A stretch of DNA of 64,000 nt from Lachnospiraceae bacterium NK4A144. GTDB lineage: Bacteria; Bacillota; Clostridia; Lachnospirales; Lachnospiraceae. Position numbers and translations under genes: made by a program. Positions 1-64,000 of the stretch are shown one piece after another; the first letter of the stretch is position 1; each line of letters opens with the position of its first letter. The stretch spans positions 1 to 64,000 of the forward strand of contig AUJT01000007.1 in NCBI GenBank assembly GCA_000424365.1, in the 5' to 3' direction. Under the pieces are notes generated by a model. That model was not told where the DNA came from and searched no databases. It worked only from the letters and a program-made list of their open reading frames with translations.

Positions 1-286
<286 letters not shown>

Positions 287-340
287 AAGATAAGTCGGGA
301 GTTATTCCTGGATGGAAAATGATTCGATGTTCGGTTTTTG

Positions 341-369
341 TTGTACATATGATCAAAATGTTGTACAAT
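341..369 (+). promoter_or_regulatory. Sigma-A promoter for the tRNA-Asp/tRNA-Val pair
   Basis: A -35 element TTGTAC (341-346), a 17-base spacer and a -10 TACAAT (364-369) precede tRNA-Asp by 13 bases. This suggests the tRNA pair can be transcribed independently of the rRNA operon. Confidence 0.65.
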
Positions 370-382
370 ATAAAAGATGTTT

Positions 383-456
383 GGCCCACTGGCTCAGTTG
401 GTTAGAGCGCCGCCCTGTCACGGCGGAGGTCGACGGTTCAAGTCCGTCGTGGGTCG
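383..456 (+). tRNA. tRNA-Asp (anticodon GTC)
   Basis: The cloverleaf can be drawn by eye: acceptor arms GGCCCAC and GTGGGTC pair, the anticodon stem CCGCC/GGCGG encloses a loop with GTC, and the T loop is GGTTCAAGTCC. The discriminator base is G and CCA is not encoded. Confidence 0.95.
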
Positions 457-462
457 CTTTGT

Positions 463-535
463 GGGATCTTAGCTCAGCTGGGAGAGCATCTGCCTTACAA
501 GCAGAGGGTCACAGGTTCGAGCCCTGTAGGTCCCA
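463..535 (+). tRNA. tRNA-Val (anticodon TAC)
   Basis: Acceptor arms GGGATCT and AGGTCCC pair, the anticodon stem TCTGC/GCAGA encloses loop CTTACAA with anticodon TAC, and the T loop is GGTTCGAGCCC. CCA is not encoded. It lies 6 bases after tRNA-Asp, so the two are co-transcribed. Confidence 0.95.
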
Positions 536-544
536 CTTTTATTT

Positions 545-573
545 GCAGGTCATTTGACCTGCATTTTTTTTAT
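545..573 (+). terminator. Intrinsic terminator after the tRNA pair
   Basis: A 7-bp hairpin GCAGGTC / GACCTGC is followed by a run of T, 10 bases after tRNA-Val. Confidence 0.85.
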
Positions 574-642
574 AAGAATTTCTAAGAGCCTAAAAAGTAG
601 TTCGTGCGATATATAGCTATTGAAAAGAGATCATTATGATAC

Positions 643-683
643 AAAATAACGGCATGTGGATTATGTCCACATGCCGTTATTTT
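643..683. terminator. Bidirectional terminator, 3' of lrgB
   Basis: A perfect 18-bp inverted repeat (AAAATAACGGCATGTGGA and its complement, loop of 5) with A and T tracts on the two sides. It lies about 85 bases beyond the lrgB stop codon and can serve the minus-strand lrgAB transcript. Confidence 0.85.
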
Positions 684-767
684 GTGTTATTCGGAGAAAA
701 ACTCAAGTGCTCCGAGTTTATGGTTGAAATAGAAAATCTTTGGTTTGCAGAAACTCATCAAAAGTAA

Positions 768-1460
768 TTAGAGGAACATAGCATATATTGAAGCGGCTAC
801 AACTGTTAGAAGTCCTGCGACAGCAATAGATAAGCTGCTCATTGCACCTTCGATTTCGCCGAGTTCCATGGCTTTGGCAGTGCCGATCGCGTGAGAGGAA
901 GAACCAATGGCGATTCCCTTTGCGATGGGTTCTTCGATATGAAAGAGCTTACATACTGGTTCAGCGATAATATTTCCAAGGACACCGGTTACAATGATAA
1001 CTGCAACAGTGATCGTAACATATCCACCAAGTTCTTCGGACACACCCATACCAATCGCTGTTGTGATTGATTTTGGAAGCATCGTCACATATTCCTGATG
1101 TGAAAGATTAAGAATTAGAGCGCATACAAAAACGGTTGTCATGCTTGTGATGACACCTGCAATGATGCCTGCTGCGATAGCACGGAAGTTTTTCTTCAAA
1201 AGCTCAACTTGTTCGTAGAGCGGAATTGCCAGACAAACTGTGGCCGGTGTCAGAAGGTAGCTGAGATATTTTGCACCCTCATTATAGGTTGAATAGTTTA
1301 TGTCTCCGGCAACCAGAAGCGCAATGGTAACAACAATAGATATAAGGAGTGGATTAAGTATGGCAAGCTTGAATTTTCTTTTCAGAAAAGCGCCCAGGGC
1401 GTAGGATATAAGACTTATTGTTACGCCGGCAAAGGTTGATGCTGTAAATATTTCACTCAT
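768..1460 (-). CDS. lrgB: LrgB family membrane protein
   Basis: This 230-residue polytopic membrane protein matches the LrgB/CidB/YohK family: it has the family signatures LTPATVCLAIPLY, PKSITTAIGMG and IGSSSHAIGTAKAMELG. LrgB works with LrgA. The pair was described as antiholin-like and has more recently been linked to export or uptake of small metabolites such as pyruvate; which applies here cannot be read from sequence. Length is normal for the family. Its start overlaps the end of lrgA by 8 bases, so the two genes are translationally coupled in one minus-strand operon that ends at the hairpin near 643-683. Confidence 0.93.
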   Translation of the reverse strand: MSEIFTASTFAGVTISLISYALGAFLKRKFKLAILNPLLISIVVTIALLVAGDINYSTYNEGAKYLSYLLTPATVCLAIPLYEQVELLKKNFRAIAAGIIAGVITSMTTVFVCALILNLSHQEYVTMLPKSITTAIGMGVSEELGGYVTITVAVIIVTGVLGNIIAEPVCKLFHIEEPIAKGIAIGSSSHAIGTAKAMELGEIEGAMSSLSIAVAGLLTVVAASIYAMFL

Positions 1461-1821
1461 TGTTTCCTGCTCCTTTCTGACCAGCTCTTATAACAGCCTG
1501 TGTGATCCATCCGCTAAAGATCATGACTGTAAGAGATGTAACAACTGTAATGATCAGAACCTTAACGAGCATAGGCTGCAGGACTCCCCAGGATTCAAGC
1601 AAACCAACTCCGGCAGGGATAAACATAACTGGCATGATTTCAATAAGGAACTTACCGGTTTCTTTTACTGAATCAAGTTTAAGTATACCGGTTAGCAACA
1701 TAATGAAGAGCAGAAGCATTCCATAGATGCTTGCAGGTACCGGCAATGGAAGAAACATTTTTAGAAGTTCTCCGATGAAGGAGATTGCGATAATGATTAG
1801 AAATTGTCGAAGGTATTTCAC
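1453..1821 (-). CDS. lrgA: LrgA/CidA family holin-like protein
   Basis: A 122-residue, very hydrophobic protein of about four membrane segments. The family features are LPLPVPASIYGMLLLF near residues 26-41 and a charged C-terminus. It is the small partner of LrgB in the cytoplasmic membrane. The start is a GTG preceded by GAAAGGA at a spacing of about 7. The promoter lies at 1888-1915. No LytSR two-component genes, the usual regulators in Bacillota, are present nearby. Confidence 0.92.
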   Translation of the reverse strand: MKYLRQFLIIIAISFIGELLKMFLPLPVPASIYGMLLLFIMLLTGILKLDSVKETGKFLIEIMPVMFIPAGVGLLESWGVLQPMLVKVLIITVVTSLTVMIFSGWITQAVIRAGQKGAGNNE

Positions 1822-1887
1822 TGTCTTGTCCTTTCAGTACTGATTTGATTTGTAATGTAGTTATATAGTGAAATCAGACTATTTTTG

Positions 1888-1915
1888 ATTATATCGCCTG
1901 AAATAGCGAGTTCAA
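1888..1915 (-). promoter_or_regulatory. Promoter of lrgAB
   Basis: On the minus strand TTGAAC (1915-1910), a 16-base spacer and TATAAT (1893-1888) stand 67 bases upstream of the lrgA GTG. Confidence 0.65.
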
Positions 1916-2101
1916 GTAGATGGGAGGAATATTAATAGATTTGGTTATGTTTGAAATTGGCGAAAAAAACTGTTAGAAATTGATTGTAAAAGGTGAACAA
2001 AAGAATTTGATTATATGGCTGATACATGATCAGATACTGTCCTGAATTGGAATGGAAAGACATTATACGGTGTAAAATTGATGTAAATCAGTGTTTTTTG
2101 G

Positions 2102-2130
2102 TTGATGATCAAAGAGTGTGATATTATAAT
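2102..2130 (+). promoter_or_regulatory. Promoter of the flavodoxin gene
   Basis: TTGATG (2102-2107), a 17-base spacer and a consensus TATAAT (2125-2130). The rest of the 1822-2200 gap between the divergent lrgA and flavodoxin units shows no ORF or strong hairpin. Confidence 0.75.
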
Positions 2131-2200
2131 CCTAGATGAAGTGTTTACAAAAAATTGTACAAAGCGTTTTGCGTTACTGTATGAAAGAAGGGGTTTGATA

Positions 2201-2641
2201 ATGAAAACACTCATTATTTACGCATCTCATCATCATGGAAATACCGAAAAACTTGTAAAGCATATGGCGGAGAATTACGACATAGAGCTTTTTAATGCAG
2301 AGAAAGAAGATAAGGTAGATTATGATGGCTATGATCTTATCGGTTTTGCTTCGGGAATGGATTTTGGTAAATTTTACCCTCAGGTAACCGATCTGGCAGA
2401 GAAGCTTCCGGCCGGAAAAAAGGTATTTGCATTGTATACTTGCGGTATGGACAGCAGTAATTACGGAAGGCAGATTGAGGAGATAGCAGCACATACGGAT
2501 TGTAAATATCTTGGCAAATTTGGTTGTAAGGGTTATGATACTTATGGACCGTGGAAACTCATCGGAGGAATAAATAAAGCTCATCCGAGTGAGTCTGAAA
2601 TGGCAGATGCATGTGCATTTTATGAGAGTATAAGTAAGTAA
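2201..2641 (+). CDS. Flavodoxin-domain protein
   Basis: This 146-residue protein begins MKTLIIYASHHHGNTEKL, which is a flavodoxin FMN-phosphate loop (T/S-x-x-GNT-x-K). A second family segment is DLIGFASGMDFGKFYP, and there is a third near ALYTCGMDSSNYGRQI. It probably carries electrons through a bound FMN, or acts as a small flavin-dependent redox protein. The start at 2201 is chosen because GAAAGAAGGGG stands just before it; an in-frame ATG at 2102 would put the promoter inside the gene. It is a single-gene unit with its own promoter and terminator. Its physiological partner is not shown by the context. Confidence 0.85.
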   Translation: MKTLIIYASHHHGNTEKLVKHMAENYDIELFNAEKEDKVDYDGYDLIGFASGMDFGKFYPQVTDLAEKLPAGKKVFALYTCGMDSSNYGRQIEEIAAHTDCKYLGKFGCKGYDTYGPWKLIGGINKAHPSESEMADACAFYESISK

Positions 2642-2667
2642 AAAAATAGAATAAGGCAAAGGCGCTG

Positions 2668-2711
2668 GTCACCGGGAGTCAGATATTTTATCTGACACGG
2701 TGACTTTTTTA
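2668..2711 (+). terminator. Terminator after flavodoxin gene
   Basis: GTCACCG pairs with CGGTGAC around an inner GTCAGATA/TATCTGAC stem, followed by TTTTTT. Confidence 0.85.
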
Positions 2712-2796
2712 CTTGTTGAAAGTCTGCTTTAGTAAAGGCGGTGTAAACTAACTATTCACACTCAAACAGATAGACAATAATGAAAATTTGATCATA

Positions 2797-2826
2797 TGTA
2801 CAAAAAAATAACGGTTATGCTATAAT
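2797..2826 (+). promoter_or_regulatory. Promoter of the molybdenum operon
   Basis: An extended -10 (TGCTATAAT, hexamer 2821-2826) with a weak -35 TGTACA (2797-2802). Just downstream an inverted repeat CGAAT...ATTCG spans 2836-2861 in the untranslated leader. It could bind the ModE-like domain encoded by the first gene, but this is a guess. Confidence 0.55.
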
Positions 2827-2875
2827 TTGTCTAACGAATACTTTTTAAAAATAATTCGCTTGAGCGGAGGACGTT

Positions 2876-3844
2876 ATGAAATATGGGGCTGTAATAGTTG
2901 CGGCGGGAATGTCCACCCGGATGAATGGGTTTAAGCAGCTTATGAAGATCGGAGATATGACCTTTGCAGAAAGAGTTATTACAACTTTTCAGAGAGCTGG
3001 GATCAGGGATATAGCTATTGTGACAGGGTACAGAGGTGACGAGCTTGAAAAGTCTTTGAAAGGCATGGGCGTGGTATTCCTTAGGAATGAAAAATATGAA
3101 ACTACGCATATGTTTGATTCAGCGGTAATAGGTCTTCAACATATGAAAGACAGGTGTGACTCGGTTTTCTTTTGTCCTGTAGATGTACCGTTTTTTATGA
3201 GTGACACGGTGAAAAGTCTTATGAATAGCCACGATAAAGCAGATGTGCTGATTCCATATTCTAACGACAGAGCTGGACACCCAATACTTTTGAGCAGTAT
3301 AGCTATCAAATTTATACTGTCGTATAACGGAGAAAACGGGATGCGGGGAGCATACAAAAAAATGTCAGAAGATGGAGAAGGAACGGTTGGTTCTGTGATA
3401 GTTCAGGATGATGGGGCACTGATGGATGCAGATACTCGTGAAGACTATCAGAATTTGTTGGAACTGCATAATTCACGTCTTTTAAGATCAGAGGTCAGTG
3501 TCAGCTTATGCAATACTAAGAGTTTTTTTACCCGTCAGACAGCAACTTTGTTTCGACAGATAGATACGCTTGGAAGTGTGAGAGAAGCATGTGAGAAATG
3601 CGGGATATCGTACAGTAAGGGATGGGCGATATTACATGAATGTGAAGAACAGCTTGGATACCGAGTGGTAGATCGTCAACAGGGCGGTAAAGACGGCGGC
3701 ATGTCAGTGCTTTCAGAAAAAGGAAAGAAACTCATCGAACGTTATGATAGGTTTGATCTAGAAATGAGTGAGATCGGAAAGCAGAAATTTGATGAGATCT
3801 TTAATAATGGAGAGTGGCTCAAAAAGGAGAAATCTGAAATATGA
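2876..3844 (+). CDS. Molybdopterin nucleotidyltransferase fused to a ModE-like DNA-binding domain
   Basis: The protein has 322 residues. Residues 1-195 are a MobA/MocA-type nucleotidyltransferase: GAVIVAAGMSTRMNGFKQL carries the NTP-binding G-x-S-x-RM-G-x-x-K signature, and FCPVDVPF is the metal-binding acidic segment. The XdhC gene nearby favours CTP:molybdopterin cytidylyltransferase activity (MocA), as used by xanthine-dehydrogenase-like enzymes. Residues about 205-300 resemble the ModE N-terminal winged helix (TLFRQIDTLGSVREACEKCGISYSKGWAIL, here shown in part of its family pattern), which in ModE represses molybdate-transport genes. The first gene of the operon may therefore both build the cofactor and sense or regulate. 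The ribosome binding site GCGGAGG fits the start. It overlaps the next gene by ATGA. Confidence 0.88.
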   Translation: MKYGAVIVAAGMSTRMNGFKQLMKIGDMTFAERVITTFQRAGIRDIAIVTGYRGDELEKSLKGMGVVFLRNEKYETTHMFDSAVIGLQHMKDRCDSVFFCPVDVPFFMSDTVKSLMNSHDKADVLIPYSNDRAGHPILLSSIAIKFILSYNGENGMRGAYKKMSEDGEGTVGSVIVQDDGALMDADTREDYQNLLELHNSRLLRSEVSVSLCNTKSFFTRQTATLFRQIDTLGSVREACEKCGISYSKGWAILHECEEQLGYRVVDRQQGGKDGGMSVLSEKGKKLIERYDRFDLEMSEIGKQKFDEIFNNGEWLKKEKSEI

Positions 3845-4875
3845 AACTAATGAAAACAGAGGATGCGGTTGGGCAGATGTTGTGCCATGATATCACGCAG
3901 ATCATCAGAGGTGAGAAGAAAGGTCCGGTATTCAGAAAAGGGCATATCATTAAGGAAGAAGACGTGCCGGTACTTTTATCTGTTGGAAAAGATCATGTTT
4001 ATATCTGGGAAGTTAATGAGAACATGATGCATGAAAATGACGCTGCTCTTGTACTGTATGAGATGTGTAAAAACGATCATTTAAGAAGAACAGATGATAT
4101 CAAAGAAGGAAAAGTCGAATTAATTGCTGAATGTGACGGTCTGCTGAAAATTGATAAGGAAAAGCTCTATAAAGTAAATTCCTTTGGACAGATGATGATC
4201 GCTACAGTAAGGAATAATTATCCTGTAAAAAAGGGGCAGCATGTTGCGGGAATGCGAATTATCCCACTCATAATCGAGAAAGTAAAGATGGATAAGGTAA
4301 GGCAGTTAGTTGGAGAAGAACCTATCATGAAACTTCTGCCATATAAAAAGAAGAAAGTCGGAATCGTTACTACAGGAAATGAGGTCTACTATAAGCGGAT
4401 CGAGGACACATTTACGCCTGTTGTGAAAGAAAAAATAGCAGAACTTGGAGGAGAAGTCATTGCTCATGAGATAAGCTCAGACGATCCGGAAATGGAAATA
4501 GAATGTATCAAAAAAGTGCTGGATGCAGGAGCAGACATGGTTATGTGTACAGGTGGTATGAGTGTTGATCCTGATGATAAGACTCCTTATGCGATAGGAA
4601 AAACAGCAGACAGGGTTGTGACCTATGGCGCACCGGTTCTGCCGGGAGCGATGTTTATGATGGCATATAAGGGAGAACATGATGAAATACCGATCATGGG
4701 ACTTCCGGGATGCGTAATGTTTGCAGGCAGAACAGTCTTGGATCTGATACTTCCGAGATTATTTGCGGGAGAAATCGTGACAAAAGATGAAATAGACAGG
4801 ATGGGAATGGGTGGTTTCTGTATGCATTGTCCTACATGTAATTTCCCGAATTGTGCTATGGGGAGTGCCGAATGA
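3841..4875 (+). CDS. MoeA-like molybdopterin-binding protein
   Basis: A 344-residue protein. Residues about 170-320 form a MoCF/MogA-type molybdopterin-binding domain (KKVGIVTTGNEVY, DMVMCTGGMSVDPDDKTP, LPGAMFMM, GLPGCVMF). The first 170 residues are shorter and different from classical MoeA, and the C-terminus ends with a cysteine cluster HCPTCNFPNC that could bind metal. MoeA inserts molybdate into adenylylated molybdopterin. Proteins of this short type often accompany XdhC and molybdenum-hydroxylase genes in Clostridia, so a role in molybdate insertion for that enzyme class is likely. Coupled by 4-base overlaps with both neighbours. Confidence 0.8.
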   Translation: MKLMKTEDAVGQMLCHDITQIIRGEKKGPVFRKGHIIKEEDVPVLLSVGKDHVYIWEVNENMMHENDAALVLYEMCKNDHLRRTDDIKEGKVELIAECDGLLKIDKEKLYKVNSFGQMMIATVRNNYPVKKGQHVAGMRIIPLIIEKVKMDKVRQLVGEEPIMKLLPYKKKKVGIVTTGNEVYYKRIEDTFTPVVKEKIAELGGEVIAHEISSDDPEMEIECIKKVLDAGADMVMCTGGMSVDPDDKTPYAIGKTADRVVTYGAPVLPGAMFMMAYKGEHDEIPIMGLPGCVMFAGRTVLDLILPRLFAGEIVTKDEIDRMGMGGFCMHCPTCNFPNCAMGSAE

Positions 4876-5918
4876 CGAGAACAGATATATATAAGCTTAT
4901 AAGCAATACAAACGACAATCTTGAAAACTATATCTTAACGGTAATAGATGGGGAGAATACAGGGGCTAAGGCTTTTTATTCTGATGGAAAGCTTATACAG
5001 GAGTTGTCAGAAAACGGATTTTTTGAAAAAAACATCGGTGTTTTCAAAAATGAACGGGATTCAGAAATAATAACTATTGCAGGACAGAAGGTATACGCTG
5101 AAAAAATCGGACATGAGCATAAGTTAGTAATATGCGGAGCAGGACATGTTTCGATCCCGATTATAAAAATTGGCAAAATGACAGGATTTACGGTCGTGTG
5201 CATTGAAGACAGACCGATGTTTGCAAATGATGCCAGAAACGCAGGAGCAGATCAGGTTATATGCGATAACTTTGTAAATGCGTTGGAAAAAATCCCGGGA
5301 GATGATGATACCTATTTTGTAATAGTCACGAGGGGGCATCGTTCGGATCAGGAATGCTTAAAAAGCATCGCAGAAAAAAAGCATGCATATATTGGACTAA
5401 TGGGTTCCAGAAGAAGAGTAGCGATCGTGAAGGAACAACTCGTCAGTGAAGGATCATCAAGAGAAGTACTGGACAGAGTTTATACACCTATAGGATTGGA
5501 TATAGGTGCTGAGACACCGGAAGAGATAGCAGTAGCTGTGATGGCAGAAATCATAAAAGTGAAGAGGCAGGATGAAAGGAAAACGGATTTTCCGAAGGAA
5601 ATCCTGGAGGTGATCATGCGGGATAATTCATCAGAAAACTGTGAGGATCCCGGAAAAGTATTGGCAACTATCGTATCCAGAAAAGGATCTGCGCCTCGTG
5701 AAGTTGGCACGAAAATGCTGATCTTGCCGGATGGAGGCTGTATAGGAACTATCGGTGGTGGCTGTGTAGAAGCTGAGGTAATGAGACGAGGCAGGGAAAT
5801 GATTATGGAGAATGAGACCGAAGCAATAATACAGCATATCGATCTGACTGCGGATGCTGCTGCAGAAGAAGGAATGGTATGCGGCGGAGTGCTTGAAGTA
5901 TTGATGGAAAAGATATGA
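4872..5918 (+). CDS. XdhC/CoxI family Mo-cofactor maturation protein
   Basis: 348 residues if the start is the ATG at 4872, which overlaps the preceding stop (ATGA) and follows GGGGAG. The Rossmann-type XdhC C-domain comes first (KLVICGAGHVSIPI near residue 90, then VTRGHRSDQECL, YIGLMGSRRR and TPIGLDIGAETPEEIAVAVMAEI). The XdhC_CoxI domain comes last (VLATIVSRKGSAPREVGTKM, IGTIGGGCVEAEV). In the better-known XdhC proteins the order is the opposite. XdhC binds molybdenum cofactor, assists its sulfuration and hands it to xanthine dehydrogenase-type hydroxylases. None of those target enzymes is encoded in the window. Confidence 0.88.
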   Translation: MTRTDIYKLISNTNDNLENYILTVIDGENTGAKAFYSDGKLIQELSENGFFEKNIGVFKNERDSEIITIAGQKVYAEKIGHEHKLVICGAGHVSIPIIKIGKMTGFTVVCIEDRPMFANDARNAGADQVICDNFVNALEKIPGDDDTYFVIVTRGHRSDQECLKSIAEKKHAYIGLMGSRRRVAIVKEQLVSEGSSREVLDRVYTPIGLDIGAETPEEIAVAVMAEIIKVKRQDERKTDFPKEILEVIMRDNSSENCEDPGKVLATIVSRKGSAPREVGTKMLILPDGGCIGTIGGGCVEAEVMRRGREMIMENETEAIIQHIDLTADAAAEEGMVCGGVLEVLMEKI

Positions 5919-5968
5919 TGACAGGGCCAAAGGTAGTTTAGTTTAGATACAGGGGAAGAGTTTGGGAA

Positions 5969-6970
5969 ATGATCGATAAATACAATCGAAATATTGACTA
6001 TATGAGGATGTCGATTACGGATTTATGCAATCTTCGTTGTAAGTATTGTATGCCGGAAGGTATGAGAGTACAGAAACTGCCAATGGCAGAAATACTGACA
6101 TTTGAGGAACTGATCGAGGTTGCTAAGGCTGCTGTAGAGTGCGGAATAACGAAATTTAAGATAACAGGTGGAGAGCCATTGGCACGAAAGGGTTGTCCGG
6201 GATTTATAAAAATGCTGAAGGAAATATCCGGGGTTCAGCAGGTGACGATGACTACAAACGGGGTGGCGCTTGAAGAAAATCTTCCAATGCTCGTAGATGC
6301 AGGTCTTGATGCGATCAATATAAGTCTGGACACATTAAAAGCAGATGTTTTTTCGGAAATTACAGGCAGAAATTGTCAGGAAGAAGTAATTAGAGGAATA
6401 GAGACAGCAATAGAGTCAGGAATTAAGGTCAAGCTAAATACAGTGCTGCAGAGGGGCGTAAATGACGGAGAGTGGAATGACATCATATTATTTGCAAATA
6501 AACACAATATAGATGTGCGGTTTATTGAAATAATGCCTATTGGTTATGGAAGGGGAATGGAAGTTGTATCAAATGATTTTCTGAGAAGAGAATTACAGAA
6601 AAAATATCCTGACTTGAAAGACGATATGTCTATTCATGGGAATGGACCTGCAAGATACGTAAAAATCCCCGGATCTGATTGCTCAATTGGATTTATAAGC
6701 GCGATTCATGGGAAGTTTTGTGGAGATTGCAATAGGATAAGACTCACGGCAACAGGAAAGCTGAAACCCTGCCTGTGTTATGGAGATACCGTGGATGTAA
6801 AAAAAATTGTGCGTGATAATTGCGGAACTGATGAAATATCCAGTTATAAACGTCAGAAACGATTAGTTGGTGTGATACAAGAAGCTATATTGAGTAAGCC
6901 CAAAGAACATTGTTTTGAAAAAATAACAGATATTACTGAAATGAAAAAGATGGTCGAAATAGGTGGATAA
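5969..6970 (+). CDS. moaA: GTP 3',8-cyclase MoaA (molybdenum cofactor biosynthesis)
   Basis: 333 residues. The radical-SAM cluster motif CNLRCKYC lies near residue 20, the GGEPL SAM motif near 73, and the second cluster motif CGDCNRIRLTATGKLKPC near 265-285. The C-terminal Gly-Gly needed for catalysis is present (EIGG). With MoaC it converts GTP to cyclic pyranopterin monophosphate in the cytoplasm. It lies 50 bases after xdhC and 2 bases before the MOSC-MogA gene. The length is normal. Confidence 0.96.
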   Translation: MIDKYNRNIDYMRMSITDLCNLRCKYCMPEGMRVQKLPMAEILTFEELIEVAKAAVECGITKFKITGGEPLARKGCPGFIKMLKEISGVQQVTMTTNGVALEENLPMLVDAGLDAINISLDTLKADVFSEITGRNCQEEVIRGIETAIESGIKVKLNTVLQRGVNDGEWNDIILFANKHNIDVRFIEIMPIGYGRGMEVVSNDFLRRELQKKYPDLKDDMSIHGNGPARYVKIPGSDCSIGFISAIHGKFCGDCNRIRLTATGKLKPCLCYGDTVDVKKIVRDNCGTDEISSYKRQKRLVGVIQEAILSKPKEHCFEKITDITEMKKMVEIGG

Positions 6971-6972
6971 AA

Positions 6973-7896
6973 ATGGGAAAAGTATTAGCGGTTTGTATAA
7001 GCGAAAAGAAGGGAACGCAGAAAAAGCCTGTAGAAAAGATCGAACTTAAACCGGAATGGGGGATAGTTGGAGATGCTCATGCGGGAAACTGGCATCGGCA
7101 GGTGAGCCTGCTTTCCTTTGAAAAAATAGATGAATTTAGAAAAAAAGGTGCAGACGTAGAATATGGTGCATTTGGTGAAAATATCGTATGCGAAGGATTT
7201 GATCTAAGCAAACTGACAGTTGGAACCAGATTTCAGATAGGCGATGCACTGTTGGAATTAACACAGATCGGTAAAGCGTGCCACTCTCATTGTGAGATAT
7301 ACAAGACTATGGGCGACTGTATCATGCCGAGAGAAGGCGTCTTTACGATAGTACTTAAGCCGGGGACCGTGAAACCGGGAGATGAGATCAAGATGATAGA
7401 ACCGGAGGCTGACAGACCGTTTACAGCTGCGATTATAACTTTATCAGACAGGGCTTCAAAGGGCGAGTATGAAGATAAGTCGGGGCCGGTGATCAGAGAA
7501 ATGCTGGAAAAAGAGGGATATCAGATTATCGAGCAGCTTATTCTTCCGGACGGTAGACCAAAACTCGAAGCTGAATTAAAGAGACTTGCGGATCAGCGTC
7601 AGGTGAACGTGATATTTACTACAGGAGGTACTGGATTTAGTGAAAGAGATCTTACACCTGAGGCAACTAGAGCAGTGTGCGAGCGTGAAGTGCCGGGAAT
7701 AGGAGAGGCTCTAAGAAATTATAGCATGCAGTTTACGTCTCACGCCATGCTCTCAAGGCAGACCGCAGGGATCAGAAAAAGAACGCTTGTTGTCAATTTG
7801 CCGGGGAACCCCAAGGCATGCAGGGAGGACCTGGAATTTATACTGGAGCCTCTTCGTCACGGACTTGGGATCTTAAGAGGGACAGATACAGATTAA
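6973..7896 (+). CDS. MOSC domain-MogA/MoaB fusion protein
   Basis: 307 residues. Residues 1-140 are a MOSC domain (AHAGNWHRQVSLLS, GAFGENIVCEGFDL, IGKACHSHCEIY with the conserved cysteine). Residues 148-305 are a MogA/MoaB molybdopterin adenylyltransferase (AAIITLSDRASKGEYEDKSG, FTTGGTGFSERDLTPEAT, VVNLPGNPKACREDL). The MogA half adenylylates molybdopterin before molybdate insertion. MOSC domains bind or deliver sulfurated molybdenum cofactor. The fusion of the two is a recurrent arrangement in Clostridia. It sits between moaA and modA in the same operon. Confidence 0.92.
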   Translation: MGKVLAVCISEKKGTQKKPVEKIELKPEWGIVGDAHAGNWHRQVSLLSFEKIDEFRKKGADVEYGAFGENIVCEGFDLSKLTVGTRFQIGDALLELTQIGKACHSHCEIYKTMGDCIMPREGVFTIVLKPGTVKPGDEIKMIEPEADRPFTAAIITLSDRASKGEYEDKSGPVIREMLEKEGYQIIEQLILPDGRPKLEAELKRLADQRQVNVIFTTGGTGFSERDLTPEATRAVCEREVPGIGEALRNYSMQFTSHAMLSRQTAGIRKRTLVVNLPGNPKACREDLEFILEPLRHGLGILRGTDTD

Positions 7897-7965
7897 GGAC
7901 AAAAAAATGATCATCCGACAAGGATAAAACGTTCACAGATCAATGCAGAAAGGGGAGGTTATTAT

Positions 7966-8871
7966 ATGAAGAAGTCAGTAAAAAAGATCAGCGCAATTGT
8001 TATAGGGATCATTATGGCAGTGAGTTTGTCTGCATGTGGCTCATCCAAGGTAGCAGATACAAATGAATCGATCGAGAATGAGCCTGAGAGTACCGGAGCT
8101 CAGAGTTCAGAAGCTGAGATCCAGGTATTTATCGCAGCTTCGTTAAGTAATGTAATGCAGGAAGTTGCAGAAAAGTACAATGAGAAAAATCCGGATACGA
8201 CGATCACTTTTAATGCTGATTCTTCAGGAACTTTACTTACACAGATCGAGGAAGGATATGCGTGTGATGTGTTCTTTTCTGCAGCGCAGAAGCAGATGAA
8301 TACACTGCAGGACGATGGATTCGTCGTAGATGGTACAAGGCACAATGTGGTAAATAATCAGGTTTGTGTGATCGCGAGGAATGATTCTGATACAGCAGTT
8401 ACCGGACTTTCGGATATATCAAAGGCAGCGTCTATAGCGCTGGCAGACGGTTCAGTGCCTGTCGGAAAATATACACGTGAAGCCATGGTCAACTCAGGGC
8501 TTCTGGAAAAAACAGATGATGTATCAAAGATCACGACAAAAGAAGTGTCGGATGCTCTTGGAGGAGTAGAAGTATCTGAACAGTCAAATGTATCCAAGGT
8601 TCTGGCAGCTGTTGTGGAAGGTTCATGTGAAGTAGGAACTACCTATTATTCAGATACGTACGGATATGAAAATGATATAAATATAATCGAAAAGGTTCCT
8701 TATGACCTTACAGGGGATGTGATATATCCGGTGGCTCAGATAAAAAACGACGAGGCGGATGATGCAGAAAAGGCAGCTGCAAAGGAGTTTGTTGACTTTA
8801 TCATTTCTGATGAGGCGCAGCAGATATTTGAAAAATATTATTTTGATGATGCAAGATCAACGGAAAAATAA
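7966..8871 (+). CDS. modA: Molybdate ABC transporter substrate-binding lipoprotein ModA
   Basis: 301 residues. A lipoprotein signal peptide ends at LSACGSS (lipobox near residues 22-25), followed by a Ser/Glu-rich linker. The mature protein starts with IQVFIAASLSNVMQEVAEKY, the ModA oxyanion-binding start, and contains NADSSGTLLTQIEEG and FSAAQKQMNTLQ. It captures molybdate (or tungstate) outside the membrane for ModBC. A strong AGGGGAGG ribosome binding site precedes it by about 8 bases. Confidence 0.94.
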   Translation: MKKSVKKISAIVIGIIMAVSLSACGSSKVADTNESIENEPESTGAQSSEAEIQVFIAASLSNVMQEVAEKYNEKNPDTTITFNADSSGTLLTQIEEGYACDVFFSAAQKQMNTLQDDGFVVDGTRHNVVNNQVCVIARNDSDTAVTGLSDISKAASIALADGSVPVGKYTREAMVNSGLLEKTDDVSKITTKEVSDALGGVEVSEQSNVSKVLAAVVEGSCEVGTTYYSDTYGYENDINIIEKVPYDLTGDVIYPVAQIKNDEADDAEKAAAKEFVDFIISDEAQQIFEKYYFDDARSTEK

Positions 8872-8928
8872 TGTTTTCTCTAAGAAACAACGAGGAATCT
8901 TGTAGGTTGAAAAGGCTTTGGATGAAAT

Positions 8929-9642
8929 GTGAAATCTATGGAAGAACTTTCGATTTTTTTGGCGAGACTTGACTGGAGTCCGCTTTGGATCTCCCTTAAG
9001 ACGGGAGTAGCTGCGACAATAATCTGCTTCTTTTTGGGAATCCTAGCTGCGAGAAAAGTAATGGAGATGACAGGTCCGGCAAAAGCGATCGTGGATGGGA
9101 TACTTACGCTTCCAATGGTGTTGCCACCCACGGTTGCCGGTTTCTTTTTGTTGCTTCTTTTTTCAAAAAGAAGACCATTGGGTATTTTTTTGTGGGAAGG
9201 ATTTGGTATTAAAGTCGTACAGAGCTGGCTTGGATGTATCATTGCTGCTTCGGTGATAGCATTTCCTCTGATGTACAGAAATGCAAGGAGTGCATTTGAA
9301 TTAGTAGATATTAATCTGATCCATGCCGGAAGAACTTTAGGAATGTCCGAAACAAAGATCTTTTTTAAGGTAGTTCTTCCGACAGCCGGACCGGGGATTG
9401 CAGGAGGAACAATACTGACTTTTGCGAGGGCTCTTGGTGAGTTCGGAGCAACGTCCATGCTTGCAGGAAATATATCGGGGAAAACGGCTACTATTTCCCA
9501 GAGGATAGCGATGGTCTTACAGGATCAGGACTATCTGACAGCTGGGATATGGGTGGGCATTGTTATGATCATTGCGTTTATGGTCATTTTTTTGTTTAAC
9601 CTCGTTGTAGGGAAGACAAGCAAAAATGTGCACAGATGGTGA
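8929..9642 (+). CDS. modB: Molybdate ABC transporter permease ModB
   Basis: 237 residues with about five or six membrane segments. The coupling (EAA) loop reads RTLGMSETKIFFKVVLPTAGPGI, and LPMVLPPTVAGFFLLLLF near residue 65 is typical for ModB/CysT permeases. It forms the transport pore with ModC. Start is GTG 8929 or ATG 8938; neither has a strong ribosome binding site, so the start is uncertain by three residues. Confidence 0.93.
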   Translation: MKSMEELSIFLARLDWSPLWISLKTGVAATIICFFLGILAARKVMEMTGPAKAIVDGILTLPMVLPPTVAGFFLLLLFSKRRPLGIFLWEGFGIKVVQSWLGCIIAASVIAFPLMYRNARSAFELVDINLIHAGRTLGMSETKIFFKVVLPTAGPGIAGGTILTFARALGEFGATSMLAGNISGKTATISQRIAMVLQDQDYLTAGIWVGIVMIIAFMVIFLFNLVVGKTSKNVHRW

Positions 9643-9646
9643 ATGA

Positions 9647-10705
9647 ATGAGCATAGATATAGATATAAATAAACGACTTTCAAATTTCTGTCTTCATATG
9701 TCTTTCAGAGAAGATTCCAAGAGGATAGGAGTTCTGGGAGCGTCAGGTGCCGGTAAATCCATGATGCTGAAAATGCTGGCAGGAATAGAGAAACCGGATA
9801 ACGGAAAGATCATATTGGATAACAGAGTTTTGTTTGACTCTGAAGATCATATCAACTTAAAACCGCAAAAAAGAAATGTTGGGTATCTGTTTCAGAACTA
9901 TGCTCTTTTTCCTAATATGACGGTGTCACAGAATATAGCGGCAGGACTCAAGGGAGATAAAGAAAAGGTGCGGAGCAGAGTAAGTGAGATGGTACAAAAA
10001 TTTCGACTTACGGGTCTGGAGGATTCTCTTCCAGGAAAGTTGTCGGGAGGACAGCAGCAGAGAGCAGCGCTTGCACGTATTATGGCATATGAGCCGGAGA
10101 TGATACTTCTCGATGAACCATTTTCTGCACTTGATGTTTATCTGAAGGATCGTATGCAGGAAGAACTCATGGAGATGCTTTCTGATTATGATGGTACTGT
10201 GATAATGGTTTCGCACTCACGGGATGAAATATATCGCTTTAGCGACACACTTGCGGTTGTTGATGAAGGAAAGATCATTAGTCACGGAGACACAAGAAAA
10301 ATTTTTGCTCAACCGGAAACAAAGGCAGCGGCGGTACTTACGGGATGTAAGAATATTTCGAGAGCGGAAATAGCAGATCCGCATGTAATAAAGGCAGTGG
10401 ATTGGGGGATAACACTAAAGGTGAAACAGGTCATACCGGAGAACATCCGCTATATAGGATATCGCGCGCATCAATTCAAACCGGTATGGGGAAGCAGAGA
10501 AGAAAATTGCGTCCGGTTTGATTTGTTGTCAAAGGCTGAGCTTCAGTTTGAAAAGAACTTTTATGTGAAGCCGGAAAGTGGTAGTTGTGACAGAGATTCG
10601 ATGATCACATGGTTTGTGCAGAGAGATAAGTGGGATGAGCTTAAAGAAAAAGGTTATCCGGATTATCTGATGTTTGTGGAAGAGGATATGCTGTTTTTGA
10701 GATGA
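9647..10705 (+). CDS. modC: Molybdate ABC transporter ATP-binding protein ModC
   Basis: 352 residues. Walker A GASGAGKS near residue 34, signature LSGGQQQR near 133, Walker B ILLDEP near 155 and the H-loop histidine in MVSHSRDE. The C-terminal 120 residues occupy the place of the molybdate-binding TOBE region but are not a clear match by eye. It drives molybdate import with ModB, and lies 4 bases downstream of modB. Confidence 0.92.
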   Translation: MSIDIDINKRLSNFCLHMSFREDSKRIGVLGASGAGKSMMLKMLAGIEKPDNGKIILDNRVLFDSEDHINLKPQKRNVGYLFQNYALFPNMTVSQNIAAGLKGDKEKVRSRVSEMVQKFRLTGLEDSLPGKLSGGQQQRAALARIMAYEPEMILLDEPFSALDVYLKDRMQEELMEMLSDYDGTVIMVSHSRDEIYRFSDTLAVVDEGKIISHGDTRKIFAQPETKAAAVLTGCKNISRAEIADPHVIKAVDWGITLKVKQVIPENIRYIGYRAHQFKPVWGSREENCVRFDLLSKAELQFEKNFYVKPESGSCDRDSMITWFVQRDKWDELKEKGYPDYLMFVEEDMLFLR

Positions 10706-10823
10706 TACGTAACTATTTAGAATCCTTTGAGTTCTGATGGTTTGGGTAACTCACAATTAAAGAACTGACCATTAAAGAATAGATCAGATGTTGAAAAATA
10801 AATGTTTATAGATGAGGAGCAGT

Positions 10824-11321
10824 ATGATGAGTGAAAGCAGTGCACCGATATCAGAATTCACGCATTTTGATGATGATGGAAATGCGGTGATGGTTGATGT
10901 TTCTGATAAAACTGTTACAAAGAGAGAAGCTGTTGCGAGGGGAACCATCAAAGTTTCTTCAGAGGTTTTCGATGCGATAAAGGGACATAAGGTAAAAAAG
11001 GGAGATGTGCTGACGGTGGCGCAGGTTGCCGGGATTATGGGGGCAAAGAAGACCTTTGAACTGATACCAATGTGTCATATTTTAAATCTTACCAATGCAA
11101 AAGTTTGGTTTCAGATGAATGAAGAGGACATGACGATAGACGCATATTGCAGGGTAAAAACTGAAGGAAAAACAGGAGTTGAGATGGAAGCCCTGACGGG
11201 AGTGAATATTGCGCTCCTTACGATCTATGATATGTGTAAAGCTATTGACAAAAGAATGATTATGACGGATATTCATTTGGTTGAGAAGATGGGCGGTAAG
11301 AGCGGAGACTTCCGTTTTTAA
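10824..11321 (+). CDS. moaC: Cyclic pyranopterin monophosphate synthase MoaC
   Basis: 165 residues from ATG 10824, chosen because GAGGAG ends 5 bases before it (an in-frame ATG at 10812 lies upstream of that site). Family motifs: MVDVSDKTVTKREAVARG, PMCHILNLTNAKVWF, CRVKTEGKTGVEMEALTGVNIALLTIYDMCKA and the terminal KMGGKSGDF. It performs the second step of pyranopterin formation after MoaA. The gap from modC is 118 bases with no clear terminator, so it probably belongs to the same unit. No moaD or moaE follows. Confidence 0.95.
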   Translation: MMSESSAPISEFTHFDDDGNAVMVDVSDKTVTKREAVARGTIKVSSEVFDAIKGHKVKKGDVLTVAQVAGIMGAKKTFELIPMCHILNLTNAKVWFQMNEEDMTIDAYCRVKTEGKTGVEMEALTGVNIALLTIYDMCKAIDKRMIMTDIHLVEKMGGKSGDFRF

Positions 11322-11362
11322 CGTTTCGATGGCAATACGTGATCCTTTGGAGAAAGATTTAG

Positions 11363-11959
11363 ATGGTAGATAACGAAATTCAGTGGGATAAATTGCTGAA
11401 GATAAAGACAACCGGCAGAGATGATACAAACGCGGATCAGTATCGTTTTCCTTATGAGCCGACACCGTACAGTGTTCTTGAAAGACTGGCAAACAGTGGA
11501 TACATAAGGAAGAAAAATGTTTTGATAGATTACGGCTGCGGAAAAGGAAGGGTAAGTTTGTTCCTTTCATACCAGACTCGATGCAGATCGATCGGTGTGG
11601 AGTATGATGACAGGATATATGCAGATGCTGAAGTTAATAGGGAAAACGGAGTTTCCGGCAGAAGAACTGAGTTTTTAAAGCAGGGTGCAGAAGATTTTAA
11701 GGTGCCATCCGATGCAGACAGGATGGTGTTTTTTAATCCTTTTTCCGTAGAGATCTTAAGAAAAGTGATAGCGCGTGTTACAGAATCGTATTATGAAAAT
11801 CCGCGAGAAATTCTTATGTTTTTCTACTATCCGTCAGATGAGTATATGTCCCTTCTGATGACAGTTGATGAGCTTGAATTTATGGATGATATAGACTGTA
11901 AAGATCTGTTCCCCGGAGAAAATCCAAGAGAAAAGATCGTGATATTCAGGATGGGATAA
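11363..11959 (+). CDS. Class I SAM-dependent methyltransferase
   Basis: 198 residues. The SAM-binding motif I is VLIDYGCGKGRVSLFL near residue 55, and the acidic motif II is GVEYDDRIYADAE. MVFFNPFSVEILRKV takes the place of the usual D/N-PPY catalytic segment. The substrate cannot be predicted. It follows moaC by 41 bases and is the last gene before a strong terminator, so it is probably co-transcribed with the molybdenum genes, although no link to the cofactor is known. Confidence 0.8.
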   Translation: MVDNEIQWDKLLKIKTTGRDDTNADQYRFPYEPTPYSVLERLANSGYIRKKNVLIDYGCGKGRVSLFLSYQTRCRSIGVEYDDRIYADAEVNRENGVSGRRTEFLKQGAEDFKVPSDADRMVFFNPFSVEILRKVIARVTESYYENPREILMFFYYPSDEYMSLLMTVDELEFMDDIDCKDLFPGENPREKIVIFRMG

Positions 11960-11961
11960 AG

Positions 11962-12009
11962 AAACTCCCGTTACTTAGGTTAGTGTAAAAACCTTTGTAA
12001 CGGGAGTTT
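11962..12009. terminator. Bidirectional terminator between the Mo operon and the yitT-like gene
   Basis: A perfect 13-bp inverted repeat AAACTCCCGTTAC / GTAACGGGAGTTT serves the two convergent units. Confidence 0.88.
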
Positions 12010-12025
12010 GGTGTATCTTAGGATA

Positions 12026-12895
12026 TCAGCGATACTTCTTTTTTAGGGAGAAACCGCGGCCCTCTACCGTATTTACGCGGCTAACGGCGATAAAGCTTAC
12101 AGGATCGATCTCCTTTATGGTCGCCTCTACACGGGGGAGTGCACGGTTTTGCACGATGGTTATCAGGACATTTTGAGGCTGTTTCAGATAGCCTCCTTCA
12201 CCGTAGAGAACGGTGACTCCATGATCCAGGTCATTAAGGATGCTTTGACGTATTTCCTCTGCGTGTTCGCTTACGATAGTTATCTGTGTCCGGCTCTGTC
12301 CTATGAGGAGGAATTTATCGAGAATAACTGTGTAAAGAAGAACCATGACTATGCCATAGAGAATATTTTCGAGCGGCATAAAAAGCGCCTGAGCGATGAT
12401 CACAGTGAAGTCGAGGATATTCATCGTAAGGGATAACGGAAGTCCGAAGTGCTTTTTAAGGCTCAGAGGTGGAATATCCATACCGCCTGTAGATGCGCCT
12501 GCGTGAATTACTATACCAAGAGAAAGACCTACGCCCACACCGGAAAAAATTGTACATAAAAACATATCATTTGTTAAAATAGTATTGCCGAGTACGAGCT
12601 TTATGATCTCAAGGGAAATAGGATAGGATAAAGTACTGAGGACTGTTGTTGCGGCGAATTTTTTACCAAGATCAAATAAGCCCCAGAGTAAAAGGAGGCC
12701 GTCCATTATAAATATGGATCCTGAGATCGGGATACCGGATGTACGCTGAAGAGCAAGCGCGATACCGGTGGTTCCGCCGGTGACAAGACCTGACGGTTCC
12801 AGAAAAAGTCTGACTGTCAGCGCGTAAAGAAAAGTGCCGACGATAGTCATCAAGACTGATTTTATTAGATTCTTTTTGTCTGTTTTACTACTCAT
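12026..12895 (-). CDS. YitT family membrane protein
   Basis: 289 residues from the ATG at 12895, which has GGAG 5 bases upstream on the minus strand; a start 11 codons further up lacks such a site. About five membrane segments fill the first 200 residues (VLMTIVGTFLYALTVRLFLEP, GVGVGLSLGIVIHAGASTGGMDIPP). The last 80 residues are the soluble DUF2179 domain (TQITIVSEHAEEIRQSILNDL, VLITIVQNRALPRVEATIKEIDP). The family is common in Bacillota and its function is not settled. Confidence 0.9.
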   Translation of the reverse strand: MSSKTDKKNLIKSVLMTIVGTFLYALTVRLFLEPSGLVTGGTTGIALALQRTSGIPISGSIFIMDGLLLLWGLFDLGKKFAATTVLSTLSYPISLEIIKLVLGNTILTNDMFLCTIFSGVGVGLSLGIVIHAGASTGGMDIPPLSLKKHFGLPLSLTMNILDFTVIIAQALFMPLENILYGIVMVLLYTVILDKFLLIGQSRTQITIVSEHAEEIRQSILNDLDHGVTVLYGEGGYLKQPQNVLITIVQNRALPRVEATIKEIDPVSFIAVSRVNTVEGRGFSLKKKYR

Positions 12896-13029
12896 AAATG
12901 CTCCGAAAGATGTTATTACTAACGTCACTAAGTATCAGTGGACGATGTATACGATTATAGACTTTAATAGCGCATGGGCGCAAGAGAGTTACGGTTTATA
13001 AGTAAAAAATAAGCTATAGGAGATTTTGG

Positions 13030-14523
13030 ATGAAAGTCTGTTTATTAAATGATTCATTTCCGCCGGTGATCGACGGTGTAGCAAATGTGGTGACAAATTA
13101 TGCGCATATACTTACGGAGAAGCATGGAGCGGAAGTGTTGGTAGGTACACCGGAATACCCGGGGAGCGATTACGACAGCTATCCGTTTCAGGTAGTTCCG
13201 TATAAAAGCTTTGATACCACAAAGATAGTCAAAGGATACCGCGCAGGAAATCCGCTTGAAATGCGTTCTGCCACAAAAATGATAGATTTCAGACCTGATA
13301 TCATTCATTCACATTGTCCGGTGTCTTCTAATGTACTGGCACGTCTCATCAGAAACGAGACCGGAGCACCGGTGGTATTTACCTATCATACTAAGTTTGA
13401 TGTAGATATCGCGAGAGCTGTTAAGGACAAATTTTTGCAGCAGGAGAGTATCAAAGCACTGGTAAGCACGATATCGGCATGTGATGAAGTGTGGTGCGTA
13501 AGTGAGGGCGCAGGAGAAAATCTAAAGTCGCTGGGCTTTGAGGGCGAGTACAGAGTAGTTTCAAACGGAGTGGACTTTGAAAGAGGTCAGGCATCAGAAG
13601 AAAAAGTTGCAGAAGCTACAAAAGAGTATGATCTTCCGGAAAATGTACCGGTATTTCTCTTTGTGGGACGAATGATGGCATATAAGGGAATACCGCAGAT
13701 ATTGGATTCATTAAAGATCCTTTCAGAGCAAGGCACAGATTTTAGAATGGTCTTTATAGGGAAAGGCGCTGACCTTGATAGCTTTAAGGAAAAGGCTAAA
13801 GAGTATGGAATCGATGACAAGACCTATTTTATCGGTGCGATATATGACAGGGAAGTCCTGAGAGCGTGGAATACAAGAGCAGATCTTTTTGTATTTCCGT
13901 CGACTTATGATACAAACGGAATAGTTGTCCGTGAGGCAGCGGCATGCGGTCTTGCAAGTGCGCTTATCCGTAATTCCTGTGCGGCAGAGGGAATCACTGA
14001 TGACAGGAATGGATTTATCATAGATGAAACTGCAGAGTCGCTTGCGGAGCTCATGACGAGAGTGAGTCGGGATCTTTCTCATGCAAGGGATGTAGGACAG
14101 CACGCGATGGATGAAATTTACATATCGTGGGATGACTCGGTGAGAGATGCTTATGACAGATATGGTGAGATCCTAGAAGATGTGAAATCCGGAAAGATGG
14201 AGATCAGGCGAAAGACAATGACTGACCATATGCTGGATGTGACAGCAGATGTCATTCATTACACAGAGAAGATCATCGATCTGCAGAAAAAGACATTCAT
14301 AGATCTGCCGATGAGGGCATTTGAGGGAATGCGTGAAAATGCTCTGGATATGGTCGATACCATAATAGAAGCGCAGGAACGCAGAAACGAAGAAATGCGA
14401 GGTCTCACTGATAATGCAGAAAAGAGTATGATGGAAATGTATGAGAGACAGGAAAACTTCACGGAAACATTTCGTCAGAGCATAAAGGATGTGATAGATG
14501 ATGCAAGGAAGGGATTGGTATAA
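13030..14523 (+). CDS. GT4 glycosyltransferase, diacylglycerol-glucosyltransferase type, with helical C-terminal extension
   Basis: 497 residues. The N-terminus VCLLNDSFPPVIDGVANVV and the segments IIHSHCPVSSNVLARL and FTYHTKFDVDIARAV match the GT4 enzymes that glucosylate diacylglycerol. The donor-binding half has FLFVGRMMAYKGIPQILDSL and VFPSTYDTNGIVVREAAACG. Residues about 385-497 form an extra, charged, probably coiled-coil or amphipathic helical tail that ordinary family members lack. AGGAG lies 7 bases before the start. The end overlaps the next gene by 26 bases. Acceptor assignment (membrane lipid versus polysaccharide) is inferred from similarity only. Confidence 0.83.
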   Translation: MKVCLLNDSFPPVIDGVANVVTNYAHILTEKHGAEVLVGTPEYPGSDYDSYPFQVVPYKSFDTTKIVKGYRAGNPLEMRSATKMIDFRPDIIHSHCPVSSNVLARLIRNETGAPVVFTYHTKFDVDIARAVKDKFLQQESIKALVSTISACDEVWCVSEGAGENLKSLGFEGEYRVVSNGVDFERGQASEEKVAEATKEYDLPENVPVFLFVGRMMAYKGIPQILDSLKILSEQGTDFRMVFIGKGADLDSFKEKAKEYGIDDKTYFIGAIYDREVLRAWNTRADLFVFPSTYDTNGIVVREAAACGLASALIRNSCAAEGITDDRNGFIIDETAESLAELMTRVSRDLSHARDVGQHAMDEIYISWDDSVRDAYDRYGEILEDVKSGKMEIRRKTMTDHMLDVTADVIHYTEKIIDLQKKTFIDLPMRAFEGMRENALDMVDTIIEAQERRNEEMRGLTDNAEKSMMEMYERQENFTETFRQSIKDVIDDARKGLV

Positions 14524-16162
14524 AACAGCTGTTTTTTATCAAATATGGGTGCGAAGCTTTGCTGATGGAAATGGCGACGGTATAGGTGATCTATATGGTG
14601 TGTACAAAAAATTACCGTATATAAAGTCGCTCGGGGTAAATGCCATATGGTTTTCTCCTCTGTATCCATCGCCAAATGCTGATTTTGGTTATGATATCTC
14701 GGATTACTGTGATATACATCCGGATTATGGAAACCTGGAGGTGTTTCAAAAGGTACTTCAGCGTGCACATGATCTTGGCATGAAAGTAGTCATGGATCTG
14801 GTGATCAATCATACATCGGATGAGCACCGTTGGTTTAGAGAGAGCTGCAAAGGTAAGGATAATCCATACAGCGACTATTATATATGGAGAGACAAGCCCA
14901 ATAACTGGAACTCGATCTTTGAGGGAAAAGCGTGGGAATATAATGTACAGAGAGGGCAGTATTATCTTCATATCTTTGCTAAAAAGCAGCCTGATCTAAA
15001 TATGGATAACCCAAAAGTCCGTGAAGAAGTGAAGAAGATCATGCGATTTTGGCTGGATATGGGAGTGGACGGATTTAGAGAAGATGTGATCACTTTTATA
15101 TCAAAAAAAGAAGGGCTGCCGAATGGACTGCCGTTTCTGCCGATCGTAAACGGTATGCCGTACTATAAGGACGGACCGCATATAGTCGAGTATCTGAAAG
15201 AATTTAGGGAAGTAAGTGATGAATATGATGCAGTCCAGATAGGTGAGGGACCAATGACTACCGTCCGTTCGGCGCTCAGGTATCTTACAGGGAAAAATAA
15301 GTGTCTGGATCTCATGTTTTCCTTTGACCATATGCTTGCGGACTGTTTTTATACAGAGTATCTGCATAAAAAGTTTGATCTCGTAAAACTAAAGGCTGCA
15401 TTTACAAAATGGCAGAAAGCTTTGAACAGGAGAGCATGGAATACGCTTTATCTGGAAAATCACGATCATCCGCGGATCATCAGCAGGTATGGAAGCGAGA
15501 AGTTTTGGAGCGAGAGTGGGAAAATGCTGGCGGTCTGTTACATGTTCCAAAAGGGCACACCCTTTATCTATCAGGGACAGGAAATCGGAATGACGAATAT
15601 ACATCTAAGTGATATAGCGCACTATGTGGATGTATCGTCGATCATGAATTTCGAAGCCTTTAATACAAAGGATCCGCTGAGAAAACGTATGGCGCGGATA
15701 TATGTTTCAAGTCGTGATTCGTCGCGTACGCCCATGCAGTGGGATAGTTCGAGATATGCCGGTTTTTCGAGAGTAAAACCGTGGTTTTATATCAACCGTA
15801 ATTATAAGACAGTAAACGTGAAGGAGGAGGAAAAGGATCCCGGAAGTATACTGAATTTTTACCGAAAATGCATAGATATGAAGCGCCATAGTAAAGCTAT
15901 GATAAACGGGTCATACAGAGAATTCTTTCCTAAAAACAGGCATATTTATACTTACGAAAGAGCGCTGGATAATGCGCGGTATCTGATAGTGTGCTCTTTT
16001 TCTACTCACGGGAGACACTGGAAACTACCGGAAGAGTATGTTGGCAGGGTTGGAAAACTCATACTCTGCAATTATTCGATGCCTATTTCCACTACGGTGT
16101 CACAGCAGCCGAGAGATCTGCTGAGGCCGTACGAAGCGAGGGTTTATCGGTTTAAGGTGTGA
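14498..16162 (+). CDS. GH13 alpha-glucosidase (oligo-1,6-glucosidase type)
   Basis: 554 residues, no signal peptide, hence cytoplasmic. The GH13 catalytic residues are visible: nucleophile D196 in GFREDVI, acid/base E250 in QIGEGPM and the stabilising D323 in LENHDHPR. VVMDLVINHTSDEH is conserved region I. The valine after the nucleophile is the residue that in GH13_31 marks preference for alpha-1,6 over alpha-1,4 bonds, so cleavage of isomaltose-type or dextrin ends is likely. It overlaps the upstream glycosyltransferase by 26 bases, which implies coupled expression. Confidence 0.92.
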   Translation: MMQGRDWYKTAVFYQIWVRSFADGNGDGIGDLYGVYKKLPYIKSLGVNAIWFSPLYPSPNADFGYDISDYCDIHPDYGNLEVFQKVLQRAHDLGMKVVMDLVINHTSDEHRWFRESCKGKDNPYSDYYIWRDKPNNWNSIFEGKAWEYNVQRGQYYLHIFAKKQPDLNMDNPKVREEVKKIMRFWLDMGVDGFREDVITFISKKEGLPNGLPFLPIVNGMPYYKDGPHIVEYLKEFREVSDEYDAVQIGEGPMTTVRSALRYLTGKNKCLDLMFSFDHMLADCFYTEYLHKKFDLVKLKAAFTKWQKALNRRAWNTLYLENHDHPRIISRYGSEKFWSESGKMLAVCYMFQKGTPFIYQGQEIGMTNIHLSDIAHYVDVSSIMNFEAFNTKDPLRKRMARIYVSSRDSSRTPMQWDSSRYAGFSRVKPWFYINRNYKTVNVKEEEKDPGSILNFYRKCIDMKRHSKAMINGSYREFFPKNRHIYTYERALDNARYLIVCSFSTHGRHWKLPEEYVGRVGKLILCNYSMPISTTVSQQPRDLLRPYEARVYRFKV

Positions 16163-16275
16163 TGACAGTAATGATAAACAGATTGTTCTGGCTTGCAAGA
16201 TGATGTAAGGGTCAAAGGTTTTTGATCTTGTCGTCATCAATGTGAGTCGGGATAGTCTGTTTTTTTATGCTAAAA

Positions 16276-16341
16276 TGCTATTTAAAATAGCAAAAAGTGA
16301 TGTGAAGTGCTATTATAGTCGTTGTACGGTTATGTAAACAA
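16276..16341 (+). promoter_or_regulatory. Polysaccharide promoter module, copy 1
   Basis: A 17-bp palindrome TGCTATTTAAAATAGCA (16276-16292), then TGCTATTATA (16308-16317) as an extended -10, then the leader GTTGTACGGTTATGTAAACAA. The same layout with identical spacing occurs at 22925 and 25090. The -10 repeats the half-site TGCTATT of the palindrome. No good -35 hexamer is visible, which suggests activator dependence. It stands 55 bases upstream of the fusion glycosyltransferase start. The rest of the gap 16163-16275 shows no gene. Confidence 0.75.
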
Positions 16342-16395
16342 TAAGGGTTTGTTTGCGACCGGCAAAAAGTGAACACCAGGGGGGAATAAGGTACC

Positions 16396-18135
16396 ATGCG
16401 TAAGAAGTATTGCGAGAATGCAGTGATCCTCACGGATCTCGCGGTCTTTGCGATTGCATTTATATGCAGTCTCCTTATCAGGTATGGAGGGGAAGCAAGG
16501 CATGTGCTTTTTGATTATAACTACAGTCAGAATATAGGCATGCTTTTTCTATATCTAATCCTTTATCTGCTGATCATATTTGCGGTCAGAGGAACGGGCG
16601 GGTATAAACTCGGACGAAATATCCCGGAGCAGATAATCTACGTGGTGAGAAATCAGGGGACACTTCTCATGATCATTATCCTCTTTGCATTCTTCACACA
16701 ACGAGGAATGAGTTTTTCCAGAAAGTTTGTAGCATATACTTTTACGATAAGCGTTGTACTGGATCTGATAGCGAGGTCGATGCTGAGACACAGATGCGAA
16801 AATGCATCACGGCAGGATATAAGCCGCAGGAAATCCGGCAGAGATTCTGTCCATTCGGTGTTTACCATTGATGAGCATGTGGTCCGGGAACTGTATGGAG
16901 ATGAGCTGCCGGAGCCCGGAGAGATGGGCACGGGGGAAGAGAATGTATCAGGCAGAGACGGCTTTGAAAAATACCGTCATGTATTTGCTATAGGATGTAA
17001 GGGAATACCTGCGACCTACGGTGGATTTGAGAGTTTCATGGATAATCTCACTCGAAATAAGAAAGATCCGAAACTCATGTATCATGTAGCGAGGATAAGT
17101 CGTGACACTCTTAGATTTGAGTACAACGATTCGGTCTGTTTTGACATACCGGTACCTGATATAGGCGCAGCAAAAGCTATCATATATGACTGTTCTGCTA
17201 TTGAGCATAGCATCCGCTATTGCAAGAGACATCCGGAGATAAAAAATCCTGTGTTTTTTATAATGGCTTGCAGGATCGGACCGGTCATTTCTATTTACAA
17301 AAACAGGATTCATAAACTCGGAGGAAAGCTGTATGTGAATCCTGATGGACATGAGTGGAAGAGAGCAAAGTGGAACCGCTTCATAAAAAAGTATTGGAAA
17401 ATCTCGGAACGGCTCATGGTAAAACACGCGGATCTGCTTATATGTGACAGCAGAAACATAGAGAAGTATATGCATGAGATGTATGCGGAATATGAACCGA
17501 AAACCACCTTTATCCCGTACGGAAGTGACATAAAGGCATCGGTACTGAAAGATGATGATAATGATTTCCAAAGGTGGCTCAGATTTAATAGATTGAAGCC
17601 CGGTGAGTACTATCTGGTCGTTGGACGGTTTGTACCGGAGAACAATTTTGAAACAGTGATCAGAGAATTTATGAAGAGCGATACGGAAAGAAAGCTCGCG
17701 ATCATCACGACAGAAAACAGCAGATTTCTTGAAGAACTACAGAATAAACTCGATTTTGAGAGCGATAAGAGGATACGTTTTACAGGAACGGTATATAACG
17801 ATGAACTTCTGAAAAAGATCAGAGAGAATGCGTTTGCATATATACACGGTCATGAGGTCGGTGGTACAAATCCGAGTCTTCTCGAGGCACTCAGCAGTAC
17901 GAATCTCAATCTTTTAAATGAAGTCAGATTTAATACAGAGGTTGGAGCAGACGCTGCGCTTTACTGGAATAAAAAGGACAAGAGCCTGCAGGATCTCATC
18001 GAGTATGTGGAGAAACTCGATGAAGCCGAGATCGAGGACTACGGAAATAGAGCAAAACGCAGGATAGAGAAGGAGTATCTCTGGAAAGAAACCTGCGAAA
18101 ACTATGAAAGGGTGTTTAGAGAGGAGAGTAATTAA
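16396..18135 (+). CDS. Membrane-anchored rhamnosyltransferase-type glycosyltransferase (fusion)
   Basis: 579 residues. Residues 1-130 hold four membrane segments (about 9-28, 45-65, 85-103 and 108-128), arranged as in the N-terminal part of polyprenyl-phosphate sugar transferases (WbaP/WcaJ), but the catalytic C-terminal part of those enzymes is absent. Residues about 193-575 are a DUF1972-type rhamnosyltransferase (FAIGCKGIPATYGGFESFMDNL, NPDGHEWKRAKW, IPYGSDIKASV, VVGRFVPENNFETVI, GGTNPSLLEALSS). This would tether a cytoplasmic glycosyltransferase to the membrane where the lipid-linked glycan is built. It starts the first polysaccharide transcription unit and precedes the ligase by 7 bases. 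Confidence 0.8.
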   Translation: MRKKYCENAVILTDLAVFAIAFICSLLIRYGGEARHVLFDYNYSQNIGMLFLYLILYLLIIFAVRGTGGYKLGRNIPEQIIYVVRNQGTLLMIIILFAFFTQRGMSFSRKFVAYTFTISVVLDLIARSMLRHRCENASRQDISRRKSGRDSVHSVFTIDEHVVRELYGDELPEPGEMGTGEENVSGRDGFEKYRHVFAIGCKGIPATYGGFESFMDNLTRNKKDPKLMYHVARISRDTLRFEYNDSVCFDIPVPDIGAAKAIIYDCSAIEHSIRYCKRHPEIKNPVFFIMACRIGPVISIYKNRIHKLGGKLYVNPDGHEWKRAKWNRFIKKYWKISERLMVKHADLLICDSRNIEKYMHEMYAEYEPKTTFIPYGSDIKASVLKDDDNDFQRWLRFNRLKPGEYYLVVGRFVPENNFETVIREFMKSDTERKLAIITTENSRFLEELQNKLDFESDKRIRFTGTVYNDELLKKIRENAFAYIHGHEVGGTNPSLLEALSSTNLNLLNEVRFNTEVGADAALYWNKKDKSLQDLIEYVEKLDEAEIEDYGNRAKRRIEKEYLWKETCENYERVFREESN

Positions 18136-18142
18136 ATAAGCG

Positions 18143-19780
18143 ATGTTAAAGAAAAAGACTGAAGTAAAAGAACTGTTTTCATTTAAGTTTCTGAAGGAAT
18201 TTATAGGAGTTTATCTGGCATTTTTCTTCCTGCTTTTTCCACTATATTACGAGCGTAATTACGCACATATCGGTGAAGTGAAATGGAAGATCTACAGGAA
18301 TTTCACGTTGTACATAAAGATGTTTGGATTGACGGTTCCGACAGCATTGGGTGTGATGGTGGTTGTTTTTCTCCTGCATATGAGAGCTCTCGGAAAGACA
18401 GGAGAGAGGGAACAGTTTTGGAAATCGGTTTCTAAAACTGATATATGTGCGTTGGCATATATTATAATCTGTTTTGTATCGACGATAATCACACCTTATA
18501 AAGAATATGTAGTCATGGGCTCCGGTGGATGGTACTGCGGATTGATCTTTCAGCTGTCGGTAGTTCTATTGTACTTCTTTATGTCACGGTACTGGAGATG
18601 GGATGATATCATGTTTATGGCGTACCTCGGTGCGTCGGCAGTGGTGTATCTCCTGGCAGTAATGCATCGTTTTAGTATCGATCCTTTTAATTTTTACGCT
18701 GGACTTTCAGATGATCGAAAAAGAACATTTCTGACAACGATGGGTCAGAATACCTGGTATTCAAGTTATCTCGTTATAATCTTTCCAATCGGACTTTTCG
18801 CATACTGGTATGTGAAGAAAAAGTCCTACAGGATCGCGACTTTTCTGTATCTGGTTCTGGCATCCATGACTATCGTAACACAGGATTCGGACAGCGCATT
18901 TATGGCACTCTTTGCGATAAATCTGGTGCTTTTTGCAGTATCATTTAGGTCAAATGAGTATATGATAAGGTATTTTGAAAGTCTGGTGGTGATGTTAACC
19001 ACTTGGCGTATCGTGGGCTTTATGCAGATGATATTTGCAGATAGCGTACTCACAACCGGAAAGATCATGCTCTTTTGCAGTCAGAGTAATCTTATGTGGA
19101 TACCGTGGGCTGCATCCGTCGCAATTTACGTGCTTTTAAGAAAACTGGATAAAGAGCATAAACTGGATGTAACGAAGTACAAGTGGATCTATAAGGTGCT
19201 GATAGCTGCGGTTCTGCTTGGTATAGCGGCACTTGTAATCTACATCGTGCTGAATACGACAGGTGCTTTGCCGGAGAACCTGAGGAGCACAAGTAATTAT
19301 TTGTACTTCGATGACGGCTGGGGAAATCACCGAGGTATTAACTGGAAGATGGCGGTAAATACCTATATCGCTACATCAAAAGATCATCCGTGGATGGCAG
19401 TTATTGGTGGTGGTCCAGACTCATATGTCGAATCAATTAAGATCTACTTTGGAGAACTGGTCAATGATTACTTTGGTTCAAGAGGGTATGGAACAGTACA
19501 GTCTGCGCATAACGAGTTCCTTACAGAACTGGTATGGGGCGGAGCGCTGGGATTAATAGCATATGTCGGTATCTTTGTGACAGCGATCATCAGAAATCTG
19601 AAAGCCTCAAAGAAAACACCGGAGAGCCTGGCAATAGTACTGGCGATAGTTGGATATATGGCACATAACTTTTTCTGCTACCAGCAGGTAATCTGCACAC
19701 CAACGATCTTCATAATTATCGGAATGGGAGAATGTATCGCCAGAATGGGTGAACTGAGACTCATATCAGATGGGGGCTGA
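18143..19780 (+). CDS. O-antigen ligase/polymerase family membrane protein
   Basis: 545 residues with about 11-12 membrane segments. The region near residues 395-475 holds the large extracytoplasmic loop and the conserved HNEFLTELVWGGALGLIAYVGI, typical of the Wzy_C/O-antigen ligase superfamily, where an arginine and a histidine in this loop are functional. In a Gram-positive organism it would polymerise a surface polysaccharide or attach it to a carrier. It is co-transcribed with the preceding glycosyltransferase and followed by a terminator. Confidence 0.82.
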   Translation: MLKKKTEVKELFSFKFLKEFIGVYLAFFFLLFPLYYERNYAHIGEVKWKIYRNFTLYIKMFGLTVPTALGVMVVVFLLHMRALGKTGEREQFWKSVSKTDICALAYIIICFVSTIITPYKEYVVMGSGGWYCGLIFQLSVVLLYFFMSRYWRWDDIMFMAYLGASAVVYLLAVMHRFSIDPFNFYAGLSDDRKRTFLTTMGQNTWYSSYLVIIFPIGLFAYWYVKKKSYRIATFLYLVLASMTIVTQDSDSAFMALFAINLVLFAVSFRSNEYMIRYFESLVVMLTTWRIVGFMQMIFADSVLTTGKIMLFCSQSNLMWIPWAASVAIYVLLRKLDKEHKLDVTKYKWIYKVLIAAVLLGIAALVIYIVLNTTGALPENLRSTSNYLYFDDGWGNHRGINWKMAVNTYIATSKDHPWMAVIGGGPDSYVESIKIYFGELVNDYFGSRGYGTVQSAHNEFLTELVWGGALGLIAYVGIFVTAIIRNLKASKKTPESLAIVLAIVGYMAHNFFCYQQVICTPTIFIIIGMGECIARMGELRLISDGG

Positions 19781-19825
19781 AAAGAGATACGGGATAGGAG
19801 TTAAATTAAGAGAAATATAGATCAT

Positions 19826-19869
19826 AAACAAACACCTGACAGGTAATCTTCCTGATCAGGTGTTTGTTT
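19826..19869. terminator. Terminator after the ligase gene
   Basis: Inverted repeat AAACAAACACCTGA / TCAGGTGTTTGTTT, 46 bases after the stop codon. Confidence 0.8.
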
Positions 19870-19878
19870 AATTTATAG

Positions 19879-19897
19879 GAAATTCCATTGGAATTTC
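19879..19897. promoter_or_regulatory. Perfect 19-base palindrome upstream of the zinc-ribbon gene
   Basis: GAAATTCCA-T-TGGAATTTC is symmetric over 9-bp arms. It lies 29 bases upstream of the -35 of the next promoter and may be an operator. It has no T tract, so it is not a terminator. Confidence 0.45.
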
Positions 19898-19925
19898 GAT
19901 AAAATAAATCCTGAGGCCGTATCCA

Positions 19926-19954
19926 TTGAAAAAAGGATTATCAAATGGGATAAT
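19926..19954 (+). promoter_or_regulatory. Promoter of the zinc-ribbon/YARHG gene
   Basis: TTGAAA (19926-19931), a 17-base spacer and GATAAT (19949-19954). Confidence 0.65.
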
Positions 19955-20002
19955 TTAATAATGACAGGGTCAAAAGTAAAAAATGATAAACAGGAGAGAC
20001 AT

Positions 20003-21538
20003 ATGTTTTGTTCTAAGTGCGGAAATAATCTGAGTGAGAATGCAAAATTTTGTCCGAAGTGCGGAGCTAAGGTCCCGAATAGGAGCGAAGCAGAAAGTCG
20101 TGAAGGAAAAAATGTAATTAATCCTGCCGCGGAGCAGCGAAAGGTGCTGGCGAAGGATATTAAAAGCGCAGAAGTAAAGAAGGGAAGCATGGTTCCGATC
20201 ATAGCGATCATTGCAATGATCGTTGTGGTGGCATTTGTCTTTGTCGGATTTTTCGTGGTGAAAAATGTAATAGGCAGCATGGTAGGTGAAACTGCAGATA
20301 GAATAGCTATGGAATCGGATGAGGAAGATGATAAGAAAGCCTCAAGTGACAAGGTTGAAACGGAAACCTCAAAAGAGGATGGATCAGAAGCTTACCCGGA
20401 TGAAAAAACAAATCTTGAAAAGCTGGAAGACTATGCAGAGGATCTGATCAGTATCGCAGGAAACAAGGGAACGGTATATCTGACGAGCAATAGTAGTGGT
20501 GTACAAAAAATTAAAACTGACGTAGGTTCCGGAAATATAGGGTATTATCTGGATAGTTATGCAGAAATGCTCGTTACTGCTGATTATGAAGACGAAGAAA
20601 AAAACAGAATCCGTCTAAAGACTTATGGTGTAGACAGTAATGGAACAGTAAAAGAACTCGATAATTACACCTATGATGAATTGCCCGAAGTAATAAAAGG
20701 TGATACCGGTAAGGTTTCTATTTACAAGTGGGACATAGATCCTGCCGGTGACAGCAATAGCAATTCTGTGATGCACTTTGGAATAGAGGAACGTTCACTT
20801 TATTGTACAGGTGCTGATGGAGTTTATTATCTCCTGGATATCTTTTCAGTAGGCGAAGATGGAGAAATCACCCTGGAATTTGAAAAGAGCATGGCGGGAT
20901 CAGATGTCTCGCTCGAAGACTTTGGGGATGATCTCCGTAACTACATGGGTAACAGCAGATATGATAACAGAATGTACTACAATTCGTTTTGCAGTAATGA
21001 GCTTATGGATGAGTCCGGTGATGACACTGAGACACTCGGAGTGATCGAAAATGTTTCAGAAGCATATAAGATACAGAACGCAGGCAGATACGAGGAAGCC
21101 GGAGATATTTCCATGAAAGCTTCCGGACAGGTGGGCAGCGGAGTAGAGGATTATCCATGGTCAAGACTTCGGATAAAAGGAACAAACGATGTGACCGGAG
21201 GCGGTTACGATGATTATTTCGACAATACTGTATCCTACGACACAGAAGAAACCGATCTGTATGACAGTGAATATATCATCCCGGATAGCGGAATACGGAT
21301 GCTGTCACTCAGTGATCTCGAACCGTTGTCTGCTGAAGAACTGAGACTTGCGAGAAATGAGATCTATGCAAGACACGGAAGAAAATTTAAAGACAAAGCA
21401 CTGCAGGATTATTTTGATGGAAAGTCCTGGTATGTGGGGCAGATCGAACCGGATGATTTCACTGACGATATGCTGAGCGATATTGAACGTGAGAACAAAA
21501 ATCTGATCGCAGATTACGAGAAGAGCCTGAGTAAATAA
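20003..21538 (+). CDS. Zinc-ribbon membrane protein with C-terminal YARHG domain
   Basis: 511 residues from ATG 20003, chosen for the AGGAGAG site just before it; an in-frame ATG at 19961 has none. Residues 1-26 are a zinc ribbon with two CxxC pairs (MFCSKCGNN, FCPKCGAK). One membrane helix lies near 68-92 (MVPIIAIIAMIVVVAFVFVG). A long acidic, probably extracytoplasmic region follows, and residues about 425-511 are a YARHG domain (LSAEELRLARNEIYARHGRKF). YARHG is an extracellular domain of unknown function, found on such zinc-ribbon anchors in Clostridia. It looks like a single-gene unit. Confidence 0.82.
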   Translation: MFCSKCGNNLSENAKFCPKCGAKVPNRSEAESREGKNVINPAAEQRKVLAKDIKSAEVKKGSMVPIIAIIAMIVVVAFVFVGFFVVKNVIGSMVGETADRIAMESDEEDDKKASSDKVETETSKEDGSEAYPDEKTNLEKLEDYAEDLISIAGNKGTVYLTSNSSGVQKIKTDVGSGNIGYYLDSYAEMLVTADYEDEEKNRIRLKTYGVDSNGTVKELDNYTYDELPEVIKGDTGKVSIYKWDIDPAGDSNSNSVMHFGIEERSLYCTGADGVYYLLDIFSVGEDGEITLEFEKSMAGSDVSLEDFGDDLRNYMGNSRYDNRMYYNSFCSNELMDESGDDTETLGVIENVSEAYKIQNAGRYEEAGDISMKASGQVGSGVEDYPWSRLRIKGTNDVTGGGYDDYFDNTVSYDTEETDLYDSEYIIPDSGIRMLSLSDLEPLSAEELRLARNEIYARHGRKFKDKALQDYFDGKSWYVGQIEPDDFTDDMLSDIERENKNLIADYEKSLSK

Positions 21539-21582
21539 GGACGTGCGATAATGATAGATAGAGGATACGATTGCAATGAAGA

Positions 21583-21665
21583 TATTTCATTTTCAATAAG
21601 AAAAAGTACCAGGTATAAAGAGGGTTGAGATCAGAGATAAGGTATTTTTTGAAGTGACTGTGTGA
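21583..21665 (+). pseudogene. Remnant of the 3' end of an AAA-ATPase/nuclease gene
   Basis: These bases match the last 80 or so bases of the intact gene at 47794-49395 (its ending FNKKKVTGMKRVEIRDKVLFEVTV plus stop, quoted in part: MKRVEIRDKVLFEVTV). One base is missing after the AATAAGAAAAA stretch, so the frame shifts, but the ending EIRDKVFFEVTV and the stop are preserved. Nothing of the rest of the gene is seen upstream. It sits tail-to-tail with the Rpn gene that follows. Confidence 0.75.
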
Positions 21666-21678
21666 GGAAACTTAAATA

Positions 21679-21711
21679 TTGCCGCACCATTTATTTTAAG
21701 TCGTGCGGCAA
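21679..21711 (-). terminator. Terminator of the first type-2 Rpn gene
   Basis: Inverted repeat TTGCCGCAC / GTGCGGCAA with an AT-rich loop, 23 bases past the stop codon of the minus-strand gene. Confidence 0.7.
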
Positions 21712-21733
21712 TTAGATTATCAGATTTTGAGTA

Positions 21734-22648
21734 TTAATTTATTGCTTTTCTACATTCTTCGATGTGAGACTTAGACTGAGATTCGGTCAAACCGTATTTT
21801 GCTTTGAGTTTTTCGATTATTTTGTCATCGGGGATATTGTCTTCGAGCTTGTCCTCGATGAAAATTCGGATTCCCTCAGCCTTACCTTCGGCTTTGCCCC
21901 TAGCTTCGCCACGGGCCTCGATTATATCTAACGCTTCACACATGGTTGCATTCTCCTTTCCTGCTGTAGATAATTTACGGCTGGTTTCTTCAAATCTGCT
22001 GTCACCGGTTAATACTGCCATGAGTTTCAGGACAGCATCCTGATGATCCATTGGCCTGTTATCCGGTATATACTCCAACCCACGGTTGATTTTGTAGAAA
22101 TAGTCTGCGATTATATGGAAGTCACTCTTAAATTCATCAATCTGCTCACGTGACAGATCATTGATGTTTACGACATTGATTTTATAATCACTTACGTACT
22201 TTTTCAGACAATACGGGATAGATATGCAGTCGTACAACGAATGATTTTTCCAACTATTTTTTCCAAAATTGATGACAAGCGTAACAACCGGAACCAAAGG
22301 TGGAATAGCCTTCTTTTTCTTTTTGCAGCTGTCAATTTCGACAAGCTGTTCCTTGTAAGATGAACCATCATAGCTCAATACTCTCGCTGGTTCATATTTA
22401 TCCACGCTGGACTGATTTTCGATGCCAATTATTGAAATCCGGATACGGTTATGCTGCCAGATTTTTACATTGTCTCGTTCCTGCTCATGGATGGAGCCAT
22501 CGATTTTTAGCTGCGACTTTGTCCGGGTATTGGTAAGATCATCTTCTTTAACTAGCGGTTTGCCGTCAAAAAGAAGCGTGTTTACAATGTCGGCAAATAC
22601 ATCATTGTAATCTTCGAGAGTTTTCTCAGTAATGTCTTTTTCACCCAT
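21734..22648 (-). CDS. Rpn family PD-(D/E)XK nuclease-like protein, type 2, copy 1
   Basis: 304 residues. The N-terminal part has the PD-(D/E)XK pattern of Rpn/YhgA-like 'putative transposase' proteins: ERDNVKIW, then IGIENQSSVDKYEPARVLSYDGSSY, where E-x-Q replaces E-x-K. The region near residue 245-265 contains EARG and KAEG repeats, and the C-terminus ends in a helical tail. The family promotes recombination, cuts DNA in E. coli (RpnA) and has been linked to phage defence. The copy at 46577-47533 is closely similar. The promoter carries a LexA-type box (22710-22723). Confidence 0.82.
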   Translation of the reverse strand: MGEKDITEKTLEDYNDVFADIVNTLLFDGKPLVKEDDLTNTRTKSQLKIDGSIHEQERDNVKIWQHNRIRISIIGIENQSSVDKYEPARVLSYDGSSYKEQLVEIDSCKKKKKAIPPLVPVVTLVINFGKNSWKNHSLYDCISIPYCLKKYVSDYKINVVNINDLSREQIDEFKSDFHIIADYFYKINRGLEYIPDNRPMDHQDAVLKLMAVLTGDSRFEETSRKLSTAGKENATMCEALDIIEARGEARGKAEGKAEGIRIFIEDKLEDNIPDDKIIEKLKAKYGLTESQSKSHIEECRKAIN

Positions 22649-22709
22649 TGATTACGATATTTCTCCTTTATCCTAACATAATAAAAAGTAGAACAAAAGT
22701 CCCTTTTTA

Positions 22710-22723
22710 AGAACTGCCGTTCT
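22710..22723. promoter_or_regulatory. LexA/SOS-type box of the first type-2 Rpn gene
   Basis: AGAAC-TGCC-GTTCT, a perfect palindrome with the Gram-positive LexA core GAAC-N4-GTTC, placed 5 bases downstream of the -10 so that it covers the transcription start. The equivalent palindrome, with other central bases, precedes the second Rpn copy. Confidence 0.7.
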
Positions 22724-22728
22724 ATATC

Positions 22729-22757
22729 AATATAGCATACATTTGTTCTACAAACAA
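22729..22757 (-). promoter_or_regulatory. Promoter of the first type-2 Rpn gene
   Basis: On the minus strand TTGTTT (22757-22752), a 17-base spacer and TATATT (22734-22729) with an upstream TGC (extended -10). Confidence 0.6.
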
Positions 22758-22859
22758 GTGTTTTGCAAAAATAAATGTATGGTGTAGTTACGAGAATAAC
22801 AAAAAAGAAGCTTTGGTAAAATAGCATTAAGGATAGCATGAAAAAGAATAGAAGATGAT

Positions 22860-22902
22860 AAATCCCGACATGGAGAATTAAGAATTCTATGTCGGGATTT
22901 TT
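22860..22902 (+). terminator. Terminator hairpin, shared type, copy 1
   Basis: AAATCCCGACATGGAGAATT and its near-complement are followed by TTTTT. Closely related hairpins stand at 25025 and 49421. Here no plus-strand gene ends directly upstream. The gap 22649-23052 otherwise holds the Rpn promoter region and the polysaccharide promoter module. Confidence 0.75.
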
Positions 22903-22924
22903 GCTGTTAGTTTTTAAGATTAAA

Positions 22925-22990
22925 TGCTATCCCAAATAGCATATAATAGAATGAAGTGCTACAATAGCGATTGTACGATTTCGCAAACAG
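22925..22990 (+). promoter_or_regulatory. Polysaccharide promoter module, copy 2
   Basis: Palindrome TGCTATCCCAAATAGCA (22925-22941), extended -10 TGCTACAATA (22957-22966) and leader ATTGTACGATTTCGCAAACAG, all at the same spacing as in copies 1 and 3. Confidence 0.72.
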
Positions 22991-23052
22991 ATTGAAGGTA
23001 TGCACTTAATTGAAAAGTGAGCATAAAAGAAGAGAAGGGAACTGTAAGTGGC

Positions 23053-24183
23053 ATGAGAATCGGAATAGATGCTCACATGATCGGTGATCACTCGGGTGGA
23101 AACGAAAGTTTTTATTCAGGAGTTTTTGGAGAATTTCAGCCGGATAAAGGTGATGATTATTTCTTATTTCTGAAAGAAGGAGTCGATGATACGGCTTATT
23201 GTGACAGGTTTAATATAGTGAGGTTTAAGAGCCATAACGCATTTATCAGAAATTTCGTCGAACTTTCTATTCTGGCGAAAAAGTTGAAACTTGATCTCCT
23301 GCACACGCAGTATTACATCCCATTTATACGACCGTGTCCAGTGATCTGCACGATCCATGATATATGCTTTGAGCACTATAAGGATATCTTTACCAAGGGA
23401 GAGTATTTTAGAAATAAATTATTGATCCCGTATGCAGCAAAGCACTCTGCAGGAATCGTTACGGTATCAGAATTTTCTAAGAAAGACATCGCAGAACGTT
23501 ATCACATATCGCCAAAGAAAATTCATGTGGTGTATAACGCTGTTGATCCGGTGTTCAGAAAAATGACATTGGATGAACTGGCAGCGGTCGGCGTCCGTGA
23601 AAAATATGCGATAGGAAATGATCCATATATAATTTCGGTAGGGAATCTGCAGCCGAGGAAAAACATACCGAGACTCATACAAGCATACAGTATGTACAAA
23701 AAAAGACATCCGGAAAAACAGTTGAAACTTGTTATCGTTGGTAAAAAGGCATGGATGTATGATGAGATACTGAAACATGCACAGACAGATCCATCAAACA
23801 TAGTCCTGACAGGGTATGTAGAGAGAGAAGATCTCGTGGCTTTAATTAATGAAGCAAGAGGTTTTGTATATCCGTCAATATTTGAGGGGTTTGGGATACC
23901 ACCATTAGAAGCACTGGCTTGCGGTACACAGGCAGCGGTATCCGATATCCCGGTTATGCGAGAAGTGCTGGGAGAGAGCACTGAAACAGAATTTTTTGAT
24001 CCGTTAAGTGTGGAGAGTATCTGCGAGGCGATCGAGAGGCTGGTGAATAAGAGTGTGATAGAAGGAGCGGATGTTCTGCGGAGGTATTCTTGGAAGAAAA
24101 GTGCGGAAGTGATGAGAGAAATATATATGGCGTTGTGTTATAGGACCACAGGACAGAGGGAAAAACGTCTTGACGAATACTAA
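23053..24183 (+). CDS. GT4 family glycosyltransferase
   Basis: 376 residues from ATG 23053 (MRIGIDAHMIG, the usual GT4 start); an upstream GTG at 23017 adds 12 residues without a ribosome binding site, and the purine-rich stretch before 23040 is at an unusually long distance, so the start is uncertain. Family features: TIHDICFEHYKDIF, VTVSEFSKKDIAERY, YIISVGNLQPRKNIPRLIQAY and YPSIFEGFGIPPLEALACG with the E-x7-E type nucleotide-sugar motif. It is like mannosyl- or rhamnosyltransferases of polysaccharide loci. The acceptor is unknown. It is the only gene behind promoter copy 2. Confidence 0.87.
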   Translation: MRIGIDAHMIGDHSGGNESFYSGVFGEFQPDKGDDYFLFLKEGVDDTAYCDRFNIVRFKSHNAFIRNFVELSILAKKLKLDLLHTQYYIPFIRPCPVICTIHDICFEHYKDIFTKGEYFRNKLLIPYAAKHSAGIVTVSEFSKKDIAERYHISPKKIHVVYNAVDPVFRKMTLDELAAVGVREKYAIGNDPYIISVGNLQPRKNIPRLIQAYSMYKKRHPEKQLKLVIVGKKAWMYDEILKHAQTDPSNIVLTGYVEREDLVALINEARGFVYPSIFEGFGIPPLEALACGTQAAVSDIPVMREVLGESTETEFFDPLSVESICEAIERLVNKSVIEGADVLRRYSWKKSAEVMREIYMALCYRTTGQREKRLDEY

Positions 24184-24198
24184 AAGAAAATGTATACT
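24170..24198 (+). promoter_or_regulatory. Consensus promoter of the small RNA/DUF3800 unit
   Basis: TTGACG (24170-24175), exactly 17 bases, TATACT (24193-24198). It overlaps the last codons of the upstream glycosyltransferase gene. Confidence 0.8.
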
Positions 24199-24204
24199 TA
24201 CCTT

Positions 24205-24280
24205 AATATCAAAGATTGATAGGGGCTGACCGAAAGGTCCGGGTCCACCAAAGGCGCTGGGAACCGGCGCCATTTTTTTT
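24205..24280 (+). ncRNA. Short structured RNA upstream of the DUF3800 gene (DUF3800-motif candidate)
   Basis: The predicted transcript starts about 7 bases after the -10 and is about 75 bases long. It contains a hairpin GACC-GAAA-GGTC (24228-24239, GNRA tetraloop), a single-stranded GC-rich stretch, and a terminator hairpin GGCGCTGG-GAA-CCGGCGCC (24253-24271) followed by eight T. The DUF3800 start lies 35 bases downstream of the T run. From memory, several conserved RNA motifs named DUF3800-I and so on were reported upstream of genes of this family; this could be one, either an attenuating leader or a free small RNA. I cannot check which motif it fits. Confidence 0.65.
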
Positions 24281-24314
24281 GCTAAAAATTATTAATATAA
24301 GGATTAATTTACAG

Positions 24315-25004
24315 ATGTCAATGAGAGAGGCAAAGATACTAAGTTGCTTTGTGGATGAGTCGGGAGATTTTGGAAAATATGATTCAAATTGTCCATATTA
24401 TATGGTATCTGTTGTTTTGCATGATCAAAGTGATTCTATAAAGAAACAATTGGATGGACTAGAAGCGTATTTGTCCAATATGGGCTTTTCACATCATGCG
24501 TTACATGCAGGTCCGCTTGTAAGACGTGAATCAGATTATGAGCAAATGGATATGGAAGATAGGAAAAAGCTTTTTAACCTATTGTTTAATTTTATGCGTA
24601 AGCTGCCTATTAAATATTTCTGTGTTAAGGTAAAAAAATCGGAATGTAAAGATGCAGATGAACTTGATGCGAAGTTAACCAAGGTTATAAAGAATGAGGT
24701 TCTTAAAGAGGAAAGATATTGGGAATCATTTGATAAAATTATCATATATTATGATAACGGTCAGAAAGCATTAAAGCGAGTATTAAATATTACCTTTAAC
24801 AGTTTGTTTTCTGAGGTTGAGGTCAGAAAAGTACAACCTACAGATTATAGATTGTTTCAAGTTGCTGATTTGTTGTGTACATTAGAATTAACAAACGCAA
24901 AAATAAAGAATGGACATTTTTCAAATACAGAGAAAATGTTTTTTCACAGTCCGCGTGATTTTCGTAAAGAATATTGGAGAAAAGTCGAAAGAATCCATAT
25001 TTGA
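24315..25004 (+). CDS. DUF3800 domain protein
   Basis: 229 residues from ATG 24315 (ATG 24321 is also possible). The domain signature is the acidic start CFVDESGDFGKY, with YYDNGQ in the middle and DYRLFQVADLLCTLEL near the end. The family has an RNase H-like predicted fold and is often found in mobile or defence-rich regions. Its function is unknown. Codon use is AT-rich like the polysaccharide genes to its right. It is wedged between two polysaccharide units with its own promoter, RNA and terminator, so it looks like an inserted cassette. Confidence 0.82.
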   Translation: MSMREAKILSCFVDESGDFGKYDSNCPYYMVSVVLHDQSDSIKKQLDGLEAYLSNMGFSHHALHAGPLVRRESDYEQMDMEDRKKLFNLLFNFMRKLPIKYFCVKVKKSECKDADELDAKLTKVIKNEVLKEERYWESFDKIIIYYDNGQKALKRVLNITFNSLFSEVEVRKVQPTDYRLFQVADLLCTLELTNAKIKNGHFSNTEKMFFHSPRDFRKEYWRKVERIHI

Positions 25005-25024
25005 TATAAAAGAATAAATTGGGT

Positions 25025-25066
25025 AAATCCCGACGTAGAGTAGAATAACTCTATGCCGGGATTTTT
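25025..25066 (+). terminator. Terminator hairpin, shared type, copy 2 (after DUF3800)
   Basis: AAATCCCGACGTAGAGT pairs with ACTCTATGCCGGGATTT, followed by TTTT, 21 bases past the DUF3800 stop. Confidence 0.85.
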
Positions 25067-25089
25067 GAATGAAAGAATTTAAATATGAT

Positions 25090-25155
25090 TGCTATTTATA
25101 ATAGCATTTAAAGAGACAAAGTGCTATTATATCTATTGTACGGTTATGTAAACAA
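25090..25155 (+). promoter_or_regulatory. Polysaccharide promoter module, copy 3
   Basis: Palindrome TGCTATTTATAATAGCA (25090-25106), extended -10 TGCTATTATA (25122-25131) and leader ATTGTACGGTTATGTAAACAA. A leader of about 220 bases follows up to the first gene, with a hairpin ATAGGC/GCCTAT at 25236-25256. The leader (25156-25361) has no convincing ORF. Confidence 0.75.
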
Positions 25156-25361
25156 CGTTAAGCGTTTCTGCCGTATTGATTAGAGGGACAGCAAGGGGAG
25201 AAAAAGCAGGGGCTCTTTATTCATTACAGTCATTCATAGGCCTATTTTGCGCCTATTCTATTATCCTCTTTATATTTCTCGCGTGGGGATGAGTTTCTCC
25301 ATGTTATTTTGAATAAGTTTCCAAAAAACATTTATTGAAAAGACAGGTATATCGTTAGTTA

Positions 25362-26261
25362 ATGCGAAATGTTGTCATAATTCTTAATTTCAATGATTTG
25401 GAGCAGACCATAAAAACGGTTTGCGATATTTCGGGTTATCAAAATATTGAAAGAGTTATCGTCGTTGATAATAACTCGACGGATGACTCTGCGACTAGAT
25501 TGTATGAATATCAAGGATACAAAGAAAAAGTTGATGTCATAAGTACAGATAGAAACGGCGGTTATGCATATGGCAATAACGTTGGATGCAGATATGCAAT
25601 TGAGAAATATGATCCGGAAATATTAACCATTGCCAATCCTGATGTTTCGTTTTCTGAGAACACTTTAGAAGAGATGTTGGAAACTGCAAGAAATAAAGAA
25701 AAATGCGGAGTGGTGGGATGTATGATGAACTGCCATTCTTTGATAAAGCTTCCATCAGCATGGAGGCTTCTAACATACGTGGATTGTATGTTGGAAAATC
25801 TGATCCTGCTAAAAAGGCTTATCGGAGATAAAAAATTGTATGAAGAATCGGAGCTTGCAAAAGATGCTATAGAAGTAGATGCGATTGCTGGTTCGTTTTT
25901 TTGTATATGTTGCGAAGCCTATAAAAAATGCAGGGGATTCGATGAAAACACATTTCTATATTACGAAGAAACAATACTCGCAAAGAGGTTAAAGGATAGA
26001 GGGTATAAAAACTATCTCCTTACAAAGGTTAACTATGAGCACTATCACTCGGTGAGTATTGATAAAGAGTTTAACAGTAAAATGAAACGACTGGATCTCG
26101 CATATAAAAGCAGAAGATATTACATGGAGAAATATTTAAGGACAGGAAAAATTGGATTGCTAATTTCGGATATTACATATTCGATAGGACGGTTTGATTA
26201 TATGGCAGCTGATTGGATAAGGATGAGAATTAATGAAATGGGACATAAAAAGAATGCATGA
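25362..26261 (+). CDS. GT2 family glycosyltransferase
   Basis: 299 residues. The GT-A fold start VVIILNFNDLEQTIKTV, VIVVDNNSTDDS (the nucleotide-binding DNxS), RNGGYAYGNNVG and the DxD-like NPDV are those of the rhamnosyltransferase-like GT2 proteins. YYEETILAKRLKDRGY is the C-terminal family segment. It is the first gene of the long unit behind promoter copy 3. The next gene starts 29 bases inside its 3' end. Confidence 0.88.
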   Translation: MRNVVIILNFNDLEQTIKTVCDISGYQNIERVIVVDNNSTDDSATRLYEYQGYKEKVDVISTDRNGGYAYGNNVGCRYAIEKYDPEILTIANPDVSFSENTLEEMLETARNKEKCGVVGCMMNCHSLIKLPSAWRLLTYVDCMLENLILLKRLIGDKKLYEESELAKDAIEVDAIAGSFFCICCEAYKKCRGFDENTFLYYEETILAKRLKDRGYKNYLLTKVNYEHYHSVSIDKEFNSKMKRLDLAYKSRRYYMEKYLRTGKIGLLISDITYSIGRFDYMAADWIRMRINEMGHKKNA

Positions 26262-27345
26262 AGTTATTGATCTACAAAAAATAAAAAAGAAAAAAATGCT
26301 TTATCTATGTGCTATAGAGTGGGAGTGGATAGCTCAGAGACCTCATTTTTTAGCGTTAGAACTTCAGAAATACTATGACATCAAGGTGGCTAGTCCTATA
26401 CATCTTTTTAAAAAGATAGATATACAGAGAAATAATAAAAAAGCAGATCAGCACAGTACGTTTTTTTTATTACCGTTGCAAGAGAAATACAAGGCTATAG
26501 GCATGCTTTCAGAGCTGTTTTTTAGGTTAAAAATTGGGTCATTAAGCAAGTATGACATGATTTGGCTTGGATCTCCTATTTTCATAAGGTACATACCAAA
26601 ATCGTATAAAGGTCAGGTTATTTACGATTACATGGATGACTGCGTATCAATGCAGATGTCTGAAAGAATGAGAGATATATTTAGAAAAGCACATGATCAC
26701 TTAAGCAAAAGGGCGAATGTGATTTTTGCAAGCAGTAATTATTTGCTTAAGTTATTGCCGGAAGATATCAGAAAAAAGGCATTTATTGTCAGTAATGCTT
26801 TTAAGGGAAAAAGTCTTTATTCACCTCAAATAAAATCGGTAGATGATGTATTGAAGCTTGGATATGTCGGTACGATTTCTAGCTGGATGGATTGGAATCT
26901 ATTGGAAAAAAGCATTGAATTGGATAGTGGTATTGAATATCACTTTTGGGGACCAAAGGACGTAGATATACCGCAAAATGAGCATTTTTTATACCATGGA
27001 ATAGTTGAGCATGATGATATTGCAAAAGCGGTTGAAAATGTTGATGCACTAGTCATGCCTTTTATTATAAATGACGTTGTTAAGGCAGTAGATCCAGTAA
27101 AACTCTATGAATATATAAGTTTTGGGAAAAATGTTATCTGTTGTTCATATGATGAAGTTCAAAAATATAGCGATTATGTGTGGCTATACGATGACGAAAA
27201 TTCATATTGTCGGATCACAAAGCAGCTAAAGGCCAATGATTTGCCTGTTAAATATAATGTCGAATCTCAGAGGAGATTTTTGGAAAAGAATACTTGGGCA
27301 TGCAGGGCAGAGCAAATATATCAAATATTGGAGAGGAAACAATAA
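26233..27345 (+). CDS. Glycosyltransferase, GT1/GT4-like
   Basis: 370 residues. MLYLCAIEWEWIAQRPHFLALEL is a start seen in GT-B proteins of polysaccharide loci. The second half has LKLGYVGTISSWMDWNLL, HFWGP, YHGIVEHDDIAKAVENVDALVMPF and VDPVKLYEYISFGKNVI, the usual donor-domain segments. The donor and acceptor are unknown. It overlaps the upstream GT2 by 29 bases; a start at 26254 is a weaker alternative. Confidence 0.82.
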   Translation: MKWDIKRMHEVIDLQKIKKKKMLYLCAIEWEWIAQRPHFLALELQKYYDIKVASPIHLFKKIDIQRNNKKADQHSTFFLLPLQEKYKAIGMLSELFFRLKIGSLSKYDMIWLGSPIFIRYIPKSYKGQVIYDYMDDCVSMQMSERMRDIFRKAHDHLSKRANVIFASSNYLLKLLPEDIRKKAFIVSNAFKGKSLYSPQIKSVDDVLKLGYVGTISSWMDWNLLEKSIELDSGIEYHFWGPKDVDIPQNEHFLYHGIVEHDDIAKAVENVDALVMPFIINDVVKAVDPVKLYEYISFGKNVICCSYDEVQKYSDYVWLYDDENSYCRITKQLKANDLPVKYNVESQRRFLEKNTWACRAEQIYQILERKQ

Positions 27346-27348
27346 CTA

Positions 27349-28464
27349 ATGAAAAAAGTGATGTTGGTTTTTGGAACGCGACCTGAAGCAATAAAAATGT
27401 GTCCTCTGGTAAATGAGTTAAAAAAGAGAGATTCCTTGGAAGTTGTTGTTTGCGTAACCGCTCAGCATCGTCAGATGCTAGATCAGGTACTTAATACGTT
27501 TGGCGTTGTTCCGGAATATGATCTAAATATCATGAAAGACCGCCAAACTTTGTTTGATATAACGACGAATATCATGGAAATGATAAGAGAACCATTACAG
27601 AAGGAAAATCCGGATATAGTTCTGGTACATGGTGATACATCTACTACTTTTGCTACGGCATTAGCATGTTTTTATCTTCAGATACTGGTCGGACATGTTG
27701 AAGCTGGATTAAGGACATATAACATTTATTCACCATATCCTGAAGAATTTAATAGGCAAGCAGTAGGAATAATATCTCGGTATAATTTTGCGCCTACAAA
27801 TCTGGCGGCTGAAAATCTTATAAGAGAAGGAAAGAGTAAAGATACGATATTTGTCACCGGAAATACTGTGATCGATGCTATGCAGCATACAGTGAGAGAA
27901 GATTATACGCATCCGGAACTTGAATGGGTTGGAGATAACAAACTCATTTTTATAACAGCCCATAGACGTGAAAATTTGGGAAAACCTATGCACAATATGT
28001 TCCGCGCTATACGACGTGTATTGGAAGAACATCCTGAGTGTAGAGCGATATATCCTATTCACATGAATCCTGTTGTAAGACAGGCGGCTGATGAAGAATT
28101 AGGTGATTGTGACCATATTCATATAATTGATCCTATCGATGTATTTGATTGTCATAATTTCGAGGCAAGGAGCTTTTTGTGTCTTACTGATTCAGGCGGA
28201 ATACAGGAAGAATGTCCTTCATATGGTGTGCCGGTACTGGTAATGAGAGATACAACGGAAAGACCTGAAGGTGTAAGTGCAGGTACATTATGTCTTGTAG
28301 GAACTGATGAATTATCAATATACGATTCATTTACAGACCTTTTGGAGAATGAATCATCGTACAAAAAAATGAGTGGTGCATGCAATCCCTATGGAGATGG
28401 TCATGCATGTGAAAGAATAGCGGATATTTTGGAAGGTAAAGAATTTACTCCTTGGAATCCGTAA
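27349..28464 (+). CDS. wecB: UDP-N-acetylglucosamine 2-epimerase (non-hydrolysing)
   Basis: 371 residues, the normal length. The family start VMLVFGTRPEAIKMCPLV, VHGDTSTTFA, HVEAGLRTY, TAHRRENLG, LTDSGGIQEECPSYGVPVLVMRDTTERPEG (in pieces DSGGIQEE and RDTTERPEG) are all present. It converts UDP-GlcNAc to UDP-ManNAc, which implies ManNAc or a derivative in the exported glycan. It is 3 bases behind the preceding gene. Confidence 0.96.
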   Translation: MKKVMLVFGTRPEAIKMCPLVNELKKRDSLEVVVCVTAQHRQMLDQVLNTFGVVPEYDLNIMKDRQTLFDITTNIMEMIREPLQKENPDIVLVHGDTSTTFATALACFYLQILVGHVEAGLRTYNIYSPYPEEFNRQAVGIISRYNFAPTNLAAENLIREGKSKDTIFVTGNTVIDAMQHTVREDYTHPELEWVGDNKLIFITAHRRENLGKPMHNMFRAIRRVLEEHPECRAIYPIHMNPVVRQAADEELGDCDHIHIIDPIDVFDCHNFEARSFLCLTDSGGIQEECPSYGVPVLVMRDTTERPEGVSAGTLCLVGTDELSIYDSFTDLLENESSYKKMSGACNPYGDGHACERIADILEGKEFTPWNP

Positions 28465-28482
28465 ATAGGAGAAGAGATTTAG

Positions 28483-31224
28483 ATGGATGATAATTTGGAT
28501 ATGGTTGATATATATAATGAGCTTTTAGAAGCACGAGAGGTTATTGTGCAACAACGGCAAGAAATTGCTGACATTAAAGGTTCGTTAAGTTGGAAGATAA
28601 CAAAACCGTATAGAGTAGCAGTTGGATTATTAAAAAAGGGCTATCACAAGCTAAAAAAATATACTATTTTTGGATTCACTGCTTTTGTGAATTGCTTTCG
28701 TTGGATAGGTCAATATGGCGTAAAAGAAGGGTTAAAACTCATTAGAGAGAAAGTTGTCTCAAAGATTCAAGCTAAAAAGAAACTTGCCAAGATACATACT
28801 ATTGTAAATGAAACAGATTGCTGGAAAGAGTTTGAAGATTGGATAGAAAGTATTCCTCACGAGTTCATAGATATTTTTAGTGTTCCGATGGGATGGAATA
28901 CAAAGTTATTTCAGCGTTTTCAGCATATTTCTTTAAATGTTGGAAAGATAAATGGTATTGCAGTTTATGGAGCACATCCGAGTGTTGATAAGGATGTAGA
29001 TTTATACAAAATTATTTCCCCTAAATTGTGTTTGGTAAATTTGGAAAATCCTCAAGTCAAGCAGAAAATGTTTGAAATATTAGATAAAAGGAAGGAATTA
29101 AAGTATATAAGAATTCAGTCTATTGATCTGGCAACAACGATTGAGGAGGTCAATAGATACATTTATAAAGGTTACTACATAGTATATGAATACATAGATG
29201 AATTAACTCCACAGATAACGGGAAGTGTTCCTCAGTTTGTTTATGAAAGGCATGAAAAGCTACTTAAAAATAAGAATGTGATTGTTACAGCAACTTCAGA
29301 TAAGCTTTTTAAGCAAGCTTTAGAAATTAGAAAGAGCAAAACTAATATTATTGTAAGCACTAATGGTGTTGATTATGATTATTGGCATGATACTCGAGGT
29401 GATGCAGATCCACCAGAGGATATAAAAGAGATAGTAGAACAGGGAAAGATAATAGTTGGCTACCACGGGGCATTAGCACGGTGGATAGATTATGATGCAC
29501 TAAAAGCTATTGCTGATACAGATAGGTATTCGCTGTTGCTTATAGGATTTGAACATGATGATAGTTTGAAAAATAGTGGTATTTTGGAGTATTCAAATGT
29601 ATATTTCCTAGGTTCGAAACCGTATTCAGAATTAGTGAAATATGCAGTTTGGTATGATGTTGCTATAATGCCGTTTGTTTTGAATAATATTACGCTTTCT
29701 GTATCTCCTGTTAAGATATTCGAGTATATGGCATTAAAAAAACCTATAGTTTCTGGGGCTCTACCTGAGTGTAAAAAGTATAGATCGTGTCTCATTGCGA
29801 ATACAGTAGATGAATATTTGGAGCAACTTGAAAAAGCAGTCCAACTGATTGATGATGAGAAATATATGGAGGTTGTTTCAAGGGAAGCTAAAGAAAATAC
29901 GTGGGAAGCAATTACAAAAAAGGTTGTAAATCTTGTATACGCTGCGAGAGAAGACCAAATAAAAAAGTTAAATAATAGTAAAAAGGAAGAGCCTATTCCG
30001 GATATATATAATACAACGTTGACGGATTTATATAAGTCCTTTTACATGGATGAAGTGCTGGATATTTCGAGGAATAGAAAATCTGTATATTATAAGGAAC
30101 TGATACAGAAAACATATAAACGGCAAGAAAATGATGTGAAAATAATTGCTTATTATTTAACACAGTATCATCCAGATCCACATAATGAAGAATGGTGGGG
30201 GAAAGGTGTGACAGAATGGAACAATGTAACAAGGGCAATACCACAGTTTTTAGGTCATTATCAGCCAAGAATCCCTGGAGAGATGGGATACTATGATTTG
30301 CGAATTAAAGATAATATGAAACGTCAAATAGAACTGGCTAAAATGTATGGTATTTTTGGCTTTTCATTCTATTATTATTGGTTCAATGGTGAGAGGTTGT
30401 TAGAACAACCATTAGAAATGTTTTTAGCTGATTCTGATCTTGATTTTCCGTTTTCTCTTTGCTGGGCCAATGAGAATTGGACAAAAAGATTTGATGGAAC
30501 CAATTCAGATATATTGATGGAGCAACCCACAACGGTGGAGAGCTACAGAAATGTTATACATGACATGGTTCGTTTTCTTAATGATCCAAGATATATTACA
30601 GTTGATGGTAAGAAAGTTATTACAGTATATAGACCATCTTTAATGCCAAAAGTAAAAGAGGTTCTTAAGTATTGGAGAAGGGTTGCTGAGGAAAAAGGAG
30701 TGGGAAAACTGTATCTCATTGCAGTAAAAGAAAACACAGTTGAGATTGATTGGCTTTCTGAAGGGTATGATGCAGTATCAGAGTTCCATCCGGGAACACT
30801 ATACAAAGAATGTACAAAGATAAATGATACTTTGGTTTATGCACGTCGTGATTTTTCTGGTGAAGTTTATTCATATAAAGATATTGTCATTAATAAAAAA
30901 TATTTTAATTATTCTTATCCAAAACTGTATAGGGCGGTAATGCCGATGTGGGATAATACTGCGCGCAGAAATAATAAGGGGATGATTTTTCATGAATCTA
31001 CACCAATGCTCTACAAAGAGTGGTTGATGGATGTTATTCATGAAAGTTATGAGAAGGCAGACACAGAGGATAATATCATATTTATTAATGCATGGAATGA
31101 ATGGGGAGAGGGGGCATATCTTGAACCAGATCGTTTTTATGGATATGCGTATTTAAATGCTACAAAGGAAGCAGTAGAGGAATGTAGAGAAGACATTTTA
31201 GATATGAAAGGTAGAATGCAATGA
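28483..31224 (+). CDS. Glycosyltransferase fused to WbsX-type (GH99-like) domain
   Basis: 913 residues. Residues 1-60 hold a short coiled coil ending in the SLSWKITKPYR segment common to these proteins. Residues about 240-500 are a GT-B glycosyltransferase (VGYHGALARWIDYDAL, YFLGSKPYSELVKYAVWYDVAIMPF, VSPVKIFEYMALKKPIV). Residues about 560-900 are WbsX (AYYLTQYHPDPHNEEWWGKG, FGFSFYYYWFNGERLLEQP, LCWANENWTKRFDG, INAWNEWGEGAYLEPD), related to GH99 enzymes and probably involved in glycan assembly. The coding bases are clearly AT-rich. It overlaps the ABC permease gene by 4 bases. Confidence 0.86.
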   Translation: MDDNLDMVDIYNELLEAREVIVQQRQEIADIKGSLSWKITKPYRVAVGLLKKGYHKLKKYTIFGFTAFVNCFRWIGQYGVKEGLKLIREKVVSKIQAKKKLAKIHTIVNETDCWKEFEDWIESIPHEFIDIFSVPMGWNTKLFQRFQHISLNVGKINGIAVYGAHPSVDKDVDLYKIISPKLCLVNLENPQVKQKMFEILDKRKELKYIRIQSIDLATTIEEVNRYIYKGYYIVYEYIDELTPQITGSVPQFVYERHEKLLKNKNVIVTATSDKLFKQALEIRKSKTNIIVSTNGVDYDYWHDTRGDADPPEDIKEIVEQGKIIVGYHGALARWIDYDALKAIADTDRYSLLLIGFEHDDSLKNSGILEYSNVYFLGSKPYSELVKYAVWYDVAIMPFVLNNITLSVSPVKIFEYMALKKPIVSGALPECKKYRSCLIANTVDEYLEQLEKAVQLIDDEKYMEVVSREAKENTWEAITKKVVNLVYAAREDQIKKLNNSKKEEPIPDIYNTTLTDLYKSFYMDEVLDISRNRKSVYYKELIQKTYKRQENDVKIIAYYLTQYHPDPHNEEWWGKGVTEWNNVTRAIPQFLGHYQPRIPGEMGYYDLRIKDNMKRQIELAKMYGIFGFSFYYYWFNGERLLEQPLEMFLADSDLDFPFSLCWANENWTKRFDGTNSDILMEQPTTVESYRNVIHDMVRFLNDPRYITVDGKKVITVYRPSLMPKVKEVLKYWRRVAEEKGVGKLYLIAVKENTVEIDWLSEGYDAVSEFHPGTLYKECTKINDTLVYARRDFSGEVYSYKDIVINKKYFNYSYPKLYRAVMPMWDNTARRNNKGMIFHESTPMLYKEWLMDVIHESYEKADTEDNIIFINAWNEWGEGAYLEPDRFYGYAYLNATKEAVEECREDILDMKGRMQ

Positions 31225-32564
31225 AGTATGTATTAAGAAGATGCATTCAAATTATAGTGGCGTTTGTTGTTTCATGTGCATTGGTCATATCTTTAAGCAA
31301 TCGAAATCAAATTATTAATATAATATCTAACAATAATAGCTACAGGTATGATAAAGACACATGTGAGTTATATAATTGGTTTTTGGATGATGAGGATGGA
31401 AATTATGTGTCTAAATCAGATCCACAGATAATCATTTATGATGTTGACGATTATTTACGTGATATTAGAGTTAATGTGCATTTGCCTTTGGGTGAAATAG
31501 ACCAAGATGAAATCCAGGTGTATTACACGCTAAATGAAGATCCATCGTTTTCTGCAGATAAAACGATTCCTACACTTGTCAATATTACCAGTGGTAGTTT
31601 TGACTTTACGATAAATAAGCAGGTTAAGGATATTAGAATTGACTTGGTTGAGGAAGCAGATGTAAGGATGACTTTTGAGAGTGTGGAATGCAATCCTCGT
31701 AATTTCAGAATGGGAAAATATGATTTGTTGCTATGTAGCGTTATTCTCTTATTGTTTTTTGTTGTGTTTAAATCACGATTTTTTATCCGGAAGATTTATT
31801 CAGAGAAAGATTTGATAGTTTTATTGGCAAAAAATGATTTGAAGTCTCGTTATGCAGGATCTGCTTTTGGATTGATTTGGGCGTTTGTTCAGCCGTTAAT
31901 GACGATTCTTGTGTTTTGGATTGTTTATGAAGTCGGATTTAGAGCTGTTCCGGTTGAAAATGTCAAGTTTATCCAATGGTTTGTTCCGGCTTATATTTCA
32001 TGGATATTCTTTGCAGATGCGGTGGCAAATGCTTCTAATTGTTTGAGAGAATATTCGTATTTGGTAAAAAAAATGAGATTTCCAATCGAGATATTACCAA
32101 TTATTAAGGTGTTGGCATCTTTTGTGGTTCATCTCTTTTTCGTTGTATTAATGTTTGTCATTTATATTTTTTATGGCTACTCATTTTCGTTAATGAATAT
32201 ACAACTCTTATATTATTCATTTGCGCTGATATGTCTGTTATTTGGAGTTGCATGGCTGACATCTGCATTATCTGTGTTCTTAAAAGACTTTACACAGATC
32301 ATCAGCATTATATTGCAGTTGGGTTTTTTTATGGTACCTATATTTTGGAATAGTGCAGATATGGGGAAGAATGTAGTTTTCTTTTTGAAATTTAACCCTT
32401 GCTATTACATAGTGCAAGGGTATAGAGACACTATGCTCACAGGGAAGTTTTTTTGGGATGAGCCTTGGCAAACAGCATATTATTGGTTAGTTACAGTCTT
32501 ATTATATTTTGTAGGAACAAAATTGTTTAATGGCGTTAGGCGTCATTTTGCAGATTTGCTTTGA
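31221..32564 (+). CDS. Polysaccharide ABC exporter permease (Wzm-like) with added exported domain
   Basis: 447 residues. Residues 1-25 are a membrane segment, residues about 30-165 look like an extracytoplasmic beta-rich domain, and then comes another membrane segment near 170-188. Residues 195-447 are a standard ABC-2 permease (LLAKNDLKSRYAGSAFGLIWAFVQPL, FFVPAY replaced by QWFVPAYISWIFF, and FFMVPIFWN). It exports the completed undecaprenyl-linked glycan together with the ATPase encoded 84 bases downstream. The N-terminal extension is absent from typical Wzm/TagG proteins. Confidence 0.86.
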   Translation: MKYVLRRCIQIIVAFVVSCALVISLSNRNQIINIISNNNSYRYDKDTCELYNWFLDDEDGNYVSKSDPQIIIYDVDDYLRDIRVNVHLPLGEIDQDEIQVYYTLNEDPSFSADKTIPTLVNITSGSFDFTINKQVKDIRIDLVEEADVRMTFESVECNPRNFRMGKYDLLLCSVILLLFFVVFKSRFFIRKIYSEKDLIVLLAKNDLKSRYAGSAFGLIWAFVQPLMTILVFWIVYEVGFRAVPVENVKFIQWFVPAYISWIFFADAVANASNCLREYSYLVKKMRFPIEILPIIKVLASFVVHLFFVVLMFVIYIFYGYSFSLMNIQLLYYSFALICLLFGVAWLTSALSVFLKDFTQIISIILQLGFFMVPIFWNSADMGKNVVFFLKFNPCYYIVQGYRDTMLTGKFFWDEPWQTAYYWLVTVLLYFVGTKLFNGVRRHFADLL

Positions 32565-32648
32565 TAATGTTTTTGAGATGTTATTGTTTGCTTCAGGGGA
32601 GCATTGGATACAAATTATTATTATGTAATAGAAAGTGAAGCATTTTAG

Positions 32649-33857
32649 ATGAAACCTTATGCAATAAGAATTAGCAATTTAAGTAAAGTTTACAATTTGT
32701 ATAATAGACCAATTGACCGATTGAAGGAAACTGTATCATTTACCAAAAGAAAATATGGCAAGGAATTCTATGCTTTGAACGATATCAACCTCAAGATAAG
32801 AAAAGGTGAAACTGTTGGTCTGGTTGGGAAAAATGGATCTGGTAAATCAACACTTTTGAAAATTATTACAGAGGTATTACTTCCATCTAAAGGAACGGTT
32901 GAAGTCAGTGGGGCAGTTTCGGCACTGTTGGAGCTAGGTGCTGGATTCAATCCAGAATACACGGGAATTGAAAATATTCGGCTTAATTGCTCTATGATGG
33001 GCCTGAGTTATGATGAGATAAAAGAAAAAATGCCGGATATTATTGCGTTTGCTGACATTGGAGACTTTATATATCAGCCAGTACGGTCATATTCAAGCGG
33101 AATGTTTGCACGATTAGCATTTGCAGTTGCGATAAGTGTTGAACCGGAAATTCTTATTGTGGATGAGGCTTTATCTGTAGGAGACACAAGATTTCAGATC
33201 AAGTGTATGGAGCATATGAAACGCATGATGGAAGGCGGAACTACAGTTCTGTTTGTTTCACATGATATCAATGCAATTAGAAGATTTTGTTCAAGAGTAA
33301 TTTGGCTTAACAATGGTAAGATTCAATTAGATGGCGAGACCAATATGGTGTGTGATGAATATCTAGATTTTTTGAAACGTGGGGAAGTTGTACATTTTGA
33401 AAAAAGAGATGCGCTTCAAGAGTTCGTACATAAGGATGGTATAGCCGAAATAAAAAAATTCACAATATTTGATTCTTTTGGTAATGAAATTGGTAATTCG
33501 GTGAATTATGACGAACCAATAGTTATTGAAGTGATATACGATGTTTATGATGAATCGTTGGAAGATGCAGTATTAGGTATAGCTATACGAAGTTCAGATG
33601 ACGACTATACGTGTGGATTGAATACGTTATTGGATGGAGAAAGGATACCTTGGAAGTATGGAAGAAACAAGGTTTCTTTAGCATTTCCATATGGGATTAG
33701 GGCTACAGGAGGAAAATATTATTTTGAGGCTGCGTTAGAAGAACAAACTGCGACAATAGGCTTTCACTACCTACAACGTATTAAAGAAATAAACATAATT
33801 ATGAATTATAAATGTGAAGGGAGATATAATATCCCGCATCAGTGGCTATTAAAGTAG
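32649..33857 (+). CDS. Polysaccharide ABC exporter ATPase (Wzt-like) with C-terminal glycan-binding domain
   Basis: 402 residues. Walker A GLVGKNGSGKST near residue 58, signature YSSGMFARLAFA near 155 and Walker B ILIVDEALSVGD near 178. Residues about 260-402 match the Wzt C-terminal beta-sandwich, which in O-antigen exporters recognises the glycan chain end (IVIEVIYDVYDESLEDAVLGIAI, part of it; ALEEQTATIGFHY). Its presence suggests that chain termination or modification is recognised before export, perhaps linked to the methyltransferase downstream. Confidence 0.92.
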   Translation: MKPYAIRISNLSKVYNLYNRPIDRLKETVSFTKRKYGKEFYALNDINLKIRKGETVGLVGKNGSGKSTLLKIITEVLLPSKGTVEVSGAVSALLELGAGFNPEYTGIENIRLNCSMMGLSYDEIKEKMPDIIAFADIGDFIYQPVRSYSSGMFARLAFAVAISVEPEILIVDEALSVGDTRFQIKCMEHMKRMMEGGTTVLFVSHDINAIRRFCSRVIWLNNGKIQLDGETNMVCDEYLDFLKRGEVVHFEKRDALQEFVHKDGIAEIKKFTIFDSFGNEIGNSVNYDEPIVIEVIYDVYDESLEDAVLGIAIRSSDDDYTCGLNTLLDGERIPWKYGRNKVSLAFPYGIRATGGKYYFEAALEEQTATIGFHYLQRIKEINIIMNYKCEGRYNIPHQWLLK

Positions 33858-33908
33858 AAAGTATGAATGAGATTACATTTATTGAGCAACTGATAGAGGA
33901 ATGAGAAA

Positions 33909-35426
33909 ATGCAAACGTATAATTATGAGCTTGATTTAAACACAAAAAATAGCAATTCGATGATTATAAACATGATAAAACCCGGTAGTTTGGTTTTAGA
34001 GTTTGGTCCTGCTTTTGGACGTCTGACTAAATATATTTCTGAGTCGTTATCATGTACCGTCGATATAGTTGAAATGGATAGTGAATCAGGGGAAAATGCT
34101 TCTAAATATGCAAGAACTGCCTGTATTGGAAAGATAAATGGAAATATTGAGACGTTAGCTTGGACGAAGAAATTAGCAGGGAATAAGTATGATTATATAA
34201 TATTTGCTGATGTACTAGAACACTTACATAATCCTGGAGATGTTTTAAGAGTATGTTGTGCTTTTTTAAAAAAGGATGGAGAGATACTTTGTTCTGTGCC
34301 TAATATAGCACATTCTTCAATCATCATTTCTCTGTGGAATAATGATTTTACATATCAAAATGTTGGATTGCTTGACCAAACACATGTGCATTTTTTTACG
34401 AGAAAAACATTTGAGTTATTGGCACGAGAAAATGGGTTGGAGCCAATTTCTATCGAGAGTATTAGTGTGGGTGTAGGGGGGAATGAAATTAGATGGATAT
34501 ATGATAGTCTCCCCGAGGTCGTCAATGAAGAATTAAGGTTAAGAGACGAGGGTGATGCATATCAATATATTTTTAGATTAAAGAGGCAAATAGATATAAA
34601 TAATGAGGCTGGACAGGTATTGAATGTATCAAGTGTTGCAGGATATGTCTGTGAATGCTTTTTTAAGAAGGATTCTGATACGGAGTTTACTTCTTTACAG
34701 AGAATTCAAAAAAAGTACAATTCTCGAAGTGCTAAAATCTATTTTGATTTGAATAATATTCAACGGTTAAATGGCTTATGTGTAAAGCTGCTGCCATGTA
34801 GTGCCTTGATTAGGATCATTAATATTAGCTGGGATAGCTGTGATATACCATATACAACTAATGGAAACATAATAAGTGAAAATATATATGCTTTTCTTGG
34901 GAGTGCAGAAGTTTTCATTACTGTACCAGAAGTAAATCATCAGATTCTGTACGTGGAATTTGAAATAATTACAACATTCGAAAAATATATAAACATGTTT
35001 GGGCATGTAGTTAAGATGTTAAATCAAAAGGCTGAGGAAGAAAAAAATGAGATTAGACAGTTACAAGTTGTAGTTAATGACATTAAACAAAAAATGAACG
35101 ACCAGATTGCTGAAAGAGAGATAGAATCACAAAGATTTAATGATCAGATTAGCTTCTATCAAGAAGAAAATCAGAAACTGAATGATCAAATAGGCGTTTT
35201 TGAAGAGGAGAGGGCAAAGCTAAATGATCAGATTAGTTTCTATCAAGAAGAAAATCAGAAACTGAATGATCAAATAGGCGTTTTTGAAGAGGAGAGGGCA
35301 AAGCTAAATGATCAGATTAGTTTCTATCAAGAAGAAAATCAAAAACTTAATGATGTAGTTTTAGCTTATGAAGAAAAGAAAACAAAATCAATTTGGGATA
35401 TATTAAAAAAAACTTATAAAGAATGA
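33909..35426 (+). CDS. SAM-dependent methyltransferase with long repeated coiled coil
   Basis: 505 residues. Residues about 15-190 are a class I methyltransferase (SLVLEFGPAFGRLTKYI, YDYIIFADVLEHLHNPGDVL, DGEILCSVPNIAH). A middle region of unknown type follows. Residues about 375-490 are a coiled coil containing a 28-residue unit (LNDQISFYQEENQK / LNDQIGVFEEERAK) repeated two and a half times. The set methyltransferase plus coiled coil next to Wzm/Wzt recalls WbdD, which caps O-antigen chains and measures chain length with a coiled coil; that role here is inference. Confidence 0.82.
   Translation: MQTYNYELDLNTKNSNSMIINMIKPGSLVLEFGPAFGRLTKYISESLSCTVDIVEMDSESGENASKYARTACIGKINGNIETLAWTKKLAGNKYDYIIFADVLEHLHNPGDVLRVCCAFLKKDGEILCSVPNIAHSSIIISLWNNDFTYQNVGLLDQTHVHFFTRKTFELLARENGLEPISIESISVGVGGNEIRWIYDSLPEVVNEELRLRDEGDAYQYIFRLKRQIDINNEAGQVLNVSSVAGYVCECFFKKDSDTEFTSLQRIQKKYNSRSAKIYFDLNNIQRLNGLCVKLLPCSALIRIINISWDSCDIPYTTNGNIISENIYAFLGSAEVFITVPEVNHQILYVEFEIITTFEKYINMFGHVVKMLNQKAEEEKNEIRQLQVVVNDIKQKMNDQIAEREIESQRFNDQISFYQEENQKLNDQIGVFEEERAKLNDQISFYQEENQKLNDQIGVFEEERAKLNDQISFYQEENQKLNDVVLAYEEKKTKSIWDILKKTYKE
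35139..35354 (+). repeat. 84-bp in-frame tandem repeat in the methyltransferase gene
   Basis: The unit beginning AATGATCAGATTAG recurs at 35139, 35223 and 35307 with a period of exactly 84 bases. The second and third copies are nearly identical to the first, and the last is partial. Near identity at the DNA level indicates recent copying. Confidence 0.9.
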
Positions 35427-35499
35427 GTTGATATTAGCATTAAATAGAGCGGTCAATACCTTTTGATTGGAATCATATATTGTTGAGAGGGGTCGATTG

Positions 35500-38265
35500 A
35501 TGAGATACAAGGTATTTATAACAATATTGTACATGTTATTAATGGTTCTTTTTCCCTTATCAGCATGGCAACCGAGTATTACTGTTTCGCTTAAATCAGA
35601 ATATAAGGATACTGATGTGATGTTTTATTGGGATTCGTTAAGCAATCCAGTATTAGACGCGGATCATCATTCGGATTATTATTCAATTCAACACGGAAAA
35701 CAAGAAACAATCAAGTGTCTGGTTGATGAACCTGGAAATTTAAACAGTATTCGAATTGATTTAAATAAAGATGATTTGATAGATATTTATAGTTTAACAG
35801 TATACTGTTCACCATTTTATAAAATTATGTACAGTAATGATGAAATGAAAGACTTGTTTTCGCTTTATAATGATATTTCATCGGTAGAGATTGTGGATGA
35901 TCATATAAAAATAATTGGTTGCGGGGATGAAGCATGGCTTTTTGCTGAGAATATAATATCAAGCGGTAAAGGTCGAAAAAAAGTGGTGTATGAAAATATA
36001 TTCTATTTATTGATGTATGGGATATTGTTTTTTGTACTTCTAAATTTTCGATATAGACACATTTCCTTTAAATCTAAAGTGGGTCAGTCTATTGTCAGAG
36101 TATCTCATGTAACGCTGATTGCTGTCATAGGAGCTCTATATTTCGACAGAGTTGTACTAAAACTGATATATAAGATTTGTTGTTTGTGCAGTGCTCAAAA
36201 ACTGATTTCATACTTTTCGCCAGTTCAATCGTTTTCTTTAAGCCGAATTTTATTTTGGATAATAATTATTACGATGATAATTATAATGAGTTATCTTGGG
36301 TTTGAGAAGACGGTTAAGTATAGGTATGTATTATCTGCTGTTCTTTTTTGTTTCTTGATATTGGGGAAGTACAACATTTCTTCTATAGGTGCATTTGATA
36401 AAATGCTTTTAAATAGCTCAGGAGATTACAATCGTACGGTTGTTCTAGGGGATCCCCAAGGTATAAGGGCAGATGAGTGGGCAATTGAAAAACCGTACTA
36501 TTTTGCACAGACTTCCGGTGTAGACTTACCGTATTATAATTACAATTTAATGATTGATGGTGCGGATATGGTTGTCATGGCATTTGCACCGGTAAAAGAT
36601 TTAATGATTTTGACAAGACCATCACTGTTGGGATTTTTATTCTTGCCGACAGAGTATGCATTTAGTTTCTATTGGTGGTTCAGAATTTTCATGTTATTTC
36701 TTGGTGGATTTGAATTGGGGCGTATCTTGTTAAAAAATGATAAACTGGCGGTTTTGGCTTCTGTTGCTTTGTTTTTTTCTGGACCAATTCAATGGCTTAT
36801 GTCACAGTGGCTGATAGAAATTATTTATGCAGGAATGTGGGCGATTGTATTTTGGCATAGACTACTGAAAGCCAGAATACTTTATATGAAAATCATAATT
36901 TCAATTATTCTAGCTTTTTGGATCAATGTATATATTTATGCATTATATCCAGCGGCAGAAATTCCATTTGGATATCTTTTCGCGTCTATGGCAATATATT
37001 GTATTTATGATGCAGTTGTTAATAAAAAAAATAAATTGAATTTTGACAGTGTGATTTGTTTGTCAATTGTAATACTAGTAGTTGTGGGGGTTGCAGTACA
37101 TTTTTGGGGTAAATCAGGAGAAGCTATACAGACAATGGCAAATACAGTATATCCAGGGAAAAACCGCGTTTGGGGGACGTACACATGGGACTATGAATTG
37201 TTTTCGTTTATTAACTTATTTTCTGCAAATTTTAAGGACTCAAATTACTTAAATAATTGTGAAAGTGCAAAGTTCGTATATTTTTTACCTTTTCTAGCTG
37301 TTTCTGTTTTTGCAGTATGGAAACAATGGAAGTCAGATACTAGAATTATAGGACTGGCTATGATTTTTGTAGTGACACTTATTATGTTTTTATTCTGTTA
37401 TTGTCCTAATAGAAATGTAATCACGGATGTTGTTTTTTTGAGAAATTCTTATCCTAGAAGAATATATCTTGCAGTAGGATTTGGCTTTTTTTGGTGTCTA
37501 TGGCTGTTAGTTAGTATTTTAATTACCAAGGAGAGAATTCTTTCGGATAACGTAAGCAAAACTATAGCGGTTTTGATGTTCGTGATTTATTTGACTTTGG
37601 CAATGAAGAGTAAAACTTTATTGGATTATTTTTCTTTCTATAACTATGGATTAAGTCAAATAGTAATAATTTCATTGTGCTTTCTGTATTGTTGCACGGG
37701 TTATTTGTTGATTAATAATGGGTATAGAAATATCCGAGCATTTGTTGTTATATATGTATTTTTGAATTTGTTTTCCACAGCATTAGTTAATCCACTATCA
37801 GTAGGTACTGACTGTTTATATAAAAAGGATTCTCTGAAGATGGTCAGATCAATTTTATCTGAAGATCCTAATGGTAGATGGATGATTAGTGGTAATGCGG
37901 GAATAGGAAATTTGGTATCCGCGCAAGGGGTTAAAAGATGTTCAGGATACTATTATTATCCAGATGTAAAAATGATGAAGATTATTGACCCTGATGAAAA
38001 ATATAGGCTCCTATGGAATAGGTTTTCAGCAGTAGATATGAGGTTAACAACGGGTGATAATTACATTGAATCTCCAGAAGGTGGACCAAGCATTGTTGTA
38101 TATATTAATAAAAAAACAGCACGAGAATTGGGAATAAAATATATTTTCAATTACAACTATGATATGTCTGATTATTTAAAGTGTTGCTTGTCAGATGAGA
38201 ATATTCATTTGTTATATAGTGATGAAATTGACAACGTAACTATTTATCAAGTTGATTATCAGTAA
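35500..38265 (+). CDS. Large polytopic membrane protein of the polysaccharide locus
   Basis: 921 residues from ATG 35500, which has GAGAGGGG 8 bases upstream; a TTG 33 bases earlier lacks a site. A first membrane segment, an extracytoplasmic region of about 150 residues, then some 12 or more membrane segments, and finally about 150 soluble residues (KMVRSILSEDPNGRWMISG). The overall plan resembles GT-C/YfhO-like proteins that transfer sugars from polyprenyl-phosphate donors outside the membrane. DEWAIEKPYYFAQ just before the transmembrane block contains acidic residues such as GT-C enzymes use. I do not recognise a specific family. AT-rich, last gene of the long unit. Confidence 0.7.
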   Translation: MRYKVFITILYMLLMVLFPLSAWQPSITVSLKSEYKDTDVMFYWDSLSNPVLDADHHSDYYSIQHGKQETIKCLVDEPGNLNSIRIDLNKDDLIDIYSLTVYCSPFYKIMYSNDEMKDLFSLYNDISSVEIVDDHIKIIGCGDEAWLFAENIISSGKGRKKVVYENIFYLLMYGILFFVLLNFRYRHISFKSKVGQSIVRVSHVTLIAVIGALYFDRVVLKLIYKICCLCSAQKLISYFSPVQSFSLSRILFWIIIITMIIIMSYLGFEKTVKYRYVLSAVLFCFLILGKYNISSIGAFDKMLLNSSGDYNRTVVLGDPQGIRADEWAIEKPYYFAQTSGVDLPYYNYNLMIDGADMVVMAFAPVKDLMILTRPSLLGFLFLPTEYAFSFYWWFRIFMLFLGGFELGRILLKNDKLAVLASVALFFSGPIQWLMSQWLIEIIYAGMWAIVFWHRLLKARILYMKIIISIILAFWINVYIYALYPAAEIPFGYLFASMAIYCIYDAVVNKKNKLNFDSVICLSIVILVVVGVAVHFWGKSGEAIQTMANTVYPGKNRVWGTYTWDYELFSFINLFSANFKDSNYLNNCESAKFVYFLPFLAVSVFAVWKQWKSDTRIIGLAMIFVVTLIMFLFCYCPNRNVITDVVFLRNSYPRRIYLAVGFGFFWCLWLLVSILITKERILSDNVSKTIAVLMFVIYLTLAMKSKTLLDYFSFYNYGLSQIVIISLCFLYCCTGYLLINNGYRNIRAFVVIYVFLNLFSTALVNPLSVGTDCLYKKDSLKMVRSILSEDPNGRWMISGNAGIGNLVSAQGVKRCSGYYYYPDVKMMKIIDPDEKYRLLWNRFSAVDMRLTTGDNYIESPEGGPSIVVYINKKTARELGIKYIFNYNYDMSDYLKCCLSDENIHLLYSDEIDNVTIYQVDYQ

Positions 38266-38282
38266 TATCAATGTAGTTGTCT

Positions 38283-38330
38283 GACGGCACATTGTGGGAG
38301 GTGTTATCCGCAGTTTTTGTGCGGATTTCT
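38283..38330 (+). repeat. Short copy of the foldable intergenic repeat (with hairpin)
   Basis: GACGGCACATTGTGGGAG followed by ATCCGCA/TGCGGAT hairpin (38306-38326) and a T/C-rich run. It matches the left end of the longer repeats at 43461 and 46054 and begins within 20 bases of a plus-strand stop codon, so it may terminate the polysaccharide transcript. Confidence 0.7.
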
Positions 38331-38460
38331 CTCTCAGAGAGTGCGTGAAGGAATCTCTGTAAATTAGATTGCCTGTGATATAAAGATCGTACGGAGTAAA
38401 TTCTGTTTGTTTCTACGACCTTATTGTTATAAAAGAGTTTAAAAGTGCCGTGTCTATTCG

Positions 38461-39375
38461 TTATTTTTCATTATCGTGCATTTCCTGAAGTAGCTGAGCC
38501 TGATACTGTGGATCTTGGGTTGAACGTGCAAGGTCATCCATGCGATTTGACTTAATTAAATATGCGTTTAATGCGTTGAGGTCGTTGAGAGTTTTTTTGC
38601 TACCCTGAGCAATGCCCTGCTCAAGAGCCTCTTCTCGGATGAGTTCAATATGTCCGGCTTGGTCGTATTCATATAGACTTACCATAGTGATCGCCTTCCT
38701 TTCCTTTTGGAAAAAATCACGAAGAATGTTGTGTTTTATGCAATAGTCAATTGCGTGAGAGACCGCTTCTGCAGTGGACATCGTTGCTGAGAATTCATGT
38801 ACCTTTGATACGTAGGTTGAGTATCCGAGGAGTTTTTCACAGCTTTCCATGAGATTTTTATTCTTGACAAGATTAATGTTTATGATATGAACAATAAGTT
38901 CCAGATCATGTTCCTTGGAATCGCTATCGTACATATCGGAAAGCCTGTAAATACTTGTTTTCGGAAGTTCATCCAGTCCATTATAGAATACTATAAAGTG
39001 TGGCTCCGGTATTTTTTGAATCTTGCTGCTGTAAAGCTTTTTCTCATCAACGATCTGCGCCAATAGTTTACTTGCGTAGAAGAGTGTCCTAAGCGGCATG
39101 TTAGGACATTTAGTTGATTGATGTACATAGATATTCAGTGAGGTATCGATGATGAAGGACAGATTATTTACCATACAAAGGAAGATTGCATTATCCAAAG
39201 TATTAATGATCAGATCATCGGGATCTTTGTAAGTAGTCTCATTGATGGCATTATAGAGATCCAAAAGTGCCTTTTTGTTATTGAAAAAGAGTTTAAAGGT
39301 GCTGTCTTTATATTCCCTATTGACCCAGGGCAGACGAATTTTTCTGAAAAAATAAGTGAGTGAATACTTGTTCAA
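38461..39375 (-). CDS. Rpn-like PD-(D/E)XK protein, type 1, copy A (active-site substitution)
   Basis: 304 residues, TTG start with AAAGG about 8 bases upstream. It belongs to a Lachnospiraceae group of Rpn/PD-(D/E)XK 'transposase-like' proteins: STFKLFFNNKKALLDLYNAIN, IIDTSLNIYVHQSTKCPNMPLRTLFY (shown in part), FIVFYNGLDELP, FFQKERKAITMVSLYEYDQ. It is closely similar over its whole length to the protein at 43774-44688. In copy A the residue that should be the catalytic glutamate of the E-x-Q motif is valine (NIYVHQS against NIYEHQS), so it may be inactive. Confidence 0.8.
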   Translation of the reverse strand: MNKYSLTYFFRKIRLPWVNREYKDSTFKLFFNNKKALLDLYNAINETTYKDPDDLIINTLDNAIFLCMVNNLSFIIDTSLNIYVHQSTKCPNMPLRTLFYASKLLAQIVDEKKLYSSKIQKIPEPHFIVFYNGLDELPKTSIYRLSDMYDSDSKEHDLELIVHIININLVKNKNLMESCEKLLGYSTYVSKVHEFSATMSTAEAVSHAIDYCIKHNILRDFFQKERKAITMVSLYEYDQAGHIELIREEALEQGIAQGSKKTLNDLNALNAYLIKSNRMDDLARSTQDPQYQAQLLQEMHDNEK

Positions 39376-39545
39376 TTTGAAAACCTTTCCGCATTAACGC
39401 AGAAAGAGACATAGAAGAACTTTATCTACGTTAATATTGACATATAAATAATAAAGTGGAAATTGTGAAAAAGACATTTTTCACAAAAGATGCGTAGCAG
39501 AATGTTAGCTTTATAAGAAAACACAATATAAATACAAAAAGCAAG
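39376..39545 (-). repeat. 5' flank shared by the type-1 Rpn copies (copy A)
   Basis: The bases upstream of this Rpn gene, up to ACAAAAAGCAAG at 39534-39545, match 44689-44854 with few changes. They include a hairpin-forming GCATTAACGCAGAAA next to the ribosome binding site. Beyond position 39545 the two loci diverge, which marks a boundary of the duplicated unit. Confidence 0.75.
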
Positions 39546-39659
39546 GTTATGAAAAATACCATATTCATAATGGCACAAAAAACAGAATGCTATAAATCAA
39601 ACAATTTCATTAAACATGCAAAGAATAAATATAGTATACAAAATTCTAGGGGGACTGAT

Positions 39660-40580
39660 ATGAAAACAGCGGTGTTGATTCCATGTTATAACGAATCAAA
39701 AACAATTCAGAAGGTAGTGAATGATTTCCGGAAAGTACTTCCCGATGCGGATATATATGTGTATGACAATAATTCATCTGATGGAACGGATGAAATAGCA
39801 AAAAAGGCAGGCGCCATAGTTAGATATGAGAAGCGGCAGGGTAAGGGCAATGTAATCCGAACAATGTTTCGCGAGATAGATGCGGATTGCTACATCATGG
39901 TGGATGGCGATGATACATATCCGGCAGAAGATGCTGTTAAATTTCGGGAGGCTGTATTGAATGGTAAGGCAGATATGGTTATCGGAGACCGGCTAAGTTC
40001 TACATATTTTACAGAGAATAAGCGCCCGTTTCATAATTCTGGAAATAGGATAGTAAGATTTCTGATTAATGAAATATTTAAAAGTGATATCAGAGATATT
40101 ATGACAGGGTATCGTGCTTTTTCGAGGCAATTTGTAAAATCTTATCCTGTATTATCTAAAGGATTTGAAATTGAAACTGAAATGACAATACATTCTTTGG
40201 ACAAGAATTTTTATCTGGTAGAATTACCGATTCAGTACAGGGATAGGCCAGAGGGAAGTGAATCAAAGTTAAATACCTTCTCGGATGGATTTAAGGTTAT
40301 TGTTACGATATTCAATCTGTTTAGGGATTACAAGCCTTTGGCTTTTTTTGGTCTGGGTACAATGTTACTTTGGATTATAGGACTGATATTATTTCTGCCA
40401 GCATTTGTAGATTATTTGCAGTCGGGTGTAGTGATGAAATTTCCATCAGTGATTGTTTCGGTCGCCTTTTTTATAATGGGGGCTTTATCATTGGTTTGTG
40501 GGCTTATTTTGGATGTTATCGTAAATCAGAATAAAAAGCAGTATGAGATTTTGCTGAATTTGTTATCAAGGTTTGAGTAG
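39660..40580 (+). CDS. GT2 glycosyltransferase, polyprenyl-phosphate type (GtrB/DPM-like)
   Basis: 306 residues from ATG 39660, where AGGGGG stands 6 bases upstream; an in-frame ATG at 39549 lies within unrelated leader sequence. The GT-A domain shows AVLIPCYNESKTIQKVV, VYDNNSSDGTDEIA and MVDGDDTYPAED (DxD). Two C-terminal membrane helices (about 240-262 and 270-292) follow, as in GtrB. Such enzymes load a sugar on undecaprenyl phosphate for transfer outside the cell, probably by GT-C proteins such as the one encoded at 35500. Confidence 0.9.
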   Translation: MKTAVLIPCYNESKTIQKVVNDFRKVLPDADIYVYDNNSSDGTDEIAKKAGAIVRYEKRQGKGNVIRTMFREIDADCYIMVDGDDTYPAEDAVKFREAVLNGKADMVIGDRLSSTYFTENKRPFHNSGNRIVRFLINEIFKSDIRDIMTGYRAFSRQFVKSYPVLSKGFEIETEMTIHSLDKNFYLVELPIQYRDRPEGSESKLNTFSDGFKVIVTIFNLFRDYKPLAFFGLGTMLLWIIGLILFLPAFVDYLQSGVVMKFPSVIVSVAFFIMGALSLVCGLILDVIVNQNKKQYEILLNLLSRFE

Positions 40581-40782
40581 ATAGCTGGTTCTTTGGAAAG
40601 TGTGTGGTAAATCTATTTGTAAATGTAAAGACAGAGGGTTGCTACATTTTTTATGTAAATTCATGTCTATGTATCATCAACATATCAGATGATATAGAGA
40701 CAGTAAATAGGAGGGGATAATACTTATAAATTACGAATAATCTCATAAGAATGATTGGTTGGATTTAGAAGGGGGGATTTAA

Positions 40783-43445
40783 ATGAAGTGTTCTGTGATT
40801 AAGAAAAAGCTAGTTGAGATACTGATATTTGCTATTGTTATGTTGACATCAACATCAAGATATTTTGAATTGAATACGTTTGCAGAGAACAGCGAGATAA
40901 TTGTAAACAATGAAAACGTTTTCGGGGGGGTACAGCTCAAGATCGTAGTGTAAATCTGAAAAAGAAATTTGATTATAGTAACATTTCTGATAGCGATTCT
41001 GCTAAAATTTCCAAGGTATATGATATTTCAAATAAAGAGAGTAAATCTGTTAGTTTGTCTATTATAAAGATTACTACAAATAATGGAGAGGAACCTCCAT
41101 ATAGTTTCGTGAGTCCGCCAAGTGGTTGTTGGGGAGCCAGTCTTTCAGGAAATAATTATATCAATTGTAATATAAAGTTTTTTGATTCGGAAAACAATAT
41201 GACTATGAATGATTCTGCAAAGATAAAGGTTAGAGGCAATACATCTGCGTATGGATCAAAAAAACCGTATAAGTTGAAGCTTAGTAAAAAGAATGATTTT
41301 GGAATGGGGTCAAGTGCCAAAAAATGGGTTTTATTAAATGATGGAACGAATTTGAAATACTTATTTGGTAATAAAGGCTCAACTTTCTGTGGTGTAGAAT
41401 GGCAGCCGACTTTTCAATATGTGAATCTATATTTTAACGATGATTACAGAGGATGTTATATACTGACGGAAGCTGTGGAAAATATAGAGAAGCGGCTTGA
41501 TATGGATGAAAATGGTTTCTTGATAGAAAATGATCCTTATTGGTGGAATGAAGATGTTTATTTTAAGGTTGACGGACAAATTTATCCACTAGGGTTCACA
41601 TTTAAGTATCCTGATAGTGATGATATTGTCGGGAACGATGAATATATAGATAGTATACAAGCATCAATGAATGGAGTCATTGCGACTATAAGGGAAACAA
41701 GTACTGGTGATTATGCAGAGTCCATAGATTTGGAAAGCTTTGCGGCATGGTACCTTGTGAATGACTATTATTTTTGTCTTGATTCTGCAGGGGCTAATAT
41801 GTTTTGGTATAGAGTGAGTGGAAATGAGAAGATTAAATTAGGACCCACATGGGACTATGGTAATGATTACCAGGGAAATAAGGAAGAGTGGTCATCGATT
41901 CATGCCAGTAATCTTAACTGGGGCGCCTACCTTTTCCATAAGAGTAGTTTCCGCAAATCTTACCGCAACCTTTTCGAGAAGAAACGTCACATTTGTGAAG
42001 ATTTGGAATCATATGTTAATGACTATATAGATAAATATGGTTATGCATTACAGGAAAGTTGGAATGCAGATGCAGAGCGTTGGGGTGGAACAGCCGGAAA
42101 TGTTCAAGCGCAGAAGGAAGAGTTTCTTGATTATTGGAAATATCGTCGTGACTGGATAGATAATGCATCTGCTGATTGGTCATTGGATTTTTCTAATTAT
42201 AACGATGCTATCTATCAGGCATCTGCGTATGCTGAAGCGGATTATGATGATTACGATGCTTTACGTGATGCACTCGATGTTAATGTTTATGATCTTGATT
42301 TTACGCAGGAAGAATTGGATAAAACGACACGGATGATTTTGAATGGAATCAAGAGGCTTCGACTTAAGAGTTCGACAGAAATTCCGACTTATACAGTTAG
42401 ATATGTGAGTGACGGAAGTATCGTTCATGAGGAAGAACATCCGTATTCAGAGGTGTTTGAGTGCATAGATAATCCGGTCAAGGAGGGGAATACATTTACC
42501 GGATGGTATATTGATGAATCATGTACGGAGTTTTATGATTTTAATGAACTTCCAATCGATGATGTAATGATTTATGCGGGCTGGAAACCGAATAATTATA
42601 CAATTAGTTTTAATTCTAATGGTGGAAGTGCGGTGGATTCTGTAGTATACGCATTTGGGACGAATATAGAGTGTCCACCTGATCCTGTTTATGACGGATG
42701 CGATTTTGCAGGATGGTTTATAGATGAAGATCTGACAGAACAGTTTGAATTTGATCGGATGCCTGCACATGACGTTTTTTTATACGCGAAATGGGTTAAG
42801 AAGAATGATCCGCCGGCAGATTCACCTGTTGAGAGTGGAGGTGGATCTGATGCGCCGAGGGTTAGTGATCCGTATTCTAAAGCTCATGATACTGACGGCA
42901 GTTCTGTAATTTCGGTTAGCGATGGTAATGCCAGATATGTTTTTGATGCAGAGAAGTCCAAGACAGTCGTTGTTATGAAAAGAATAAATGTTTTGGATAA
43001 GTTCAAGGAAGTGACAAGTGATTCAAAGTATATTTCTTCGGCGCGTCACCGGTATGTTGTGGATGATAGTGAAGTTGCTTCTATTACACGAAAGGGAATA
43101 CTGAAACCGAAAAAGAACGGAGAGGTTAATATTTCTCTTGAGCAGAAGGTTAGGGGAGGCTCATGGGAAAAGATTGGTTCTCCGATTCACTTGTATGTGC
43201 AGTTGCCGGAGATGAAGGAGAAGATAAGCACAGTTGTTGGTAAAAGTATAAGTGGGTATTCATTCCTGAGTCATACTACTTATTCACCGACGCGATGGAT
43301 TTCTACCAACAAAAATGTTGCTACGGTTGATGATAACGGAACTATCACAGTTCATAAGAAGGGATTTGCGAAGATTGTGGCTGTTTATGGAGAGGGAAAG
43401 TACAGCTCAAAGAAGAAATATGCGACGAAGTTACGAGCGATGTGA
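40783..43445 (+). CDS. CotH-like secreted protein, frame interrupted at a G7 tract
   Basis: The start at 40783 follows GGGGGG and encodes a signal peptide (core VEILIFAIVMLTSTS). After 49 codons the frame enters seven G (40924-40930) and stops 9 codons later. One additional G would join it to the long frame that runs to 43445. That frame encodes a CotH kinase-like domain (KIKVRGNTSAYGSKKPYKLKL, WVLLNDGTN, YRGCYILTEAVENIEKRLD, GPTWDYGNDYQGN; each shown in part), two Listeria-Bacteroides/InlB-type repeats (GWYIDESCTEFYDF, GWFIDEDLTEQFEF) and bacterial Ig-like segments (TNKNVATVDDNGTITV). The product would be an exported wall-associated protein. Full-length product would be about 887 residues. 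Confidence 0.78.
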
Positions 43446-43460
43446 TAGAAGATATATTGT

Positions 43461-43651
43461 CCGGCTGCACATTGTGGGAGTCGTTATCCGCAGATTATTT
43501 TCGGCGGATTTCTTTCCCTGATTAGGCAATATAAACTTTGACCGTAAAAACAGGAAACTACGAGTATGACCTTGAGGAAACCGGCGTCTCTGTTCCAGAG
43601 AAAACCTTCTCTGGGATGGGACGCCGGTTAATGGGTTACTGTAGTTTTATT
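43461..43651 (+). repeat. Foldable intergenic repeat of about 190 bp, copy B
   Basis: It begins CGGCTGCACATTGTGGGAG 16 bases after a stop codon. It contains ATCCGC/GCGGAT with a TTTCTTT run and a long hairpin AACCGGCGTC...GACGCCGGTT (43579-43629). Most bases match 46054-46248. It fills most of the 328-base gap 43446-43773; the remainder is AT-rich with a short hairpin around AGCATTTTATCTCGCATAAAATGCT (43745-43772) that could terminate the Rpn transcript. Confidence 0.8.
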
Positions 43652-43773
43652 TCGCATTTGCGACATTGAATCGTTGATTTAGCAGGAGATTACTATTTAA
43701 TGTATTCTTCTAACAATTTAATCAGTAGAGCAGTGAATGAACTCAGCATTTTATCTCGCATAAAATGCTGATA

Positions 43774-44688
43774 TTAGTGTCTTTTGTTCTTTAATTCCGA
43801 CAGTAATTTAGCCTGAAATTCAGAATCAGTGGTGGAGCGGCGAAGATCATCAATACGATTTTCGCGTATCAAATAGTCGTTTAATTCATTTATTGTGTTT
43901 ATACCCTGAATAATGCCTTGCTCGATACCCTGTTCCAAAGCTTCTTCACGAATGAGTTCCATGTGACCAGCCTGGTCGTATTCATATAAACTTACCATAG
44001 TGATTGCCTTCCTTTCCTTTTGGAAAAAATCATGAAGGATGTTATGTTTTATGCAGTAGTCGATAGCGTGAGCAACAGCTTCTGCATTATTCATTTTTGT
44101 TGAGAATTCACGTACTTTTGATACGTAGATCGAGTATCCGCGGAGCTTTTCACAGCTTTCCATGAGACTCAGGTTCATGCCGAGATTAATGTTTACGATA
44201 TGAACGATGAGTTCCAGATCGTGTTCTTCAGAAACATTATCGTACATGTCAGATAGCTTGTAGATACTGGTTTCAGGCAACTCTTCAAGTCCGTTGTAGA
44301 ATACTATAAAGTGTGGTTCTGGTATCTTCTTGATCTTGCTGCTGTAAAGCTTTTTCTCGTCAACGATCTGTGCCAGTAGCTTACTGGCATAGAATAGCGT
44401 CCGAAGCGGCATGTTCGGGCATTTCGTCGACTGGTGCTCATAAATATTAAGCGTCGTATCAATTATAAATGACAGATCATTGATCATACCAAGGAAGATT
44501 GCGTTGTCCAAGGTATTTATGATCAGGTCATCAGGATCTTTGTAAGCTGTCTTGTTAATGGCATTGTAGAGCTCCAAAAGAGCCTTCTTGTCATTAAAAA
44601 AGAGTTTGAAAGTGCTGTCCTTATAATTTCTGTTGATCCAAGGCAGACGTATTTTTCTGAAAAAGTAAGCAAGTTTAAGTTTGTTCAA
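43774..44688 (-). CDS. Rpn-like PD-(D/E)XK protein, type 1, copy B
   Basis: 304 residues, TTG start with AAAGGA 6 bases upstream. Same family and same domain plan as copy A at 38461-39375, but with the putative catalytic motif intact (NIYEHQSTKCPNMPLR). The C-terminal 40 residues (EQGIEQGIIQGINTINELNDYLIRE) differ most from copy A, consistent with the variable tails of Rpn proteins. A stem TTTCTGC/GCAGAAA (44698-44717) overlaps the ribosome binding site and may limit translation. Confidence 0.82.
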   Translation of the reverse strand: MNKLKLAYFFRKIRLPWINRNYKDSTFKLFFNDKKALLELYNAINKTAYKDPDDLIINTLDNAIFLGMINDLSFIIDTTLNIYEHQSTKCPNMPLRTLFYASKLLAQIVDEKKLYSSKIKKIPEPHFIVFYNGLEELPETSIYKLSDMYDNVSEEHDLELIVHIVNINLGMNLSLMESCEKLRGYSIYVSKVREFSTKMNNAEAVAHAIDYCIKHNILHDFFQKERKAITMVSLYEYDQAGHMELIREEALEQGIEQGIIQGINTINELNDYLIRENRIDDLRRSTTDSEFQAKLLSELKNKRH

Positions 44689-44854
44689 TTAAAGTCCTTT
44701 CTGCATTAACGCAGAAAGAGACATAGAAGTACTTATCTACGTTAATACTAACACATTAATAATAAAGTGGAAATTGTGAAAAGAGTTTTTCACAAGAGAT
44801 GCGTAACAGAATGTTAGCTTTGTTAAGATACTATATTTGTATACAAAAAGCAAG
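44689..44854 (-). repeat. 5' flank shared by the type-1 Rpn copies (copy B)
   Basis: Matches 39376-39545 up to ACAAAAAGCAAG. After it a hairpin TCATACGAC/GTCGTATGA (44862-44900) and the promoter of the next gene fill the gap to 45125. Confidence 0.75.
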
Positions 44855-44958
44855 CGTTTGTTCATACGACCGCGATATCTTCGCTATCACAGTCGTATGA
44901 GTATAAAATGACCCCCGTGTCGACAAATTACAGGAGAGAATATTTATTCTCGAACATA

Positions 44959-44987
44959 TTGACGCGAGAATATATGTTTGGTATATT
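44959..44987 (+). promoter_or_regulatory. Promoter of the nuclease-like gene at 45126
   Basis: TTGACG (44959-44964), 17 bases, TATATT (44982-44987). Confidence 0.7.
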
Positions 44988-44993
44988 ATCTAG

Positions 44994-45007
44994 CGAACAA
45001 CTGTTTT
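44994..45007. promoter_or_regulatory. LexA/SOS-type box of the nuclease-like gene
   Basis: CGAAC-AACT-GTTTT, one mismatch from the GAAC-N4-GTTC core, 6 bases downstream of the -10. The position is the same as in the two type-2 Rpn promoters. Confidence 0.55.
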
Positions 45008-45125
45008 GTAAATTGTATGGATTATGCAATTTTAATTTGTATCAGTTGTTTAATGATGTTAATATACAGATATAGAGAACGTTTTTGCTAAAGCGTCTTT
45101 TGTATCTGAGAAAGACGTAGTTTTA

Positions 45126-46025
45126 ATGAGAGAGTTTGAAAAGACACAGTGGCATCCGCCGTTTTGTGCTGCGATGAAATTGGAGTTGCGGGCAAATAGA
45201 GAAGATCTTAGTTTTGATATGGAGCGAACGCTAAATACAAAACCAATCCGTATAGATCTGCTGATTGTTAAGAAGACGCAAGGGGCGAAGATTGAAAATG
45301 AGATAGGCAGGATATTTGAAGGTCACAATATTTTTGAGTACAAGTCGCCGGAAGATGAACTGGGAATAGATGAGTACTTCAAAACGCTGGCGTATTCGTG
45401 TCTTTATAAGGCCGTGTGTCCTATGGTGGATGGTATCAAGGCAGAGGATGTGACGATATCACTTGTGCGTGAGGGAAAGCCGGTTGAGCTGATCAAGTGG
45501 TTTAGCGAGCACGAATGTAAGGTCGAGGAGCATTATCCGGGAATATATTATGTGACTGGGAAACAGATAATTTTTCCTACGCAGATTATAGTTTCTGTTG
45601 AATTAAATAAGCTTGAACATAAGTGGTTGAAAGCGTTGACGGCAAGGATGGATATGGAAGCGGGTGCTCAGCTTGTCTTTGCAATGAGAGATCTCGTTGA
45701 AAAGGAAGACAGAGAAGATGCTGATTCAGTTCTACAGTTGGTGCTTTCGGAAAATAAAGAGATGTTTGAGAAGTTAAGGGGGATACCGACAGTGTGTGAG
45801 GCTCTTAAAACTTTAATGAAACCGGAAATGGATGCAGCAGTTACCGCTGTAGCAAGGGAAAAGGATGCTGTAATACAGGCAAAGGAAGCAGAGCTCCAGA
45901 CGAAGGAAGCAGTAATCCGGACGAAGGAAGCAGAGCTCCAGACAAAGGAAGCAGTAATCCAATCTCAAAATGCCAGGATTGAGGAACTGATGGCTCAGGT
46001 AGCGGCCATGACGAAATCGAATTAG
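45126..46025 (+). CDS. PD-(D/E)XK-like protein with repeated coiled-coil tail
   Basis: 299 residues. The N-terminal half has a PD-(D/E)XK pattern: TKPIRIDLLIVKK (aspartate), then HNIFEYKSPEDELG (E-x-K), then YFKTLAYSCLYKA. Residues about 235-295 are a coiled coil built from a 14-residue unit KEAELQTKEAVIRT repeated twice. Function unknown; a DNA-cutting or recombination role like the Rpn proteins is inferred from the fold pattern. The ribosome binding site is poor. The leader between promoter and start is about 130 bases. Base composition is less AT-rich than its leader. Confidence 0.7.
   Translation: MREFEKTQWHPPFCAAMKLELRANREDLSFDMERTLNTKPIRIDLLIVKKTQGAKIENEIGRIFEGHNIFEYKSPEDELGIDEYFKTLAYSCLYKAVCPMVDGIKAEDVTISLVREGKPVELIKWFSEHECKVEEHYPGIYYVTGKQIIFPTQIIVSVELNKLEHKWLKALTARMDMEAGAQLVFAMRDLVEKEDREDADSVLQLVLSENKEMFEKLRGIPTVCEALKTLMKPEMDAAVTAVAREKDAVIQAKEAELQTKEAVIRTKEAELQTKEAVIQSQNARIEELMAQVAAMTKSN
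45881..45964 (+). repeat. 42-bp in-frame tandem repeat, two copies
   Basis: AAGGAAGCAGAGCTCCAGA recurs with a period of 42 bases and encodes the coiled-coil units of the nuclease-like protein. Confidence 0.85.
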
Positions 46026-46053
46026 AGTTGATTTTTGCCGATACGAAACGTGT

Positions 46054-46248
46054 TCGGCGGCGAATTGTGGGAGGCGTTATCCGCAGATTATTTTCGGCGG
46101 ATTTCTTTCCCTGATTAGACGATATAAACTTTGCCCGTAAAAACCGGAAACTACGAGTATGACCTTGATGTAACCGGCCGGCGTCTCCGTTTCAGAGAAA
46201 ACATTCTCCGAGATGGGACGCCGGTTAATGGGTTTCTGTAGTCCTATT
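46054..46248 (+). repeat. Foldable intergenic repeat of about 190 bp, copy C
   Basis: Close match to 43461-43651, beginning about 28 bases after the stop codon of the nuclease-like gene and ending just before the Rpn remnant. Confidence 0.8.
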
Positions 46249-46283
46249 GCCGGTAACAACTTAATCTTTGATTTAGAAAGAGA

Positions 46284-46490
46284 TCACTTTTGGTTGTATT
46301 CTTCCAAAAGTTTATTGAGATAATCGGTATCCTCACAGGCACGACGGATATCGTCGATGCGGTTTTCGGAAGCTAAAATGCTGAAAACCTTCTGTATTTG
46401 AGCTGTTCGGAGTGATTCGCCTTCCGTTCCTTTTGGAAAAAATCTCGACGTATGTTGTGTTTGATGCAGTGGCATGTAAGGACATTTAGC
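46284..46490 (-). pseudogene. Remnant of a type-1 Rpn gene
   Basis: Read on the minus strand it contains KCPYMPL, joined by a large internal deletion directly to CIKHNIRRDFFQKERKA in another frame, then after a further shift NRIDDIRRACEDTDYLNKLLEEYNQK and a stop. These are pieces of the type-1 Rpn protein order at 43774-44688. An ORF of 63 codons can be read through, but it mixes frames and is not likely to be a real protein. Confidence 0.75.
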
Positions 46491-46506
46491 TTTTTGATGT
46501 GTAAGA

Positions 46507-46561
46507 GAACGAGCCCGTGACAGTTTCTTTTTGTGGAGAAGCGGTCATGGGCTCGTTTATG
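46507..46561. terminator. Terminator beyond the second type-2 Rpn gene
   Basis: ACGAGCCCGTGAC and GGTCATGGGCTCGT form an inverted repeat ending in TTT on the plus strand and AAA-rich on the other, 20 bases past the Rpn stop codon. Confidence 0.6.
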
Positions 46562-46576
46562 CTTTCCGTTAGAAAA

Positions 46577-47533
46577 TTACTTTGCTTTCATCGCATCCCT
46601 GCACTCTTGGATGCTGGATTTGGCCTGGGATTCGGTCATGTTGTATTTTGCTTTGAGCTTCTCGATTATTTTGTCATCAGGGATGTTATCTTCGATCTTA
46701 TCCTCGATGAAGATTTGTATTCCCTCAGCCTTACCCTCAGCTCTGCCACGAGCCTCACCACGAGCCTCACCACGAGCCTCACCACGAGCTTCACCACGAG
46801 CTTCTATGATATCTAATGCCTCACACATAGTTGTATTCTCCTTTCCTGATGCAGATAATAAACGGCTGGTTTCTTCGAATCGGTTATCACCGGTAAGCAC
46901 TGTCATGAGTTTAAGGACAGCGTCTTGATGATCCATTTGCTTGTTATCCGGAATATATTCTTGTCCGTGGTTGATTTTGTAAAAATAGTCTGCGATTATA
47001 TGGAAGTCACTTTTAAATTCATCAACCTGTTCACGTGACAGATCCTTGATGTTTACGACATTGATCTTGTAATCACTTACATATTTTTTTAGACAATCCG
47101 GTATGGATATGCAATCGTAGAGAGTGTGATTGCGCCAATTGTCTTTTCCGAAATGAATTACAAGTGTTACAACAGGAACCAAGGGTGGAACAGCTTTCTT
47201 TTTCTTTCGGCAGCTATCAATTTCGACAAGCTGTTCTTTATAGGATGAGCCGTCATAACTCAATACTCTGGCTGGTTCGTATTTATCCACGTCAGTCTGA
47301 TTTTCGAAACCGATCATTGCAATTCTGATATGGTTTTGTTGCCAGATCTTTACGTTGTCACGTTCCTGTTCGTGGATCGTACCATTGATTTTTAACTGTG
47401 ACTTGGTTCTGGTATTTGATAGTTCGCTTTCTTTCACGAGCTGTTTTCCATCAAATAGCAACACGTTCATGATGTCGGCAAATACATCATTGTAATCTTC
47501 GAGTGTTTTCTCTGTAATGTCTTTTTCGCCCAT
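46577..47533 (-). CDS. Rpn family PD-(D/E)XK nuclease-like protein, type 2, copy 2
   Basis: 318 residues, a close relative of the protein at 21734-22648 over its whole length, with the same ERDNVKIW and GFENQTDVDKYEPARVLSYD segments. The 14 extra residues are explained by three more four-residue units in the tail (EARG repeated five times, then RAEG and KAEG) and by a two-residue longer C-terminus. The upstream region to about 47649 resembles that of copy 1 and includes a LexA-type box. Divergently transcribed from the AAA-ATPase/nuclease gene. Confidence 0.82.
   Translation of the reverse strand: MGEKDITEKTLEDYNDVFADIMNVLLFDGKQLVKESELSNTRTKSQLKINGTIHEQERDNVKIWQQNHIRIAMIGFENQTDVDKYEPARVLSYDGSSYKEQLVEIDSCRKKKKAVPPLVPVVTLVIHFGKDNWRNHTLYDCISIPDCLKKYVSDYKINVVNIKDLSREQVDEFKSDFHIIADYFYKINHGQEYIPDNKQMDHQDAVLKLMTVLTGDNRFEETSRLLSASGKENTTMCEALDIIEARGEARGEARGEARGEARGRAEGKAEGIQIFIEDKIEDNIPDDKIIEKLKAKYNMTESQAKSSIQECRDAMKAK
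46746..46805 (-). repeat. 12-bp tandem repeat, five units, encoding EARG repeats
   Basis: CCACGAGCCTCA occurs at 46746, 46758 and 46770 and, with one or two changes, at 46782 and 46794. The orthologous place in copy 1 has only two such units. Confidence 0.9.
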
Positions 47534-47594
47534 TGATTACGGTATTTCTCCTTTATCCTAACATAATAAAAACTAGAACGAAAGACTCTTTTCG

Positions 47595-47608
47595 AGAACC
47601 TTTGTTCT
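47595..47608. promoter_or_regulatory. LexA/SOS-type box of the second type-2 Rpn gene
   Basis: AGAAC-CTTT-GTTCT, perfect palindrome with core GAAC-N4-GTTC. It lies downstream of a possible minus-strand -10 (TATTCT, about 47616-47621). Confidence 0.7.
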
Positions 47609-47793
47609 GCAAATAAGAATAACATACGTGTGCTCTAAAAACAAGTGTTCCTTGGAACGAATGTGCGATTTGAAAAATGAATTATGTCGGGATTACTTGT
47701 TATTCGCTTTTGATATGGGAACGGTGCTGAAGGTGTGATATAGTATATTTGTTCGTGTAAGAAATGAGAAAACAAAAAGGGAGAAGATGTACG

Positions 47794-49395
47794 ATGAAGA
47801 AATTTAATACAACAGTTGTCTGTGTGCCTTCAAAGCACTATATGGTAGATCTCTCCGATAAAGTTGCAGAGATAAAAAAACTTGTTGATGATGGGAAGTA
47901 TTTCACGATCAACAGAGCTCGACAGTATGGAAAAACGACAACGCTGAGTTTATTGGAAAAAGCGTTGGCAGATGAGTACTATGTTGTTTTTATGGATTTT
48001 CAGGATTATGGAGATGATACTTTCCGTAATGCGGATTCATTTTGCAGGGATTTTTCTTGTGATTTTTGCTCACTGTTGGAAGAAAAGATTGATAAAAGCA
48101 ATTCAAAATTAGAGGCATCTATTCAGTCTGTTGTGGAAGCAGCGGAAAATATGGACATAGAGCTTCGCCTGTTTACAATGTTCAGAGGCTTGAAAAAGGT
48201 CTGGGACAATTCTGACAAGCCGATAGTGCTTTTTATTGACGAGGTAGACAGTGCAACAAATAATCAGCTATTTATCGATTTTCTGTCAGGACTTCGTTCG
48301 CACTATCTAAAGAGAGAGAAGAATAGTGATTATAAAACATTTCAATCTGTCATTCTTGCTGGGGTAACGGATGTAAAGCATCTTAAATCAAAAATTCGTG
48401 AAGAGGCTAATACCAAAGAAAACAGTCCATGGAACATTGCAGCGGACTTTACGATTGATATGAGCCTGTCTGCGAGTGGAATAAAAGGAATGCTTGATGA
48501 ATATGAAGCAGATCATCATACCGGAATGGATACTGAGGATATTGCTGCTCAGATTCGGGATTATACAAATGGATATCCGTTTCTGGTAAGTCGTATCTGT
48601 GAACTGATAGATACCAAGGTGAGCAAGACAATGCCCATGTCAAAGGCATGGACAAGAGATGGTATAGATGAGGCTATTAAGCTGATCCTTGCTGAGAATA
48701 ATACATTATTTCAGTCACTCACAAAGAACCTTAACAATTTTACTAATCTTAAAGAAGCAATACGCAGCATTTTGATGGAAGGAACAAAGCTTGCATGGAA
48801 CCCTGATCAAAAGGAAATCATTCAGATGCAGATGTACGGTCTGATCAGAAATGATCACAATACTGTAAAAGTTGCTAATCGTATTTTTGAAACAAGATTG
48901 TATAATCTTTTCCTTTCAGATGAAGAGCTGAAACAGAATGTGTTCTCAAGGGAGGGAGAACTTGCAAGGAATCAGTTTGTTACAGACGGAAAACTCAATA
49001 TGAGGATGATCCTTGAGCGGTTTAGGGATACCTACACAGAGGTCTGCGGTCCGCTTGTGGACAGGTTTAAGGAAAAAGATGGCAGGGAGTTATTCCTTCT
49101 GTATCTGAAACCAATCATTAATGGCACTGGAAATTACTATATAGAAGCGCAGACCAGAGATCAGACAAGGACGGATGTCATAGTAGATTATCTTGGTCAG
49201 CAGTATATTATAGAACTCAAGATATGGAGAGGTGAGAGTTATAACTCTGACGGCGAAAAGCAGATCAGCGAATATTTGGATTATTTCAATTTGACCACAG
49301 GTTATATGCTCAGCTTTAACTTTAATAAGAAAAAGGTCACTGGCATGAAGAGAGTTGAGATCAGGGATAAAGTATTGTTTGAAGTAACGGTGTGA
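47794..49395 (+). CDS. AAA-ATPase-like protein with C-terminal PD-(D/E)XK nuclease domain
   Basis: 533 residues from ATG 47794, which follows GGGAGAAG; an ATG 30 bases upstream has no such site. The P-loop is degenerate but recognisable (NRARQYGKTTTLSLL near residue 40) and Walker B is PIVLFIDEVDSA near 150. The C-terminal 100 residues have the nuclease pattern YYIEAQTRD, RTDVIVDYLGQQYIIELKIWRG (D and E-x-K). Such AAA-like/PDDEXK_9-type proteins are numerous in Bacteroidetes and Clostridia and are suspected mobile or defence proteins; function is not established. A remnant of a second copy is at 21583-21665. Confidence 0.85.
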   Translation: MKKFNTTVVCVPSKHYMVDLSDKVAEIKKLVDDGKYFTINRARQYGKTTTLSLLEKALADEYYVVFMDFQDYGDDTFRNADSFCRDFSCDFCSLLEEKIDKSNSKLEASIQSVVEAAENMDIELRLFTMFRGLKKVWDNSDKPIVLFIDEVDSATNNQLFIDFLSGLRSHYLKREKNSDYKTFQSVILAGVTDVKHLKSKIREEANTKENSPWNIAADFTIDMSLSASGIKGMLDEYEADHHTGMDTEDIAAQIRDYTNGYPFLVSRICELIDTKVSKTMPMSKAWTRDGIDEAIKLILAENNTLFQSLTKNLNNFTNLKEAIRSILMEGTKLAWNPDQKEIIQMQMYGLIRNDHNTVKVANRIFETRLYNLFLSDEELKQNVFSREGELARNQFVTDGKLNMRMILERFRDTYTEVCGPLVDRFKEKDGRELFLLYLKPIINGTGNYYIEAQTRDQTRTDVIVDYLGQQYIIELKIWRGESYNSDGEKQISEYLDYFNLTTGYMLSFNFNKKKVTGMKRVEIRDKVLFEVTV

Positions 49396-49420
49396 GAAGC
49401 TTCGAAAGAAAATTAACAAA

Positions 49421-49465
49421 AATCCCGATGTAGAGTGGAAAGAAACTCTATATCGGGATTTTTTT
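49421..49465 (+). terminator. Terminator hairpin, shared type, copy 3
   Basis: AATCCCGATGTAGAGT pairs with ACTCTATATCGGGATT and is followed by TTTTT, 25 bases past the AAA-ATPase/nuclease stop codon. Same type as 22860 and 25025. Confidence 0.88.
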
Positions 49466-49502
49466 GATAGGTCATGGGCTAATTTGCTGTTATTTGGTTT
49501 AC

Positions 49503-49958
49503 TCATGCTACTTCGTCTACATTCATGCCGACATACTTGGTTCTGTCCTGAGACTTCAGATTCTTCTGATAAGGATTTGTTTCGTTCACGTATTTTATCT
49601 GAGTGTACGTGGTGCCGCCGGCAACATAGGTTCTGCCGCATTCCGGACATACAGCTGTCTTTATCTGGACAGAAGCATTGAGGACTTTGCCGTTATTCTG
49701 AGCAGCCTGCTTGTAAGCATTTGAAACATGTTCGCCTTCATGGGCACGTACTGCTGCGCCGGCTGCTTCGGGTGAAATGTGTTGTGCAGACTTAAAGGAT
49801 ACATTTTCGTTTGAGCCGTCCTGATATGTACGGTTTTTACAGGTTTCGCATTCTGCAGGAGAAGATTTTCTGCCGGCAGCTTTTACTGTGGATTCATTTG
49901 GGTTCAGGATAGGACCTGAAGAACCGTAACCACTGATACCACCTATTCCTAATGACAT
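49503..49958 (-). CDS. SprA-related putative metalloprotease-like protein
   Basis: 151 residues, with a perfect AAGGAGG site before the start. CETCKNRTYQDGSNENVSF, the zinc-site-like AVRAHEGEHVSNAYKQAAQNNGKV (in part HEGEH) and CPECGRTYVAGG are hallmarks of the SprA-related family, a group of putative metalloproteases of unknown function. Two CxxC pairs may bind a second metal. No signal peptide is visible. Many homologues have a longer N-terminus, so this is a compact member. Confidence 0.75.
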   Translation of the reverse strand: MSLGIGGISGYGSSGPILNPNESTVKAAGRKSSPAECETCKNRTYQDGSNENVSFKSAQHISPEAAGAAVRAHEGEHVSNAYKQAAQNNGKVLNASVQIKTAVCPECGRTYVAGGTTYTQIKYVNETNPYQKNLKSQDRTKYVGMNVDEVA

Positions 49959-50133
49959 AGCCGCACCTCCTTATGCTTTTAGTCGGTGACTCCGTTCACA
50001 CGACGCATAACTGAAGTTATTCCTATTAAAATTATACCAAAGAGAGTGGTAAAAATGGGCACTTAAGTGAATACATAATACAAGAAAACGTTTTTGATAC
50101 ACAGGAATACAAAAGAAATTTGAACGTGGATTG

Positions 50134-50398
50134 GTTACAGTTCAGACGTAAACGGAGCATTTACTGCGGAGTTTACGACCAAGAACGATGAAAAGCCATT
50201 GGATTTTGCCCATCGCCGAAGGCGATTTAATTGGCAAAATCCATTACGTGAGCGAGCTGTAAGCGAGTGAACTGTAACGTGGATTGCGAAAAATTATAGC
50301 GAAGGACAAAATTATTTTGACGTTCACTATAGTGACGAGATATAATGGGCTGTACTTTTGTCGTTACGTGAGTGAGCTGAAAGCAAGTGAACAGTAAC
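50134..50398. repeat. Palindrome-rich non-coding region with a repeated 36-base unit
   Basis: The gap 49959-50460 has no gene. It contains a strong hairpin GGATTTTGCC...GGCAAAATCC with an inner ATCGCC/GGCGAT (50201-50242), two copies of a 36-base unit framed by (G/A)TTAC and GTAAC (50243-50278 and 50363-50398), an inverted half-unit GTTACAGTTCA (50134-50144) and a palindrome TCACTATAGTGA (50324-50335). Confidence 0.6.
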
Positions 50399-50465
50399 CT
50401 TTTGTTACGGATCATGGGGTGTAAAAAAGATGATCTGTAAAGCATTTTTCGACAGGTTCGTATGG

Positions 50466-50514
50466 AAAAAAGTACCGCTGGGGTTCAGAGTAGCGAATCC
50501 CAGCGGCTTTTTGT
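50466..50514 (-). terminator. Terminator of the uridine kinase gene
   Basis: CCGCTGGG/CCCAGCGG stem with A-rich left flank, which is the T tract on the minus strand (a plus-strand T run is present as well). Confidence 0.8.
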
Positions 50515-50542
50515 GCGTAAACTGTTGAAAGCTTTATGCCGA

Positions 50543-51178
50543 TTAATTATAGGAAAGAAGATGTGCCTGTACGCGGTTTACAACCATGTCGAGTGCGACA
50601 CGGTTCTGACCACCCTCAGGGATGATGATATCAGCGTATCTTTTACTTGGTTCTACAAATGCCTCGTGCATAGGTTTTACTGTAGTCAGATACTGGTTTA
50701 TCACGGAATCAAGCGATCTTCCTCGCTCCTTTACGTCTCTCTGGATCCTGCGGAGGATTCGTACATCGGCGTCAGCATCTACGAAAAGGCGGATATCCAT
50801 TAGCTCGCGAAGGCGCTTTTCATGGAATATAAGTATTCCTTCTACAATGATGACCTTAGCGGGGCGGATAGTAAGAGTCTGGTTGCTGCGATCGTGGATC
50901 GTATAGTCATATACGGGACACTCAATGGATTCTCCCTTTCGAAGAGCATCCAGATCTCTGACGATGAGATCGGTATCAAATGCATCCGGATGATCATAGT
51001 TTAAGTGGGAACGCTCTTCCATACTCAGTTCATGATGAGATTTGTAGTAATTATCATGGTACAGTACGGTGACATCGTTTCCGAAGTGCTCCATGATGGT
51101 ACGGGTAATGGTTGTTTTTCCGGAACCTGTTCCGCCTGCGATTCCGATAACGATGATATCATTGATATTTTCAGCCAT
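50543..51178 (-). CDS. udk: Uridine kinase
   Basis: 211 residues, the usual length. P-loop GIAGGTGSGKTT near residue 12, YHDNYYKSHHELSMEER, NYDHPDAFD and IPEGGQNRVALDMV are family features. It phosphorylates uridine and cytidine in pyrimidine salvage. It is divergent from the nucleoside-type BMP transporter genes, which fits a shared salvage role. Confidence 0.95.
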   Translation of the reverse strand: MAENINDIIVIGIAGGTGSGKTTITRTIMEHFGNDVTVLYHDNYYKSHHELSMEERSHLNYDHPDAFDTDLIVRDLDALRKGESIECPVYDYTIHDRSNQTLTIRPAKVIIVEGILIFHEKRLRELMDIRLFVDADADVRILRRIQRDVKERGRSLDSVINQYLTTVKPMHEAFVEPSKRYADIIIPEGGQNRVALDMVVNRVQAHLLSYN

Positions 51179-51277
51179 AGTAAAAGCCTCGTTTCTTTTT
51201 AGAATTGTTTTGGGTTTCTTATTGTATCACAACTTTGATAAAAGTATCGGCATTTATAAATTTTTTTGGAGGAAATG

Positions 51278-52456
51278 ATGAGAAAACTTATTTCTACAGT
51301 GCTGACATTGCTCCTGGCGATCAGTCTGACGGCCTGTGCTTCAACGGCTTCAGAGGAAAGTGCATCAGATGATGGCGAAATGCGTGTCGCAATGATCGCG
51401 GATTACGCGGACATAACAGATATGTCTTTTAATCAGACAAGTTATGAAGCATGTAAGAAGTGGGCTGCGGATAATGGAAAGAAATTTACATATTATCGTT
51501 CGCCCGGGGATTCCACGGCCGATCGTGTTGCCATGGTAGATAAGGCAGTGGCAGACGGATATAACGTTATCGTTGCGCCGGGATACGCATTTGCAGGCAT
51601 GGTCGTTGAAGAGTCGGATCTTTATCATGATGTTAAGTTTATCGTGCTCGATCTTTCGGCAGGTGACCTGTTGTCTGACGCACTGGGAGATAAGTATGAC
51701 TATAATCCCGATAATTGGGATGTAAAAAAATATTATCATGCTGACAACGTTTACTGTGCGATCTACGCAGAGGAAATAGACGGATATATGGCTGGTCAGT
51801 ATGCGGTTAAGAGCGGTCACAGAAAGATCGCGTATCTTGGGGGCATGGCAGTACCAGCCGTTAAGCGTTTTGGCTATGGATTTGTTCAGGGGGCAGATGA
51901 TGCCGCAGTTGAGCTGGGACTTACAGATGTAGAAGTTAATTACGCATACGGAAACCAGTTTAACGGAGATGCAGATATTACAGCTGCTATGGATACCTGG
52001 TATCACAACGGCACAGAAGTTGTTTTTGCCTGCGGAGGAAGTATTTATACATCTGTTGCTGAGGCAGCTGCAAAAGTTGGTGGAAAAGTCATCGGAGTAG
52101 ACGTTGACCAGAAAGCTACTATTGATGGTACATACGGTGAAGGAATGACTGTTACTTCTGCGATGAAGGGACTTTCTGCTACGATCAATACTCTGCTCGA
52201 TGCCATTAATGAAGACAGGTTTGATGAGTATGGTGGAAAGATCGAGACATTGGGGCTTGTATCCGAAGATCCTGAGAAAAATTATGTTCAGCTTCCGCTT
52301 GAGTCAACACAGTGGAATGAGAATTTTACAGAAGAGGATTATCGTAAGCTTGTTTCAGAAATCCTGAACGGAAATATACAGATATCAAATGATGTTTCCG
52401 CAGATGAACCGCCTGCAAAAAATGTAGTCGTAAATTATCAGGGAAATCTGAAATAA
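51278..52456 (+). CDS. BMP family substrate-binding lipoprotein (nucleoside-type ABC importer)
   Basis: 392 residues from ATG 51278, which is 5 bases behind GGAGG. The lipobox is LTACAS near residues 17-22. The mature part has MRVAMIADYADITDMSFNQTSYEACKKW, YNVIVAPGYAF, YMAGQYAVKSGHRKIAYLGG and VVFACGGSIYTSVAEAA (each in part), as in PnrA/BmpA-type proteins that bind purine or pyrimidine nucleosides outside the cell. It stands first in an importer operon with one ATPase and two permeases. Confidence 0.92.
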   Translation: MRKLISTVLTLLLAISLTACASTASEESASDDGEMRVAMIADYADITDMSFNQTSYEACKKWAADNGKKFTYYRSPGDSTADRVAMVDKAVADGYNVIVAPGYAFAGMVVEESDLYHDVKFIVLDLSAGDLLSDALGDKYDYNPDNWDVKKYYHADNVYCAIYAEEIDGYMAGQYAVKSGHRKIAYLGGMAVPAVKRFGYGFVQGADDAAVELGLTDVEVNYAYGNQFNGDADITAAMDTWYHNGTEVVFACGGSIYTSVAEAAAKVGGKVIGVDVDQKATIDGTYGEGMTVTSAMKGLSATINTLLDAINEDRFDEYGGKIETLGLVSEDPEKNYVQLPLESTQWNENFTEEDYRKLVSEILNGNIQISNDVSADEPPAKNVVVNYQGNLK

Positions 52457-52537
52457 AAGAGATTATTCACACTTTCATACGCCCTCAGCGGAAAGCGCTT
52501 CGGGATGTTTTGAATAGAAAGAAAGGATACAGACATA

Positions 52538-54082
52538 ATGGGTGAGACACCATATGCAATAGAAATGCTTGGTATAACCAAGAGATTTTCCGGTATTACA
52601 GCAAATGACGATATCACGCTTCAGCTTAAGAAAGGTGAGATCCATGCCCTCCTTGGAGAAAACGGAGCAGGAAAATCTACTTTGATGAGTATTCTTTTCG
52701 GTCTTTATCAGCCGGATAAAGGAATCATCAAAAAGGATGGTAAAGAAGTAAAGGTTACAGATCCTAATGCGGCGGATCGACTCGGAATCGGCATGGTACA
52801 TCAGCATTTCCAGCTAGTTGAATGCTTTACTGTTTTGGAAAACATCGTACTCGGTGTAGAGACAACGAAGCATGGATTTTTGCAGCAGAAAGAAGCAAGG
52901 AAAAAGATCATGGAGCTGTCCGACAGATACGGTCTCATGATCGATCCTGATGCAAGGATCTCTGACATAACAGTTGGTATGCAACAGAGAACAGAAATCT
53001 TAAAAATGCTGTATCGTGACAGTGACGTACTGATCTTTGATGAACCTACAGCTGTACTTACTCCGCAGGAAATTGAGGAACTCATGAAGATACTCAAGAA
53101 TCTTGCGGTAGAGGGAAAATCAATTCTTTTCATTTCTCATAAGCTTAATGAGATCATGGAAGTTGCTGACAGATGTTCTGTAATTCGCAGAGGTAAATAT
53201 ATAGGAACAGTTGATATCGATGCGACAACACCTGAAGAACTTTCCAGAATGATGTGCGGACATGATGTTAAGCTCAGTGTTGACAAGGATCCTGCAAAGA
53301 CAGGAGAGGTCATCCTTGAGGTTGCGGGACTCTCTGTTCATGGAAAGAAAAAGGGTAAGGAAAAAGTTCGTAATGTTTCCTTTAATGTACGTGCGGGCGA
53401 GATCGTCTGCATTGCGGGAATAGATGGAAACGGACAGACAGAGCTTGTGTATGGTCTTACAGGTCTTACTCCTGTGTCGGGTGGAAAGATTTCTCTTTGT
53501 GGAGAGGATATAACTCATGCATCGGTAAGAAAACGTTCAGAAAAGATGTCACATATCCCGGAAGACCGTCATAAGCATGGACTCGTGCTGGATTACAGCC
53601 TGGAGTACAACATGGTCCTTCAGAGATATTTTGAACCTCAATTTGTTTCAGGCGCAGGATTCTTAAAGAAGAAAGTTATCCGTGAATATGCGGAACGCCT
53701 CATCAATACATATGATGTACGAAGCGGAGAAGGTGCACAGACTATAGTTCGCAGCATGTCCGGCGGTAACCAGCAGAAAGCTATCATAGCGAGAGAGATC
53801 GACCGTGGCCCGAAGTTACTCGTCGCAGTACAGCCGACAAGAGGTCTTGACGTAGGTGCGATAGAAAATATCCATAAGCAGCTCGTTGCAGAGAGAGACA
53901 GGGGGGCGGCTGTATTGCTCGTATCTCTGGAACTCGAGGAAGTAATGAACCTCTCTGACAGGATACTCGTTATGTATGAGGGAGAAATCGTTGGAGAATT
54001 TGATCCAAAGAAAACAGATAATGAAGAACTTGGTATGTATATGTCAGGAGCAAAACGAAATACAGTGGAGGCAGACAGATGA
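52538..54082 (+). CDS. Nucleoside-type ABC importer ATP-binding protein (double ATPase)
   Basis: 514 residues with two ABC modules. The first has LLGENGAGKSTLMSILFG (Walker A), ISDITVGMQQRTEIL and LIFDEPTAVLTPQE; the second has AGIDGNGQTELVYGLTG, MSGGNQQKAIIAREI and LLVAVQPTRGLDVGA, with the degenerate Walker A usual for this sugar/nucleoside type. It couples with the two permeases encoded downstream. The end overlaps the first permease by 4 bases. Confidence 0.94.
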   Translation: MGETPYAIEMLGITKRFSGITANDDITLQLKKGEIHALLGENGAGKSTLMSILFGLYQPDKGIIKKDGKEVKVTDPNAADRLGIGMVHQHFQLVECFTVLENIVLGVETTKHGFLQQKEARKKIMELSDRYGLMIDPDARISDITVGMQQRTEILKMLYRDSDVLIFDEPTAVLTPQEIEELMKILKNLAVEGKSILFISHKLNEIMEVADRCSVIRRGKYIGTVDIDATTPEELSRMMCGHDVKLSVDKDPAKTGEVILEVAGLSVHGKKKGKEKVRNVSFNVRAGEIVCIAGIDGNGQTELVYGLTGLTPVSGGKISLCGEDITHASVRKRSEKMSHIPEDRHKHGLVLDYSLEYNMVLQRYFEPQFVSGAGFLKKKVIREYAERLINTYDVRSGEGAQTIVRSMSGGNQQKAIIAREIDRGPKLLVAVQPTRGLDVGAIENIHKQLVAERDRGAAVLLVSLELEEVMNLSDRILVMYEGEIVGEFDPKKTDNEELGMYMSGAKRNTVEADR

Positions 54083-55173
54083 AAGAAAATAAAAGTATTC
54101 TGAAGAACGAAGGCTTTCAGTCTGTGTTTGCAGCCCTGATCTGTATTTTGGTCGGACTTGCTGTAGGATATATCGTTTTAGCATTGATAAATCCTGCAGA
54201 AGCTACTGAGGCAATGCTTGATATCATCCGTAATTTTGCAAATTATCCAAGAACATCTGCAAAGATGAAGTATCTTGGAAACACTCTTGTTAAGGTAGCA
54301 CCGCTCCTTATGTGTGCCCTTTCCGTTAATTTCTGTTATAAGACAGGACTTTTCAATATCGGTGCGGCAGGGCAGTATGTTGTAGGTGCGGCAGCTTCTC
54401 TCTACGGAGCTCTTGCCTGGCATATGCCGTGGTATGTATGCATTCTGATGGCTATGGCAGCGGGAATTATTTGGGGAGCACTTGTTGGTCTTCTCAAAGC
54501 ATATGGAAATGTTAATGAAGTTATTTCCGGTATCATGCTTAACTGGATCGCACTTTATCTCACAAATATGCTGCTTGGAACGGTATCTGAGGCAGCTACA
54601 CCGTATACTACACAGATAAAGTCAGTTAATACAGATGCGCTTATTCCGGATCTGGGACTTAGAAGTCTTTTTATAAACAGATATGTAACACTTGCTATTC
54701 CGTTTTCGGTGATCATAGCTGTTGCTGTTTGGGTCGTGCTTACAAAGACAAAATTTGGCTATGAACTTTGTGCGACAGGATTTAACAGAAATGCGGCAAA
54801 GTATTCGGGAATGAATGAAAAACGAAATGTTATCATGTCTCTGATGATCGGCGGTGCGCTGGCGGCTGTTGGAGCATCTTTCCTTTATCTTTCCGGATAT
54901 GAGCAGTGGCAGACCACCCAGAGCGCAGTTCCTGCAATGGGATTTAATGGTATTGCGGCAACTTTTCTCGGAGGTCTGAACCCGATCGGAACAATATTTG
55001 CGTCATATTTTATACAGCACATAACATCAGGAGGCGCTTATCTGGACACGAATATTTATCCGTCTCAGATAGCAGATCTTATAACAGCGATCATCATATA
55101 TCTCTGTGGATTTGTCCTCTTCTTTAAGCATCTTATGAATACTAAAAGGGCATCAAAGGGAGGTAAAAATTAA
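54079..55173 (+). CDS. Nucleoside-type ABC importer permease 1
   Basis: 364 residues with about eight to ten membrane segments. PLLMCALSVNFCYKTGLFNIGAAGQYVVGA and NEVISGIMLNWIALYLTNML (both in part) match the BPD_transp_2 permeases that partner BMP-type binding proteins (NupP/YufP). ATGA overlap with the ATPase gene and a one-base overlap with the next permease indicate tight coupling. Confidence 0.93.
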   Translation: MKENKSILKNEGFQSVFAALICILVGLAVGYIVLALINPAEATEAMLDIIRNFANYPRTSAKMKYLGNTLVKVAPLLMCALSVNFCYKTGLFNIGAAGQYVVGAAASLYGALAWHMPWYVCILMAMAAGIIWGALVGLLKAYGNVNEVISGIMLNWIALYLTNMLLGTVSEAATPYTTQIKSVNTDALIPDLGLRSLFINRYVTLAIPFSVIIAVAVWVVLTKTKFGYELCATGFNRNAAKYSGMNEKRNVIMSLMIGGALAAVGASFLYLSGYEQWQTTQSAVPAMGFNGIAATFLGGLNPIGTIFASYFIQHITSGGAYLDTNIYPSQIADLITAIIIYLCGFVLFFKHLMNTKRASKGGKN

Positions 55174-56111
55174 TGGTACTTCTGATACAATATACGCTTA
55201 TTTTTGCAGCTGTTCTGACACTGGTAGCTCTTGGAGGCTGTTTTTCTGAGCATTCAGGAGTGATAAATCTTGGTCTCGAGGGTGTAATGGTCATGGGAGC
55301 TCTCGGCGGAGCACTTACGCTTAAATATATGGGCGGAAGCTCTGCTCCGCTGGTTGTTATCGCAGTGCTCCTGGTTTCAGCTGTCTGTGGACTTGTATAT
55401 ACGTTTCTTCTCGGAACAGCTTGCATTAACTTAAAGGCAGATCAGACACTTGTAGGTACTGCTCTGAATATTCTTGCTACAGCTCTTGCATCGATAATCG
55501 CGAGAGCCGTTAATTCAACAGAAGAAGCAGATAACGTGTCTACGATCATAAAGTACAATGCCGGCAGAAAGGCATTTATTTTAAGATTTGGACATTTTGA
55601 ATTTAACTGGTCCATGCTTGTAGCGGTAATAGCACTTGTAATTGCTTATGTTGTTCTTTACCGTACAAAATTTGGCGTGCATTTAAGAGCCTGCGGTGAG
55701 AATCCTCAGGCAGCCGATTCTGTTGGAATAAATGTTTTTCGCAATCGCTGGGCGGGTGTTCTTATTTCCGGTATCCTCGGCGGTATAGGCGGTATCGTTT
55801 ATATCATGGCAGGTGTTTCTGAGTGGAAGTTTGAGACAGGCGTTGCAGGATTTGGATTTTTAGCTCTGGCAGTTATGATCTTTGGTGCCTGGAAACCTGT
55901 GAATATCGGTTTGGCAGCTCTTCTTTTCGGATTTTTCAGAGCTCTTTCCAATGTGTACAGCGGCTTTGACTGGATGGCATCACTTCATATTCCCGGTACG
56001 GTCTATAACATGCTTCCGTATGTTATCTCTCTACTGGTACTGGCGTTTACATCCAAGAATTCTGCAGCACCTAAGGCGGAAGGTATTCCGTATGACAAAG
56101 GACGCAGGTAA
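55173..56111 (+). CDS. Nucleoside-type ABC importer permease 2
   Basis: 312 residues, polytopic. ALGGCFSEHSGVINLGLEGVMVMG, DQTLVGTALNILATALASI and RACGENPQAADSVGINV are the NupQ/YufQ-type signatures (given in part). It completes the heterodimeric pore. The operon probably ends here; the 113 bases to the next gene contain no strong hairpin. Confidence 0.93.
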   Translation: MVLLIQYTLIFAAVLTLVALGGCFSEHSGVINLGLEGVMVMGALGGALTLKYMGGSSAPLVVIAVLLVSAVCGLVYTFLLGTACINLKADQTLVGTALNILATALASIIARAVNSTEEADNVSTIIKYNAGRKAFILRFGHFEFNWSMLVAVIALVIAYVVLYRTKFGVHLRACGENPQAADSVGINVFRNRWAGVLISGILGGIGGIVYIMAGVSEWKFETGVAGFGFLALAVMIFGAWKPVNIGLAALLFGFFRALSNVYSGFDWMASLHIPGTVYNMLPYVISLLVLAFTSKNSAAPKAEGIPYDKGRR

Positions 56112-56224
56112 TAGAGGCATCTTGATGCAGCGTGGATTTTAGCTTGTTTTTTTCGTATATATAGTCGGCAGAGTGTGTTTTAGTGCTTAAGCACATAAAC
56201 TCGCGGAGGGGAACAGGCGACGTT

Positions 56225-57394
56225 ATGTATGAGATAAATCTGGTTGAGATATATATTTCTAATCTAATGGGATTTTTACTGATGGTAGGTGTCTATCTTG
56301 GTAATGCCTGGAAGATGAAAAAGAAAAACAGTGAGGACAGGGTCCTGCTGAGAATGATCCTGACAGTTATGATCTCATGTGTTATCGATCCGATCGCATA
56401 TACGGTCAATGGTATGCAGGGAGGCATTTTCTGGTGGCTCAACTATATTTGCAATTTTTGGTCGTATGCTGCGGATCTGATAATCGGTCCGGCATGGATC
56501 GCCATGATCAAGATGCATGTGAGTGGAACCGATGAGAAGTTTCATCGTAACTTAGTCATGATCTCGTCTACAGTGGGATGTTTGTCGCTCCTGATCAACT
56601 TTATCCATCCGTTGATCTTCTGGGTGGATGAAAATAATATCTATTGTCGTGGTCCGCTTTTCTGGCTGTTTCCCGCAGTGGGGGCGATGTATATCATTGA
56701 CGGTATTGTCGTTTACCTGATAGGAAGAGCGAGAGGAAGCATACTCAGATTTTTTCCGGTTATGCAGTTTTTCCTGCCGGTCGTGATCGGGCTTGTGATA
56801 CAGATCATGTTTGTCGGTATCACGATGATATGGCCGGGACTGGCTATAGGTATGACTACGATGATCATATCGCTTCAGAATGAGAATATATTTAAGGACC
56901 GGCTTACAGGTCTTATGAACAGGTTTTATCTGGATAAGATCGAGGGCGAATTAAAACAACACCAGGCTTTTGGTCTCATGATGCTGGATATGAATGATTT
57001 TAAGAGCATAAATGATCAGTATGGTCATTCGGAGGGAGATCAGGCGTTGATCGCGATGGGATCGATCCTTCGTAAGACAGTTTGGGTTCATGGAACTGTT
57101 ATCCGATATGCGGGAGACGAATTTGTGATCCTTCTCTATGCAGACAGGGAAGAATTCATGGAGTCTTTTAAGAATCTCATTAATCAGAATATCGAAGAAT
57201 ACAATAATAGAAGCGGAAAAGGCTACAGACTTTCGGTGTCTGTAGGATATGGGATCTTTAATCTGGAAAAGGATACAATGGATGATATCATGAAACTCGT
57301 GGATCAGCGTATGTATGAGGATAAGCGGCGATATTATGAAGAAAATCCGCAGAGAGAACGGCGGCATGCCATAAAGAATGAGGAAAGTACATAA
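56225..57394 (+). CDS. Membrane-bound diguanylate cyclase (GGDEF domain)
   Basis: 389 residues from ATG 56225; a GTG 42 bases upstream is less likely, and the strong GGAGGGG lies 13 bases before the ATG, so the start is moderately certain. Residues 1-220 hold about six or seven membrane helices. Residues 225-385 are a GGDEF domain: DRLTGLMNRFYLDKIEG, MMLDMNDFKSINDQYGHSEGD and the active-site loop RYAGDEFVILLY, with A for the first G, a change many active enzymes carry. No RxxD inhibitory site is apparent. It would make cyclic di-GMP in response to a membrane signal. No PilZ or EAL protein is nearby. Confidence 0.9.
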   Translation: MYEINLVEIYISNLMGFLLMVGVYLGNAWKMKKKNSEDRVLLRMILTVMISCVIDPIAYTVNGMQGGIFWWLNYICNFWSYAADLIIGPAWIAMIKMHVSGTDEKFHRNLVMISSTVGCLSLLINFIHPLIFWVDENNIYCRGPLFWLFPAVGAMYIIDGIVVYLIGRARGSILRFFPVMQFFLPVVIGLVIQIMFVGITMIWPGLAIGMTTMIISLQNENIFKDRLTGLMNRFYLDKIEGELKQHQAFGLMMLDMNDFKSINDQYGHSEGDQALIAMGSILRKTVWVHGTVIRYAGDEFVILLYADREEFMESFKNLINQNIEEYNNRSGKGYRLSVSVGYGIFNLEKDTMDDIMKLVDQRMYEDKRRYYEENPQRERRHAIKNEEST

Positions 57395-57415
57395 ATTTGT
57401 TGATGAAATAATGAG

Positions 57416-57452
57416 GACTGTTATGTGTGGAAAACGCATAACAGTCTTTTTT
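57416..57452 (+). terminator. Terminator after the GGDEF gene
   Basis: GACTGTTATG / CATAACAGTC stem followed by TTTTTT. Confidence 0.9.
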
Positions 57453-57513
57453 ACTTATGGTATGATAGTAGAGTTGATTTGTGAGGATTAAGTATTTGGT
57501 TTATAGGAGCAGT

Positions 57514-57876
57514 ATGGAGAGTTTTAAGAATAAGACATTTCTGGACAGCATAATCTGTGCTGTGCGCGGCATGGTCAATGCATTTAAGACAGAGAAAAAT
57601 TTTAAGTATTATTTTTTGATAGCGATTTTTTTCCTTATCGTAAACATTGTACTGGGTGTTAAGAGCTGGTTGTACATCGCATATGTGATACCGGCAGCGG
57701 GGGTGTTTTCTGCAGAGCTTATAAATACTGCGGTAGAACATCTCTGTAATTATGTGTCCACAGAAATCCATCCGGAGCTGGGAATAGTCAAGGACATAGC
57801 GGCGGCTACAGTTTTATTTTGGGGATTTGGATACTTTGCAGTGGAGATAATGATCATACTCCAGACTGTTAACTGA
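57514..57876 (+). CDS. dgkA: Diacylglycerol kinase family protein (undecaprenol kinase type)
   Basis: 120 residues from ATG 57514 with AGGAG 4 bases before it. Three membrane helices and the family core AELINTAVEHLCNYVS and GIVKDIAAATVLFWGFGY. Gram-positive DgkA proteins phosphorylate mainly undecaprenol to recycle the lipid carrier, although diacylglycerol is an alternative. It opens the lipid operon and lies 9 bases upstream of the CarS-like gene. Confidence 0.9.
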   Translation: MESFKNKTFLDSIICAVRGMVNAFKTEKNFKYYFLIAIFFLIVNIVLGVKSWLYIAYVIPAAGVFSAELINTAVEHLCNYVSTEIHPELGIVKDIAAATVLFWGFGYFAVEIMIILQTVN

Positions 57877-57885
57877 AGGAAAAAT

Positions 57886-58452
57886 ATGATTGCGGGTATG
57901 TATATTACGATGATGCCGGTGATACTTGCCGGCATTTTTAATATGATTTTTGTAAAGACAGGGTTTTATAAAAGGCACAGGATACCAATAGATGGCGGAC
58001 ATGTATATAGGGATGGAAAACGGATCTTTGGAGATAATAAGACCTGGATCGGTTTTTTAAGTATGATCATTATAAGTATGATAACGACTATTCTATGGGG
58101 ATATTTATGTACATGTTTTTCTTTCGGAAATCTTAATGAATTATACAGAATTTATGATAACACTGTACTGTATAATGCAGGAGTTGGATTTTATTTCGGT
58201 TTTTCATATATGCTTTTTGAACTGCCAAATAGTTTTATAAAAAGGAGACTCAGCATTACTCCCGGAAAGACGGAGAACAGGCTGTTTTTTGTGATAGATC
58301 AGATTGACAGCCTTATAGGTGTCATGCTGATACTATTTTTAGTAAGTGGAATATCTGTATGGAAATATCTTTTCTATATCTTTTTGGGCGGCTTTACGCA
58401 TATATCCGTGAATTTTATCCTATATAAATTGAAGGTCAGGAGAAATTTATGA
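57886..58452 (+). CDS. CarS-like CDP-lipid synthase (CDP-diacylglycerol/CDP-archaeol synthase family)
   Basis: 188 residues, four or five membrane segments. IDGGHVYRDGKRIFGDNKTWIGF, LFELPNSFIKRRLSITPGKTEN and FFVIDQIDSLIGVM (each in part) are the motifs of the CarS/DUF46 cytidylyltransferases first known from archaea. It should make the CDP-activated lipid used by the PssA encoded next. A 4-base overlap couples it to that gene. No ordinary CdsA motif is present. The exact lipid substrate is inference. Confidence 0.87.
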   Translation: MIAGMYITMMPVILAGIFNMIFVKTGFYKRHRIPIDGGHVYRDGKRIFGDNKTWIGFLSMIIISMITTILWGYLCTCFSFGNLNELYRIYDNTVLYNAGVGFYFGFSYMLFELPNSFIKRRLSITPGKTENRLFFVIDQIDSLIGVMLILFLVSGISVWKYLFYIFLGGFTHISVNFILYKLKVRRNL

Positions 58453-59057
58453 GAGATAAGATAATAGGGGTTTATAACAGGTCGGTAATAATGACGTATG
58501 TTGGGATATTATCGGCTTTTACAGGAATTGGCTTTTTGATATACAGATCTGATATCCGTAATGCGGTTTTATGTCTGATAATATCCGGTATATGTGATCT
58601 CTTTGACGGAGTGATAGCGAGAAGATGCAATAGGACAGAAGAGGAGAAGCAGTTTGGAATCCAAATCGATACTTTGGCTGATGTGATATCTTTTCTGATG
58701 CTTCCTGCGGTATTGTTGCAGTATCTTACTCACACAGGTGTTATTCCTATGGTCATAGCTGCGTTTTATATTCTTTGCGGCGTATCAAGGCTTGGATGGT
58801 TTAACATTACGACGGAGAAAAATCAGGAATTTTTTCAGGGCCTGCCTGTGACATATACAGCGCTCATAGTACCTGTTTATTACATTCTGACATTATTTGT
58901 AAATGGGTTTAACTTTGAATATGTGACCTATACAGTTTACCTGCTAATAGCGATTTTTTATGTACTGAATATCCGTATCCCAAAGCCGCGTGGGATATGG
59001 TATGTGATCTTTCCGTTAATTGCCGTAGTTAGTATAGCTGTTCTAATTGTGAGATAA
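58449..59057 (+). CDS. pssA: CDP-diacylglycerol-serine O-phosphatidyltransferase
   Basis: 202 residues, polytopic. The CDP-alcohol phosphotransferase motif is DGVIARR...FGIQIDTLAD with three extra residues between the halves. The following Psd gene fixes the alcohol as serine with good probability. It makes phosphatidylserine from CDP-lipid and L-serine in the membrane. Confidence 0.9.
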   Translation: MRDKIIGVYNRSVIMTYVGILSAFTGIGFLIYRSDIRNAVLCLIISGICDLFDGVIARRCNRTEEEKQFGIQIDTLADVISFLMLPAVLLQYLTHTGVIPMVIAAFYILCGVSRLGWFNITTEKNQEFFQGLPVTYTALIVPVYYILTLFVNGFNFEYVTYTVYLLIAIFYVLNIRIPKPRGIWYVIFPLIAVVSIAVLIVR

Positions 59058-59060
59058 CAT

Positions 59061-59912
59061 ATGATACAGATTTATGACAGACAAAGAAAAGAAATATATA
59101 CAGAAGAGGAATATGGAAAGGGAGCGCTGCAGTTTCTTTATCACACGGTGCGGGGGCGGATATTATTAAAACTATTTATAGCACGGCCGGAATTTAGTAG
59201 AAAGAGAGCAGCGTACTATAGATCATCGAAGTCTGTCCGGGATATCGAGCCATTTATCAAAAAGTACCATGTCGATATGACCGGTTACAGAATGGGGAAT
59301 TTCAGATCATTTAATGATTTCTTTACCAGAAAGAGAAAAGTGACCGATAGTTCAAAGACCGGAGAACTGGTGGCACCGGCGGACAGTAAACTTGCCGTAT
59401 ATGAGATAACGGATGAATTGAAACTCAAAATTAAAAATTCGGTATATTCTGTGGAAGATATCCTGCAGGATAAGATATTGGCAGAGAAGTATCAGGGTGG
59501 TATGTGTCTCGTATTTCGGTTAAGTGTCGATGACTACCATAGGTTTCACTTTATAGATGACGGCAGGATTCGAAGATACTACAAGATTCCCGGAGTACTT
59601 CATACAGTTAGAAGTATCTCCGAACGATATCATGTGTTTTCTGCAAATGCACGGGAAGTTACGGTTATGGACACAGCGCATTTTGGAGAAGTTACGGAAG
59701 TTGATGTGGGAGCATTACTTGTCGGAAAGATCCATAATCGAAAAACAGTGTCATTTCATAAGCTCATGGAAAAGGGCTATTTTGAATACGGTGGTTCAAC
59801 TGTTGTATTGCTCATGGAGAATGGTGTGAAGATAGATAGTGATATCTGTGAGATGAGCCGCAGGGGGATCGAGTGTAAGGTAAGGATTGGCGAGAGAATA
59901 GGGGGAAATTAA
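59061..59912 (+). CDS. psd: Phosphatidylserine decarboxylase
   Basis: 283 residues. FNDFFTRKRK, VAPADSKLAVYE, LSVDDYHRFHFIDDG and the self-cleavage site GGST (EYGGSTVVLL near residue 250), where the serine becomes the pyruvoyl cofactor. VHTVRSISERYHVFSANAREV is the family middle segment (in part, reading LHTVR here). It produces phosphatidylethanolamine and lies 3 bases after pssA. Confidence 0.94.
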   Translation: MIQIYDRQRKEIYTEEEYGKGALQFLYHTVRGRILLKLFIARPEFSRKRAAYYRSSKSVRDIEPFIKKYHVDMTGYRMGNFRSFNDFFTRKRKVTDSSKTGELVAPADSKLAVYEITDELKLKIKNSVYSVEDILQDKILAEKYQGGMCLVFRLSVDDYHRFHFIDDGRIRRYYKIPGVLHTVRSISERYHVFSANAREVTVMDTAHFGEVTEVDVGALLVGKIHNRKTVSFHKLMEKGYFEYGGSTVVLLMENGVKIDSDICEMSRRGIECKVRIGERIGGN

Positions 59913-59914
59913 GA

Positions 59915-60826
59915 ATGGTTGCAGCAATAAAAAGACTGAACATTTATCAGAAGGAAATGTATCCGGTGCTTCCGAGACTGGCGCTCGGATATATTGTGGC
60001 AGCGGAGATATACTTTATCATTTTATTAAATCATGGAGTTACGCATTTTAGTCTTGGTATTCAGGAACTGATCGCAGGATTCACTATCTTTAGTTTTCTT
60101 TTCTGGCTCAGGATTGCGGACGATTTTAAGGACTACGAACTTGACTGCAGATTATTTAATACGAGACCGCTTCCGTCGGGACGTGTGCAAAAAAAGGATC
60201 TTGCTGTCTTTATCGGAGCACTTATCGCTTTTACGGTCGTGATCAATTTTTTGTTTATGCCGAATTTTATCTTTTGCTTTATTCTCTATACCTATGGCTC
60301 ATTGATGGCTGTGTGGTTCTTTCAGAAGCATAAGATAGCAAAGTCACTTCCGTTAGCACTTGTGACCCACAATCCTGTGCAGATATTGATGAATATCTAT
60401 ATCATTTCTTTCACGGTCATAAAGTATCATATTTCTGCTTTTGACTTAACAAATGTGCTCGCATGCTTTACACTGTATTTTCCTGCACTTATTTGGGAGG
60501 TTTCCAGAAAGATCCGCGCACCGCAGGAAGAAACAGAGTATGTTACCTATTCAAAGCTTTTTGGATATAAAAAAGCAGTTGATTTTGTATTTATCGTGAC
60601 ATGGGTAGATATCATCACTAATTTTATACTAGTATGGAATCTGAATAAGCTTTCTGTTGCTGTATTATTTGCCCTTGTGTGCTGGATGAGCTGGAAATTT
60701 ATCGAGTACAAGAAGGATCCGCTTAAATACAGGATCGTTACAAAGGTTGAAAGATATACTTATTTGCAGGAAAGTACAATGATCTTGACTGTGGTTTTGT
60801 TTTTGATATTCGGAAAGATACTTTGA
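59915..60826 (+). CDS. UbiA family prenyltransferase-like membrane protein
   Basis: 303 residues with about eight membrane helices. The first UbiA aspartate motif is RIADDFKDYELD near residues 66-77, followed by TRPLPSGRV, both conserved in the superfamily. The second aspartate motif is replaced by IWEVSRKIRAPQEETEY, as in some divergent members. UbiA enzymes attach prenyl chains to aromatic or other acceptors. The acceptor here is unknown. It begins 2 bases after psd and ends 10 bases before the next start, so it is part of the lipid operon. Confidence 0.8.
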   Translation: MVAAIKRLNIYQKEMYPVLPRLALGYIVAAEIYFIILLNHGVTHFSLGIQELIAGFTIFSFLFWLRIADDFKDYELDCRLFNTRPLPSGRVQKKDLAVFIGALIAFTVVINFLFMPNFIFCFILYTYGSLMAVWFFQKHKIAKSLPLALVTHNPVQILMNIYIISFTVIKYHISAFDLTNVLACFTLYFPALIWEVSRKIRAPQEETEYVTYSKLFGYKKAVDFVFIVTWVDIITNFILVWNLNKLSVAVLFALVCWMSWKFIEYKKDPLKYRIVTKVERYTYLQESTMILTVVLFLIFGKIL

Positions 60827-60836
60827 GGTGAGGTGC

Positions 60837-62987
60837 GTGAAAGCAGAAAATCTGCGTGTTCTCAAAGAGAATGGACTTCCTGTGCCGGAATTTTTAGTGA
60901 CAGATGATCCGTTGGATAACAGGCTTGATGAGCTGACTGATGGCAGGTATGCGGTCCGGTCTTCATCAGAACTTGAGGATAGCGATAACAAGTCATATGC
61001 AGGACAGTTCCTTACGGAATTAAATGTTGAAAAAAAGGACCTATCCGGTTCGATAAAAAAAGTCCTGAAAAGCGGAAAAAAGTACGGTGGAAAGATGAAA
61101 GTCATCGTGCAGGAAATGGTGGACTCAGACTATTCGGGAGTTTTGTTTACCGCTAATCCTCTGGGTATTCTTAACGAAGCTGTGATCGTTGTAGGCAGGG
61201 GACTGGGAGAGAATATAGTTGAAGACAAAACAGAGACGACTGCCTATTACTATAATCTTGATGATGATCTCTATTACTATGAACAGCAGGCAGATGCTGA
61301 ACTAATTAATAATGAGATCATGCAGAAACTCATAGAAAATGGCAAAATGATCCGTGATATCTTTCAGAAAGACATGGATATAGAATTTGCCGTTAAGGAT
61401 GGGACAGTATATATCCTGCAGGCAAGACCGATCACTACACTTAAATATGATAGAAAGATCATACTCGATAATAGTAATATCGTTGAGAGCTATCCCGGTA
61501 TTTTATTGCCGCTTACCCAGAGCTTTGTAAAGGAAATATACCGTGATATTTTCAGAGCCATGGTACGCAGGATCACGGGAAACGAACGGCTCGTAAAAAA
61601 AATGGAACCGGTCTTTAGGGACATGGTCATGGAAGCTAATGGCCGGATATACTATAACATCACGAACTGGTACAACGTTCTGAATCTGCTTCCGTTTTCC
61701 GGAAAGATAATACCTGTCTGGCAGGAAATGCTGGGGGTAAATAATAAAGACATCGCACTCGATTTTCATACAGGAATATTTGAAAAATCGCGCATGTTTT
61801 TAACACTGGTCCATTACTTGCGTGTGACTCCGAAGGAAATGGAAAAACTGAATAGCAGATTTACGGAACTATATCCTGAATATATACGACGGATAAAAAA
61901 AGCGAAGAGTATAGATCAGCTTTTGAGTGTATATGCTGATATAGAAGAGGAACTGATACCGCTCTGGGATATAACGCTTATCAATGACATGTACGCTTTT
62001 TTGTATACGTATATGGCAAAAAAACGTCATCCAAGGGAAATATCAAATATTCAGGATCTTGAGAGCATGAGACCGGTACGCGCTCTGAATGAAATTATAG
62101 GCATAGCGAAGGTACAGGGCTTTGATTCGAAAGAATATAGAGATAAGCGGGAACACTATATCTATAAATTTGGTGACCGCTGTCTTGAGGAATTGAAGCT
62201 TGAAACCAAGACGTACCGCACAGATCCGGAATTACTTGATGAGTACATTAAAAGCAGGCTGAGTGGTTATGCGGAGCAGGTTTTTAGCGGAAAAGAAACG
62301 CATGACAAGTCGTTTTTTGTACGAAGAGCTAAGATCGGAATAGCAAATAGAGAAAGATCCAGGATGAATCGCACGAGAATATTTGGTATCGTGCGTTACA
62401 TTTCACTTGAAATCGGAAAGCGTCTCGTAGATAATGGAATGATCGCAGACGAACGGGATGTATTCTATCTGACAATGGATGAACTATGGTCCCTGCGGGA
62501 CGGGGGTTGTGGTCCATTTTCGACAGAGACGAAAATACAGGAAACAGTAGCTGAACGTAAGGCGCGATATGCGGCGTTTTCAGATATTCCGTCCTATAGC
62601 AGACTGGTATATGCTGATCGCATAGTTGATAAAGCTATTCGTAAGATACGGACTGAAATCTGTGGTGATAATTCTATACTGACCGGCATTCCTTCTTCAC
62701 CCGGAAAGGTTACCGGTGAAGTACTTGTGATCGATAAGGCGGATCATACCATTGATACCAAAGATAAGATCCTGGTGACAAAGATGACGGATCCCGGCTG
62801 GGTATTTCTTATCCGGCAGTCTGTCGGTATCATTGCTGAAAAAGGTTCTATGCTGAGCCACACGGCTATCATAACGAGAGAATTAAAGAAGCCTTCGGTC
62901 GTGAACGTAAAAGATGTAACAAAAATTCTGAAAACGGGAGACAGGGTAGAACTGGATGCCGACAAGGGCACGGTAACTATTCTTTGA
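60837..62987 (+). CDS. PEP synthase/rifampicin-phosphotransferase-like enzyme
   Basis: 716 residues from GTG 60837 (a GTG 9 bases upstream is possible). Residues 1-200 are an ATP-grasp domain (NGLPVPEFLVT, YAVRSSSELEDSDNKSYAGQF, VIVQEMVDSDYSGVLFTANP, DIEFAVKDGTVYILQARPIT; each in part). The middle 400 residues match no domain I recognise. The C-terminal 80 residues are the swivelling phosphohistidine domain (GIPSSPGKVTGEVLVID, MLSHTAIITREL with the histidine). The order resembles rifampicin phosphotransferase, which moves the beta-phosphate of ATP to a substrate. The substrate here is unknown; antibiotic inactivation is only one option. Confidence 0.8.
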   Translation: MKAENLRVLKENGLPVPEFLVTDDPLDNRLDELTDGRYAVRSSSELEDSDNKSYAGQFLTELNVEKKDLSGSIKKVLKSGKKYGGKMKVIVQEMVDSDYSGVLFTANPLGILNEAVIVVGRGLGENIVEDKTETTAYYYNLDDDLYYYEQQADAELINNEIMQKLIENGKMIRDIFQKDMDIEFAVKDGTVYILQARPITTLKYDRKIILDNSNIVESYPGILLPLTQSFVKEIYRDIFRAMVRRITGNERLVKKMEPVFRDMVMEANGRIYYNITNWYNVLNLLPFSGKIIPVWQEMLGVNNKDIALDFHTGIFEKSRMFLTLVHYLRVTPKEMEKLNSRFTELYPEYIRRIKKAKSIDQLLSVYADIEEELIPLWDITLINDMYAFLYTYMAKKRHPREISNIQDLESMRPVRALNEIIGIAKVQGFDSKEYRDKREHYIYKFGDRCLEELKLETKTYRTDPELLDEYIKSRLSGYAEQVFSGKETHDKSFFVRRAKIGIANRERSRMNRTRIFGIVRYISLEIGKRLVDNGMIADERDVFYLTMDELWSLRDGGCGPFSTETKIQETVAERKARYAAFSDIPSYSRLVYADRIVDKAIRKIRTEICGDNSILTGIPSSPGKVTGEVLVIDKADHTIDTKDKILVTKMTDPGWVFLIRQSVGIIAEKGSMLSHTAIITRELKKPSVVNVKDVTKILKTGDRVELDADKGTVTIL

Positions 62988-62999
62988 TGTGCATAAAAA

Positions 63000-64000
63000 A
63001 TGTACTATAAGTGTTTGAGTGGAAATGAACCGCATATTTGCAAAGAGTTTTTGAATTTTCCTAAAAAACTGTATAATGGGAAAATGTGTCCGCAGGACAT
63101 AGGTGCGGAGAAAAAACTACTCAGCGGCTGTCATCCGTTAAGTGGAGATTTTGAAATCATCCCCTTGCTTGTAAAAGATGAAAAAGGAAAAGCTGCTGCA
63201 AGGGGGATGCTTACGTTTTATCCCGGAGAAGCTGAGGCGTATCTTGGATTCTTTGATTCAATTAACGATATCGAAGCGTGCAGGAGTCTGATACAGGCAG
63301 CGGAAAAAATAGCGTCTGACAGAGGGAAGACAAGCCTTGTCGGTCCGATCGACGCCTCCATTTGGATAGGATACAGATTTAAGACGGATCATTTTGATGT
63401 TCCCTATAGCTGTGAGCCGTGGAATATGGATTATTATCCGCGTCTTTGGGAGCAATGCGGCTTTGAAATATGGAAACGTTACTATTCTTTTAGGATGAAA
63501 CGGATAACAGAAGAGGCGGGGCATCCGAAGTATGAGGCGAGGGTCAAAAAATTCCTGAGTGAAGGACATGAGATTACAAATCTCGATATGAAGAGATTTG
63601 ATGAAGTTTTCCGGGAGATATATGATCTTCTGATAGAACTTTATTCAACATTTCCGGGGTACAAAAGGATAAGCTATGAGGCGTTTTACAGTCTTTTTAG
63701 TAATCTAAGATTGATATTATCACCTGAGGATGTGATCCTGGTCTACAAGGATAATGCGCTTGTAGCTTTTTCTATCTGCATCCCGAATTTCTATGAAAAC
63801 CTTTTCGGGAAAATGACTTTCCTAAAGATAATGCGGGTTTTGCGCTTAAAGAAACATCCGGAGGAATTGATCGCTTTGTATATGGGAGTACATCCGGAGC
63901 ATCTGGGACTCGGCAGTGTGATGGCAGAACTATTAAGAAAACAGATGTACAAAAGCGGCTGCATACCGATAAAGGCGCTCATACAGGAAAATAAGGTGAC
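63000..64000 (+). CDS. GNAT-like acyltransferase-type protein (3' end beyond window)
   Basis: An open frame of at least 333 codons, starting MYYKCLSGNEPHICKEF, without a stop up to the window edge. The segments YLGFFDSINDIEACRSLI, SLVGPIDASIWIGYRF, YPRLWEQCGFEIWKRYYSF and YMGVHPEHLGLGSVMAELL fit the YghO-like N-acetyltransferase superfamily. The start at 63000 lies 12 bases after the preceding stop, without a clear ribosome binding site. Co-transcription with the lipid operon is likely. The acyl group and acceptor are unknown. Confidence 0.6.
   Translation, partial: MYYKCLSGNEPHICKEFLNFPKKLYNGKMCPQDIGAEKKLLSGCHPLSGDFEIIPLLVKDEKGKAAARGMLTFYPGEAEAYLGFFDSINDIEACRSLIQAAEKIASDRGKTSLVGPIDASIWIGYRFKTDHFDVPYSCEPWNMDYYPRLWEQCGFEIWKRYYSFRMKRITEEAGHPKYEARVKKFLSEGHEITNLDMKRFDEVFREIYDLLIELYSTFPGYKRISYEAFYSLFSNLRLILSPEDVILVYKDNALVAFSICIPNFYENLFGKMTFLKIMRVLRLKKHPEELIALYMGVHPEHLGLGSVMAELLRKQMYKSGCIPIKALIQENKV

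What the first reader, a model, noticed from the sequence alone, without database searches (positions are those of the whole stretch)
16276..25155. Shared polysaccharide promoter module in three places with exact spacing
At 16276, 22925 and 25090 a 17-bp palindrome TGCTATT-N3-AATAGCA is followed, exactly 32 bases from palindrome start to element start, by TGCTATTATA or TGCTACAATA (an extended -10 that repeats the palindrome half-site), and then by a conserved transcribed stretch TTGTACGGTTATGTAAACAA. Each copy stands upstream of a glycosyltransferase gene. Three helical turns between similar half-sites and the lack of a -35 suggest one dedicated activator or alternative holoenzyme controlling the whole surface-glycan locus. 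I know of no described regulator for this site.
Basis: partly seen in the sequence, partly recalled or inferred. Interest (0 to 1): 0.8.

Follow-up and report, generated by a model that had tools for sequence, protein, structure and literature searches.

The report
Repeated operator-promoter in a glycan operon
A gut-type bacterium carries the same small on/off control sequence three times inside one gene cluster that builds a surface sugar coat, probably read by a small lambda-repressor-like protein, which is a new example of a familiar kind of gene switch.

Summary
A 7-3-7 palindrome stands exactly 32 bp upstream of an extended -10 element at 16276, 22925 (one half-site mismatch) and 25090. 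The copies are duplicates of one block, so they are not independent events.

Independent evidence is a congeneric genome, G066. Its related glycan operon has two modules with the same spacing and unrelated spacer DNA; one palindrome carries a compensatory T..A to C..G change. In G000, G066 and G009, every exact GCTATTNNNAATAGC is a glycan-locus module. A scan of 84,980 species' genomes gave 10 stretches: G066, G009 and 8 others, about the chance number.

Similar palindromes lie upstream of its gene in four genomes, weaker in G009, and in G066 it borders the glycan locus. Lambda-cI-like activation over the -35 region is my preferred mechanism; repression is not excluded.

An alternative sigma factor, LoaP and an RNA element are disfavoured. 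The transcribed 20-mer is lineage-specific. Copies 2 and 3 follow genes that interrupt an operon contiguous in G066.

The parts
16276..16292 (+). operator palindrome, copy 1 (TGCTATT TAA AATAGCA)
   Evidence: identical in G009
16308..16317 (+). extended -10 element, copy 1 (TGC TATTAT A), 32 bp from palindrome start
16322..16341 (+). conserved initial transcribed stretch, copy 1; lineage-specific, inferred +1 near 16323
   Evidence: transcription start inferred from the -10, not measured
16396..18135 (+). first gene behind copy 1: Cps2T-type rhamnosyltransferase (DUF1972 + GT group 1) with an N-terminus weakly like polyprenyl sugar transferases
   Evidence: Pfam; NCBIfam NF046071 565 bits vs cut-off 500; N-terminal matches below cut-off
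22860..22900 (+). terminator-like hairpin just upstream of copy 2
   Evidence: (z -6.2)
22925..22941 (+). operator palindrome, copy 2 (TGCTATC CCA AATAGCA; one half-site mismatch)
22957..22966 (+). extended -10 element, copy 2 (TGC TACAAT A)
22971..22990 (+). initial transcribed stretch, copy 2 (diverged, 15 of 20)
23017..24183 (+). GT4 glycosyltransferase behind copy 2 (start more likely at 23053, by comparison with G066)
25025..25064 (+). terminator-like hairpin upstream of copy 3, paralogous to that of copy 2
   Evidence: z -5.2
25090..25106 (+). operator palindrome, copy 3 (TGCTATT TAT AATAGCA)
25122..25131 (+). extended -10 element, copy 3 (TGC TATTAT A)
25136..25155 (+). initial transcribed stretch, copy 3 (exact)
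25362..26261 (+). GT2 glycosyltransferase behind copy 3
19961..22648 (.). segment absent from the G066 operon: zinc-ribbon/YARHG gene (+, 19961-21538) and a YhgA/Rpn-like gene (-, 21734-22648; PF04754 match below cut-off)
24216..25004 (+). segment absent from the G066 operon: DUF3800 gene with DUF3800-XI RNA (24222-24256)

Best explanation
Each copy is an operator-promoter. A sigma-A-type extended -10 promoter lacks a -35 hexamer, and a 17-bp palindromic operator is centred about 39 bp upstream of the inferred start, over the -35 region. A dimer binds there. The best candidate is a small XRE (HTH_3) regulator encoded outside the window (G000:C18:11651-12064, 138 aa), whose own upstream region carries the same kind of site. 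By analogy with lambda cI at PRM (recalled), I think the bound dimer most likely contacts RNA polymerase and activates the glycan operon, making one switch for the whole locus. The switch is present three times because the operon is split by other genes, and each re-entry point carries a copied terminator-operator-promoter-leader block. Shown: the anatomy, exact spacing, conservation with compensatory change, restriction to this locus, and operator-like sites upstream of the XRE gene. Inferred: binding by this XRE protein, activation rather than repression, and the start sites.
For: Module conserved across divergence: over the 15 pairs of six sequences, palindrome halves 11-14 of 14, spacer 2-7 of 12 (10 of 12 only for copy 1 against near-identical G009), -10 box 9-13 of 13. 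G066a has C..G in place of the outer T..A, so symmetry is kept. Spacing is 32 in all six. Exact GCTATTNNNAATAGC occurs 2, 2 and 1 times in G000, G066 and G009, always as a module. No -35 better than 3 of 6 in the five distinct modules. XRE lead: best site upstream of the gene 12 of 14 in G000, 13 in G030, 12 in G066, 11 in G009; shuffle P 0.008, 0 of 1000, 0.005, 0.07. A second palindrome, GCTATN5ATAGC, lies 31 bp further up in G000, G009 and G030, with AGCTAN7TAGCT in G066. Of 236 ORF upstream regions on five fetched stretches, 8 reached 12 of 14 or held GCTATN5ATAGC: 6 are modules (one counted from both sides) and 2 are XRE genes. Of the 11 sites with at most 1 mismatch outside the window in G000, 8 lie in ORFs and 1 of the other 3 is the XRE site, counting the XRE start at 12064. 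Synteny: in G066 the glycan locus lies between an export gene and XRE-HflX; in G000, G009 and G030 these genes are adjacent, flanks 80-97% identical on both sides. XRE relatives occur in 7 of 48 genus genomes, including all three in which the module is known.
Against: No binding, expression or start-site data. The XRE own-promoter sites are imperfect, and none was found at 4 other XRE relatives (G066_419, G009_C115, G061, G027; the G007 upstream was mis-framed and does not count). The G009 site is not better than shuffles at 5% and is not among that genome's sites with at most 1 mismatch. XRE sites lie further from the -10 (operator centre 51 bp from the hexamer against 27 in the modules). G030 has the XRE but no palindrome at its orphan copy of the first gene. 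The lead was found by noticing one site near the XRE in G066, so that site is not independent, and XRE orthologs share ancestry. XRE presence is confounded with kinship, and not every one of the 48 genomes was scanned with the spaced pattern. Extended -10 promoters can work without -35 or activator (recalled), so repression is possible.
Confidence: 0.45

Rival explanations
1. The same XRE protein binds the same site but represses: it blocks polymerase at the -35 region, as SinR does at eps genes in Bacillus (recalled). The extended -10 gives the basal promoter strength.
For: The operator overlaps the -35 region in all modules; the nearest NCBIfam models, all below cut-off, include phage repressors such as RstR and DicA.
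Against: No -35 consensus is kept inside the operator; XRE own-promoter sites in G000, G009 and G030 lie upstream of the core promoter rather than over the -10 or start, which fits activation better.
Confidence: 0.25
2. A different, unlinked transcription factor binds the palindrome, and the sites near the XRE gene are coincidental or belong to another protein.
For: No regulator domain was found in the genes from 16396 to 43445; XRE sites are imperfect and their spacing to the -10 differs.
Against: XRE upstream sites recur in four genomes (weakly in G009) and are the only ones outside modules among 236 upstream regions; XRE flanks the locus in G066.
Confidence: 0.22
3. An alternative sigma factor reads the 3' half-site AATAGCA as -35 and TGCTATTATA as -10.
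For: Fixed distance between the two elements.
Against: The 5' half-site is equally conserved, with compensatory change; the -10 is ordinary sigma-A type with 5 of 6 matches.
Confidence: 0.03
4. Duplicated ordinary promoters: the palindrome is a passenger of the copied block and has no function.
For: Copies 2 and 3 are paralogous over about 195 bp and copy 1 over module and leader.
Against: Spacers have diverged to 3-5 of 12 while palindrome halves stay at 13-14 of 14 in the duplicates, and likewise in G066.
Confidence: 0.05

Closest known systems
Lambda cI / P22 c2 type activation at PRM (recalled)
   Same: 17-bp palindromic operator over the -35 region of a promoter with a poor -35; HTH_3/XRE-type dimer; operator-like sites at its own gene
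   Different: Here the target is a chromosomal glycan operon, the -10 is extended, and activation is inferred only
SinR control of the eps operon in Bacillus subtilis (recalled)
   Same: XRE-family protein controlling a polysaccharide operon of a Gram-positive
   Different: Recalled operator differs; SinR represses; the two were not compared here
LoaP / RfaH antitermination of long polysaccharide operons (recalled; listing only)
   Same: Dedicated regulator of long glycan operons
   Different: Acts on elongation through a leader element; G066 has the modules but only one NusG-domain gene; window leaders show no significant fold

Membership tests
Sigma-A extended -10 promoter | TGN immediately before a -10 hexamer close to TATAAT | tested here: met
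   Hexamer 5 of 6 in all five distinct modules; TGC before it in four, TAC in G066b
Sigma-A extended -10 promoter | Transcription starts about 7 bp after the hexamer | not testable with these tools
   No 5'-end data
XRE/HTH_3 regulator with its own operator (candidate regulator) | HTH_3 domain over curated cut-off | tested here: met
   39.1, 49.2 and 48.5 bits vs cut-off 23 for the G000 and two G066 proteins
XRE/HTH_3 regulator with its own operator (candidate regulator) | Operator-like palindromes upstream of its own gene | tested here: inconclusive
   Present in G000, G030, G066 and weaker in G009; absent in 4 more distant relatives; a fifth (G007) not validly tested
XRE/HTH_3 regulator with its own operator (candidate regulator) | Protein binds the module | not testable with these tools
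   Needs EMSA or footprinting
LoaP/RfaH-controlled operon | Specialised NusG paralog in every genome with the module | tested here: not met
   G066 (99% complete) has one NusG-domain gene, a 179-aa frame taken as the housekeeping copy
Invertible (phase-variable) promoter | Inverted repeats flanking the promoter | tested here: not met
   Only about 600 nt around each copy searched, arms of 12 nt or more: none around copy 1; around copy 3 only the module itself; one 12-nt pair (92%, 468 nt apart) spans copy 2 and is taken as chance

The most novel reading that the evidence does not exclude
The glycan operon keeps one switch despite repeated gene insertions because a portable terminator-operator-promoter-leader block is copied behind each inserted cargo (YARHG and Rpn-like genes; DUF3800 gene with its RNA). 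One locus-linked XRE protein then drives every piece in step: an operon maintained as a multi-promoter regulon after fragmentation.
Probability: 0.25. Interest if true: 0.55.

Novelty: new member of a known kind. Interest (0 to 1): 0.42.

Why it matters
It would give a named, testable regulator and a defined operator for a surface-glycan locus in a Lachnospiraceae lineage; my searches for such a description (open-licence papers only, listings seen) found none. It would also show how an operon split by other genes can stay under one control by copying its own promoter block.

Tried and rejected
LoaP: NusG-domain genes are 3 in G000 but 1 in G066, which has the modules; rejected as a requirement.

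RNA element: leader folds have z 0.17, 0.75 and 0.28; Rfam finds nothing at the modules at gathering thresholds, nor at copy 1 up to E = 1 (L001).

Intragenic operator at 17196: lost in G030 and G066.

Wider regulon: the family scan of 397 genomes with up to 2 mismatches gave hits in 23; I judged only G000 and G066 real, from matched sequences alone, without reading the other 21 contexts. The scan of 84,980 species' genomes gave 10 stretches: G066, G009 and 8 others; 7.5 are expected by chance at even base composition. Of the 8, 4 lie inside ORFs (L112, L113, L115, L119) and 4 between genes or at a gene edge (L110, a Lachnospiraceae MAG; L111; L116; L118). Their neighbours were seen as ORF starts only, not annotated. 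Of 22 rows, only the three window copies and G009 have a symmetric palindrome. In loosened searches the reversed control was as frequent or more so.

The G066b gene's homolog in G000 has no module. Response-regulator and LacI genes further along C7 were set aside: the former is also in G030, and neither upstream region reached 12 of 14.

Literature: I saw search listings with the first lines of abstracts (one search found nothing) and read no paper. Statements on lambda cI, SinR, LoaP, extended -10 promoters and activator positions are recalled.

Full report
What is there. The three sites were read directly. Copies 1 and 3 have exact palindromes and copy 2 has one half-site mismatch; all three have an extended -10 exactly 32 bp from palindrome start. 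The 20-nt transcribed stretch is exact in copies 1 and 3 and 15 of 20 in copy 2. Simulated windows contain the architecture 0 or 1 times against 3 observed. In the whole genome, both strands, the spaced pattern occurs only here, plus one reverse-strand match overlapping copy 3.

The copies are related by descent. Copies 2 and 3 align over 22842-23036 and 25008-25202, including a terminator-like hairpin, the module and the leader. Copy 1 aligns with copy 2 from 16246 through the leader. In five genomes the block's other matches are G009's copy 1, the hairpin part alone at G066:C15:424724-424767 (84%, E 8e-6), and weak hits including a G066 module. Counting three copies as three independent events would overstate the case. 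What matters is what stayed the same: between window copies the 12-nt spacer agrees at 3-5 of 12 positions, the palindrome halves at 13-14 of 14 and the -10 box at 11-13 of 13.

Independent evidence comes from relatives. The first gene (16396-18135) was sought in 48 genus genomes. G009 (93%) has copy 1 nearly unchanged. G066 (76%) has CGCTATTTGCAATAGCG and, 32 bp from its start, TGCTATTATA upstream of the gene, so the outer pair changed on both sides. A second G066 module stands upstream of a 489-aa protein with a signal-like N-terminus, 1.8 kb away. G030 (86%) carries the gene as an orphan on another contig, keeps AAGTGTTATTATA and a leader resembling the 20-mer, but has no palindrome; its wzy relative sits in a different cluster. 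From contig lengths, G066:C15 is Lachnospiraceae bacterium KH1P17 FUZG01000001 and G009:C78 is the MAG contig CAMVTN010000078 (inference).

Specificity. Exact GCTATTNNNAATAGC sites: G000 2, G066 2, G009 1, all modules; G030 0; G065 2, of which one lies in a 704-aa ORF and the other showed no module and no ORF over 60 aa across it in the fetched piece. Of 397 family genomes searched with up to 2 mismatches, 23 had hits, and only those of G000 and G066 look like modules (judged from matched sequences). The scan of 84,980 species' genomes gave 10 stretches; apart from G066 and G009 there are 8, against 7.5 expected by chance, 4 in ORFs and 4 in or at the edge of intergenic DNA. Loosened palindromes are not enriched over the reversed control. 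This is a locus-specific element.

Operon context. In G066 the homologs of 16396, 18143, 23017, 25362, 26233, 27349, 28483, 31221, 32649 and 33909 follow one another directly, and the GT4 and GT2 genes overlap. In the window the same order is interrupted twice: by a YARHG gene with an opposed YhgA/Rpn-like gene, and by a DUF3800 gene with a DUF3800-XI RNA. After each interruption come a terminator-like hairpin and a module. Which arrangement is ancestral is not settled. G009 shares the YARHG gene at this place, but its contig ends there.

Promoter reading. The -10 hexamers score 5 of 6; no -35 hexamer at spacings 15-19 exceeds 3 of 6 in the five distinct modules; G030, without palindrome, has a 4 of 6 (chance of 4 or better is about 22%). 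The palindrome is centred 27 bp before the hexamer, about -39 from the inferred start. That is near where class II activators and lambda cI at PRM sit (recalled), and also where a repressor could block. The leaders do not fold better than shuffles.

The candidate regulator. Of 40 window proteins scanned with Pfam (not every ORF), including the large ORFs from 16396 to 43445, none shows a DNA-binding regulator domain. One of the sites with at most 1 mismatch in G066 (C15:417261) lies just upstream of an XRE gene. Its relatives are in G000 (C18:11651-12064), G009 (two), G030 and G066 (two), not G065, and in 7 of 48 genus genomes. Upstream of the gene, G000, G009 and G030 each carry GCTATN5ATAGC and, 31 bp on, a second site of 12, 11 and 13 of 14; G066 has AGCTAN7TAGCT and a 12 of 14 site. 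Shuffle P values are 0.008 (G000), 0.07 (G009), 0 of 1000 (G030) and 0.005 (G066). The four more distant relatives properly tested give 0.22 to 0.998, and a fifth (G007) was mis-framed by a truncated locus and does not count. The C18 and C9 sites were already in the genome-wide list before the gene was considered. The mechanical G000 ORF runs past its site to 12169; I place the start at 12064 because G009 and G030 have a stop codon just upstream of the same methionine. With 11 sites outside the window in 4.09 Mb, one falling within 150 bp upstream of a named gene has a chance of about 0.0004 (my arithmetic). Among 236 ORF upstream regions, only modules and the XRE genes of G000 and G030 stood out. 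In G000 it was the GCTATN5ATAGC site that counted; the G066 XRE site was missed there because the mechanical ORF starts before it.

Linkage. In G000 C18, G009 C1 and G030 C9 the order is: a ClpB-like gene, four transporter genes of the bmp type, a SecDF-type gene, a small export gene, XRE, HflX-type GTPase. Each matches its G066:C15 counterpart in the same order (export gene 80-82%, GTPase 85-86%, the rest of the flanks about 90-97%, XRE 53-55%; names from Pfam or by eye). In G066 the export gene is at 453450-454070 and XRE-GTPase at 417307-415659, so the glycan operon and about 19 kb of further genes fill the gap that is closed in the other three. The XRE gene is thus a boundary gene of the locus in G066, about 34 kb from the first module, and unlinked in G000.

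Conclusion and weight. Real cis-regulatory module: about 0.92. Dimeric protein site: about 0.88. This XRE protein: about 0.6. Activation rather than repression: about 0.6. The stated mechanism as a whole: 0.45. It is a new member of a known kind; the unusual part is the copied block at each operon break.

Noticed in passing
window 24222-24271: DUF3800-XI RNA (Rfam RF02975, 38.3 bits vs 37.8) directly before a DUF3800 gene that separates two glycosyltransferase genes overlapping in G066.
   Followed up: partly
window 27349 to about 35748: Proteins 93.7-99.8% identical to G066 (first 94 aa of 35467 identical), while those of 16396-27345 are only 60-75% identical; 41055, 46577 and 47764 are again 91-97%: looks like recent exchange between species.
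   Followed up: partly
window 38461-39545 and 43774-44854: Two copies of a 304-aa gene without Pfam match and its flanks, 83% identical over 300 nt, spaced 5.3 kb; a second, different pair of related genes at 21734 and 46577.
   Followed up: no
window 35139-35390: 42-nt tandem repeats in the 3' part of a methyltransferase-domain gene.
   Followed up: no
G066:C15 near 453090 (L095) and G000:C6 near 58289 (L127): Leaders of homologous proteins share CATGGGCACACATG; no Rfam family reached its gathering score.
   Followed up: partly
L005 (G000:C15:39480): One-mismatch palindrome in an intergenic region 44-60 bp before a gene with a sub-cut-off GDSL-lipase match; possible further site, but no -10 at +32.
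   Followed up: partly
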